Below, one piece after another: positions 1 to 64,000 of a DNA stretch of 64,000 bases (positions within the stretch are counted from its first letter, which is position 1; the number at the start of each line of letters is the position of its first letter). The stretch is from assembly GCA_026545225.1 (NCBI GenBank), contig CM048846.1, positions 55,804,270 to 55,868,269 of the forward strand, given 5' to 3'. The position numbers were made by a program, and so were the translations under genes. Origin of the DNA: Cornus controversa. Taxonomy: Eukaryota; Streptophyta; Magnoliopsida; Cornales; Cornaceae. Under the pieces are notes generated by a model, which was given only the letters and a program-made list of their open reading frames with translations, was not told the DNA's origin and made no database searches.

Positions 1-208
1 TACAACAGTATTTATAGAACCTAAAAATTCAAACTCAAAATTCTAATGACAGAAATCACTATATAAACCAGATTGTTGTAGTTTATACCCCATATTTAAT
101 CATGCGAAAAAGAGATCATGACAACAGGTTGTTATGAATATCTAAATATCTCCAATCACGTATCATGCTAAAAAACATGGCTTAGAAGCAGGCTCTGATA
201 CAACTAAT

Positions 209-360
209 GTAAACAAATCAGAGTACTACCACTGATATAAACAAATCGGGATACTACCACTGTCCTAAACAAATCAGGTTATTACCACTGTCGTAAACAA
301 ATCAGGATATTAGCACTGATGTAATCAAATCAGGATACTACCATTGATGTAAACAAATCA
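209..360. repeat. 28-bp tandem minisatellite, about 5.4 copies
   Basis: The motif GTAAACAAATCAGGATACTA restarts at 209, 237, 265, 293, 321 and 349, an exact 28-base period with a few substitutions per copy. Copies abut without spacers, so this is a minisatellite and not a CRISPR-like array. Confidence 0.9.
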
Positions 361-737
361 TAATTGTTTCAAGATAATAACCTCCAGCCATGACATTCAA
401 GCTGTGATTGATTTGATTAAGTCCTCCTTCAACACTGTAAATCACCAATGGTCCCACCAACGATGACTCTCACACAATATAGTTGTATGGTGAAGGATGG
501 ATAGGAGTTTCCAGTTTACTATTATTTTTCTATATGCACAATGACAGATGGTTGGTCACATGCTATATATAGATAGGTCAGGGACCCTTATCCATATCAA
601 TCCTTATCAATTTCCTACCATCAAGAAAGTGGATGATATCTCTATCACTTTAGATACACTAATTTAAAATATTTAAATAAGATAGTTATCTGTATTTATC
701 ACCCATATATTTTGACTTAATAAAATATACGTAAGTG

Positions 738-738
<1 letters not shown>

Positions 739-801
<63 letters not shown>
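739..801. repeat. (TA)n microsatellite
   Basis: About 31 uninterrupted TA units. It is likely length-variable between individuals and a common site of assembly error. Confidence 0.95.
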
Positions 802-804
<3 letters not shown>

Positions 805-1810
805 AACAAAGATGATGTGGTATGTGGGTCACTTTAAGTCTCCTAAGGAGACATGCTTACAATTAGAACCTATAAAAGATAGATATATACCTTAATGATT
901 TTGAGAACACCTAAAGCTAGGGTCATTTTTTTAAAAATGGAGTTTTGGCCGACAATTGCTTCAACAGTGGTGGAGTTGAGCTTCGGTTCAATGGAGTTTT
1001 TTTCTTTTTTTTTTGGCCGAGATCATATATAATTACACACACACACACACATATACATACATATAATAGATTGAAAGCCATTTGAATGATCTTAGACTAT
1101 AATGAAGAGGGGTGTATTAGAGATTTGGCAAAAAAATATATTTTTATTAAATTTTATTAAAAAATTCAGGATATATTAGACATTTTACATCTACTTTAAC
1201 GGTGTTAGTGACGAAAATATCACTTGGAGTCTCTACGATAGTTATAAGTAAAATTTGTATCTGTGTGAAATAAATTCAAACCACAAGGGGTGTCACTGTA
1301 ATTTACCCTGCTTCTTTTTATAACTTAAACCATTTATTATAAAAATAAAATAAATAAATAAATAATTAGATACATTTGAAGAGAGAAAAAATTAGAAAAA
1401 ATTGAATATTAGGTGCCACGAGTCCGAATTTCAGAATAGTTACTTTTTGATATATTTGAGGTTAGATTTGCTTCGAGTCCTTCCTTTCCCAACGCTATGC
1501 TGGAGCGAGATAATTTAAAAAAAATTCAAAAACACTCATTTAAGGTAAACTCGATTAGATCACAAATAAACTCAAGCAAATCCCGTGATGAACAAATCAA
1601 TCTCATGCTCATTTCATTTGACTATATATCAATTTCTTTCTGTAAACGAAAAGGAGAGGTCATGGGACAATTGGAGGGAGAGAGAGGGATATTTTTTTAA
1701 ACAAATGATTTAGAGTCGGAATTTGGACTCTATATCACCACTCTTTTAGTAAAGGATAAAGTTATCAAATTAACATTAGAAAGGGCAGAGGTATTCACCC
1801 GTGATTGTGA

Positions 1811-1836
1811 TTATTATTATTATTATTATTATTATT
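1811..1836. repeat. (ATT)n microsatellite
   Basis: About eight to nine ATT units read directly in the sequence. Confidence 0.9.
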
Positions 1837-2483
1837 TACTTGAAAATTATAACTTAATCTACCTTGAACACTTCAAATTAGTCACTCGCTATAACCCTAG
1901 CCCCAATTATGTTTCAATCGGTCACAAAAGGCATGTTAAAAAGTGTTGTCTCCCACTTCATTGTTGTTAAATTTTTTCTATTCTTTGAAATTCAATCATC
2001 AATGTGATTCCAATTTGAAGAAACAATCCAATTTAAGAGAGAGTTTGGACGTCACGGCCCACCATTTCAATCGGGTCGAATGCATCCCATGCGTGAGATA
2101 CATAAGTGGGACCAAACACGACCATGTTCATGTAATCTAGGACTTATCAAAGCCTTCAATCAAGACACTGAGTTTGTTAACGAAGAATCAACTCACCCTC
2201 TAATTACTTTGGACTCACCAATATTTTGTAAATTTCAAATTCACTTAAATATCATTTTTTTATAAGAAATTAAATTCCGAATGCACTTAAAAATCATTTT
2301 TTTCATAAAAAATTATATATATTTCGACAAGAACACGAAATTATCTTGCCTTTAAGTGCAGAAAAGAAGTGTAAAGTGTTGAAATAAGGACCTTGTGCCA
2401 CATTTCCCTTAACAAAATAAAAAGACTTAAATGTCCTTCGTGTAATATAATAAGATAACATTAAAAAAAAAACCAAATGATTG

Positions 2484-2505
2484 TTTGGGATATGCATATC
2501 CCAAA
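2484..2505. repeat. 22-bp perfect palindrome
   Basis: The 22 bases centred on ATGCAT read identically on both strands, with arms TTTGGGATATG. No known regulator site is claimed. Confidence 0.85.
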
Positions 2506-2514
2506 TGACGTGGT

Positions 2515-2612
2515 TTGGGATTACAAGAGATCCACTATACCCATCACTCAACACTCACTCTCTCTCTCTCATATGGGATTACAAGAAACCCACTGCACCC
2601 ATCACTCAAGAC
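2515..2612. repeat. Tandem duplication of about 58 bp next to a (TA)n tract
   Basis: GGGATTACAAGAGATCCACT begins near 2517 and recurs about 58 bases later as GGGATTACAAGAAACCCACT. Both copies run into CCCATCACTCAA. A (TA)n tract at about 2620-2660 follows at once. Confidence 0.75.
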
Positions 2613-2615
2613 ACG

Positions 2616-2665
<50 letters not shown>

Positions 2666-3482
2666 AGTTTAGAACACTTTTATATACCGAACACTTGATC
2701 GGATTATTTTGAATGTCGTGTACCATTACAACACTCCTAAAACTCCCAAGCATCCCTATTATGCCACAATGAATAATTGATATTCTTATTTATTAACTCA
2801 AGTGATAGGAAGTTACTTACCTGCCTACGAAAGTCCCACCATAAAACCGAATTGAGTTAACAATAGAAAAAGAAAGAAAATTGAGCAAAGTAATTGGCAT
2901 GGAAAGGGTGATAAAATGACAATTTTCCCACTAATTAGTTAGGTCCATAGAGATGAGAGTAATTAGATAAAATTGAAAATCCCAAATTTTTGAAAAACAT
3001 AACATTTTTGAAAAATTTTGGAGTGACGGGATTTGGAAAATTTTGGATTTATGGTTAACGCGACTTTATGTGAGCTAATAGAAGACTAAATGGAGAAACT
3101 GGCCGCTACAGAAAAATGGAAAAGACGTGCATCCGGTCCCAAGCCCGTCTACCATTCAAATATTCTAGTTGGCAATGTTTTATAAGTCAATCTTAGTTTA
3201 CAATAATAAATCAGAAAATGTCAAAAACAGATGGAACAAGTAAAGTTGTTGAAAAAAAAAAAAAGAAAGTAAAGTTGTTGCACGAAAATAAAATCACTTC
3301 TGATGTAAAGTTTGTTAGTTGGCATATGTTTCAAAAATAGACCCAAATTCAGACGTTTAAAAAAAAAAAAGTTATTTTTATCTATCTGTGCTACTGTTTG
3401 TAGTGAAATTCTTTTTTAAAAGCCTATATAATGTAAATACCATATTTTTTTTTTTTACAATCACCCAATTATATATATTATT

Positions 3483-3997
3483 GGGTTAATTTAATTTTTG
3501 ACAATTTTTGGGAGCCTAATTACAAATACACCAACTTTCACATAATATAGGATCAAAAAACAACTTTTCAAAAAGTAATTACAAATACGACAATTTATAC
3601 TATTTAGGTCTAAATTGCCCTTAAAACCCTTTACATATCAGTTTACTAAAACTTTTAGTGCACAATGTAATAATTTTACTGCATTTATGTAAAACTTTAA
3701 CTGCATGATGTTATAATTTTACTGCACAAAACATTAAACAGTATAATTTACTAAAACTTTTAATGCACAATGTAATAGTTTTATTGCATTTCTGTAATAT
3801 TTTAATTGCATGATGTTATAATTTTACTGCACAAAATATTACTGCAGATGAGTTATTTGGTCCTGTATACTAAAGAACAGTAAAAAGTGTCAAACACATA
3901 AATTCTTTTGTATAAATTACTTTTTGAGTCAATACTATTTAAAATTTGACATATTTATAATTAGGGCACAAAAAATTATCAAAAATTAAATTAACCC
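3483..3997. mobile_element. MITE-like element with about 50-bp inverted ends
   Basis: The left end GGGTTAATTTAATTTTTGAC and the reverse complement of the right end, GGGTTAATTTAATTTTTGAT, match, and the similarity continues inward for roughly 50-60 bases. The 515-bp interior has no coding capacity. It contains a direct duplication of about 105 bp (from 3642 and from 3747) built around TTTACTAAAACTTTTA and ending near TTTTACTGCACAAAA. The flanks are AT-rich and I could not settle a target duplication, so the superfamily is open. Confidence 0.7.
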
Positions 3998-4171
3998 AAA
4001 ATATTGTGCAACAATAGCTAACATGATTCTGATTCGGAGTAAATCACAAGAAGAAAAAAAAAATTACTTTTGCGTCAAAAGTGGTGGTCAGACCCTAAGT
4101 TGGACTTGGAAAAGTTATGGGAATATGGGCCAGTGTATATAAAACAACGATTGGCCCCAAAATTCGGATAG

Positions 4172-4234
4172 AAATCGTCTCTAATTAGGCTGCGCCCATT
4201 TCCTCTCCATTTGCTTCAAAACGCTGTAGTTTTG
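4172..4234 (+). repeat. Left terminal inverted repeat of the MULE
   Basis: It starts AAATCGTCTC and contains GGCTGCGCCCATTTCCTCTC. Aligned by eye with the reverse complement of 10491-10553 it matches over about 63 bases with two mismatches. Confidence 0.95.
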
Positions 4235-5265
4235 GTGGATGATAAAAAGAAGCTGTAACTTAAGCATGGTAAATACAGATGATGTATTTAAACATTTATA
4301 TAGTATAACTTTGAAAGCAATTACCGAAAATACCGCAGAGATTAAATATTACAAATGTGCATTAAATGTGCCCACCTACCACTTACCCGGATGGGACACA
4401 TGAAATGACCGAATTGTTCAAAAATCTCCCCCCAAAATTTACTAAAAGATGCAAAACTCCTCATAATCTGAAAGACCAACCATTGTCATCTCCTTCAAAT
4501 TTTGTAAAAAATGTATTAGAAGCCGTTTCTCTCTCTTTAGATTCTCTCTCTGTGAATGCATTCCAACTTGAACTTCAAATTAATTTTGTTAGTTCACTTT
4601 CTTTCTCTTTACTTTCTCTCTTTATGAATGCATTTATGAATTTTCATTTACTGATATGCATTTATTTAGTTTGTTTCCATTATGGTGTACTATTGAATGT
4701 ATTTGACAGGTTCATTTATGTTAAAATTTGTTTTTGAACAAAACAGACAATATTTCCTTTTATTTGTATTCTCCACTAACGTTACAGATACATTAAATTT
4801 TGAAATTTTGTATTGTATAAATTTAGTCTTATTCATGTATTATTTACTCATTAATTGACACTTAAAACTGTCCGAAAAAAAAATTAAAATTAATTACTAT
4901 GTTAGAACTAAGTCAGTTATTGACACCAGGTGTGAGAAAATTGGGAAATTTATGTTACTTAAATGGGATGTTTTAACTAACTCAGTCATTTACATTCAAT
5001 GATATAATTCGGGATTTTCCTTTACTCAGTCATTGACACTGAAAATGTGAAATTGGGAATTTTAGTGAGATAAAATGGGATGTTACCTTTACTTCAGCGA
5101 GTAATCTTACTGTACATTATTGTTTTATTCAGTTAGTCATTCAATAATAATCAAGCCTAAGTTATCCATTATAAACCCTGTACATTGCATATAAATTGAT
5201 TAATATTTACAAATGAACTCGACCATTGTGATTTTATTGGTTGATGACCCAGGCTTGTTACTTAA
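4235..5265 (+). other. MULE left subterminal region and presumed transposase 5' region
   Basis: About 1 kb between the left inverted repeat and the transposase start. It is AT- and CT-rich. An open frame at 4366-4737 has no recognisable domain and is rich in Leu, Ser and Phe from CT-rich DNA, so I take it as chance. The region presumably holds the transposase promoter and leader, but no single box can be assigned with confidence. Confidence 0.5.
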
Positions 5266-5274
5266 TTGTATGAG

Positions 5275-6948
5275 ATGGAAGCTAATATAATTAATGTCGA
5301 AGACATACTATCGCCAGTTGTCGAGAGCCAACAAATTGAATTTAAACCAAGGACAAATATGTGTTTTGAATCTGAGGCAGATGCGTATGATTTTTATAAT
5401 GCATACGGGGGTAGAGTCCGATTCAATATCCGAAGGGAGTATGAAAACAAAAGAAAAGTTGACAGTAAAATTACATCTAGATTGTTTGCCTGTGCCAAGG
5501 AAGGTAAGAGGGGGAAGGACAAAAGGGACAAATTTACAAAGACTCCCAGGGCAGAAACACGAACTGGCTGCGGTGCGCGCATAGTCATTCATTACAAGAG
5601 CAATTCTGAGAAGTATATTGTTTCTGATTTTGTAGAGGCTCACAACCATCCCTTGATAACTGAAGAATGCACCCACATGATGCGGTCATAGTGAAAAATT
5701 ACGGCTAGCCAGGCTATTGATATGGAGTTCGCTACCGATTCAGGAGTCGCTGTTCTCAATGCTTTTGAGCTAATGGGAATGTAAGCTGGTGGGAGACCAT
5801 CAGTAGGGTATACTAAGCTTGATGTGCAAAATTATATAAGGACCTGAAGACAAAGCGAGCTTGAATTTGGAGATAAGGCTTGACTGTTGAATTATTTTCA
5901 GACCAAGTGTTGTGAAGATCCGTCATTCTTGTACGCAGTTCAATTGGATAACGAAACAATGATCATGAATATATTCTGGGCAGACCCGAGAATGATAATT
6001 GATTATGGGCATTTTGGAGATGTTGTAACATTCGACACAACGTACAAACTAACCCATGGCAACCGGCCTTTTGCCTTGTTCGTTAGTCTGAACCATCATC
6101 GGGAGACTGCACTATTTGGAGCAGCTCTGATGTACGATGAGACAGTAGAATCATTTGCGTGGTTGTTTGACAGCTTCTTGAAAACAATGGGATGTCCAGC
6201 CCCTAAGACAATCCTTACTGACCAGGACGCTGCAATGGCTAAGGCGCTAAAGCATGTCATGCCCAATACTGCTCATCATCTTTGTACGTGGCACTTAATG
6301 CAAAACGCACAAAAGCATCTTGGCCATGTGTGTAAAAAGGAAGGAGACATTAAAAGTGTTAGATCCACATTAATGTTCTACATTGAGGAACAGGAAGAAT
6401 TTTTGGACAAATGGAAAGAAATGGAACAAAAGTTTAATGTTGTTGGTAACAAATGGTTGTCCAACTTGTTTGATTTGAGACATAGATGGGTCAGGTCATA
6501 CGTTAAACAATCTTGGACGGCGGGGATACGTACAACGCAATTGAGTGAAAGCATAAATACTAGTTTGAAGGCTTACGTAACCAAACAACTCACACTTCCA
6601 GCATTCTTCAAGCACTTTGATAGGCTATTGTACGACAAGCGTTACAAGGAAACTCAAGCTGAGTATGCTTTGCTCAACAAATTACCTATAATTTTAACAC
6701 CTTGTGACATGTTAGTTCAAGTAGGAGACACGTACATAAAGAGGGTATTTTAGATGTTCCAAGAGGAATTCTTAGTAGCTTGTGTCAGCACAAATATAAA
6801 AAGTAAAAAAATGAACAATAATGGTCTGCTTGTTTATGTAGTAGTCCGGAATGGGGAAAATAATGAGCGTTATGTAACAAAGTCAGAGGACAACCAATTA
6901 AGTTGTTCTTGTGGAACTACAAAATTAAGTCAGAGGACAACCAGTTAA
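5275..6948 (+). pseudogene. FAR1-type MULE transposase, broken by nonsense codons
   Basis: One reading frame (frame 1) spans the whole region. The first part (to 5691) is a FAR1 DNA-binding domain with the Cys/His pattern LFACAKEG, TGCGAR and EAHNHPL. The second part (5887-6753) is the MULE/FHY3-FAR1 transposase domain, with candidate catalytic Asp in VVTFDTTY, Asp in ILTDQDAAM, the HHLCTWHL Cys-His motif and TQLSESIN. The last part (6754-6948) begins a SWIM zinc finger (LSCSC) and then loses it. In-frame stops are TAG at 5689, TGA at 5692, TAA after LMGM, TGA twice before 5887, and TAG at 6751. Each differs from a sense codon by a C-to-T or G-to-A change. The first usable ATG is 5275. The protein would bind the element ends and catalyse transposition. 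This copy cannot make it. Confidence 0.92.
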
Positions 6949-6990
6949 TATATAAATATGGTTAGATTAATTTAAAAATTGGCCTCCACC
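6875..6990. other. Central junction of the MULE, likely internal deletion point
   Basis: The transposase stops just inside its SWIM motif, and the converging accessory frame runs out of coding-like sequence at about 6975. A short duplicated piece, AAGTCAGAGGACAACCA, occurs at 6881 and again near 6928. GAACTACAAAATT occurs three times (near 6914, 6928 and 7000 by eye). Such short repeats are typical of deletion and repair scars. Confidence 0.6.
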
Positions 6991-9342
6991 TTCTAGGTGA
7001 ACTACAAAATTTTCATTACCTCTTTTTGTGGTGGCGGGTGAATTTGTTGGTATTTCAATGACAACGTCTTCTAGCTTCTCACGTTCCCCCTTGGTAAAAA
7101 TTTTCTTTTGTAGTGCACTTAGAGGACGATCCTCATCAAATGTCTAAACACGTTCAACAGAGAGTTCTCAATGATGTGTGCCCTCAGATGTTTTATCGAC
7201 ATTGTCGAACTCACCTCTTTCAGGACTTTCAGTCATGGATTTCCTATGAGTAGTGGGTTCCCTCTCAGGTGTCTCATCAATAGTAGCACGAGTGTTGGAG
7301 GATTCCTTCTGAACTCCCCTATCACCACTACACTGTCCGAAAACACTTGCTTGTTTTTGCCTTTTTCGCGTTACGAAATACTCTTCCAAATAATCCATCC
7401 TTTTCTGCATTGATCTCAACTTTCACTGCACATCCATCAAAAGACTGGTCAGTGCAACAAAATTACAAGAAAACATCAATATATATACATAAAGTAATCA
7501 ATATAATTATATTTACCTCCATCTTAAAATCAGAATAGCTATCATATTCTGATTCGGATGTTGATGACTATGGGCGAGTAGATGAGGACAAACCACACTT
7601 TCCAGGCCTAGTATGTGATGGACCTGCATTGTCAGAGGTGGCAGATGGTGTACGAGGAATATCGATTAACTGTTGCAATTACAAATGTTATATTCTTATA
7701 GATAGATATACATCAAGTTTTAAATAACTATTTAACATCGTATTAAATTAATTACCTGACCAATTCCAAAGCCTCCCATCTCCTTCTCCCAAGTGATTCG
7801 TTTCCGAACAAGGTCAGTAGTCCAAAAACCTAATGAAAACTGATCCCCATTCGGATACTCAGGGTATCCCACGTCACATTTCATCATATATAAAATCTGT
7901 TAAAAAGTCGAAAAAAAAAAAATTTAAAGTTTCAAATGAGTCCGGAACAATATTTAACCATTGACCTAGAACTGTATACCTGCAAATAAATCAAACAACC
8001 ACCGTACATTTGTTTAACTTCTCCAGGTTTCACATCTTTCATTGCATTAGCCAAACAATCCCTAACATAGACAGACCAGTTGTAACTGCGAATTTTAGCT
8101 ACATCATTGACAGCACTCAACAAGCTTTGATGGCACTTATAACAACCATTTGGAGCAATTCCAGCACCGCAAGTAAAGAGGACAAACGCTCTCTTCCATT
8201 CATCGCCAGCATTCAGCTGTTTGACCTTGACAGACAAGTCCTTAACATGCATTGCGTTGGACTGCAGATATCCACCTTTGCATATCCACTCATCCTCCAA
8301 GTGTCGTGTTTTCGAGACATTAGCAACGCCCTTGGGTAAGCCTAGGATGGTGTGAATATCATGTGCATTTAATGATATATGCATATTCTGACCAAGTCTA
8401 ATTATAGAGGACTCCCAGTCAAATTTTGATATTAGATACTGGCATAAGTCTTCATCCAAGTGGTCACATTTCAGTTTCAACAGATTGCCGAAACCAATCT
8501 CCTCCACATTTTTTTTCTTCTCAGAATCTAAATTTTTAAGAACATGAACCAACAAGGGGTAAGAGCATCTGTGCCAACCACCCGACTTTCGGATGAGGTG
8601 TTGGGTTAATTTCTGAACAATATATGAACATAACTTAATTATTAAAATGGACATGGTCAGTAGGGAAATATATTAATTTTAATTCATCATGACTAGTATA
8701 TGTAATCAAATTAACAAATTAAAAAATTACATTACCTTCTTTTTCCGAACTATCTTTCGTTTTGGTTGTGTCTTCCTGAACTCCTCTATATCCTTTTGAT
8801 ATACAGCCTCATATTGAGACTTCTCGTCATCACCAAGGGACCTCCACCGGGCAGTGGCTTCACTATAGATTGAACTAAGTTCCTTATGGGTCATTTTTTT
8901 CATCCTGTTATGCTCTACTCTGTATTTCTTCACAAATTCAGACCTGATATCATATAAAAATTAACAATATGCAGTTGGTAAAATATAATTTATATGAACA
9001 TAACAGCAAAATATATTGGATATAACAGATAAATTTTTCAAACACTTAGTACGAAATAGATTTGCAATAGGAATAAGAGAAACATAGTGTATACCTGAAT
9101 CTTATGTATGGATTTGCTGGCCCTTTGGCCCCTTTCTCAGACACATCATGTACATTAGCCACAGAACTGTCTCTATCGTCACTCATTGAAGCATCTAGTT
9201 CCTCCTTAGAACTAGTAGAAGCTGATGGAAAATCACCAGTTGGTTCAGGAATGTAATCCGAATCACTTTCTGTTTCATTGCTGTTATAATCAGTTGTTCT
9301 TCCCTTTACGGTGCTTCTCGCGATAAATTTGACCCTCGTCAT
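6975..9342 (-). pseudogene. MULE accessory gene: acidic N-terminus, HMG box, plant-mobile/ULP-like domain
   Basis: I traced six minus-strand exons with GT-AG borders and matching phases: 9095-9342, 8736-8943, 7980-8612, 7756-7896, 7517-7669, and about 6975-7425. Exon 1 starts at ATG 9342 and is Ser/Asp/Glu-rich. The exon 1/2 join puts NPYIRFR before SEFVKKYRVEHNR, making an HMG box with the core WRSLGDDEKSQYEAVY. Exon 3 (SGGWHRCSYPLLVHVLKN, then HDIHTILGLPKGV) resembles the plant-mobile/DUF1985-type region found in front of Ulp1 protease domains in ULP-like genes carried by MULEs. Exons 1-4 are open. Exon 5 has TAG at 7568-7570, and exon 6 opens with TGA and carries more stops. A basic stretch (VTRKRQKQ) lies in exon 6. 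No Ulp1 catalytic domain is left, and the gene ends at the central deletion. The function is unknown. DNA binding through the HMG box is an inference. Confidence 0.8.
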
Positions 9343-10490
9343 TTTGAGTATTATTTTTGTCTACAAATCATGGTTGAAAAACCTGTGGTAACAATTTTTG
9401 GCTTTAGCATATACAATATACAATTCAAGTACACCATCATAGTGACTGACCACAATGTTGTTAATTACCCATGTGAAGTTTAAACAAAGAGTAATTAAAG
9501 AATAAACTTATATATGTCCTCATGGAACTGCTTATCAAAAGGATTAGTTACACACTTGTTGCTTTTGTTTGGGCAGTATGATACATTTTATATTATCACA
9601 TTTTATAGAACAATCCCTCAATATTAAACCATATATATCATCCTATTTTATTTCAACAATCCATCAATTCAAACACTTTCATTATACAAAAGAATCTATT
9701 AAAACTTATTTAATCACATTAAAACACGTGCACAATATGCAATTTCAATTATTACTTTGACCACCAATCCGGGCCAAAATAACTAGGTTTAGCTACATAA
9801 CACGTGAAAAATTTGACTCAAGCATAGCATTAAAATTGAAACAAATACCTGTGGTTTTGCAATGATAGGTTGAGCAAGGGAAGACCACCACGCCGGAAGC
9901 GAACAGGAGCTCAGAGACAGAGATTGAGAAGAAAATTGAAGAGCAAACTCCATTACACACACAGAAAACCTATGGTAAGGCTCCATAACACACATGTAAA
10001 CTTACATTAAAAACGAAATTAATACCTCTACCACCACGACGGAACCGAACAGGAGCCCGGAGATAGCGATTGAGAAGAGGAAGGATGCAGCGTTGAGAAA
10101 GGGAACACCACAGAGACCACCACGATTCGACTACCACCACGTCGACGAAGACCACCACAGTTCGAATAGCACCACGCCGGAAGCGAACAGGAACAGAGAT
10201 TGAGAATAATTTCAAAACAGATATTCTATTCAACTCTGTGTATAGGTTTGTATCGTTTTTGTGAGGGAAGGAAACCAGAGAAGAAAAGGTAGAGTTGGAT
10301 ACAGAGGGGCATTTTTGTACTTTCAATGTTAATATATTGTATAAGTATATGTTAATATTTGGTATTCAGAGCAACAAATACGTATAGGTAAATATTTTTT
10401 ACCTTACATGGATACTTGTCAACATCCAATTTCACAATATATGTGTATCAATTACAACCGCAAGATCATTTTTTAAACCAATTTTTAATG
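9343..10490 (-). promoter_or_regulatory. Upstream region of the MULE accessory gene with three related GC-rich blocks
   Basis: Three related blocks lie at 9883-9930, 10029-10080 and 10168-10207. Each contains ACCACCACGCCGGAAGCGAA or a close variant, followed by CAGGAG and a GAGATTGAGAA-like end. They are far more GC-rich than their surroundings and lie upstream (minus sense) of the accessory ATG. They could be leader, promoter or captured sequence. An open minus-strand frame at 9970-10326 covers two of them but has no known domain. Confidence 0.5.
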
Positions 10491-10553
10491 CAAAACTACA
10501 GCGTTTTGAGGCAAATGGAGAGGAAATGGGCGCAGCCTAATTGGAGACGATTT
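10491..10553 (-). repeat. Right terminal inverted repeat of the MULE
   Basis: Reverse-complement partner of 4172-4234. It reads CAAAACTACAGCGTTTTGAG on the plus strand and ends GAGACGATTT, four bases before the 11-bp target duplication. Confidence 0.95.
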
Positions 10554-10568
10554 ATGTCCCCAAAATTC

Positions 10569-10821
10569 AAGGGATAACTCTCTTTTAAATACAAATACCA
10601 AGAAAGAGATTCCTTATGATAAATTAAAAAATTCTTTAATTTTTTAAAGAAAAATCACGTGATTCAACCAAAATACAACACATGTTTTAAAATTAAAAAA
10701 TTATTAACGCAGAAACCATAAAAGAAATGAAGAGATTTAAATAAATGAGTTCTTCAGGCCCAATTCATCCATTAAAAATTGATGTGCTCATGTGTATATA
10801 TCATAAAAGAGATCTGGAAAG

Positions 10822-10862
<41 letters not shown>

Positions 10863-11065
10863 AATGTATAGGAGATGGAGATGTACTGGTATATATATGT
10901 ATATATGTATGAGAGATGGAGATATAGATTCGTTGGTGTATATAGGAGATAGAAAATGTAAAGTTGTAGTTGTATATATATATATATATATCTATTTATG
11001 TGTGTGTGTATATGTATGTATGTATGAGAGATGAAGATAGACATTTAAGATTAGTTGGAAAAGAG
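10569..11065. other. Intergenic spacer with (TG)n and (TA)n repeats
   Basis: No gene seen. A (GT)n tract lies near 10831-10858 and a (TA)n tract near 10974-10990. The open frame at 10772-11044 minus encodes only Ile/Tyr/His-rich low complexity from these repeats. Confidence 0.7.
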
Positions 11066-13433
11066 TAGGGGTGGCAACGGGGTGGGTTCGCCTAAACCTT
11101 ACTCCGCCCCGTTAACATAATACATATACCATACCTGTTAAAAACTCGAAACGAGTTATTAGTAGTCCTACCATACCCGCCCCGCTGGAACAATCACCGC
11201 CCCGCCATGAAGAATCGAACCTCATCCTTGATTTCACCTAAACCCTACTCTACCCCATTACCATAATACATATACCATACCCGTTAAAAACCCAAAACGG
11301 GTTATTAGTAGTACTACCATACACCGCCCCGCCCCGCCCCGCTAACATTTTTTTTATGATTGAGTTGTTAAACTAATAAGTTGTTATGAAGAATCGAACC
11401 TCATCCTTGAGGACACATTTCTACATTAGTTAAACACTCCTACCACCACTCCATCATTGCCTTTTGTTTATATAAAACACAACAATAATATTTATCTATA
11501 ATATTGAAAGTTTGGGCCATTTATTAAAATAAGTTTAAAACATTAATTAAATTACAATACTATTTTCTCTCATTTTGAATATAACAAACAAACTTTATAA
11601 ATTATATTATGAACTAAATCAATAATACAATTTTCACTATCTTGAAATCAAATAAAACATTAATCTCACTCAAATAATAGAGTATCGATAATAAACATTA
11701 AGTATACATCTCATTGAATTAGCATATTTTTTAGATCATCGTCAATATCTCTCGACATTAATACACTATTAACATTCTAATATATATTAATGTTGAAGTA
11801 TTATTGACAAAAAATAAAGGAGTGGTATAACTTATATTAATTTAACTAATATGTTATAGTATAGATATCGGGACATTAAAGAAAAAATTAATGTCATAAA
11901 ATTAGATTTTCAGCTTAAATGATTTAAACTTATCAATTAATTTAATTGAGTTTTTGGACACATGACTAACTAATTAGAATTTGAGAAAATATAAGAAAAT
12001 GGTCTAACTTATATTACTTATAACGTTTATATGTTATACTATATATCTTGGGATACTAAAGAACAACTTAATATCATAAAACTAGATATTCAAAATAAAT
12101 GGTTTAAACTCGTCAATTAATCTAATTGAGTTTTTAGACACTTGACTAATTAATCAAAATTTGACAAAATAGAAGTAAATGGTCTAACTTATATTACTTA
12201 TAACTGTTATATGTTATATTATATATCTCGGGATACTAAAGAAAAAAATGGTCTAACTGTGTGTGGATAATATATGTGATTTTGAATTGTAATTTTTTTT
12301 TATATGCCCATATGTTGAGTTAGGTGTGTGACACCTAGTATGGAAAGTGAGAATGACTATTACTGAAGAAAGTAATGTCCTCTATTGGATTGGTTCTGGA
12401 AAATGTGAGTATAAAATCTCACTTTGTTGTATAAATGTCCAGGTAGAAATTTTTATGGGAGACATTGAGTGTTGGTCCATCAATAGATGTTTATGGTGTG
12501 AACATGATGTCAAACCCTAATGAGACATTAGATGTATCATATCTTATATTATAAGATATATATATACTAAGTGGATTCGACAGTGGGTGTGTTAGGTGCA
12601 AAAACTTTTATTATTGTTGGGTGACCAAACTCATTTGTACATATATGTGATATACAATAGAGAGAATATGTATCAGATGATTAAAAGTGGCACCAAAAGT
12701 GATATGTATTTTAGTGAATTTTATTGATTTCTTGAAGATCATTTAGCATAAGTAATGATTCATTTATAAATTACAAGTCCATGTCTTTATTTAAAAAATT
12801 AGTAATTATTTTTTTACTAAATCAATGAATACTAATAGATTTAAGAATGAAATAAATGAACATTTATACTATAAATAACATATTAGAACATAAAATTAAC
12901 AAAAAAAAATAATACATGTCAAAACAAATAGTGTGAAAATATGGTAGAAGAACTCTACCCATATATGTCTACATATTTTTAACATTCTAAAACAAATATA
13001 CAATATTAAGCATTATATTTTATACATTTGAAAATAAATTAATAAATATTAACACTAAAGTATAACTTAAAAAAAAAAAAAAAAACTTATACTAGTATTT
13101 TTGTAGTGATTAGCTTTCCAAAATAAATTAAGTAAATATAGTTAATAGTCTAATATAAACATAAATAACATGTTGGCATTATGATTGGAGCCTCTTACAT
13201 TGAAAAAATTTTGGAGAAGGTTCAATACTTCATACCAACAACTATAATTTTATATATATCAATTTAGAGGGGTTGCTAATCGGAGCGAGTACCCGTCGGG
13301 TATGACTATAAACCCATACCCGCCCCGAACCCGAGTCGAATTTTTTTTTAAAAACCCATACCTGCCCCTACTCCTATTAGGGTCATACTAAATCTCCTCC
13401 ATTAGGGGCGGGTAGGTAAAATTGCCACCCCTG
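11066..13433. mobile_element. Possible hAT-like non-autonomous element
   Basis: The left end TAGGGGTGGCAA and the right end TTGCCACCCCTG are inverted copies. Both are followed inward by CGGG/CCCG-rich subterminal repeats (CCGCCCCG, ACCCGCCCCG), as in many plant hAT relatives. The 8 bases outside are GAAAAGAG (left) and AAAAAAAG (right), a near match only. Inside lie a duplication of about 146 bp (CCTAAACC at 11091 and 11237) and a repeat of about 180 bp (GGTCTAACTTATATTACTTA at 12001 and 12181, with a weaker copy near 11823). No transposase was found. Confidence 0.6.
11822..12260. repeat. About 180-bp tandem repeat, roughly 2.4 copies
   Basis: GGTCTAACTTATATTACTTA is present at 12001 and 12181, each followed by a shared stretch ending in ACTAAAGAA. 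A diverged upstream copy starts near 11823. Confidence 0.75.
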
Positions 13434-14034
13434 AAAAAAAGAGGAAAAATATGAAAATAAGTTCTTGAAACCCCATTCATCTCTTAAAATTAATTTATAT
13501 CTTTATTTATATATTTGTGACATGTGTTAACATTTGGTTGAGTGACGGAGAAGAAATTCCTTATATGGCTTGTGGCAAGTATTGTCCTTTATCTAACCAA
13601 CATTTAGATAAACCCAAAAGTCAAGAGAATTAAAATAAAGAGTCAGTGTGTCCGTCACTACCACCTAATCCAACAATATGCTATTGTGAATTATCCACCA
13701 GCATTTCTAGTCCCACCATGATATGTACCAAAATACATACAAACACAGCTTATTGATTTAATATCAAAATATAAACCTGTAGATTGTGCCCTAGAAATAC
13801 AAATCTGTATCGATGAGCGTACAAAGAAGCCAAACAAAAATTGTATAGCCTAAAAAACATGCTTTAACAAGCAGAGTAATTTCAGCAATTAGGCCAGTTT
13901 AGCAAAAACCCTGCAAAGGATACTGAATTTCACCGGAGCATGACACTATTTATAGGATTATACAGATGAACTTAGCTTCTAATGTGCTTGGGCCAAGGTG
14001 TGGGCAACATAACATACAAGATATCTGGAGGTGT
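13434..14034. other. Spacer and presumed PRP31 3' untranslated/downstream DNA
   Basis: No coding signal. The 200 or so bases just below 14035 (minus sense downstream of the PRP31 stop) presumably contain the 3' untranslated region. No poly(A) signal can be assigned with confidence. Confidence 0.45.
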
Positions 14035-17000
14035 TCAGGTCCTCTTTATCTTTGAAAATGTTCCGATTTCTGAAAAGTAAGTGCTTTGAGTTCCACTTCC
14101 AAGCTGACTTGCATGTGCCTGTGGATTTGAGAGCTCGATCCCCTGCAAAGAGAAAATGACATGTAATGTAAATCACTGAATGAAGATAAATTGAGCACAA
14201 GGAAAAAATTTACTTAACCAAAAAACCTAATAGAAAATTTACAAGAATATTTCATGGCAACAATCAGAAGAGTTTAATTCTTCCAAATAAGGTCTTACAA
14301 TCCTCTTCCACAGCTTCAATCAAACAAAGAGAAGAATGAAAAACAAAAAGAACAAGAAACATTCCTCCCCAACCCCAATGTATTTAGAAACAAATCTCCA
14401 TACCAGTCAGTATAACTAGTTACTAATATCATCTACAAGGACCATTCACGATAACTGTTTTCATGCCACCCTCCAAATCTACTCACAGAAACCCCCAATG
14501 GATGGACCATTTGACAGCTTACCACAGCATTAAGGCCTCGGTCATGACAGCAGAAGAAGCAAGGTGCTGATAAATATAATGGCCCTTAAGATTTTACCAG
14601 CAGAGTCTCTTACGACCAATTCAGCACCAACCTCTCCAGTTGAAAGAATAAAGTGTGCATCTATATTTAACTTGACCCTTTCCTACGATGCAGGAGTCCG
14701 AAAGGGATTTTGGTTCACCCTCTGCTAGAGATAGATCCCCTTCCCGATTGGTATTCATACCAGCATCCTGGAATTCATAGAATTGATCGAGCAATGACTA
14801 CTAATTATATCCCCCACTTCCCATCTAGTACCAATGAAGATCAAATCTTTTGTCGTTTTACACAGTACACACACAATAAATAAAAACACTGAAAAGGTTT
14901 TAGTTCACCCATAACAAGGTGTGATGTGTTCTATAAATATGGAGGAGATATAGAAACTGATTTCATACCCATCTTACATTTTCTAAGTCAAGCCCCAATC
15001 TGCCATGGTCTTTTCGGGCTGGGCCATTCAAGCCATCTTACATTTTCTAAGTCAAGCCCCAATCTGCCATGGTCTTTTCGGGCTGGGCCACCTTGAATGG
15101 CATGAGCTGCATGTGGGAGACTCGCACATACAGCTTTTAAGGGGATCTGACACCCCCTACACTCTCTCTTAGGCTTGTGTGGCTACCTTTAGGTGTTGAA
15201 AAAGTCGCTGGTTTTATTCTACCAGTTAACATCCCGCCATGCCCATAGTTGTTAAAGGCTCAAGGCGCACTAAGGCGCTAAGGCCTCCTGGAGCCTGAGG
15301 CGCAGGCCAGACTAAAACTAGGCGCATGTTGAATTTTTTTTTTAAAAATATAACATTTGTAGTGAGTGAGTGAAACAATGTATAACAACAATAATAATTA
15401 AGAGCAAATAAAAAGCATATTCATGGCAATAACAACAAATGAAACAGAAAAATAGATTCTGGAGTGAGTGAAAAGGGAGACCTGAGGAAATGCTTCTAAT
15501 TCAATTATCTGGACATAACAAACTATTTACATGGCAATCTCCCCATTATGAAAGTAGAATACTAAGCACCAAAAAAAGTTATTAATCAGTGAAGCTAAAT
15601 CACATCAGAACAAAGGATGTGAAGGAATTAAATTGAAGAATAAAAGAGGAAAATCATTGATTTTCTGATATGAAATTACTTCAAGATTTAAAAAAAAAAC
15701 AAAAAAAGAAGTGCAGAAAAACATATTAAAAAAACTAAAAAAAACTGGGCATGCACAGGTTCTAGAGAAGTCTGCTGAAGAAGAAGAGAAAGGGGGGAAA
15801 AAAACATAGCATGCACTTAACAGGTTCTGCAGAAGTCTGAAAAAAATAAGAAAAGAGAGAGGAAAAAAAAACAGAGCATGCACTTAACAGGTTCTGCAGA
15901 AGTCTCAAAAAAAAATAAAAAAAACTGAGAGAGGAAAAAAACAAAGCATGCACTTAACAGGTTTTGTAGAAGTTTGAAGAAGAAGAAGAAAATAAAAATA
16001 AGAAGAAGAAAAAGAAGAAGAAGAAGAACTTTCACAGTTCGAACAATCGCAGAAATCAGTCCAAGAATCAGTTCGAAGTTTGAAAAGGACAAAAGAAGAA
16101 AAAGAAGGAAGAAGAAGAAGAAGAGAGAAGAGTACTTGAGAGGTTCAGAGTCTTTAGACACAAAAGAGAGCTTTCAGAACCGCATAAGTTAGTCCAATGT
16201 CTCCAATTGCAGAGCCAAACCCTATATTTCCTTTTATTTTCTTTTCTTTGCTTTTCTTTTTTTATTGTTAGTCCACCGCCAAGTAAAAGAAAAGTAGAAA
16301 ACAGTAAAAAATTAAGACCTTTCTTTTATTTTGTTTTTTTTAACGGTTAGTCCACCAATTAGAAGGTGACAAGTACAAAAGGACCAGTAAAAACTTAAGT
16401 CTTCAAAGAGGCACGCCTCAGCTGTGCCTAGGGCCTCGGGCCTATTTGCTTAAGGCACGCGCCTATTTCAAAGCGCCTCGCCTCTGCATACCCTAGGCGC
16501 AGAAGTTGTGCCTCGTTCCTCAAGCGCGCTCCTCGCGCGCCTTTGACAACTATGGCCATGCCCGACTTCAAGAAGGAATTAAGGTCGGTAACATGGAATG
16601 CACTCTCTAAGAGGGGTGCAGCAGTATCATACTCAGAACACTTCATTATTGATGTCAGACATATTGTCTCCTCTATTGTTCCTATAATTGACAAGAAACT
16701 CTATATGTCCTTCACTTTCTCCTTCCTTCCATGATAAACTCAGTAAAAATAAAAAAACTACAATTGGGACAATCCCTGTTTGATAACACTGCCATTTATT
16801 TATTTCAATTTTGTGATAAACGGAAGCAGTGATTATGTTGTGATGTCATTTCTATCAAAACATAAGCACATTTGGTAATGTATATTTGTTACTGGATTTT
16901 GGAATGCAGGAAAAGAAAATATGTTTGGTAACCCAAAATAAAATAACTTGGTAACACAACCAAGGTATTAACAATTTTCTCTCTTGCACAAACATTCTCA

Positions 17001-17609
17001 ATGCACTTTCCATCAAACATGTCACTCACTCACACACACACACTGTTGTGGTAGGCAAACAAACAATTGGGCTTCTACAAAATTAGTCTAGGGGCAGTTG
17101 CAAATCTACAAAAAAAACAAATTTGAAACAAGTAAAGACCAACAAATCTCTCTCTCTCTCTCTCCTTGTTTCTGTTTCTTAACAGATCTCCATAATTAAG
17201 ACATTCCATAGCCCACAGCTTCTAGACTCCAAAGACCTCTGCCTCCTTGTTCAACACTCGATAAATATAATTTATCTTACACATATATATGACCATTCAT
17301 TATTGAAATTTGCTTTTGATCACCTCTTTGATTGTGATATTTCTCCACAGTTAAAAGTAACAGGAGAGAGATGATGGATTGTCAGAGTGATGCAGTGATC
17401 GTGTTTGAAAAACTTAAATTCAAGGTATTAACAATTTTCTCTCTTGCACAAACATTCTCAATGCACTTTCCATCAAACATGTCACTCACTCACTCACTCA
17501 CACACACACACAGAGTGTTGTGGTAGGCAAACAAACAATTGGGCTTCTACAAAATTAGTCTGGGGCAGTTGCAAATCTACAAAAAAAAATTTGAAACAAG
17601 TAAAGACCA

Positions 17610-17647
<38 letters not shown>

Positions 17648-20600
17648 TCTGTTTCTTGACAGATCTCCATAATTAAGCCATTCCATAGCTCACAGTTTCT
17701 AGACTCCAAAGACTTCTGCCTTCTTGTTCAACACTTGATAAATATAATTTATATTACACATATATATATGACCATTCATTATTGAAATTTTGCTTTTGAT
17801 CACCTCTTTGATTGTGATATTTCTCCACAGTTAAAATTAACAGAAGTAGAGAGATGATGGACTGTCAGAGTGATGCAATGATCATGTTTGAAAAACTTAA
17901 AATCGATAGATCTGAACAAACAAAAGATCTAAACAAACAGCAAAATCGACTCCAAAATGTTTCAGATCTCCATGAGTCTCTCTGTCTTAAACGGCGTCAA
18001 CAGGAGATGGGTGAGCTCCGTTGGCAGTATAAACTGCATGGACACCATCTTCTTCTCCCCCTCTCCGCCGCTCTTCGTTACCACCAAAGCCGTCATCACA
18101 ATCATTTCTGACAATTTGGTTATCACCCTAGACGTTATCACTATCTTTTCTGGCTTGGTGTTCTGGGGATGCCCAGAGCGCTGATGTAATTGCCTAATAT
18201 GGTGAAACCACTGTCTTTTTTTTCCCCTAGTTGGGGGACTCAACACTTTTTTTCCCACACCAGGACTCAAACCCCTCTGATGTAATTGCCTAATATGGTG
18301 AAACCACTGTCTTTTTTTTCCCCTAGTTGGGGGACTCAACACTTTTTTTCCCACACCGGGACTCGAATCCCTCCCGTCCTCTTTGAGTGGGCTACAAGCC
18401 AATGGTATATGGTGAAACCACTGTCTGTGTTGCCTTTGAATTGGGATGGATCGTACATGACTTCGGCAACAAAAGGCAAGTATTTTTGGACCTCTAACTC
18501 GTTTGTGGATTGAATGACTTGGAATATCGGGGCTTTGACATTGATCTTTCCGAAAACCATCCTCATCTCGAATGAATTTGAGTGATTATGTTTTTATTGA
18601 TATACAGGTGTAGATGGAGATTTTGCAAATGGGGTTTTTGATGTTGAGAATTATGAATTGTTAGATCTGTCTTAAACGACGATAAAGTTCTGCAAATTTT
18701 AATTGGCATGGTAGCCACTACAGTGCCCTTAAAAATGATAAGGAATTTCGGCAGCATTGTTTTGATGCTTTCAAACTTTGCCTAACCTGCGGTCAAAAAG
18801 GAAACTTTGCTTTTAAATTTGTTGAAATGAAAACTTAGTTACCAAACACATTTTTTGTGACCGTTTCTCCTTTTCTCAAAATCGCAACAGAAAACATAAA
18901 ACAACAACAGTTACCAAACAAATCCTAAATGAATGCAAAATAATCTTCTTCACTCGTTGTGCTAATCTTCATGGAAATGGAGAGACAATGAAACCAAAGA
19001 AAATGACTTCCCAATTTGCTACTTCCATCTCGATCATAACAGGCAGTTGATAGTGTTAAACTTGAAAATAGCATCAATTTTTTCTTTTGACTAGATCAAC
19101 AAAAATTAATATATTTTTCTGAAACTTCTTGTAAGACGTTCTACTTCTGCACCCACCAAACCCGACCGAGCAGTACTTGAAGATCTAAATCTCAATTTGA
19201 CTCTGATCAAGATCAACACTTAGAACAACAATTAAAATCTTTTTTCCAGTATGAATTAATCTCATCACTCGAACAAAAGATTTTGTGTGAAACATATCCC
19301 AATACAACAATTTCTTTAACATCACACAGGCACTTCCACACATGATTTCCGCATCAGCATTCAGCAACTGCCACCAAACTTAATGAACTCCTCAATTTTG
19401 CAGACAACCAAAGAGCCTTAACGAGTAAATCCAGTTAATATCCTAAAGTAGAGTTCAAAACAATGTGACTCAATCACCAAGTCCATCAACTAGGTGTGAT
19501 GTGGAGAAACTAGAGACGTAGAAACAGGTTCCAGACCCTATATTAGATCTGATAGTACATTACCAGGTCTTAAGAGCCATCTGATGGAAGCCAAGTTTCA
19601 ATGACCTTAATGGTTTCTTTCAGCAAATCCAACTGCCTAGAAAGGTCCGAAATAATGATCATTAACTATGAAAGTAGCCAATCAAACAGCTTGTAGGACC
19701 CAAACAACTAATCTGATTCCAATAATTGCTAAATGTGGCCTCACACAAGCCAAATAGCCCCAAAGAGAGCTCCACTGTTCCAAGCTTCCCTGGACCAGTA
19801 GCCGTAAATTCGTAATAAGGCCCAAAAATATGTAAAAAGTACATGGGCCCCATCATTTAGGAGGCAGTCAAAAAAACCGCCCAATTCCCTAAGAGGTGCA
19901 CAAGTGAGCCCCACTAATGACGATATGCTTAATAAAACACACTGTCATAAGGTTCTCATAAAAGGAAGGTCACATACGAAAGAGGAAGATGTTAGCTTTC
20001 TTTATCCATATGGGAGTCAATCCCAATCAGGTGAAGTAAAATCCTCTCTACTCAAAAGGACATGTCTTCTCTTTTTTGTCCTTTATCTTTTCTTTTTTCT
20101 TTTTTTTGGTAACGAGTAATCGTTCCAACCAGGCGCCCTTCAGACTCATGATTATAAAGTAAATCACAGATATCCGCAATCTCCCACAAACCACAAATAT
20201 CACTTCAACCAGGATAGGAATCGCGGACACACCTAAAAGGTCAAAGAATCCGTGTTGGACACGGCCCGACACGCCAAAATACGTGTCTGGAATTTTTAAA
20301 ATTTTTTTATTTTTGGACACAACGCGAACACGATATAGACACGTCATGGACACATGTCATATCGTTGGGAAGTTTTAATAAAGTTTTGAAAAGAAAGATA
20401 GGTTAAAGTGTAATTATGATGACTTCTTTGAAAAAATTTAATAAAATATGACGGTCACAACATATAATATTTCAAGTTTTCTGATTAAAAAACAACTATT
20501 ATTATTGTTGTGGGGTAGATTCAATTGTGTAGTTCGATAAACTAATTATTTTTATAGCTCATTAATTATTATAATTTGTGGATTTTTCATTGTTAGGCTG

Positions 20601-23600
20601 ATGAAAAATAATATTACTTTATAGGATCATATATATATAAAAAGACATATTTATTAGTTGTCGTGTCCCCGCCGTGTCTGTATCCTAATTTTTTACTATT
20701 TGTTGTCTTTGTGTTCATGTCATATCGTATCTGTATCTGTGGTTCTTAGGAACCAGGACTCGAATTTGAGACGTCAAGGTAGTAACCCTGAAATCCTCAA
20801 ACAAGTCCCATCAAGCAAGAAGAAGATATCCACATCTGAGAAAGCTCTCTCAAAAAACTGCGAGAGCTCGAGAAACTGTAGACATTATCAACTAAACATG
20901 AAGAATATTGATTTGCCATGGGATTGAAGTCTATCAAATGACTATTGTTGGAAAACTTCTCTAAAAAACAAAAGAAGAACCGTCAAGGAAATACCACAGA
21001 CCCATGCTGCAAAGAAGAAGATGAAAACTCTGCTAAAACAGAAGCAAAGTACAAGCAGTCTAGCAGAAAACAAATATAATCTGTCTGGGAAGAAGAGATG
21101 GATAGCTACAGGAATCATGTTGCTTTATTTTACTTAATTGTACTTTTGAGTTCTTCAATGTCTGTAAGAAAACAAATGTGCCCCTTCAATGATGTAACAA
21201 TCACTCCAAGGAGAGAATTAATGGTGGGGCTTAGATTGATTGTACTTCACATTATACAGTGATGGAAATTTTCTGAACCTTAAGGCAACCATAGTGGGGT
21301 TAATTCAATTATCCAAGCAATCATAATTAGAAGGGTCTACCTACCAAAGAAAAAAATTAGAAGCGTCTACCTTACGCTTAAATAATCCCTAAAAACCGAA
21401 CCAGATGGAAAATTACACCCTAGATTGAAAAAAAAAAATTCCCCCTGCTACAGAAGGTACACAAAACAAGGGCAAGACACAATGGTTAAAGCATGACATC
21501 TAGGACAGAGGAGCAACATTAGGGTGCAATCATTACCATTGTTAAAAAACTTAAATTTTAAAAAATAAAACATAAAAAATAAATTGAAGAATAGAAAACT
21601 AAGGTGATTTCTCAGAAGTAACAATGTCCAAAATGAACGATATTCACACTCAACCTACAGTAACATGGACTTCTACTAGAACTTTAGGCACTAAAAGCCA
21701 TCTAAAGCCTAACCACATTTTATTATCATCTATGTAGGAATTGTAGAACTTGAAAATTAAATACACACCGACAGAGTCTTGAATATAAATTACCTGAGTT
21801 AATAAAGTATCCTAGTCCAATAACAAGTCCTTATAATTTTTTTATCCCCAAGAAGAAAATTTCTAACACCTAACCCATAGTCTAACTCAACTTAATAAAT
21901 AAAGGAAAAAAGAAAAAAAAAATCCTAAACTATTAGTTTTTTGCAGATACCCCTTGACTTTTTTTTTCGATAAGGTGATACCCCTTGACATTGCATAAAC
22001 TAAACTATCAAAAACTTGCAAATCAGGACATGTAGTTATAGTCTACCATCCAATACCACTTGGTGGTGGGGTGGCATGGGGGAGGAGTTCATATACCACT
22101 TAGTAAATTGGGGGAACGTGCTGGAGATTAGGAGGTTGGCTCTGTTCAACAAGGCTTTGTTGGGCAAATAGCTATGGAGATTTGGGGGAGAGAGATCCAG
22201 ATAGTGGAGGAGAGTCGTCGCTTGTCGGGCTGGGGAGGGTGATGGTGGGTGGCTGTCTAGGGAGATCAGTTTCTCTACGGGGGTGGGGGTTTGGAAGCTC
22301 ATTTGGAAGGGTTGGGATGAGTTCTCCAAACCAATTCGATTCAGGGTCAGAAGTGGGAGGCATTTCAGATTTTGGGAGGATCTCTGGTGTGGGGATAGTG
22401 ATATGGCCCGTAGGCTCCCTCAGCTTTTTAGGATCGCTACGGACAAACGCCCCTTGGTTGCTAACTGTTATTAGCTTGATAGCGGAAGATTGACTTGGGA
22501 TGTTCAGTTTCGTAGAAGTTCTATGACTAAGAGATTGCAAAGGTAGGAGAGTTTCCAGCATTGTTGTACATTCAGGTGGTGGAAAGGGAGGGGATGGATG
22601 AGATGGTTTGGATGGGTTCCCGAAAGGAGTCTTTGGAGTTCCGAGTTCGTTCAATCTATCAGAGCCTCTTGGAGATCCGGGGCCTCACCTTTCCCTGGAA
22701 GGCCATTTAGAGATCGAAAGCTCCCCTAAAGGTCGCTTTTTGTGCTTGATCAGCTGCTCTTAGGAGGATCCTCATCTTTGACAATCTTAGAAGGAGGAGG
22801 CAGATTGTGGTGAACTGGTTTGTATGTGTGTAGATGTCAAAAAATTACAGTTCTTGATTTTGGGCTCACAGATCTAACACATACACTTAAAATCTGTAAT
22901 TTATTTAACTGAATGAATAAAACTTCCAATAACTTTTACAAACATTCTTTTTTCTTGTCAAACAAACTTTCTCTTTTCTTATCCCACTTTAGAAAAAAAA
23001 AACAGATCCCCCTTCACTTTGGGATGGTCCTCCTTTTATATTGTTTCTCTTTCTTTGGACTCATCTGTTGGAGCAGGAGGTGGGCTTTTTTGTGATGATG
23101 AACTCGTCTTAGTCTTATCCCTTGTTTTGGGGCTAATCTTATCAGTCGGAGCATGAGGTGGGTTTTTGTGATGATGGGTTTTAGGGTGGTGTGCTGGGCT
23201 GGTCAGGTGTTCGGGCCTGTGCTGATCTGCTGGGCTGGTCTGGTGTTCGGGCCTGTGCTGATTTGGGCCATATTTTGGGCCGGTATATTTTTGGGCCTAC
23301 AATGTGCAAGAGGGCAGAGGAGTCGGTGAACCATCTTTTGCATTGCCCAGTGGCGAGGGATGTGTGGGCTATGTTTATGGTGATGTTCGGTATGCATTGG
23401 GTGTCTCTCGATTCTACGGTGGACATGATTGAGGCTTGGAAAGGGTGTACAATGGATAGTCAAGCCAGAGATGCTTGGAAGGCCACCACCCTTTGTTTAT
23501 GGTGGGACTTGTGGCAAGAAAGAAATAGGAGATCCTTTGATGAAGAGGAGACTCCTATTTGGTCTCTCAAATACGTCATAATGAGTTCTTTATTCTTTTG

Positions 23601-26600
23601 GGTAAATGGACTAAAATGTAAATCGATGGGGGATTTTGTGGATTTTGTTGATAGTTTGAAATTGTAGTCAGTTGTTGTCGTCGTTTGTGTATTCTTTTGG
23701 GAGCGCTCCTCTCTTGAGCTGCTTTAATAAAATCTTACTTATAAAAAAAAAGGTCCAATAAACTTGTGCCATGTGTCACTAACTTTTTAAAAAGCAGGAA
23801 AAGAAGAAGAAAAGGAATGATCCAACTGCAGAAACCACCCGTCTTAAGTATTCTTCTTCACTGCTTTTACATTTGAAAACCTTAATACACAAACACATGA
23901 ATACAAAACACACCTCAAACTAAGAAGCCTTAACATCAAGTTATCTCCTGTTATCATCTTTCAGTCGGCAAACATTACATCCTCTCTCTCTGTGGATCAA
24001 TTTTTTGAGGTTTCTCTACAACTCTCTCTCTCTAAATGAGTTTCTTGGATGAGGTTTTTCTATAACTTTTAGATCCCCATGCGTTTGAAGATGGAGAAGG
24101 TCGTTTTACTCTGTTTAAACTCTCAAAAATGGATTTTGATTGAATCGAGGCACGTGAGCTAGAGTCCAATCATGTTGGAACCAACAGCTGGCCGCAGTAT
24201 TGGTGGATTTTAGCTTTAATGGTCGTGGCCTATCTTGCTCATTTCTCTTCCTCTGGTTGCCACCTCTATTTCCAACAACCACTGCCACATGATTTATCCA
24301 CCACTATCCTTCATCTCATCTTTCTTTTCTACTTCTCTCTCAATCATATCATCCTCATCTAAAGGACATGCAATGTCACGATCTACAAAAGCAACTCTCT
24401 AAATTGGTGGGGTCTTCTTTAAAGGCATGGGGTGACTTACAAGTAACAACAGTGGGTTTCAATTGGTGGAGATCACATTAATGGTTTGGGTGAATTTCAT
24501 CGTTTTACCAAAGAAATGAAGTGAGGGCTTGTGGTCATGGTAATTAATATCTTTGCCATTAGTTCCATCTAAATCCAAAATTGTTTAAAACCTCAGCAAC
24601 TATGTTAATTGTCTCCATTAGATGAGGATTCTTCTTAAGAGTTTCAAGAAAGGGTACATCGTGTTGGAGCTAAAATCATTTCCACCATTATGGAGCAAGC
24701 TGATAATGAAACAACTGTAGGCAAAAATGTTGTGATGATAAGACATAGTATAGATCTTAATCTAGCACCTAAAACTATTCACCATTGTGTGTTCACAAGC
24801 TCAAGTGCTTCAAGGACTACTGGAATGATGTATGGTTGAGGCAATTTGATGGTGTAGAATATTGGTTCTTAGTGGCCTTGGAGGTGAGACAACTATGGTG
24901 GTTTGCTAACGGCAGTGAACACGGTACGGTTCGATCTGGGAGGCATGAAGCAGAACCAAATCAGTCCCAATGGTACCAAATATATTAGGACCAATCGGAA
25001 CCATTGGAAGCAAACCGAACCGTACCATAGAGAACCGGTTTAGTTTGGTTCGATTCTACACCTTAGGGCATTTTATAATTCAGCCTAAATGACTAGAAAA
25101 AATAAAAATAATAAAAAGAAACGTTGAAAAAACGTGATGAAAAGATTTCAAAGAGAGAATCTGGAAATGGGTAATTGGGTAAAGAACAAAGAGACAAGTC
25201 AATGTAAAAAAATGAATTTAAAAAAAAAAAAAGAAAGAAAGAGAAGAGGTGATGATTCTTGATAATAAGTTCACCGATTCAAAGAGACATGTGACCACTG
25301 AAGAAGTGGAAAGAGATGAGTTAAAAGATGATAGTTTTGGAGTAGAGAGATGAGAATCGGAATATGAAAAACAAAGTTTATGAGGGAGAACAGAGCAACC
25401 ATTGGAGGGAGAGAGAGAGAGATAGGGTAGAGTTAAGTGTTTTATATATATATATATAATATATCTATCATGATCTTGTGTAGTTTGGTTGATACGCTCA
25501 ACCAATCAAACATGAATAAGTGTATTATATATAATATATATGTATTCGCAACGATTCAGTTTAAATCCGGTTAATAATGGCTCATTCTTCACTATTCAAC
25601 ATTTTTTTCCCTTTTAATAAATGGTCAACATCTATATCACTGCCTTGGGGATTAAATGCAGCATAACAATGACATATTTTCACAGGAAGGTAAGAAGTGG
25701 AATGTACCTGCACAGGTGTAAAGGCCAAACTTGAAGTCAGTCCTGAGGTAGCACCACTGCTTCCATAATTCTTTTCCTTGAACCTGGAAATAGTACAAAG
25801 CTCATGAGATTAAAGTTGCTCCAATCCAAAAGAAGTAAAAAAAAGCTTAAAAAATAAGGAATATTATTCAACTTCAAGAGTTGAAGAAGAACAATTATAG
25901 TTTGACTGGATGTTAAAAAAAAAGGGAATAAAGAGGTGCAGAAAGAAACCTACTTTTTAGCAACTTTGGCAGCAAGTTTGCTCTGACCAATGGATACACG
26001 CAATTTTCCGCTTCCAGCCTGACCAAGCATTCCATACCCTTCTCCCAATCCGTCACCTATTTTTAAAAAACAACACATAGTAAACAATAAGGATAGAGAA
26101 GAAATGGATTCCGCATTCTAAAGTGGCACTAAGTTAAGTTACACGGACTCTTCAAAAGATGTGTAAAATACCCATGTTGGACAAACCAATCGGACATAGG
26201 TATGGCATGTCTCCGACACATCTGATGGGATATGCACCACACAAGAATATCCATTAATTTCAAGTTTATTATGTAATTATAGGAACACAATCTTACACAT
26301 TCATTTTCTTACATTATTGTTTCAAAACGAGTTTAGTCCCTAAAAATAAACGAAAATTAAATAATATTAACATTTAGCTATGTCCCCGTGTTTTTAGGTT
26401 TGAGAATTTGATAAATCTGATGGTTAAACACATACCCACAATGGCACACCTACCCGAGCCTATGAACGTAGGCTTCAGTACAAAAAATGTCAGAAACAAC
26501 ACCTAGCAACATGCAGTTAGAAACATGTCAAAGGTAGAAACATGTAAAAAGTAGATGCACCTAGCGACATGCAGTAAGAAACATGTCAAAGGTAGAAACA

Positions 26601-28616
26601 TGTAAAAAGTAGATACTCCCAGCGACATGCAGTAAGAAACACGTAAAAGGTAGATGCAAGTCTGCAACTAATCAAATTAATAGTTACAACTACTCATAAT
26701 TCTAGATGATCTAAACTCCATAAAATTTACCTAAAGAACTCTCTTCAGGAACTCCAAATTGCATCCGGTTTGCCAGCTTCCTCATGTCCGTTATTGCATA
26801 TCTAGAATATAAAAGATTAGTTGACACACATAAACTAATAACAACAATTATGAGAGAGAGAAAGAGAGAGAGAGTTTCCTGCATAAGTCAAATAGAGAAA
26901 CTGCACTACCTTTCCTTCATCTTTCTCAGCCGACGCCCACCTCTCTTCTTCTTGGGCTCAGAATCAGGAACAGGAAGAGGTTTGGGTTGCTTCGCAGGGG
27001 GTGGCTCTTGCCACTTCTCAATTTTCTTACGGATCTCTTCCCGGAAGAATCTTCCAGTCTTCCCAATTGGATCACCTCTTGTGGAATCTACACGTGCAGC
27101 AAGTGTTGACTTTGCAGCCAGTAGTCGGCATGCACGCATCCGCAGAGAAGGGGGTGTGCTCTGAAATAATTCTGTTTGCTCAATATAACCTACATGAAAT
27201 TGTGATGTTGCAGTGGAAAACCCTGCCAGGTTCTTTCTCTTGGCACCAAGAAGCTGAACATTGCAAGCTGGCATCTTAGCTAATGATGTTAGACCACCAG
27301 CAGTACCCATAAGTTTTGCCGCAACAGCGCTCCCAACTATGGCAGAAAGATTGGGGGCAATATACCCCATTCTACTTTCCACAAAATCAAGGACTTTCTT
27401 TTTTGCTGAATCAAGAGCAAGAGCCCGGTCACATGCATCAACTGTCTTCTGGAGGACTTCCTCTGGAAGTGGCTTGCCACTAGTGGTTGATGCTGTAACT
27501 GAAACAACCATAATGATAGCAGAGGGTAAAAGCCCTTCCAGATCAACAAGGGTTAAATCCATTTCATTCCCAATCTTCTTAACCACTCGGGCATAATCAA
27601 TTGGATGATGAACAAGTGATTCAAGCTCCGGAAATTTCAAACGGTACTTGTCACGGATAAAATTGTGGATAATAACAGTTTCATTCTCGATGTCAACTGA
27701 CAATGCATTACAATCTACTATCAGTTGGTATTCAGGATCATCTTCCAAAACTATTCCGTGATTCGACATATCAGACCCCTTTTCAAGTGCATATTCAACT
27801 TTCTGCAACACACACCATATTACCATTTTTCCAAATCAGGATTCACATGAAAGGTAATTGAGCAAAGCATTGAAAACTGCCTAGATACAAGCCTGGCACA
27901 ATAATCATCATGCCTATTACACAAGCTTAAAGAATGCAAAAGAGAAGAAAAAGGAAAAGGCAAATTGAATCCTAGGTATTAGAGATATGCAAAACAAACA
28001 CATTATATATGCCTATCCTCTGCAATTAAATACGAAATTTTTGGTTGAATAAAAACTACAAAACAAGGAAAAATATAAGAAATTGAAGCTCAGTTCTGAA
28101 AGCAGGAGTACCAAGCTAGACAACACGGTTCACATATCAATTGGGTATTTCAACTTTTCAAATTAGTCCACATCTAGAAATAGGGTTTACCAAGCAAAAC
28201 AAAATGCAATAAAAAGAAAAACCAACCTGCATAATATCGATGTAGCGCTGTGTTTTCTGCAATTTCGAAACACTATCAAGATCATCATAATTAAGAGCTT
28301 CTATGTCCGCGAGTTCCCCATCAATATCTTCTTCCATGTTCTCTGCATCCACATTATCCTCATTCTGAAAGAAAGAAAACTTATCACAACAATAACATTG
28401 AACCGGAAAAGCAAACACCTTCATATACATAAAAATACATTCTATCACTCACATGGCACTCACAAGAGTATCAACTTCGTTATCGGATAATTCGTCAAGG
28501 TCTGCCAGGAAAGAATCAGCAAGAGTTGTCTGGAACAAACATAGCATAATTTGTCAATATGAATACAGTTATATGAATATGATACTCATTAGACCACAGT
28601 TGTGAGTGCAAACCAT
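14035..28616 (-). CDS. PRP31: U4/U6 snRNP splicing factor PRP31
   Basis: Eight coding exons were read with GT-AG borders and consistent phase: 28614-28616 (ATG alone), 28464-28529, 28227-28364, 26910-27802, 26731-26801, 25954-26056, 25708-25783 and 14035-14142. Together they give 1458 nt, 485 residues plus stop, as expected for plant PRP31, with no in-frame stop. The N-terminus is acidic (LADLDELSDNE). The large exon carries the NOSIC and Nop domains (LEGLLPSAIIMVVSVTAS, then MGYIAPNLSAIVGS). The PRP31 C-terminal region includes KKKRGGRRLRKMKER, and the tail is GIELSNPQ through GTFSKIKRT. PRP31 binds the 15.5K-U4 snRNA complex and bridges U4/U6 to U5 for tri-snRNP assembly in the nucleus. The oddity is the last intron, 11,565 bp long and full of transposons. 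A leader intron (about 28663-28800) is likely. Confidence 0.95.
14969..15090. repeat. 64-bp tandem duplication in the PRP31 intron
   Basis: CCATCTTACATTTTCTAAGT begins at 14969 and again at 15033. Each copy runs through CTTTTCGGGCTGGGCCA with almost no difference, so the duplication is young. Confidence 0.9.
15244..16554. mobile_element. Non-autonomous terminal-inverted-repeat element with 8-bp duplication
   Basis: The ends CATAGTTGTTAAAGGC and (reverse complement of the right end) CATAGTTGTCAAAGGC match. The direct repeat GCCATGCC flanks at 15236-15243 and 16555-16562, or 9 bp if one terminal base is assigned to the flank. The subterminal parts are rich in AAGGCGC/GCGCCT motifs on both sides. 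The 8-bp duplication suits hAT and a 9-bp reading suits Mutator, so the superfamily is open. No transposase is encoded. The interior holds an A/GAA-rich minisatellite. Confidence 0.8.
15740..15975. repeat. Minisatellite of about 60-70 bp inside the 15244-16554 element
   Basis: Blocks with GCATGCACTTAACAGGTTCT followed by GCAGAAGTCT and then an A-rich spacer recur about four times. The open frames over this stretch are Phe- or Lys-rich low complexity and not genes. Confidence 0.8.
16961..17903. repeat. 460-bp tandem duplication in the PRP31 intron
   Basis: CAAGGTATTAACAATTTTCT begins at 16961 and 17421. Both copies carry a CACACA tract, a (TC)n tract, a TTTCTCCACAG acceptor-like site and a short ATGATGGA(T/C)TGTCAGAGT segment. 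The second copy continues in an open frame from 17854 that matches nothing I recognise. The arrangement resembles a captured gene 5' end that was duplicated, but the source is unknown. Confidence 0.85.
17615..17643. repeat. (TC)n microsatellite
   Basis: A pure TC run longer than the corresponding tract at about 17141-17164 in the upstream duplicate copy, so the tract length has changed since the duplication. Confidence 0.9.
18181..18426. repeat. 96-bp tandem duplication with partial third copy
   Basis: CTGATGTAATTGCCTAATAT starts at 18181 and 18277, exactly 96 bases apart. A third partial match, TATGGTGAAACCACTGTCT, starts near 18408. The copies are nearly identical. Confidence 0.85.
20215..20750. 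mobile_element. Small Mutator-like non-autonomous element, first copy of a family
   Basis: The direct repeat AACCAGGA flanks at 20207-20214 and 20751-20758. The ends TAGGAATCGCGGACAC and (reverse complement of the right) CCTAAGAACCACAGATAC are imperfect inverted copies. The right side shares GCCGTGTC(T/C)GTATCCTAATT with the element at 32584-33075. No coding capacity was seen. Confidence 0.65.
22100..23752 (+). mobile_element. LINE (L1-type) 3' fragment, truncated and interrupted
   Basis: Frames at 22100-22480 encode the post-RT region typical of plant LINEs (LALFNKALLGK, GVWKLIWKGWDEFS, RFWEDLWCGDSD). Frames at 23303-23667 encode the zf-RVT zinc-binding end (MCKRAEESVNHLLHCP, then LWWDLWQERNRRSFDEE). 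The fragment ends in TTTAATAAAATCTTACTTAT and a poly(A) run at about 23742-23751, which fixes the 3' end and plus orientation. The RT core and everything 5' is missing. About 22840-23300 is unrelated sequence between the two coding parts, probably a later insertion. Stop codons and a frame change (22182-22480 is open in two frames) show it is dead. Confidence 0.85.
23191..23265. repeat. 36-bp tandem duplication
   Basis: The block GCTGGGCTGGTCAGGTGTTC followed by GGGCCTGTGCTGAT occurs twice in a row inside the segment that interrupts the LINE. Confidence 0.8.
26057..26730 (-). other. PRP31: PRP31 intron 5 with a 58-bp minisatellite
   Basis: The intron lies between coding exons 5 and 6. At 26501-26655 the unit beginning ACCTAGCAACATGCAG repeats at 26501, 26559 and 26617, an exact 58-base period and about 2.6 copies. 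The stretch 26140-26460 has repeat-like TCGGACATAG and TCCGACACATC motifs that may be an old mobile element, not resolved. Confidence 0.8.
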
Positions 28617-28662
28617 CTTCTTAGCTTCAAGATTGCTCTGCCCACAAATCCTCAAGCTTGTT

Positions 28663-30413
28663 CTGCTCACAAAACAAAATAATCAGATATACAGAAAAGC
28701 ACAAGTTAACATCAAAACTGAAATTGTTAATTAAAACTCCATTACAATTACTTATAAGCACCCGAAAAATCAAAAAATATAATAAAACAAAAGATCAAAC
28801 CTAGTTTCGAATTGAACGCAAAAACTAAGGGTTTTGCCAAAGCCCTATTTCATATTTGGTTGCTGAAAAAGAATTGCAAAATATGATACAGAGACTCTAG
28901 GGCATAAATCTAATCGAGGACTGCTGTGAGAAAGATAAATACCTTTATATATATATATATGGGTGTGTGTGTGTACGAGGAACTATTCGAACAATCTCGG
29001 AGGAGAGAGAGAGAGAGCCGTTGTATCACAATTGAGGAACCGGGAAGAATCTCGGAGGAGAGAGAAGGGTTGCGATACTCCTTAAAAAAAAAAAAAAAAA
29101 TGCAACAATCGACTTTGGACGGGCTGGAACAAAGGCTCGAAATTGGGCTAGCTCGGCTAAGGGACTATGGTCCACAAACTTGAACCATATTGTCTTTCCT
29201 GGGTCAATCCATCGACAATTCTATAGCCGTATTACACATTTGTTTTATTTATTTTTTCGTACAAATAAATCGATGATACAACACCACACAATATAAAGGG
29301 GCGTTTGGTAAACCTTTTTACTTAGTCCATAGGATAAAGTAAAACAAAATAAAAAATCACATTACTGTTAAAATAAGGGTAGAGTAATTCATAGATTTCT
29401 GAAATTTCTTCATTAGTGATTGTTTTAATAATTTTATTGACTTTTTCTAACTCAGACATTAAAGGGAGATGAATAATTTCAATGACTTCCTCTAATTCAG
29501 GCATTGAAAGGAGAAGAAATGTGAGAGAGAAAAAGTATTTTCATGTCAAATAAGAGAGAACATGAGAAAAAAGTTACAATTTGGAGTCAAAAATTTTAAC
29601 CTTATCAAATAAGGGCAATTAGGGTATTAAAAATATAAGAATCAAAAATTGTATATGGTAGAGGGATACTTTTGTTATTTTATTTTTTTTTTTAAAAAAG
29701 GATGGCAGGTGCCTTTAATATAATTCTTAACAAGTTTTTTGAAAGTGTATTTTTGTCGTCATGCACCTCTAGTTTGAATGTATAATAATTATTGGTTACT
29801 CAATTGAGATGGATCACATGTAGATACGTAATAATATGAAGAAAAAAAAATGGTTAACATGGATATATCTTAAAGTCAATACGTAATTGATCAATAGACT
29901 TGTAATAATGAAGAATGTTCTTGTAATATATTAGATTAAGATGGATATATTCTTCTAGAATTAATTCAATTCAATTCATTTAATGGTTGTGCATGCAGAT
30001 GAGATGAATACCATTAGTGTATGTACGTGTGTAAATATATTAGATTAGATTATATATAAGAATTAATTAAAAGTAATAACAACTAATGATCCACGCATGG
30101 AGCATATATGTTGTATTTATGAATAAAATAAAGAAATAGGTAGTGTAGTGTTAGATAATATATTTAATATTATGTTCATTAGTTATTATTTTGGTTTTAT
30201 CCTAAATCATCTAGGGTTTCTTATACCCTTTCCTAAACTATTTAGGACTAGGAATTCTTATACCCTCTCCTAAACCATCTAGGAGTAGAATTTATTGTTT
30301 CCTAAATTTACTTAGCCCCCAATATTATGTACCTATAAATAAGCCTTAATGTATTGCTTACAGTATCAATTCAATTAAATACAATTCTCTTTATATATAT
30401 ATAGGATCCGATA
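28663..30413. other. PRP31 5' leader/promoter side and spacer to the B3-like gene
   Basis: The minus-strand leader exon probably begins upstream of 28801 and is split by an intron at about 28663-28800 (donor CTAG|GTTTGA, acceptor GTGAGCAG|AAC). A (TA)n plus (GT)n tract sits at about 28948-28974 and a GA-rich tract at about 29005-29065, near the presumed promoter. At 29300-29700 there is AT-rich DNA beginning GGGGCGTTTGGTAAAC, a motif often seen at ends of plant MITEs, but I found no matching partner end. Confidence 0.45.
30171..30400 (+). mobile_element. Possible LTR remnant upstream of the B3-like gene
   Basis: The stretch reads like the end of a plant LTR: it starts near TGTTAGATAATATATTTAAT and has repeated CCTAAACCATCTAGGA-type motifs and a TATA box (CTATAAATAAGCC at about 30333). 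No partner LTR, coding domain or target duplication was found in the window, so this is tentative. Confidence 0.35.
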
Positions 30414-30824
30414 ATGAGTGGGAGTGGATACAACCCGTGGCCAGTTAAGAAGGAACTTAGACAGTCTGATGTAGATCATAGAGGAAGAATAATCTTGCCA
30501 AAAGAAGATTCAAATATATTCATTGTTTCAAAATTGGGAGCTCGAGATCAAGTGGGTTTGTTGATGGAAGAAAAATCAATAAATATTGAGGTTGTCGATG
30601 ACCAAAATAACAATCGCTATGACATGAAATTGAAATTTGAAGGTTACTCCTACGCTCTTATTGGTACTACTCAATTAAGAAGGGATAGAAATCTACAGAT
30701 CGATCAGGTAATTGGACTCCGTTATGAAGATTCACCTCAACGACAGCTACACTTCACAGTTTTAACTGATGTTGATTCAGATGCTGATTCTGATTCATGT
30801 CATTGTTACATTTCACCGTTTTAA
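30414..30824 (+). CDS. Small B3-like DNA-binding domain protein
   Basis: A single-exon frame of 136 residues. The core from about residue 10 (PWPVKKELRQSDV, RGRIILPKED) through KLKFEGYSYALIGTTQLRR to RQLHFTVLTD follows the plant B3 fold: an opening K-x-L-x-x-S-D-V, then GRI-LPK, then short strands and a closing strand. B3 proteins are plant nuclear transcription factors that bind DNA through this pseudobarrel. This one has no second domain and ends in an Asp/Ser-rich tail (DVDSDADSDS). The 3' end carries a short imperfect duplication (TTCACAGTTTTAACTGATG near 30754, repeated at about 30811), which probably changed the original stop. The ATG is the first after a TATA-like box at about 30334. 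Whether it is expressed is unknown; it could be a fragment of a larger B3 gene. Confidence 0.65.
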   Translation: MSGSGYNPWPVKKELRQSDVDHRGRIILPKEDSNIFIVSKLGARDQVGLLMEEKSINIEVVDDQNNNRYDMKLKFEGYSYALIGTTQLRRDRNLQIDQVIGLRYEDSPQRQLHFTVLTDVDSDADSDSCHCYISPF

Positions 30825-32006
30825 CTGATGCTAATGCTGATTCAGATGATTGATGATTATCCTTATGCTGCTACTTGATCCAACTACCAACACAATAAAT
30901 CAATGGGAGATCTAAGGGAAACTCACCATGTATTTTTTTTAATTTCACAAATTATATGAATATTCAATAATATCAAATATATATATATATTATCAACTAT
31001 CATTGAATATATATATATTTTATTTGTTCCAAAGTTAAAGCAAATCCAAATCAATAACTATAACATCATGCTATGCTGCGAGTTTGAGAGGGTGATAGAA
31101 GCCTTCGCCTTTTTGGAAAAAAAAAATACAGTTGGGATGCAGCAGGTAGTACATTGTATTAGTCTGAATCAAGTTGGGCTAAACTGACATGTGTTTGGCA
31201 ACGCGTTTTAATTTCTACAGTTGTTATTGTTTTGCTTTTTTGAATTCAAACTACAAACAGAATTTCTAGTACTGTAGCGGAAGGCCTAACTTTTTGATTG
31301 TAGCTCAGATCAAAAAGCAAATCGAGAACACTCTCTCGAACAGCTTTGTGGCGATTCTGCAAACCCTATTGCAGCCGCTGCGATCTGGTTCTCATCTTCG
31401 ACTGTTCTCTCCAATCGAAATGTCTTTTAAATTTCAAATATAATTTTCTGACAAGCCTCTGTTTTTTTTTAATTAAAATAAAATTTTCCCCAAGTATTAG
31501 TTTAATTATTTTAAGTGCATATATATATATATATATTAGTACATGTATATTTTATCCATAGTAGTCCATAGAAACGACCAAGTCATGTAATTAGTTCTTA
31601 CAGTAGATATTATTATGATATCCTCCTCTCCACCCATCAATAGTGTGGCAACTTTCTCTATAAAGAAAACTCTGTTTTTGAAAGTAAATTTAAAAACTAA
31701 AACATAACTACAAGTCTACAATCACATAGAATTCAGATAATTTTTCTCTCTTTAACATGTAGTTTACAAAGAATTCTAGTTATTTTGCTTGAAAAAAGCA
31801 GAAACAACCTATATATATCTAAGAAGCAATTTTCATTACCCTTAACCACAGATTGCAACATAATTTATTAGCCATTCAACAAAAGATGCAGTTGATCACC
31901 TTAAAAAAAAAAAAAAACGTCCTTGATCATCATCATCAACATTATTCAAGTCCAACCTTAGATTCTGATTAGGCTTGCTCTTTATTTCCAATCTAAATGT
32001 AAAAAA
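30825..32006. other. Spacer between the B3-like gene and the ALDH relic
   Basis: AT-rich DNA with short (TA)n runs near 30979-31020 and 31519-31536. No gene-like open frame or inverted-repeat element was recognised. The last 100-200 bases would be the ALDH 3' untranslated region on the minus strand. Confidence 0.5.
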
Positions 32007-32265
32007 TTATAACCATACGGGATTGTTCAACGCAGTAACAACAGCCTTAATTACTTGCAAGTAGTTACTGAGACTGTAGACTCCCTTTTCTCTGCCTTGT
32101 CCGCTCATCTTGTACCCACTGAAAGGGATTGCAGCATCAAAAGTATCGAAGTTGTTAATCCATACTGTCCCAACTCTCAATGCACGTGCCAAGGTGTTGC
32201 CAGTGTCGAGATTCTGTGTAAATACCCCTGCAGCCGGTCCATAACGAGAGGTATTCGCCCTTGGA

Positions 32266-33165
32266 TGACACGAGAGAAAAGAAAGGAGAGGATAACATTA
32301 ATTATGAGATAAAAGAAAGGAGAAGAGAAGATAACAAAAAACTCTATTAATGTTTGGATAAATAGGAGAGAATAGAGAGGAGATGATGGAATTTTTGTTT
32401 GAATAAGATATGGGAGAGAAAGGATAACGACCAAGTTATTATCATATCCTTTATATTTATGGGACAGGGGGAATAACAATTTTCTCTTTCTAATTGTTGA
32501 GGACAATTTCGAAATTATGAAAATACTACTTAAATACTATCATTTCCCTCCTTATCCTTTCTTTTCTTTTAATGATGTCTATCAAGGAAGCACAGATACG
32601 GCTCTACATACGGATACGGCCGGATACGTGTCCGATACGGCTAAGAGGTATCCAATTTTTTTAAATTATTTTTTGAATATCGGATACGGTTGGGATACGG
32701 GAGGGATACGGTTAGGATACGCGGGATATGCCAGGATACGGGAAGGATACGGCTGGAATACCGGAAGGATACGTTTAGGATACTTTTTGGGGCAAATTTG
32801 TAATTTTTTGTTATATAAAAATGGGGTTGAGATGTAATATTAAAAACTTTATAGGTTAGAAAATAAGAATTATTTTATAATAAATCAAAAATAGTTTTAA
32901 ATATATTTATTTTATAGTTGAAGAATAACACTTAATATTTTATGTATAAAATTATATTTTTATTTATTTATTTATTTGATGTATCCTTGCCGTGTCCGTA
33001 TCCTAATTTTTTGATATTTCCCGTATCGCCGTATTCGTATCGTATCGTACCCGTATCCCGTGTCCGTGCTTCTTAGATGTCTATCCAAACACAACATGGC
33101 TTATCCTCTCCTTTCTTTTCTCTCCTTATCCTTCCAAATCTCTCAATCCAAACAAAGCCTAAGAT
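32266..33165. mobile_element. Inverted-repeat element inserted at ALDH exon 11, itself invaded
   Basis: GAGAGAAAAGAAAGGAGAGG at about 32270 on the plus strand is repeated inverted near 33105-33124. The right end reads CAATCCAAACAAAGCCT, a common MITE-type end (GGCTTTGTTTGG when reversed). The left end seems lost into the ALDH exon near 32266. A 492-bp element (32584-33075) sits inside. No target duplication could be fixed. Confidence 0.55.
32584..33075. mobile_element. Small Mutator-like non-autonomous element, second copy of a family
   Basis: An identical 10-bp direct repeat, GATGTCTATC, flanks at 32574-32583 and 33076-33085. The ends AAGGAAGCACAGATACGG and (reverse complement of the right) TAAGAAGCACGGACACGG are inverted copies. 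Inside are many GGATACGG/CCGTATCC units. The 9-10 bp duplication points to Mutator-type transposition. It shares its right part with 20215-20750. Confidence 0.82.
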
Positions 33166-34304
33166 CAATCAGCCAACAAATAAAAATGGTGAAGGTGAAG
33201 GAGCACAACACTTCAATAAGAGACAATACAGAGAATTGTTTGTCACTCACTTGTATTTTAAGATAGACTGCACGGGACCAAAGATCTCCTCCTTTGCAAT
33301 ATACATATCTTCCTGATTTAAGTTACAATTATGTTAGTTATGATGATATATTGACCTCCACAGTGGAAAGGTAAACTTAAGAACTATTCGCGGTGCAAGG
33401 AGATATATACCTGAACATTAGAGAAAACAGTGGGTGTAATATAGTAGCCCTTGGTGCCAACTGCCAAGTCTCTCACCTCCAGTCTCAAGCATAGCTCCAC
33501 TATCCATACCAGATATTATACACTTCAGGATCTTTTCAAATTGCGCTGAATCAACCTGATTTTTTCAGCAATTAGAATTTAGAGGGGAAACAAAAAGACC
33601 CAACGATTTGGTATTTTTTGCAGTACTAAAAAGAAGCAGCAGCAAATTGTAAGTATTTGAAGATCTAATGTTTCATGCATTAAACTGATTTTTCATTTTT
33701 GCGAGAATTGGTATAACTTGAAATTTTTATTGGTTGAAGCATGTAGCAACATAAACACTTGCATACAAGTTAGATGCAATATATGGATGGAAGTTTTGGC
33801 TTTCCAAACAAAATTCAGTAGCAGAGTTGAAAGATAATGTTATGCATGAAATTCAGAAAAAAAAAAAGGACAATTATTATGTGAAGGAATTCTGAAGATG
33901 TACCTGTGGACCTTGTTCAGTTCCCTCCTTGAATGGATCACCAACTAGACGTTTCATGGCATGTGTTTTTGCTTTCTCTACAAACTCGTCATAGACATGT
34001 ACGTTCATGTACATTATATGTACGAGAGCCAGCACAGCAGCATTGTCCCTAAAGATAAAATGTGTAACCAATGAATTCAATTGTCCATGAACACGATCCA
34101 CCTATTTTCAAAAACTATTGATTAGGCATACCTGGTTAAAGACCAGAGCAAAGTGGGCCACTCAACAGCCTTATCTACGTCAGCATCCTCACATACAATG
34201 AAAGGGGATTTTCCTCCCAGCTCCAAAGTCGCTGGTTTAAGATTGCTTTGAGAAGCCAATTGAAGTATAATTTTTCCAACTTCTGTCGATCCAGTGAAAG
34301 CAAT

Positions 34305-36889
34305 CTGCAAAGACAGTACCAACTGTAATTAGAGGAACAAGTGAGAGCAACTAACACATGTATTTACTCTAAGATACCCACTGAACTGCAGGAGGAATAC
34401 ATATAGGCCACAAGCTGTTTCTTCCAAATCATGAACTTTGGTTCTTTAGCAGAACAAGTTTCTTCTGTCCAAAAAGTTTGTACATGGGGTAACAATTCTA
34501 TGCTTAACCTATCAGTCATCCCATTAGGGGCATTGCATTGCTTGGTGCATGTGAATGTGGGTTTTAGTTTGAGGACAGTCACTTTACGCAAAAGATTGGC
34601 AAAGGTGAAATTCTTACCTAGTCCATTCCCTTCCACCACATTCAACTAATGGGGACCACATTGGATAATTAGGGGTGCTTGAGCAGGTTGAGGTACCAAC
34701 GCAGGCTCAAAAAACTCACGGTATAAAACCTTCAATCCAAGCCCGTCCCAGCTCAAAAATAAATAGAGTTCGGGTTGGAAAATCGGGTCAGCTTCTAGTT
34801 AGGTTGTTCCTTTCATAAAAATTCTAAAAACTGAATATAAAAATATTAAAAAAACTACCGCTAACTGTCAAGTAATTAAATATTCAAAGATTTAATATAC
34901 AACAAATGAATAAATCAAAATTTAAATAGAAATTGTTGATCATTTGTAGATAAATATAATATAACATTAAATTACAAATACATATAAGGAATTAGGGTTA
35001 AGCTCATATTAAATTACAAAAACATATAAGGAATTTGGGTTAAGCTTGGCCCTCGGGTTCAGCTTGCTGGAAACCTCAATCCAAGCCCAACCCTTATCGT
35101 AAAAATGATTGTCCAAGCTATGAAAAATATTTTGTTAGGTTTGGGTTACGCCCTTGCCAAGTTGCAACCTTATGACAATGGCCTTCACATATCCAACTAA
35201 TCACAAAATTCATGATGTCAAGTCAAAAATATAACAACCTAGAAGTGGGGTTCGTCCTTTGATGAAATTTTCGGTAAAAATTCAAAAGATTCTGAAAAGT
35301 AAAGGCATTCGAGGACTGGCCCAGAGGTGAGGATGGCAATTGGTCATGTTGGTTAGTGTTGGGTGCGTATAATAAATGCATACGCTCACCCCAAATCCAA
35401 CGTATTTAATAAATGGGAAATGAAGCCTAAACATGGACCCAACCTATTTAAAAATGCATAAACCAAAACCTGACCTGTCTAATCCATTTATTACATTGTC
35501 TGTTTTTTTTTTCGAAAAATTAAACTAAATATGTTCATTAGCAATAATATTAAGCAATTATAATGTTATAGAGATAAAACAAATATTTAATGAAGGTTAA
35601 ACATTATTAATTATAGTGTTAGGTTCAAACGGATCAACCAAAACTAGGCCTGTTTATGCAGCAATTGGATAGGCCAACAGAAACTAGATATCAGCCCAAT
35701 GTACTCAACAACTGGAACTGAGCTACCTTGAGAACTGCATGTACGTCAGCTAGCTATCAGCCCAATTTACCCTGTATCTTGAGACACATGTGGAGATGTC
35801 TTTATTTCAGTACAAACATCATTAAAATAGCACTTTATGTCTGTCTCTAACTCTAAATGAGAAACTCAAAGTTGTCTAGTTGTTATGCCCCTCTAAGAAG
35901 CCTCACTCATTATGAAAAATCATATTTATAAATGACCAATTTACAGAATTCATCTTTTACCTCATTCATAGACACTGTATGTAATACTGCATGTTCTGAA
36001 AAAAAAAAAAAACTCGTACAGATGGTCTTTCCCTACATACAGAAATAACATCTCATTTATATTCCTAAAATGTCATACCTCTATAACTTAGCAGTTTACG
36101 AAATGTACAGCATCATAGTCAAGCTCATTGTATCAAGTGCTTGCGCCTAAGATAAAGGATTGATTCAATTCTGAAGTTCCAAACCTAGACTAAAGAGGTA
36201 GTAGTTTTACCATCCTTAAACAATTATATTCTGTATCAATGTTAGATATCTAGTGGGAAAAATAAAACATCGATATTATCTATGGTCATTTTATGATCTC
36301 AAAATTAACCCACTTGAGACAATTTTTTAAATTAAGACAACCTAAACTTTTCCGCCATCCATCCAGTTTGTATGGTCATGTGATAGTATAATGGTCTTGC
36401 ACAACACTGAGAGATTGTAAACATGGAACAAGGTAACTGATTTACATGAATTGCATTCCCTATGGACTATGGGTAAAAATATTAGACTGTGCTTATTTCT
36501 GAATTTAAGCTCAAATTTCGATGTGTTTTTTAAGTAATGAGCCTTTCCAGTTAGACACATATTGGGGCTAAATATGGATAGATTGGATGGACTGAGAATT
36601 AGTTCATGCTAAACCCAAGGTAAGAAACCATCAACCAAGTCCAATCAAACCCAACCTTCAACTCGAATTTTCCAACCCAAGCCCAACCCTTGAGGCATAA
36701 TATCATGCCTAAGGATCAATGAAACTAGTATATTTGGATTCAACAATATCATGCAATGGACAAGCAAACACACATCCAAAGCCAGAGAGTATAGCAATCT
36801 TGCAGATAAGATGTAATACCATGAATACGCAATTCTTACCAAATTCATGTATGTCTGAATAAAAAAAACATTTGCAGGTTTTAGATTAC
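34305..36889 (-). other. ALDH relic intron 6 (2.6 kb)
   Basis: The longest intron of the ALDH relic. It contains a stretch starting TTAGGGGTGCTTGAGCAGG at about 34668 and ending near TTGCAACCTTATGAC at about 35175 that may be an hAT-like remnant, and GGATGGCAATTGGTCATG near 35333. No open frame with a known domain was seen. Confidence 0.6.
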
Positions 36890-38584
36890 CTTATCCACAT
36901 CCATATGGCTGGCAAGAGCTGAACCAGCAGTGGGGCCGAAACCATAAACCACATTAAGAACACCTGCAGGAAGCCCGGCCTTTCCAAAAATAAACATAAG
37001 AATAAATATTTAGATAACACGTGTATTATCAGCACAAACCAAAAAAATTCAGCATGACTCCAGAGGAAATGGTCAAAGGCTTATGGTAATTTAAACATTA
37101 GAAACTGTATTACTGTAAGGTTTTCGAAACATATTTAGGAATTAGGACAATGTACAGATTATAAAAATGTAAAACCAAATTTAATTCTTCTGTCTTTTGG
37201 CATGAGAAACTCCTTTGTGTTTTTAGTATAATATTCTACAGTTCACCATAGTCCATACAAGTTATATTAGATGTTCTCTTTTGCTATAAAAATCAAAATT
37301 CAATGCTCCAATCATCAAAATTATATAACAACGTGGAAACATTTTGAAAGACATCATTGTATTTTATTAAAGAAGTGAATGGAAGTTTGATTCATGAACT
37401 ACCTCATGGAATAGCTTTGATACATAGAGAGCAGACAGCGGTGTCTGCTCTGCGGTCTTTAGAACAACAGTGTTTCCACATGCTAATGCAGGCCCAACCT
37501 TCCAGGCATACCATACATGAGAAGAGGGAAGTTCCATAGGATAATCTGACCTGCAACGCCAATTGGTTTGTGCAGGGTTTGCACATGAAGTGGACCATCA
37601 GCAGGAACCGTGAGACCATGAATTTTGTCGGCCCAACCTGCAGAATTTGTAGATTGAAATCTTAGAATTTTATTAAAATCTGCAGGATAGTGGATTACAA
37701 GGATGGTAAAAAAGGTCGCATATATAATCATAGTTCTTTTATTTCACCCTACCAGCATAATATCGAAAGTCTTACAAACATTGGTACTTCAATGTTAGCA
37801 GACTGTTCAAATGGCTTTCCATTATCCCAAGTCTCAAGTGCTGCAATTTCATCATTATGCTTTTCAACCAAATCGGCAAAGCGAAACATTATTCGTGATC
37901 TTTCCTGGATGTTATGAACAATAGATTATGTAAATACATTTTCTTCATATATAATGAGTGGAACAAGTATAAAATGAGAACTGAGATAAGAGAGTTACAT
38001 AAGCAGTCATTTTTGGCCAGGGTCCTTCATCAAATGCCTTGAGAGCAGCAGAAACTGCTCAGTTGATGTCTTCTGCATCGCCTTCAGCAACATGAGCAAT
38101 CACCTCCCCTGTCCTAGGGTCCAAGGACAGAAAAGTTTTCCCTGATGCCAGATAAAAGGATCACATGTAGTCAGGGAATGATGAAATTCATTCATTGGCA
38201 TGAAAGAGTGAAAAACTCATTAGGCTGTTTCTCAGAATAAAAGTATTGAAAGCTCACCGGATGCAGCATCCACAAATTGTCCATTGATAAGAAGCTGAGT
38301 GTAATTTACATTAACAGGTGGCTTGATTGCCTCCTCAAGGAAAGCAGCAGTGCTATATTTGCAGATTCCTCTGCCAACATTAGATTTCCTACCTAAACAA
38401 AACAATAAGAATTTTTTCAATCAATAAGAATGGTACAACTATAAATACTTGCTTCAGTAAACTTAGACGACACTTGCTATTTCGTAACAAGCATTTGGAA
38501 ATCATTGTTGAAACTTGAAATGAAAACAATTTGAACATGAAAAGACATGTGCCACTAAAATGTGAAAGTCACACACTTCTTAGT

Positions 38585-39231
38585 GGTCATGGGTCAGGCG
38601 CTTACTAATGACCCAAAAGTCTAAGATATTGGATAGTGTTGCCTACCTACCCATATCCATTCTCTTTCCCATCCGGATTCAATGTGGGACAAGTCCCCTC
38701 TAATATTCTCCCCCACCTGAACTTGACCCTCCGACCTGCACGTCTCCCCCAACGACAGAAGGACCAAGTAATGACCCAGACCCGGGCTCCACCCGGGTGG
38801 GTGTTTGGTGTGACACCGAATCAAGGAATAAACCTAGCTCTGATACCAAGTGTAACGGGTCGGACGCCTACCAATGATCCAAAAGCCTAAGCTATTGAGT
38901 AGTGTTGCATACCCTCTTATATATACTCATTCTCTTTTCCATCCGAATCTGATGTGAGACAAGTCCCCTCTAACATCACCTCTAAGGCAGGGACAAGTCC
39001 CCTCTAACATCACGTCTAAGGCGGCCGCCCGCACATCTGAATCCGATGTGGGACAAGACCCGTAACAAACCGGAGACAAACCCGGCCCATCGTGTGGGCA
39101 CTGGGTCTACTTTGATATCACTTGTAATGGGTCCGTGTAAAGCTTGAACGGTTGGGTGGAACTGTCTATCCGCCCTTATAAAAGACTCTCTCCATCAGGA
39201 TCCAACATGGGACAAGAACCTCTCACATCAC
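38585..39231 (-). mobile_element. TRIM-like LTR fossil in ALDH relic intron 1
   Basis: Three related blocks of terminal-repeat character (near 38585, from 38851, and near 39125) share motifs such as CCAAAAG(C/T)CTAAG, CATCCG(A/G)AT and GGGACAAG. A 12-base stretch at 38837-38848 (GCTCTGATACCA) is a minus-strand primer-binding site matching the 3' end of initiator tRNA-Met, lying directly next to TGTAACGGG. No coding region is present. This fits a terminal-repeat retrotransposon in miniature. It is old and degraded. Confidence 0.65.
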
Positions 39232-40230
39232 CTGATTAATGGAAGCTATTATTTGTATAATTATCTAGCCATGAATGTAATGATAAAGCCTGGAATGTCC
39301 TAACACCAGTTTGAAGTTTGAACATTCGTGGAGTCACACATGGGCGATATAAGCATTTAATTTACTTTGAATAAATATATACACTGTTACACACACACAC
39401 ACATATATATATATTAAATTTAAGCATTGTGTTTGAATCTCTCTAAAAACAATCACAATCTAACGGTCAAAAATGCTTAAAAAACCAATTTTACGGTTCA
39501 AAATATCTGCCTAAAATAACTCTCTCTATCGTTGATTTAACGATCACGATTCACCGACTACATTCACACCTAAATTCACATACACATCTTCACCTATCCT
39601 CAAATTCCTAAAATGATTCTGTCCAACAATTTATTTTATAGTCGTGTAGGCACGGAGAATATGCTAGTGTGTGTATATATATATGACCTATGTTTTGAAC
39701 GATAAGATAATCTCTCCTCTGTTTTTGTTTTTGGATAAGGTAAGTAATATAATAATATCTCGTTACGCCAAATATCTTCAAACCAGTAACGTGATAGAGA
39801 TCTTATTCTTGGAATCTGAATTAAGAAATTTAATGCAAAAAAAAAATCGCATTAACTCGATTAATTATATCCATTAAAAAAAACGAAAAAGACAATAAAA
39901 AATTATGTAAATTACAAATCAGATACTTCCAATACAATTACGCAAATTGTAATTCCGAATTACTTGATTCTCAATCTTTTTTTCTGGATCAGAGATTGCA
40001 AAGAAGAACATAAAAATCAATCACAAAGAAACAAAAGTGAAAATAGACTATACATACACACAAATTTATACTATTCAATCACTCAGCATAACTTATCACA
40101 CGAAGAATATGACTGTGTTTACCTTGAGAAAGAAAAGCAACAGAGGACGAAGCATACGACCGAGAGAGAAGAGATGGCAGTCTTCGAACAGCCATTGCAA
40201 TGAAGTTCGAGCTTTTGCAGCAAACAAACC

Positions 40231-40235
40231 TCTCG

Positions 40236-40286
<51 letters not shown>
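40231..40286 (-). repeat. (CT)n(TA)n tract in the ALDH relic 5' leader/promoter
   Basis: The tract lies about 36 bases upstream (minus sense) of the ALDH ATG at 40195. On the coding strand it reads (TA)n then (GA)n. Such tracts are common in plant 5' leaders and may affect transcription, but no function is shown. Confidence 0.8.
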
Positions 40287-40289
<3 letters not shown>

Positions 40290-40489
40290 ATGTTCAATAG
40301 TGTATATAGTTATACAAACTAAACTCTGAATCTTTCTGTTTCAGTTTCTTCTCATCGCTATTTAAAAGAGGGTGTTTTGAAATGTCAGAAGTCAGAGGAT
40401 CATGACTTCCGTCTCTAGTGTAGGGGGGATAAAAAGTGAGGAGAGAGAAAACGTGAGTTACCAACCTCCGAACAGAGGCGCCAAAAATT

Positions 40490-41066
40490 GGGAAAAATTA
40501 GATTATGATGACCAAAATTAAAATAATTTGATTTACAATTGTCTTAAACTCAATAAAAGGTAAATAGTAACTAATCTTGAAAAATAATTAGTAATGAGTG
40601 ACCATTTAACTTTAATGTCCAAAATACTCTTTCTTTTATTTAAAAATTCTCAATCCTTTATTTGTCTTCTCCAATCTTAATTCTAAATATCAAACCTTCA
40701 AAAGACATAAAAAGATTCTAGAAAAGAAATTATATATAGAGAGAGAATCTCTCTATATATATTTAGACATATATGTTCATCTTACAATTAATGCATGTAC
40801 ATATATGGATTTTTTTTTCTTTGGTAGATTTTAGGGCTCCAAAGATACAATAAGAGTTATAACTTGAAATGAATTAACTATTTGATACCTGATACAAAAA
40901 AAAAAAAAAAAGATTCAGAGAAGAAGTTGATAATCAACCCTCATGAGGCAGTAGGTAATATGTTTATTAGCCAAGTCTATTCATATCCTACAATATTCCT
41001 TATTAATAATTAATTGCACCCAAATTAGGTTTTTCTTTTATTTTTTTGTTAATGAGATATTAATAT

Positions 41067-41098
<32 letters not shown>

Positions 41099-41356
41099 CT
41101 TCTTTAAAATGTATATATGTTCATATATTGTATACAAGTTATTGCATTCGTTAAATTTTTTGATATTTGGGTTTGAAAAAAAATGAAGAAAAGATAGGAA
41201 TTTATGGACAGAATGAAGGGTATTTTAGACTTTAAGATTAAATGGTCACTTATTAGCAATTATTTTTTAAGTTTAGTCACTAGTTACCTTTTATTGAGTT
41301 TAAAGTCACTAAATAGCAATATTTTTTTAATTTTGGTCACTGAAATCTAATTTTCC
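40490..41356. mobile_element. Mutator-like non-autonomous element with 9-bp duplication
   Basis: The direct repeat CCAAAAATT flanks at 40481-40489 and 41357-41365. The ends GGGAAAAATTAGATT and (reverse complement of the right) GGAAAATTAGATTTC match, and the inverted similarity (GTGACCAAAATTAAAA, ACTCAATAAAAGGTAA) runs inward for about 100 bases or more. The interior is non-coding with a (TA)n tract near 41073-41098. Its 5' side lies about 300 bp upstream of the ALDH relic ATG. Confidence 0.85.
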
Positions 41357-41399
41357 CCAAAAATTAGATGAGAGCAACCTCATCGTAAGCACTTTCTTT

Positions 41400-44300
41400 T
41401 TTTATCCATTACTCTAAATATAATGTATTGTATTTGGATTGCACATCTTTTTTAGGCTCAATTATGCAAACAAAAAAAAAAGTCATATAGTTCTGCTCAG
41501 TTTCATAGGTTATCACTCAATGTAATCCAATGCCAAATTTAGGATCTTACGATTTTACTGATTTCACAATACCATTACTCAAGAGAAGAATCATTTCTCT
41601 TTTCATTCTTCCACTCTAAGGAACTAATTAACAGTTAGAAAGAAATCATTTTATATAGCACTTCACTTAAGACAACCCCTTCCAATGAGAATTTGATGTC
41701 AACTACAATCACTTATAGTCATATACAACTAACCCGGTGTATAATTCTGGACTGCGTCCACCTTTTCTCCCTCATAGAAAGAAATGATCCTCATTTCTGA
41801 TACTACATGTTAGGGTCCTCACCGACTATCAATTTATCATTCACTTAAACATCATATTCAACCTTTATAATACAACTTTTCAACTCATTTCACATAATCC
41901 AAATGTCACATTTTCAAACATACAATGTCATCACATGTCCATTAACTCAAAGGAATTAGATTAATTCCAAGTTCTCATCTAACTATATCAATAATACCTC
42001 TTAGACATACCCTATCTAGAATCCCGGTATCACAATGCCACCAATACCTTAGTCAATTTACTGACTTCTAATCCTCAATAGTTGTGTAAGATTGCAACGT
42101 CGCTTTAAACCACTACCAAATTCTTGGTTTAGAAATCATTAAGGTAAATCATACATTTTCCAACAATCCTAGACTCACAATCTCAAAGTCTATCACCATA
42201 TGTCTATTTCAACATCACAATTTGCTCAATTTTCAAACCTCTACCTAGGTTTACCATTTCTTAGATCTAGAATTTCTAAGTGATGACTATATGCCACTAC
42301 TTGTCATGCGACGCAAAAGGAAACACTAAAGTGCAATGCTTAGTCACATGTATCACATATTTCATATAGCACATAACATACAATATGTTAAATCAATTAC
42401 AACCCACACCATGCATGATATGACATATGATGCATCTAAACAACCCAATGCTCTAGCCCTCGGGCTACTACTAGAAAAATACCTATGACCACGCACAGTC
42501 TTGATACATCCTCTGAATGAGAAAGTGTGAAAATACGGCCCCGTTTCCCCTAGTATACTAACACATACTATAATGCACCACATCAAGAGTGGTTGTCTCA
42601 ACCCTCAACCCCAAATGAACACATGTTCAAATTCTCATTCTTCGTCCAAGGTATTTACACCTTATGGCTTTGATACACTTTTTGCGATAACATAATTCCA
42701 ATCTAATACATGATTGGACTTCATACTAGATCCTTAGGTTTTAAATCTATTGTTTTGATGAAATTCTAGTACTCACTGTACCACTCCAAATCCACACGTA
42801 ATCTAACCATTATTCTTTGTCCCTAGGTATCCCCACCTAGTGCTTTTCCAATCAACCAATACTCATCATCCCCGGGTATTCAAACCTAATGCTTTAATAG
42901 TAATTGGGAAATCATCAATTCCTTTCAAATCAAATCGAGCTTCAACTTTGACCCATCACCTCTAGGGACTCTAAACCTAGTGCCCTAACAAACTACATGT
43001 CAACACACTTCCAATCTAACATGTGATTGGACCCTCACTCTTCGTCCTTAGGTTTTTCAAACCAAGTACTTTCATACTATTCCATTACTTAACATCTCAT
43101 CTCAAATCCACACAAGGTCTGACCATTTCCCTTTGTCCCTAGGCGTTTAAACCTAGTGCTCTGATACCAATTTGTCACACCTTGATTTTTGACTCCCGTG
43201 AACTGAGGGTGAACAATAAAAGTCCTCCCCGGATCCACACTTAAAAATCGCTCAATTCCTAAACTCAACTTACTATGTGATCAGAATTTTAGAGTGATAC
43301 TTAGTTCATTAGAAAGAGGATCCAAATATAATCAATTTCCAAAAAGACCATGCTCAATTCCAATTTAGAATGAAGAAATTATGCCCGATTAAAGTTTGGA
43401 CCAATTTTAGAGCTTGCCCGTAATTACAAGGGCGATTTTGTCCATTAAATTCTAATACACCACTTCAACCACTAAATCAATGTAGAATCATAATTACCGA
43501 CATACGTTTACCTACGTATGACTCAACCTCAATAGCTTATTGTGAGTCCGTTACATAACGTCCCAAAATTCTCCAACACTATTTCAACAATCCACTAAAC
43601 ACACATTACGATGCATTGCACAAGGTGCGTAATATCCTGCCTAATCCACTGGAATCCCACTCAATACACTCAATGATTTATGATGAATCGTTATTGGGTT
43701 TATGATGCATCACCATATCACGATGCATCGTAATGGGGATTACGATGCATCGTAATCACTCACCCTGCTACAATCTCTAAACCTTCAACTGACTACAATC
43801 AACATTACACCTACCAAATTCTCAATCCACAACACGCATACATTGAGATTCAACCATACACTATATGGTTCATTCCTTTACTCATCCTAAACATACAGTC
43901 ATAAAATAAAAATTATCATTTTTACACATCTCAAGCATCCACAAAGTGATAATTCATCACAATTGGATTCCACCTCCTACACTTGGAACACAAAAATGAT
44001 AATCCATGCATTTTATACACAAACTTGAGCTGTGTATAAAATACATCAATTTAAAAACCATCAATTTTACATTTCCATAAAAATCAACATTAGGCAACAT
44101 AAGTCCACAATGTACCTATAACAGCCCATTGTCTATGCATACAAGCTCCAAATGAATATACAAGTTATATATATAAGAATGTAACTACTATGCCTACATA
44201 ATCAATATGCCACATGCTGACATGGATAGCCAAATATATATAGTATGTGCACAAATGTCCAAAAAGCATCTAAGTGCTCCAATGAGCTCCAAGTGACTAG

Positions 44301-47300
44301 TTAAGTCCTTTTTGTCCGTCCTCAATACCTTACTTATAAATATGTTTAAGGGAGAGGGGTGAGCAATTCAATGACTTAGTAGAAATACCCCAACCCACCT
44401 AGGCATTGACTCAACACCGACCTACATGTTGCTTCACTACATGGCATACCAATGTTTTTATGCCAACCAATGCAATGCACACTATGAATGAATGCATTTA
44501 ACACATATATATAAGGCTTAACATATAAATCATATAAGCAACAAGATATAACTTCTCTCTCTCTAGCCTTATTCGATATCCCACATGATTTAGACCACTT
44601 TGACTGAACATGTAACCTAGGACACCTCCTATAACAAGTGTATGATTTGGATATACTCCGACAGTGTCATGCTTCATTGGAAGTATTTTGGTTTGCCTCT
44701 AGGTGATTAGTCAAATTCGACTGTCACCTATTATGGATATAACCCTATTTTTGCCTCAAGGTGATTAGACGTATCCGACTATCATCGAGTATGGATATAA
44801 TCCTGTCTTTACCTCAAGGTGATTAGACATATCTGATCGTCACCGAGTATGGATATAATATGATCTTTGGTCATATCCTTGGTATGATTAGATCACTTTG
44901 ACTGTCATACCTCATAGGGCGATAATGTCATTTATATAGCATGGGTGGCAACTATTCCGATATCCCATGAACGGTCCATTTTCTCCATTTCCTCACAATT
45001 ACCTCATATATGCATTTCTAACATATAATGTCTAGCATATCATATTCATGCTTCTTAAATGTACAAGCTAGTAATAAAGGTGATTAGTACACATTTCTCA
45101 CTATATAACCACATATAATCACATATATATCAAAACTTGCATATAAGTCAAATATGCACATAATCTAGCACATTAGTGTTCATGCTCTTCAAATGCTCAT
45201 CAATGCTACGATGTATTTAGCATGCATTTCCACTACTCCACATCACATTTAACCACATATATGTCACATAATATGCATATCACACTTATATGCACATAAT
45301 CCAACACTTATCATATTAGGTTCATGCTTGGCCTATATCCATTCATGCTATAATTATGTCTAGCATGCTCTCAACCTTCCTATACCTCCATAACCCAGAT
45401 ATGATCACTTATATGTACACTGCTATGCTCACATTTCACATAATACCCATACACCCATAATACATCACCTAGATCATTATATGAATTTATTTAGCATGTA
45501 AATACCACAAGTGAAAAGGGATATACTAAACCACAACCCCTACCCATCTCTATTATATATGTTGCTCAACCAAAACCTCTCCAATTTCGCCCAAACCCTA
45601 AAATCGATACATAGGATAGAAGGAGAACCCCTACCTCAAAATTAAAGACCATTGAAGCAATCTCCAAGAATCCCAACGGGTTCCATCTTGTTGAAATATG
45701 ACTTTTTTTGGTTCAAATCGAAGCCCTAGCCGCCCTTTATGCCTTGTCATTCTTCAACGAATCCTGAACCAAGCCAAAGTTGGCCGAAATATAGAAAGAA
45801 GGTGGATGGATGAAGATGGGAGAGAGAAAAGAGAGAAAGTAGCATGTGAAATGGGCTGGAACCTCTCAGCCCAGATATTTATTTTGTCTAGGACACGCAA
45901 AATGACTAAAACGCCCCCGGGCCACTTAACGTACCTTCCCGACCTCCGTTTTTGATTTTGAAAACTCTTACGGCCTCGAAATCACTTTCTTAACTCTCGA
46001 AACATTTTATCTAGGCCAAAATAAAAAATTATTATTTTTTGAAAAAAATTCAGATTCCTTGGCCTACCCCGACCGCGTCCCGGGCCCTAGTTGACCAAAA
46101 AGTCAAACTTGTCCAAACTTTTCCAAACTTTTAAAAATCTTATAGCATGCTTCCAAACATATTTTTCACTCTCAAAACATCCATAAAATAATTCTAAGCG
46201 CATCTACAGCGAAAATGATGAAAAAAAAAAATGGAAAAAATTTGGTCATAGTCGTTACATGTCTATTTCAACATCACAATTCGCTCGGTTTCAAACCTCT
46301 ATCTAGGTTTACCATTCCTCAAAATCAGAATCTCTAGGTGGTGACTACATGTCACTATTAGGTATGCGACGCATAACAAAACATTCATATACAATGCGTT
46401 AGTAACATGGATCACATATTCCATATAACATATAACATATGACATGTTAAATCCAATACAACTCACACCACACATGATATAACATATGATCCATCTAAAC
46501 AAATTGATACCCTAGCCCTCGGGCTAAAACTAGGAAAATACCTTTGGCCACATATGGTCTTGATACATCTTTTACCTGAGAAAATGTGAAAACATGGTCC
46601 AGTCTCCCCTAGTATATTAACACATATTAGAATGTACCACATTAAGAGCGGTCGTCTCAATCCTCACCCTCAAATGAAATCATGATCATTTCTCATTCTT
46701 CGTCCAGGGTATTCTTACATATACTTTAACAAACTATATGTCAATCCATAATTTTAATCCATCACTTGATTGAACATCATTTTACATCCTTAGGTTCTCA
46801 ACCTATTACTTTAATGTAAGCCTAGTACTCAATGTACTACCTCAAATTCGCTCGTAATCTGGCCATTACTCTCTGCCCCTAGGTATCCCAACCTAGCACT
46901 TTGCTAGCAATCTAGATATCATCAAATCCTTCTAAATCAAAACAGGTTCCAATCTTGACCCACCACCCCTAGATAATCCAACCTATTATTCTGACAAGCT
47001 ATATGTTAATATACGATTCCAACCAACACGTGATCGGATCCTCAGTCTTCATCCTTAGGTCTACGAACCTAGTACTTTGATACCATTCCATTACTCAATA
47101 CATTATCTCAAATCCACACGTGATCTAACCATTTCTCTTTGTCCTTAGGTGTTCAAACTTAGAGATATGATACCATGTTGTCATGCCCCAATTCCTGACT
47201 CCTGAGAATTGAGTATGATTGTGTCACCGAACCACATCTTGAACTATAATCACCCTTGATATCTAGCTTTGATACCAAGCTGTCACGCCCCAATTTTTGA

Positions 47301-50267
47301 CTCTGGAGAATCGGAGGGTGAACTCATCCATTAACCCTAATGGACCATCCCAACACCTAAATCACCACTGAAGTATACCTTATATACATGTACATGTATA
47401 CGTACAATGAAAACCTAACTAACCTCAATGGGCCCCACATGATATCACGCCCTGATTCCCGACTCTCAAAAATCGAGCCTAATTAGATTTACCAATCCAT
47501 ACTTTGAATCACTATCACTCTTGATATCATATTTTGATACCAAGATTTCACCTCAATACTTTCAATTTTGAACCCATTCACATACACATGAACCACTCTA
47601 TTCCAGAACATAACTACCTATGTGCTTGGAATTTCAAAATGAAACTTAATCCATTGTAAAGAGGGTCTAAAAACACTCAATTTTAAAAAATAAATCACTC
47701 AAATCGGGTTTGAGATAATAAAGTTATGCTTATTTCAAATGTTTTAAATTTGGAGTAGTAAGATAGTCGACTGTCTTACCCTTCCAGAAAACCCCAAAAC
47801 ATGCTGTCAAAAACAGTCGACCGCTTTACCCTTCCCAAAAGTTCAAAATACCGATGTTTAGAAAATTAGAAAATCTAAAGCAGTAAAGTAGCTGACTGTC
47901 CTTAAAGGGAAAGTCGACTCTTTACCTTCCCAGAAAGCTTAAAATGTTATTTTTCAAAAAAATTAAATTTCTAAAGCAGTAAAGTAGTGGACTATCCTAA
48001 AGGGGAAAGTCGACTGCTATACCCTTCCAGAAAGCTCCAAATGCTGCTGTCCAACACAGTTGACTCCTTTTGAAAAGGAAGTCAACTCCTTTCACCTAGG
48101 ACCTCTTTTTGGCAACTTTTTGACCAAAATTTACCCCAAAACTCATACATAAACATTTCCCAAAATATAAACTCATCCAATCAACATTCTAATCAACTAG
48201 AATCTTTAAACAACATTTATATCATCTACAAATGCTATATCATCATCTACATAATTCAAAACATGCATTTGAATAATCATATTCTCAAAATTATCATATA
48301 TTTCCATCAAAATATACAAATTCTTACATATCCACAATGTACATCATCCAACCTTATTGTATATATATACAAGGTTCTAATGAATCATAAGTTACATATA
48401 AATGAATTTAACTAGCACATCTACATAATCCACATGACACATACTGGCATGGTTAACCAAATATACATGATCGATACATGATATCCAAAATATCTCAAAA
48501 TGCTCATATGAGCTCCAAGTGACTCATCAAGTCCTTATCATCATTCCTCAATGACTTACCTGTAAAAATGTTGGGAGAGAGGGGTGAGCAACTCAACGGT
48601 TCAGTAGGAATACCCTAACCTACCTAGGTGCCGACTCAACACCGACCTACATGAATGTATGCCATTACACTACATGTCACTTGCAACATTCGCATATTCA
48701 CTCAAACAATGCATATTTAAAAGAGATACATTTAAACACATATCATCCTCATCATATAATCAAACAAGCATAAAGGTACAACCTTTTTCTCTCAGACCTA
48801 AACTCGATAATCCAACATGATTTAGACCGCTCTGATTGATTATGTGACCATGAACACCTCCAATATATTCATATGATGTGAATAACTCTGATAATGTCAT
48901 ACTTCATTGGCAATATTTTGATTTGCCTCAAGGTGATTAGACAACTTCGACCATCACCAAGTTATAGATATAATCCGACTTTTGGCCTTTGCCTTAGTAT
49001 GATTAGACTACTCCAACCATCATACCTCATAGGACAATAATGCCACTTACATAGCATGGGTGGACAACTTTTTTGATATCCCATGAACAATCCATTTTCC
49101 CCGTTTCCTCATAAATTCCCTACATATGCATTTATAACATATATGTCTAGCATATCATTTTCATGCTCCTTCAATGCACAAGATAGTTATAGGAGGTACA
49201 TTTCATGCATTTCTCCTCACATTACACACATATAATCACCTATATGTCAAATCTTGCATATAATTCACATATGCCTACAAATCTCCAAATTAGCACATAT
49301 TAATCATGCTTCAACAAATGCATATACTTGCTACACATAATTAGCATGAATTTAAACCACATTACCAACACATAATCATATATGTGTTCATCATAGCACA
49401 TAGCCACATATGTACAAAAATTTAGCATAAATGTATTCATGCTCTCAACCTTGTACATTTCACATACAAGCTCCTCATACTATATATATATCACAAGGCA
49501 TATCAATTTTTCATAGAAAGAACCCAAGAGAAGGAGAGACTATCAAATCCCACCCTGCTCATCCATGCAATACACAACCTACACCTCATCGTTTCACCCG
49601 ACACCCTAGAATCGACAACTAAACAAGAAGGAGAACCCCTACCTCAAATTTGGAAACTTTTCAAGCAATCTCCAAGAATTCCACCAAGGTCTATCTTTCT
49701 GAAATGCGATTTTGTTCGATTCAAACCAAAGCCCTAGCCGCCTTCTACGCGTTGTCCTTTTTCGGCAAAACTCGAATCCAAGCCGAATCACTCCGAAATG
49801 TAGAGAGGTGGATGGATAAAAATGAGAGAGATGAGAGGAGAAACAGCTGTGAGAATGGATGAGATCTCTCAGTCATAGATATTTAAAATATCTAAGGTGC
49901 ATAAAATGACTAAAATGCCCTCGGGCCACTTAATGTACCTTCCCGACCTCCATTTTTAATTTTAAAAACTCCTACGGCCTCAAAATCACTTCTTTAACTA
50001 TCTCAAAATTTTGTTAAGTCAAAATTAAAAAATAATTATTTTTCAAAATTTTTCGGATTCCTGGACACACCCGGACCGCATCTCGGGCCCCTATTTAACC
50101 AAAAAGTCAAACTTCTCCAAATATTCTGAAAAATTATGGAAACATTAAATCAACCTTCCAAACATGTTTCTCACTCTTGAACCATCCAAAACACCATTTG
50201 AAACACATTTATAGCAAAAATGATGAAAAAAATAAAAAATTGACCAAAATTAGTCATGGTCTCTACA
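41400..50267 (-). mobile_element. Large LTR-retrotransposon derivative fossil, tandem LTR-like units
   Basis: Two very long related units of LTR character lie at 43173-46259 and 47281-50267, each beginning TGTCAC and ending ...TTACA or ...CTACA. Each is preceded by a primer-binding-like site (GCTCTGATACCA at 43158-43169 and a variant near 47265), so both read on the minus strand. The segments 42190-43158 and 46260-47180 are also copies of each other, giving a period of about 4.1 kb. No gag or pol was recognised, which fits a LARD-type non-autonomous family, perhaps after unequal recombination. The two units differ at many positions, so the array is not recent. The left limit is uncertain. Confidence 0.7.
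44690..44870. repeat. Short tandem repeats inside the long LTR unit
   Basis: Units with GCCTCAAGGTGATTAGAC followed by TATGGATATAA recur about three to four times. A related unit occurs near 48930 in the second LTR copy, and similar CGTCGGAGTTGCCCAA units occur on the opposite strand at about 62290-62440. Confidence 0.75.
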
Positions 50268-53239
50268 CTTTTGTAGCCTGATATATAAGAGCATTTAAGG
50301 GTTTAGAGTGAGTAACAGAGAGAAAATGCAAAAAAAGAGTGAATGAGCAAGAGCTAGGGTTTGGGGTTGAAACTTGTAATTTCCTGATTTTCGCATACTG
50401 AAATCTTTTGTTAGATCTTTGCTGTAGACATAGGCACATCACCGAACTACATAAATTCTTGTGTTCTGTGTGTTGTGATTGATTTGTTTTGTCTTGATTT
50501 GCAGCTGTTTTTCACAACAAATTAGTATCAGAGCTTTCGATTCTAAGCTGGGATGTTGACCAAGTTTATGAAAATTGATAAGTTTAATGGCATAGACGAC
50601 TTCAACTTATAGGGGGTTAAGATGTAGGCCCCGTTGGTTCAACATGGGATATCCAAGGCACTAAAGGGAAAGGATGCCCTGCGAGAAAATTGGAAGGACG
50701 ATCAGAAAGATGAGGCTATGGAGAAAGTACACAGTACGATTCTGTTACGTTTGAGTAACAATGTTTTGCGAGAAGTTTCTGGAGAGACTACGATGGATGC
50801 TAGTTAGAGTAATATGAGAATATTGGGTATCCTGCTTATGCAGTAGAGATCGGGGTCCAATTTTGACAGGTGTTTTTATTCATTATTTTTGCCATAATTG
50901 CATTTTAAAGGATGTTTAGCATGTTTTGAATGTAGAAAATATGTTTGAGAACTTGTTTAGAAGTTATGAGAAATTTTTGGAACGTTTTGGTAAATTTGAG
51001 AATTTTGGGTTGGCGGGGCCTGGGAAGCGGATTGGGTGAGCCCGAAAATTTGAAATTTTTTTGAAAAATATTTATTTTTGATTTTGGAGCAAACAAAATG
51101 TTTAATGAGTTAAGAAAGTGATTTCAGAGCCGTAGCTGCTTTCAAAATCGAAAAGGGGGCTTGAGAGGTACGTTAAGTGACTTAAGGACAAAATAATCAT
51201 TTTGCACTTGATGAGTTGTCAATACACTTATGTGTATATTGTTAGGACAGATTAGGGAGAGAGAGAAATCAACCATTGTTGCTTTCTTCAAGCTCTCCTT
51301 TTGCTCCATCTTCCTCCTTCATTTTGAGCACCTTAGAGTGAGATTTGGAGCTTGCTCCAAGAGAGAAAGTTACTCCCTTCTTCTTCCTCTTCAAGTTGGT
51401 GGGTTCAAAGTCCCCCATTAGAGAGTTTTGAAAATTGAGGGTAGTGGGAGTTTGTATTCGGGCTTCGTCCAAGAAGGAAAGTTTGTTCTCCTTGTTCCGA
51501 TCTACGGTTACACGGAAAGAAAGTTCGATTGGAGAAACTTGGAGTTTGGTAATACTAGGGATTGCTAAAGAAAAGCTCCAAACTTAAAGTATGGATGTTT
51601 CCTCCTTCTTAGTTATTGATTCTAGGGTTTTAGTGAATTTGGAATTGTGTATATTGTGCTAGCATGTAGAGTGAATGGTGGAAGTTGAGTGAATTATCCT
51701 TCCCCTCTTTACATTGTGTAATTATGCATGCTAGAGTTGTTCAACTTATGATATGTGATTAATTGTGCAATTGTACTTGTAATGTATATGAAATGAGAGC
51801 ATGTTTTGTTATGTGGTGTATTGTATGCATATGTGATCAATATGCATGAGTTGAAGTATATATGTGACTATATGAGAATTATGTAGAATAAATGCCTACT
51901 AGAATTATTATAATAAGAATATGCATTGAAGAGCATGAGAATTATATGCTATATGCGGTATATGTGTCTTATGAGCATGTATATGTGTATATCGGAGTGT
52001 TGTCTGTCATGCCCCAAAATTCGGACTATCGAAACTACCCCGGTCCAAGCCCGAATTCTGGGTGTGAACCCGATTACTCAACCACATGAACATCTAAACC
52101 TTTCAAAACAAATAGCGGAAGACATTACATTTATCAATGAATCAATTTCTTATCTTATTCATCAATCTTTCAACACAATGGAAGCTTAACAATTTCATTA
52201 TGAGTCTCTACATAGGAAACATGAACTCTCACTACTCAACAGTACACAAAAGACTCACATTCAGGTTTTGGTCGGCTGATGGATGTCCCACCAATTGGCT
52301 GAAACCTAGGCAGTCCATTGGCTGGCTACCCTTCAGCTTCAGTCGGCTAAATGATGCATTTTAGTCGGCTGAAGGGTTGTTTCAGTCAGCCAAAATAGGT
52401 ACCTGCAAAGCCTGCAAATGCAAACATTCGGTATCTCAGCATTTTGGTCGGCTGAAGGATGTTTTAGTTGGCTGAAACTCTCCTACACCTGTTTTCCCTG
52501 TTTTCAAACCTTAATTTGTTCTCCACAATGTTCACATTTCAAGGGGTATCCTAAATGTCAATTCCTCATCATTTACCAGCTTTACTTTCATCATATATGT
52601 ATAATCACATAGAAGGTTTCCTTACGCACACGACACTTAGCTTATTTCATGCTTTCTCTACTCAATTATACCAACATTTAGAAACATGCATAATTTGACA
52701 TTAATGAAATTATAAACCATCATTCTCACCACCTATCATTCATCATGCCCAACACATATATATAAGATATGAAATTACAATCATGTTCCAAGGCCAAATT
52801 TAAACATATGAATTCATAAGGCATAAACATACATGTTCTCAAACATAAATGGTCTTTACATATTCATTGCATACATATAGTCCACAATCCGGGCATGCAA
52901 TCAAATACAACAATAATAAGTCTTTAAATGAAACCAAAATTTGCTACACGCTAATACTCTATTAGGGAGGCTCCATAACATCCTTTCCATTTCCTGAAAA
53001 GAGTTAATCCTCATGGGATAAGCAACCACACGCTCAGTAGGAATGTCTAAAAATTCTACAAGTTCCGTGAATATCACATAAACATACATTTGCATTTAAT
53101 CATGTTAAGCAAACATTCACATGTCACAACCATATCGTAAGTAATGTAAAATGCAATATGACATGTACAACTCCCTCATGTTTTCACAAGCTAATTGGGT
53201 TCTGATTTTACGGACCACCCAATTCCACCTAACCAAGAC

Positions 53240-53365
53240 TCCTTAACGGATCACCTCACAAGGGTTACCTTTACCAAAATACCTCACTATGGATCACCTC
53301 ACAAGGGTTACCTTTACCGGAATACCTCGCTAAGGACGTCCCACGAGGGTTACCTTTATCGGAAT
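53240..53365. repeat. LTR-internal minisatellite of about 35-40 bp units
   Basis: AGGGTTACCTTTACC(A/G)GAATACC-type units repeat three to four times here, and again at about 55150-55290 and 57955-58080 in the other two LTR copies. Copy number and spacing differ between the three. Open frames over them give a repeated GYLYRNT peptide and are not genes. Confidence 0.85.
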
Positions 53366-56300
53366 ATCTTGTCATTCCTCAAATGGACTTTACCGCCCCA
53401 ATTGAACTCACCACTCTCACCATGCAATTCCCAAAGAATGAAGATGAATTTGAACCTCCTTTCAACCTCATTCTCTTCTAGTTGCACTACCGATTGTTGT
53501 ACCTCATTAGTGGCTGCCCTCACAAAGTCACAAAGAGCCGCTGTCATGTTATTAATCAAACGATCTCCCTCGGGTACCTTACCCCCAATTGCCCTTCCTC
53601 TGCGTTTAGGCGACATATTTCTATATAGCCAACATCTAGGTTAATAACAACAAATTATCATATGCTATGTATTCAACATGATCAATAATTACACAACATG
53701 ACAACATGTTATCACTTTCGCACATAACATATAAGCATGTTTTTTCACATACATTTAATCAAATAAAAATGTTCTCAAATTGACACAAAACATATAGCAT
53801 ATAACATGTGCTATAACATAAACACTTCACATTCTTATCATGTAAGCACATTTCACACGTACATAAGTTCTCATATCAACTATGTCAAGTCTAGATACGT
53901 TTTTAAATTATTAAACTCAAGGGTTCTAACCTATCTTGAATCCACACATGATTTGTCCATTACCCGTCGCCCTTAGGTATTCGACATAGTGCTCTGATAC
54001 CAATCTGTTACGCCCCTATGTTTGACTCCCAGAAATCAAGGATGATTGAGTTATAAAATCACTCTCCTAACCACAATTACTCTAAGCTTACCCAAGACTC
54101 CTACATGGAACACTTGGTTTCAACCTTCAATTGTCATCATCGTAACATAGCATAAGCTTAATTTTACTCTCCATGAGTCCTTATGTAGGACCCACGAACT
54201 CTCATTGTCCAATCAACACATAATTAGCCCACAGTCAAGTTTCGGTTGACTGATGGATGCCTCACCAATTGGCTGAAACCTGGGCAATCCATCAACTAGC
54301 TACCCTTTAGCTTTGGTCAGCTGAAGGGTTGTTTCGGTCGATCAAAACAGGTACCTACAGAGTCTGCAATTGCAAACATTCGGTATCTCACTATTTCGGT
54401 CTGCTGATGGATGTTTCAGTCAGCTGAAACTTTGCTGCACCTATTTTCCCTTATTTTCAATTCTCAATTTGTTCTCCATAAGGTTCACATCTCAAAGGGG
54501 TATCCTATATATCAATTTCCCATCATTTACCACTCATCATCATCAGGAATAATCAAGAAGAAGAGTTCCTTATACACACAACACATAACTTACTTTCATG
54601 CTTTCTCATTTCAGTTATTTTCCATTAATATACATGCAGACTTAGATATTATTAATGGAATCTCAATTCATCATGCTCATTGACTAGCATTCAACATATT
54701 CGCAACATACATATGAAGTACAAAATCATAAAACATAAATGTAACATGTTCTCAAAATATAATGGTCTTTACATGTTCATCACATGCATATAGTCCACAA
54801 CCTAGACATGTATTCAAATAAGGCAATAACAAGTCTTTAAATGAAACCAAAATTCATTCCACGCCAATACTCTATTGGGGAGACTCCATCACTTCCTTTC
54901 CATTTCCTCAAAAAAGTTAATCCTCGTGGGATGAACAACCACACGCTTAGTAGGAATGTCTAAAACATAATTTTGCAAGTCCTGTGAATACTATGTAAAC
55001 ATACATTTGCATTTCATCATATTAAGCAACTATCCATATAACGCAACCATATCATAAGCAAAGTGTAATGCAACATGATATGTGCAACTCCCTTATCCTC
55101 TCCTCACATCCATTGGTCTCCAATTTCCTTGGACAACCAATCCCACCTAACGAGGGTTACCTTTATCAGAATGCCTCATGAGGGTTACCTTTACCGAAAT
55201 ACCTCATTACTAACCAATCCACGAGGGTACCTTTATCGGAATACCTCACGAGGGTTATCTTTACCGGAATACCTCACCGTTTTACCAAGTGGATTTTACA
55301 GTCTGATCAATTCACCACCTTCACCATACACTTCCCAATGAATAAACATGAATTTCAAATTGTTCATAATAAACGTACACATGTAATTCAAGCTAATGTA
55401 GCATTTCTTCATCATACTTGCATAATTTCATATAAACATCTCATGTATACGCATTGAACACTTTCTATATCTTCCACATTTCATATGATTCACATATTGG
55501 CATTGAAACCATAAATTTAACTTAAGCATGCATTCAAGGCCTTTTCAACTGCCTCGGCATATACTTTTAACCCTAAAATGGACACATGTGGCCTAACCGA
55601 ATGGTGAAGGCCATCGACGAACCTCCACATCTTTTCCTTTTCATCTCTCACTACTTCGAGTGCAAAGCATGAAGGAAAAATAAACTTGTTATCATATTCT
55701 GTGACAGTCATGCCGTCATGAACCAAGTCCTCAAACTCCTTCCTCAAAGCCCTCCTCTTTGGTCTATAAGATAATACTCAAAGAATAGAGTCTTGAACTC
55801 TTCCCATGGCATCGTCTCAACATCGTGTTGGTCACTCATCGACTTTCACCAAAGTTCAGCTCCACCTGAAAATAAGTATGTAGCAAGAAGGACTTTCATG
55901 CCATCATCGGGTGTGGACATCATTTTCAAGTGCTTTTTCACTTGCTCCAACCAATTGTCCGCCCATACCGTGCATGAAAAGCCATTTTATGGATATTTAA
56001 ATCAATTTTTAAGAAGTAGTAAGCTCCCTTCAATTGATCAAATAGGTCATCTATCCTCGACAATGGATATTTGTTCTTAATTGTTACATGATTAAACTTC
56101 CGATAATCAATGCACAATCTCAAAGAACCATCTTTCTTCTTTGCAAACAACATCGGGGCTCCCCATGGTGATTGCACTCGGTCTAATAAAGCCCTTAGCT
56201 TTCAAATCATCCAATTAGCGTTTTAATTCCATCAACTCCATCGATGCCATCCGATATGGTGCCATAGAAATGGGCGTCATACCGGGTATAAAATCAATCC

Positions 56301-58175
56301 AAAAATCTACCTTTCTCTTAGGAGGCAAATCCGTCAAATTCTCTTAAAAAACATCCATAAATTCACACACCACTACCAGATACATTTCCCTTAGCATCTC
56401 CTCTCCCTTGGCCAAAAGACTAGCCAAGAGATTGTGTTGCTCTCAACTGTTAATGGCATAACATTGTGAAGTATAGGAGTCACTCCAATCTCTCACAAAA
56501 CAAAAATAGTCACCCTCGGGGTTTACAAATCGTCACTCTCCCTCTAAAACAATCAATCATAGCATGAAACTCCAATAACCAATCCATCACTAGGATGATA
56601 TCCAAACTACTCATGTCTAGGATAGTGAAATCAAACTCAAGTGTTTAAACCAATTTGAAACTGCACGTGATAAAGCCTTACCCATCACCCCTAGGTATTC
56701 GATCTAGTGGTCTGATACCAAGCTGTCACGCCCCAAAATTTGGACTACTAGAAGTCCTCCGATCCGAGCCCGAATTCTAGGTGTGAACCCGATCACTCAA
56801 CCACATAAACATCTAAACATTTCAAAACAAATAGCGAAAGACTTTATATTTACCAATGCATCAATTTCTTATCTTATTCATCATTCTTTTAACACAGCGG
56901 AAGCTTAACAATATCATCATGAGTCTCTAAATAAGAAACATAAACTCTCACTATTCAACAATACATAAAATGCTCACATTCAGGTTTCGATCGGCTAAGG
57001 GATGTCCCACCAGTCGGCTGAAACCTGGGCAATTCATCGACTGCTTACCCTTCAACTTCGGTCAGCTAAATGGTTGTTTCAGTCGGCCGAAACAGGTACC
57101 TGCAAAGCCTACAAATGCAAACGTTCGGTATCTCACCATTTCGGTCAGCTAAAGGATGTTTCAGATGATTGAAACTCTCCTGCACCTGTTTTTCCTAGTT
57201 TTCAATCCTCAATTCGTTCTCCACAAGGTTCACATTTCAAGGGGTATCCTAAATGTCAATTCCGCATCATTTACTACCTTCACCTTCATCATACATGTAT
57301 AATCACATAAAAGGTTTCCTTACGCACACGACATTTAGCTTATTCCATGCTTTCTCTACTCAATTATACCAACATTTGTAAACATGTATAATTTGGCACT
57401 AATGGAATTATAAACCATGATTCTCACCACTTACCATTCATTATGCCCAACACAGACATATAAGATATGAAATTACAATCATGCTCCATGGCTAAATTTA
57501 AACGTATGCAGTCATAAGGCATAAACATACATGTTTTCGAACATAAAAGGTCTTTACATGTTCATTGCATACATATAGTCAACAACCCAAACATGCTTTC
57601 AAATAAAGCAATAATAAGTATTTAAATGAAAACGAAATCCACTCCACGCCAATACTTTATTGGGAAGGCTCCATAACCTCCTTTTCATTTCCTATAAAAA
57701 GTTAATTCTCATGGGATGAGCAACCACACGCTCAGTAGGAATGTCTAAAATAAAATTCTGCAAGTTTTGTGAATACCATATAAACATACATTTGCATTTA
57801 ATCATGTTAAGCAAACATTCACATGTCACAACCATATTATAAGCAATGTAAAATGCAATATAACATGCACAACTCCTTTATGCTTTCGCAAGCTAATTGA
57901 GTTTTGATTTTACGGACCACCCAATTCCACCTAACCAAGACTCCTTAACAAATCACCTCACAAGGGTTACCTTTACCGGAATACCTCACTATGGATCACC
58001 TCATAAGGGTTACCTTTACCGGAATACTTTGCTAAGGATGTCCCACGAGGGTTACCTTTACCGGAATACCTCGTCATTCCTCTAGTGGACTTTACCACCC
58101 CAATTGAACTCACCACCCTCACCATGCAATTCCCAATTAATGAAGGTGTATTCAACATGCTCTTGATAGTGTGTA

Positions 58176-61100
58176 TGTCACGTCCCGAATCCCAAAGACA
58201 TGAGTTACGACTAAAATACAATATAAGAAAGGAATAGGAAAGGATCCGAACCCCGGACCTCGAGCCGACATCAAAGTCTTCACTGCAAAAGCGATAAACA
58301 ACTTAACTATAATTAGCATACACTAAACATGCCCAATAGAGAAGATAAATCACAAAACTCCTAAATATAACATGTCATACAAGTATAGAAGTACTAAGCT
58401 AACAGACTGGCCCCGAATAACGTAACATACATGTTATTTAAGCTATACCTAGTACATGCAAGTATAACTACAAAATACCAAAAAAGAAATATGCCACTTC
58501 AAGCTTTCTGGAGCGCAAGCAACATCCTTTCTGTCCATTTTTCTTGAAAAATGTGATGCATCTGTAGGGTGAGCAACGACGGATCAATAGAAATGACTCA
58601 ACTGTCCCCCCTTAAACATTTCAAACTGAAGTAAGAATTCATAAGGGAACATGCTCGCAACATTGTTCTTTCTAACATGTTCCTATTTCCCTTTCCACAT
58701 ATTTCACAAATATTTGCTAATATACATTTACATACAAGCATGAAATATAACCTGCCCATAAATAATGAAGCCATAACTCGTCCATAAACAACGAAATAAT
58801 AAACCTATTTATAATGGTTTAAAAAGTGTAAAACTTGAAATGAACAGTTGCTTATTTAGATGCAGTGTAGATAACACACACATACACACAAACACACACA
58901 CCACATATAACTCAAATAGTCGTAACACACACATCAACAGAGCAGTCCTTAGACAGTCCTTCTGTACATTCTGTCATTCTGAATTACTAGTCTATAGGTC
59001 GACGTGAAACCACTGGCCAGTCAGGTGGACTTATTAACAACCAGGAATCTTTATGCCTCTATTTTCAATTCCAACTATTTTAAACTTCTCAAAAATCATA
59101 ACTCACACATGATATGAATAGTATGAAAAAAAAAATCAATATGAACAATGTAATAACAATATCCATAATAATTATCCTCATATGTGCACCAAGCTTTTAA
59201 TGAGTATTTCCTCAAACAAAATTTTCACGTAAGTAAATGTCTCTTTTCAATAGGGCTTTAAATCTTCAAATTCTTTTCAGTAGGGTTTTAAACCTTCAAT
59301 TTTAATGCTTGCATATATATAGTATCAAGGCATAACCAAATTCCTAATTTAACCAAATTAGTACATCTAGGCAATTTATATGCTACCTATCAAGCATACT
59401 TGAACTTTCAAATCAAATATGTTAATTTAACACCAAATCATGCTCTAGTACATTCTAAGCATAATTTAAAACATTTAAACAATTATATCCATGCAAAAGC
59501 CATGTTGCACCGTGGAACCCTACCTCCAAACATTAAAGTAGGTCAAAATTTCATAATTTCTCCAAAGTGTTACCTATCATGCTCAACATATTCAATAGGC
59601 ATACACAAACACTTAGGCACTTTAAATAACCACCTAGCATGCATTATCAACTAATGTACACATGAATGACCAAAATACCCCTAATGGTCCATAAGTTGTC
59701 AAATGGATTCAAATGAACCCCAATTCATCCATTAGCATTCCTACACATTAACTAAGTAAAATATAGGATGCTTAAACACACATTAGCAAACAAAGCATAC
59801 ATATTACCACTTTTTTTCAAAATACTCTTGTTAAACAAAAGTTAAGCTTTTTGTTCCAAGACATCAATTGATGATCCAAGACTTCCATAAATTTACAATC
59901 ATTAGCACAATTACTATAAAAGCAATTTAGAACTTCTAGTTTTTGCACAACACTAGAGTTATCATGCAATAAAGTGTACTTTAATTTCAAATTAAGAACA
60001 CGAGTGATCCAATGGCATACATGTCTCAATGGTAAACCTCCTTAACAATGCTAATAGGCATAATCCAAGGTCTAAACATATTTAGCATGCTCAAAGCACA
60101 AAAGCCCCAATTTTTCATAAAATAAAGTAAACTTTACTTTACACATTTTGCAATTCATGTTAGAATCTCAACCTAATACTTCCTAAAGTCTTAAAACATT
60201 AGAAGAGAGAGTTAAATTCATTCTTACCTCAAATCCAAGATGGATTGAAAAAACCCCTAAATTGAATTTTGAAATTCAATTTGAAATCCTAGCTTTTCTT
60301 CAAAAGTTTTAATGGAGAAATCATTGGAAAGGAATGGAAGGCTTCAAGTCCCAAAGCGTCCAACACTACAAACCATACATAACACTCATTCTTCAAACTT
60401 CAATAATTGAAAAAGAAGATGAAGAGAGAAAGTAGAAGAAAAAAATGGACAAAAGTGGTGGAAAGAAACACTTACATGCTACTAGCACCAACACTAACCC
60501 TACCAACAACCTTGGACCAAGCCTAACCTTCAAGCACCTTCAATAGAGGACTAAAGAGAGCAAAATGAGAGATGGAGAGGAAAAGGAAAGCAAAATGAGA
60601 GATGGAGAGGAAAAGAAAAGGACTGTCAGAACTTATGAGGAGAGAGGAAGGCAATTTTTCCTTTTCTAGCTCAAAATCTATAGATTTACATCTATATCTC
60701 TCACCCCTTCTAGAAGCTTCTAGACTCTCTCAAGTAAAAAGTCTTTTTTTCTCTTCATTTTACTCTAAAACTACCACAATACCATTCTTTTTCAATGAAT
60801 TTACGATGGTTCCATCCATAATGTGAAATTATTAAAATACCCTTCACTTTTAAATAAATACCAAAATCGTCCCAAATCTTTTTGAAAAAGACAAACATAT
60901 CCTCACATCCCACCATTCCGTAGAACTATTCTTTAACTTTGAAAATGTCTGGGATCAAACCAATACTTGAAATTGGAAACTCGAACATCAAACATATTCT
61001 AAACATAGAAATGAAATAATAAAAATAAAACATTTTAATAAACTAAAATAATTATAATAATAAAACATTTAATTAAATAAAAAAAATTTAGGATCTCATA
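58176..61100. mobile_element. Solo LTR (about 2.9 kb) nested in the Gypsy fossil
   Basis: The 5-bp direct repeat GTGTA flanks at 58171-58175 and 61101-61105. The sequence begins TGTCACGTCCCGAATCCC, a typical plant LTR start, and has no internal coding region or primer-binding site. Host LTR sequence resumes directly after 61105. It is the youngest layer of the nest. Confidence 0.78.
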
Positions 61101-64000
61101 GTGTATGCATAATTCAAAGTAATGTAATACAATTTGTCATGCTTGTACATTTCCCATATAATCATCACACACCCTCACATTGAACATGCTTCACATATTG
61201 TGCATTTCACATCTTTATATTGAGCATTAATCATGTTTCAAATTTAAACATACTTCCATGACATTCTAATAAACACACAACTGTCACCTTTACAATTATA
61301 CATGAATACACATAATTACTTCACAATTCAATCTCAACATGCTTATATAATCATCTAAGGTATTTATAAACTTGCAATTACATCAATTAACAATGATAAT
61401 TCATTAAATGACATAATTTAGCATACTTTACTATTGAAAAATATCTAATTATCCTACGTAACTAATTGGTTGCCATATACAACCAATATACTCACAAAAA
61501 TCCTAGATTCTATGGGTTAGGCATCCCTACCTCGATTTGGAAGAGCTTCCAAATGAATTCTCCAATTATATCCAAAAATTTAACTTTCTCCGAAATTGAT
61601 TCTGGATGAATCAAACTTGAGCTTTTATTGAGTAAATCGTTTCTCTCTTCTTTGACGAACTCCAATTCCTGTCCTAAGCTTCTTAAATTCAATGGACTAG
61701 TGAAGAAGAAGATGTAAAGATATACATGTTGTATTTATATTGCTCTCATGGCTGATGGAGATATTAGGAAATGAATTGAGAAATCTCTAACTTTGCTTTT
61801 TATAGGTTAAGTCATTTAATTACAAAATGCCACTACCATTTCACTAAACCTTTTCGAACTCAGTTTTTGATTTATGTAACTCCAATTAACACGAAATTGA
61901 TTTCGTAGCGCGTCAAATTTTTATTTCAGCTACTCACCAAATTTGAAGTCATTCCGACACTTTTGAATTTTCTGGGCCCATGGGGCCCGCGTCCCCGGTT
62001 AACCGGACCCAAAAAAGTTAACTTTTGTGAAACGCTCTAAAAACTTTCCCGAATGCTTATACAAGTTTTTAAACATGTATTTTATATTTAAAAAATATAT
62101 ATAATCATTTAGGGCATTAATATGATAATAAATAAAATTAAAGGAAAATCGGCCAAAAATGGTTAAGGTTCTTACATTGTCCAAGTATGATATACATGAA
62201 ATTCAGAGATGACTAACCATGTGTTTGAAGTGGTGAGAATACTCACAATGGAATGATCATCGAAAATGCCCAATCATATCCCAAGTGTAGTGATCGTCAG
62301 AGTTGCCCAATCACTGGTGAAGGCTTATGTAATGCCATAAATGTATGACCGTTGGAGTTGCCCAATCATAGAGTGTCATCGAAGTTGACCAACACTTTGG
62401 TGTTGTCGGAGTTGCCCAACACCACATGATCGTCGGAGTTAACTAATCATGTCTATGTATCGAATTATGACCAGATAAGATGTAAATATCTTAATGCTTA
62501 TGTGTTTTGACTGTTAAGCATGCTATGTGGATTAAATGTATACTTATTGAGTTGCATTGATTTGATTGACATGAAAACTTGATATATGTCATGTAGTGTA
62601 ACGACATCATGGTTGTATATAATGTAGTTTAGTGTTAAGTTGATGCCTAGGTGGGTTGGGGCATTCCTACTGAGTTCGTGGTTTTGCTCACCCTTCTTCT
62701 CCCAAACCTTTTTACAGATAAGGCACCTATGACGGATGGAATGTGAACGTCTAAGTAGAGTTCCCTTTTGGCATTTTGGATATATTGTTTGTGGCTATCC
62801 ACGCTGACTTGTGGCATGTTGATTTCATTATAGTTGTAGTCATAGTTGAATTGCTAATGTTTTTGGACAATATACATGTAATTCATATAATGACTATGGA
62901 CTTTGAGGTTCACATTTATAAGATGTATGATTTGGATTCAAAGTATAAATTGATCTTACATTTATGTATTGAGGATTTATTCGCATGGAATGTATGACTA
63001 TTACTTTTTCAAATATGTTGAATGACTTATAGATGTCTATAGGTGGAAATGGGACACAAAATCGAACAAGTGTGAGATTTCAGGATTTTGCAGAAAGGCA
63101 ATTTCGATCGTGCGAAATGCCCTTTTCACACAATCGAAATGCCTTCGATTGAACAAATTTTTATAATTTTTTTTGATAGAAGTAAGCCTAATTTCTAATA
63201 GGATCTCAATAGTACTTCGATTGAGCGAAGCATTTCGAATATGTGAAAATCATATTTTGCACAATCGAGAATTTCGATTGTGCGAAGAGTAGATTTCGCA
63301 CAATCAAAATATGCAGTCCACATTATATTGAATGTGCATACATGGCTAGGTGTGGGGCCCATTGTGGTTGGATGATGAAAAGTTATGCACATAGATGTGC
63401 AACTATATGATTAAGCTTTCGCGGTAATTTAAGGGATTAAAGATTTCATGAAGGTTTAATGGACGGGTTCACCCTCGGCTTCCATGAGTCAGAAACCAGG
63501 GTGTGGTGAGTTGGTATCCAAATAGGATATCATAGAGAGGTTATTGACGTGAGATAATGATGAGTGGCATGATCACCCCTCGGTTCTTGGGAGTTAGAAA
63601 TCAGGGCCTGACATATGCTTATGTCAATAAGGGAAAGCTTGAACCTAGGGTTAAGAAGTGTATACAGATTGTGGTGCCCAGATGCTTTGGGAAAGAAATT
63701 ACTTATTAGTAGAGATGTGACCTTTCATGAGTCTGCGATGCTTACTCCACAAAAAGAGGTAGTTGATTTAATTGGAGCTTAGGGTATTAGTGAGCAGGTG
63801 GAGCTATTAGAGGTTCAGTTAGAGAGTGTTCTTGATTAGTCGAATGATGAGCATGTGCAATTTCAGGTTGAGGAAGAAGATGTATAATTGCAGTAGTACA
63901 GTGTGGCTAAAGATATATCGAGGAGAGAAATTAAGCCACCTCAAAAGTATGGCTTTTCTCATGCTAATTCGGTAGCTTATGCACTTAGTGTGGTAGTGAG

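Follow-up and report, generated by a model that had tools for sequence, protein, structure and literature searches.

The 64-kb window, by which we mean the whole stretch of DNA that was analysed, contains a decayed and internally deleted FAR1-type (Jittery-like) MULE, bounded by terminal inverted repeats (TIRs) at 4166-10559. Comparison with relatives in the host genome strongly supports the conclusion that this family of MULEs carries, convergent to its transposase, an accessory gene encoding a ULP-type protein with an HMG box fused to it, and we regard the anatomy of the element family as close to certain. A MULE system with an HMG-plus-ULP accessory gene had been proposed in the first-pass annotation; it stands at the family level, but the ULP part is absent from the copy in the window. 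Our preferred reading of what the accessory protein does, to which we give a probability of roughly 0.4, is that it would keep the element expressed despite host silencing.

The features of the window copy are collected in Table 1. Its two TIR arms are 94% complementary over 69 nt, so the inverted ends annotated earlier are present but longer than the 63 bp given for them. Since the ends of relatives mostly start with GG[A/-]YAGAAATCG, we place the element at 4166-10559 and take its target site duplication (TSD) to be 9 bp (CCAAAATTC). The 11-bp duplication originally described does exist as 11 identical bases (CCCCAAAATTC), but the relatives' ends limit the TSD to the shorter string. Ten relatives, our own choice among the TIR pairs of the genome, were compared at both ends: three have an exact 9-bp TSD, two an 8/9 match, and one an exact 10-bp TSD, while in two a TSD is seen only if the copies may be shifted or differ by a 1-bp indel (judged by eye) and two show none.

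Table 1. Features of the MULE copy, in positions of the 64-kb window.
Feature	Position	Strand	Basis
TSD, left copy (CCAAAATTC)	4157..4165	.	Ends of relatives
Left TIR, 69 bp	4166..4234	+	Inverted-repeat comparison; at least 41 genome matches (best 40 of 96 candidates scored)
Transposase, FAR1 DNA-binding part, ends at stops 5689 and 5692	5266..5691	+	ORF and profile match
Transposase, MULE domain part, ends in stop	5884..6753	+	ORF and profile match; at least 137 genome matches (best 135 of 648 candidates scored)
Internal deletion junction with filler	6914..6943	.	Comparison with relatives, which have kilobases there
Probable exon 6 region, accessory gene; coiled-coil-like start (by eye)	7168..7422	-	ORF; similar ORF in relatives
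Accessory exon 5 (3' end approximate), in-frame stop at ~7570-7568	7545..7669	-	Splice joins, stop scan
Accessory exon 4	7756..7896	-	Splice joins, comparison with relative
Accessory exon 3, middle domain without Pfam match	7980..8612	-	Splice joins, profile; at least 152 genome matches (best 150 of 255 candidates scored)
Accessory exon 2, most of HMG box (to ~8754)	8736..8943	-	Splice joins, profile; at least 65 genome matches
Accessory exon 1, from ATG; HMG box begins at ~9126	9095..9342	-	Splice joins, profile
Single unit of 92-bp repeat	9586..9679	.	Up to ~20 units in relatives
Right TIR, 69 bp	10491..10559	-	Inverted-repeat comparison
TSD, right copy (CCAAAATTC)	10560..10568	.	Ends of relatives

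As is characteristic of MULEs, the TIRs and the approximately 9-bp TSD go together with a transposase that contains the MULE domain (PF10551; E 1.2e-26, 93.5 bits against a cut-off of 27.6), found on the second transposase piece of the window copy. A FAR1 profile matches one piece at E 2.4e-22, which bears out the FAR1-type transposase named in the first-pass annotation. The gene is broken by stop codons, which in frame 5266-6948 begin at 5689, 5692, 5782, 5845, 5881, 6751, and 6946. Passages of PMC6446971 describe the Jittery-like pattern as an N-terminal FAR1 domain plus a C-terminal SWIM zinc finger. By domains rather than by tree, the family has this pattern, with FAR1 in the window copy, which ends before the SWIM part, and SWIM in the clade B transposase (26.6 bits, cut-off 19.6).

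The accessory gene had been annotated as a convergent spliced gene with the joins 9095|8943, 8736|8612, 7980|7896, and 7756|7669, and this structure withstood comparison. Each of the four joins is flanked by GT and AG and preserves the reading frame, and the same joins occur in a relative at 33-60% protein identity (exon lengths 248/248, 208/202, 633/621, and 141/141), from which we infer that the gene is spliced. The HMG box that had been placed across the exon 1/2 join is matched by the Pfam HMG_box profile (28.2 bits, cut-off 25.4, E 2.6e-6, aa 73-146). Three helices are predicted for the exon 2 fragment at a mean pLDDT of 79; Foldseek with this fragment returned no matches, and a PDB sequence search with the window accessory protein returned weak HMG matches only (best E 0.13). 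Exon 3 modelled alone was unusable (mean pLDDT 33.6). Rfam and tRNA scans of the 64-kb window gave no matches. The copy is not intact because of the in-frame stop in exon 5, and its accessory gene lacks the 3' part, ULP exons included, which is present in the family. Within the filler at the deletion junction, 13 nt recur at 6999-7011 and 17 nt recur at 6880-6896. The plant-mobile/ULP-like region ascribed to this copy was not recovered, as profile searches gave no PMD, DUF1985, or Peptidase_C48 match up to E 10.

The missing portion can be read in larger relatives, of which nine were looked at (15-25 kb each) and which carry the transposase and the convergent accessory gene. The full accessory protein was read in one distantly related copy, of clade B, where the gene has 12 exons with an open reading of 892 aa and matches HMG_box and Peptidase_C48 together, running from an HMG box through an unclassified middle domain and a coiled coil (by eye) to Ulp1. 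All genome counts that follow are lower bounds because only the best candidates were scored. Across the host genome, accessory gene and transposase lie within 30 kb of each other in 68 convergent pairs, 1 divergent pair, and no same-strand pair (shuffled expectation: mean 1.67, maximum 9), as the annotated convergence with a FAR1-type transposase would have it. The HMG exon is present at at least 62 of the 68 convergent pairs and upstream of exon 3 at at least 93 of 137 loci; for clade B the count of 8/27 comes from clade A and D peptides. Exons for C48 are found downstream of exon 3 at 21 of 41 C48 loci. The pairing recurs in four sequence clades, each with an HMG_box score above the cut-off of 25.4 (A 28.2, B 26.1, C 28.6, D 26.6 bits), the boxes of C and D having a shortened first half. 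A whole-genome search with the HMG profile gave two matches, neither at the accessory gene described here; since an intron splits the box, such a search is unfit for counting these genes, and the exon is easily missed.

Plants have host HMG genes, and those two matches elsewhere in the genome would suit a host HMG gene that had been invaded by a MULE and whose neighbours are there by chance. This is extremely improbable: the HMG exon, exon 3, and the transposase are enclosed together by the TIRs in 9 of the 10 pairs looked at, so that relatives of the accessory gene are found inside MULEs and not only as single host genes, and of the 63 HMG exon loci that the clade A peptide detected, 59 are upstream of exon 3. 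For clade A, these two results rule the invasion out. The other 4 of the 63 loci lack a neighbouring exon 3, and 3 of them have a transposase within 30 kb. Among the 57 HMG loci that the clade D peptide detected, 24 were without a neighbouring exon 3; 8 of these lie within 30 kb of a transposase and 16 had no partner found.

The middle domain encoded by exon 3 had been labelled plant-mobile, a label that we reject. Neither the window copy nor the clade B protein matches Pfam PMD (PF10536), and none of the 143 PMD matches in the genome lies within 1.5 kb of an exon-3 match. DUF1985 gave no matches in the window copy, the clade B protein, or the genome, and the control genomes gave none either.

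Peptidase_C48 matches the clade B protein at 62.6 bits (E 6.2e-17). The His, Gln, and nucleophile Cys of this Ulp1-like domain align with those of SENP2, but the position that we take to be the catalytic Asp of SENP2, with the triad numbering that goes with it, is Cys in clade B and in most clade A rows, the catalytic residues having been read in these two clades only. The set of His, Asp, Gln, and Cys expected of Ulp1 (C48) is therefore incomplete, protease activity is not assured, and the Ulp1-like domain may act without cleavage. A SUMO reader or decoy, in which the domain binds SUMO without cutting and is brought to silent, SUMO-rich chromatin by the HMG box, would account for a Cys at the Asp place while the other three residues align; conservation of the Gln and the nucleophile Cys is not something that pure reading would require, however, and with clades A and B the only ones read over this part we think it quite unlikely.

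Several known systems resemble parts of this arrangement. MuDR has two convergent genes, and the TSD of Mu is 9 bp; the present family shares the convergent gene pair, the TIRs, and the 9-bp TSD with it but has a transposase of another branch, the FAR1 type. To our knowledge, mudrB has no HMG or ULP domain. The MuDR-group MULEs with PMD treated in passages of PMC6446971 likewise have an antisense accessory gene, whereas here the profile search does not identify the exon-3 domain as PMD. KAONASHI (KI)/KIU elements of Arabidopsis have a ULP-type gene reverse to the transposase, according to passages of PMC2528002 and PMC13317346, and the convergent pairs (68 of 69) show the same orientation here; KI-MULEs are non-TIR and mudrA-type, in contrast to the 69-bp TIRs, the FAR1-type transposase, and the lack of a DUF1985 match in this family. 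The Jittery-like MULEs of grapevine and melon have a Jittery-type transposase with a ULP coding sequence downstream, but the passages of PMC2528002 covered mention neither an HMG box nor a GRF gene, and a third gene encoding a small GRF zinc finger is found in the clade of the window copy. In the literature searched, which covers few subscription papers, we found no MULE accessory protein described as having an HMG box; the string 'hmg' in PMC13317346, PMC3418495, PMC8277862, PMC8616336, and PMC4524691 is the DOI code of Hum Mol Genet. The HMG box in front of the ULP domain in four clades suggests that known Jittery/ULP elements may merit re-reading for an HMG exon.

Our best guess is that the accessory protein would stay bound to the element as a SUMO protease or reader and shield it from silencing. 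The HMG-ULP protein would serve its element in trans: the HMG box would keep the protein on DNA, which may be the tandem arrays of the element itself, while the Ulp1-like domain would remove or read SUMO carried by nearby chromatin or by silencing proteins. The net effect would be that the element stays expressed under host silencing, comparable to VANC and KIU of the Arabidopsis VANDAL MULEs. Against this mechanism stand the Cys that mostly takes the place of Asp in clades A and B, with which the domain may not cleave, the failure to find the DUF1985 of VANC, and the low sequence specificity with which HMG boxes often bind DNA. In the passages covered, the KIU proteins, which contain a Ulp1 domain, exert their effect on VANDALs that carry KIU (PMC13317346), and VANC changes faster than VANA (PMC5735166).

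Between clades A and B, dN is 0.34-0.79 for the accessory gene and 0.19 for the transposase, which lends the anti-silencing reading support by analogy with VANC and VANA. The same 2-4-fold difference would not be expected of a core partner in transposition, the role in which the HMG box would bend or join the element ends and the Ulp1-like domain would control SUMO on the transposase or repair proteins, making the protein a counterpart of mudrB. Such a helper is a possible but somewhat less probable alternative. The two-gene convergent plan has been kept and the HMG box is above the cut-off in all four clades, and passages of PMC6446971 indicate that mudrB is apparently required for integration; nothing here, though, ties the protein to the TIRs, and a helper would not need the ULP domain.

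Gene capture by MULEs is frequent (PMC2528002, passages covered), and the accessory gene could be a functionless captured fragment of a host gene, a passenger as in Pack-MULEs. The clade A sequences show few signs of constraint: pN/pS is 0.48-0.74, exons and introns have diverged about equally, most copies have stops, and only indels set the exons apart, being less frequent there than in three of the four introns. We nevertheless consider a passenger very unlikely, as exon order and convergence are the same in four clades, dN is below dS between clades A and B (dS 0.9-1.7, near saturation), and, among the matches listed, several of clades B, C, and D have no stop.

The tethering step of the anti-silencing reading draws on variable tandem arrays in non-coding parts of the relatives. 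The arrays of clades A and B differ in unit and place, and arrays can be neutral, both of which argue against it. One of three comparisons of array units shares a 12-mer (6 of 2000 shuffles), and the other two are weak (64 and 397 of 2000 shuffles). VANDALs with VANC, as far as the passages covered go, likewise combine an accessory gene faster than the transposase (PMC5735166) with non-coding, variable tandem arrays as VANC target regions (PMC10398659); the family here differs in its HMG and ULP domains and its lack of a DUF1985 match. The most specific form of the reading, that FAR1-type MULEs include an old, large lineage whose SUMO protease or reader, tethered to DNA, sits on the element's own fast-changing arrays and clears SUMO-dependent silencing, is an unlikely one. 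ULP1-like genes recur in MULE and CACTA transposons (PMC2528002), and the literature passages covered give them no settled role. Were it true, an array-bound HMG and Ulp1 fusion would explain why plant DNA transposons often keep such genes. More generally, an HMG box before a ULP domain in four clades provides a concrete way of linking DNA binding to SUMO handling by transposons, one that can be put to the test; some copies are free of stops in the parts that were matched.

Genes related to the accessory gene of the window element are found across the Cornus controversa genome in convergent orientation to a FAR1-type transposase. Our search of the host genome (771.7 Mb in 61 contigs; the window is G000:C2:55804270-55868269) returned at least 152 matches to the exon-3 peptide and at least 137 to the transposase, and the listed matches merged into 137 exon-3 (accessory) loci and 131 transposase loci. 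The nearest transposase within 30 kb was convergent at 68 accessory loci, divergent at 1 and on the same strand at 0, with none found at 68; shuffled positions gave a mean of 1.67 pairs and a maximum of 9, the sizes of two contigs being guessed for this control. The convergence that the first-pass annotation had described in the window recurs elsewhere. Since its accessory gene is 36% identical and its transposase 91%, the single divergent pair probably represents two different elements. An HMG exon was found with the clade A and D peptides combined at 93 or more of the 137 exon-3 loci (52 of 55 in clade A, at least 8 of 27 in B and 33 of 55 in C/D, these clades being identity bands of the exon-3 peptide search rather than tree branches) and in 62 of the 68 convergent pairs. 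Of the HMG exon loci found with the clade A peptide, 59 of 63 had exon 3 downstream of them in the same orientation, mostly 116-230 bp away and frequently 124 bp; with the clade D peptide the figure was 33 of 57. A putative role of the accessory protein as a transposition helper ranks second among the three that we weighed, and is on the unlikely side.

In the window copy, the four exon joins proposed earlier all carry GT and AG and leave the reading frame intact. The proposed HMG box matches the HMG_box profile at 28.2 bits (cut-off 25.4); the match, aa 73-146, bridges the junction of exons 1 and 2. One copy each from clades B, C and D also scores above the cut-off, and 21 of 22 rows of our HMG alignment match the profile at E <= 0.01, with the first half of the box shortened in clades C and D. 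Three helices are predicted for exon 2 alone (mean pLDDT 79), and Foldseek found no PDB match for this model. The plant-mobile/ULP-like region assigned to this copy by the first-pass annotation was not recovered, as the PMD, DUF1985 and C48 profiles gave no match there up to E 10. An in-frame stop lies within exon 5.

We built a full gene model on 10 kb of the distant clade B copy L053. Its 12 exons, with GT donors and AG acceptors, encode 892 aa followed by a stop, including an HMG_box (26.1 bits, aa 73-143) and a Peptidase_C48 domain (62.6 bits, E 6.2e-17, aa 671-839). Its C-terminal region aligns with SENP2 (E 6.7e-5). The His, the Gln and the nucleophilic Cys are conserved in this alignment, and a Cys occupies the position of the SENP2 catalytic Asp, as in most clade A rows. 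Among 20 fetched clade A copies, 19 have HMG exon 2, 14 the ULP His exon and 13 the ULP Cys exon, both of which the window copy lacks. In the genome, 21 of 41 C48 matches follow exon 3 on its own strand at a distance of 1.6-2.2 kb; another 7 lie within 30 kb of a transposase, and 13 are close to neither. At two places a PMD match lies no more than 8 kb from a transposase of the window-element family, not at an accessory gene; these are perhaps chance neighbours. That the accessory protein is a putative SUMO reader or decoy ranks third, and we consider it improbable. ULP in Jittery-like MULEs is already known from grape and melon, according to PMC2528002. New in the window family, as far as we found in the open-access literature, are the HMG box, the unclassified middle domain and their steadiness with the transposase.

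Comparison with its relatives indicates that the window copy arose by deletion. The counterparts of window 6916 and 6942 lie kilobases apart in other clade A copies (both sides are present in L037 and L041), and the deletion removed the downstream exons of the accessory gene as well as the C-terminal portion of the transposase. The junction contains 13-nt and 17-nt stretches that recur close by, which abortive gap repair could leave. Of ten larger TIR pairs chosen by us, nine (15.0-24.6 kb) have the transposase, the HMG exon and exon 3 between them; the tenth (11.4 kb) encloses HMG exon and exon 3, and a transposase match is absent. The inverted ends of the window element are 69 nt long and 94% complementary, and the TIR has at least 41 genome matches. 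The same end occurs with differing flanks in 14 of 20 fetched relatives, where GG mostly precedes A/CAGAAATCG. The 11 identical bases earlier reported as a target duplication are present, but because this end is shared, mostly with GG, despite different flanks, 2 of the 11 are part of the element, which leaves a 9-bp TSD, CCAAAATTC. Ten relatives fetched with both ends comprise three with an exact 9-bp TSD, two matching at 8 of 9, one with an exact 10-bp TSD, two in which a TSD emerges only when a shift or a 1-bp indel is allowed (by eye) and two with none.

Of two plus-strand pieces in the window, one matches FAR1 (E 2.4e-22) and the other the MULE transposase domain (E 1.2e-26), which bears out the earlier call of a FAR1-type transposase, and the frame is interrupted by seven stop codons. 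The transposase of one clade B relative additionally has a SWIM zinc finger. PMC6446971 lists the combination of FAR1 and SWIM for plant Jittery elements, and the likeness, FAR1 in the window and SWIM in the clade B relative, is one of domain pattern.

Clade A has a third gene, whose product of 156 aa contains a GRF zinc ribbon (38 bits against a cut-off of 25.9) and, by eye, a coiled coil and a hydrophobic C-terminus. Of 20 fetched clade A copies, 13 carry this gene downstream of the accessory gene; it is deleted from the window copy. Among the best 101 of 144 matches, 37 GRF loci reach at least 70% identity, and 35 of them have an accessory gene no more than 9 kb upstream. Of the 63 less similar GRF loci, none has an accessory gene in such a position and none a window-family transposase within 30 kb.

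Between clade A (window) and clade B (L053), dN is 0.19 for the transposase, 0.34 for exon 4, 0.44 for exon 3, 0.58 for exon 2 and 0.79 for exon 1, with dS at 0.92-1.75 and hence near saturation. Inside clade A, pN/pS is 0.48-0.74, exon and intron divergence are about equal, and exons carry fewer indels than three of the four introns; clade A copies mostly decay. Two clade B copies, on contigs C6 and C9, have equal match scores in the transposase, exon-3 and HMG-exon searches. Given these identical scores on different contigs and matched parts without stops, they possibly reflect recent transposition, the C6 copy alone having been read. A 92-bp unit, also seen with TRF, was found ahead of the accessory gene in 17 of 20 clade A copies, at 1-20 per copy and 1 in the window; between the genes of L053 there are about 39 copies of a 45-bp unit and 8 of a 46-bp unit. 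A 12-mer, TAAAATAGGATG, is common to the clade A unit and the 46-bp B unit and was matched in 6 of 2000 shuffles; for the two remaining unit comparisons the figures were 397 and 64 of 2000. According to PMC5735166, PMC10398659 and PMC13317346, the VANC proteins of VANDAL elements bind non-coding tandem repeats and cause silent marks to be lost, and KIU relatives carry Ulp1. The rapidly changing accessory gene of the window family and its variable arrays in non-coding parts resemble VANDAL elements; by this analogy the accessory protein is putatively anti-silencing, the most likely of the three roles at a probability of roughly 0.4.

Outside the element, the window also contains two open frames and a series of direct repeats of several hundred bases each, spaced 4.0-4.7 kb and 70-92% identical.

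Coordinates of the element, its parts and relatives, and other features of the window
Feature	Location	Strand	Remark
MULE under study	window 4166-10559		
Transposase frame	window 5266-6948	+	
GRF gene, example	L044:6746-7213		also in 12 other fetched clade A copies
Tandem array	L053:2740-5097		variable, in non-coding parts
Tandem array	L042:173-2024		variable, in non-coding parts
92-bp unit	window 9586-9679		variable, in non-coding parts
Clade B copy	G000 C6:57881346-57890033		
Clade B copy	G000 C9:51180379-51188661		
PMD match	G000 C6:57873893		
PMD match	G000 C2:56276278		
Open frame, 309 aa	window 26906-27835	-	presumably resembles splicing factor Prp31; probably a host gene
Open frame, 160 aa	window 23185-23667	+	presumably resembles the end of a LINE-type reverse transcriptase
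Direct repeats	window 42231-58053
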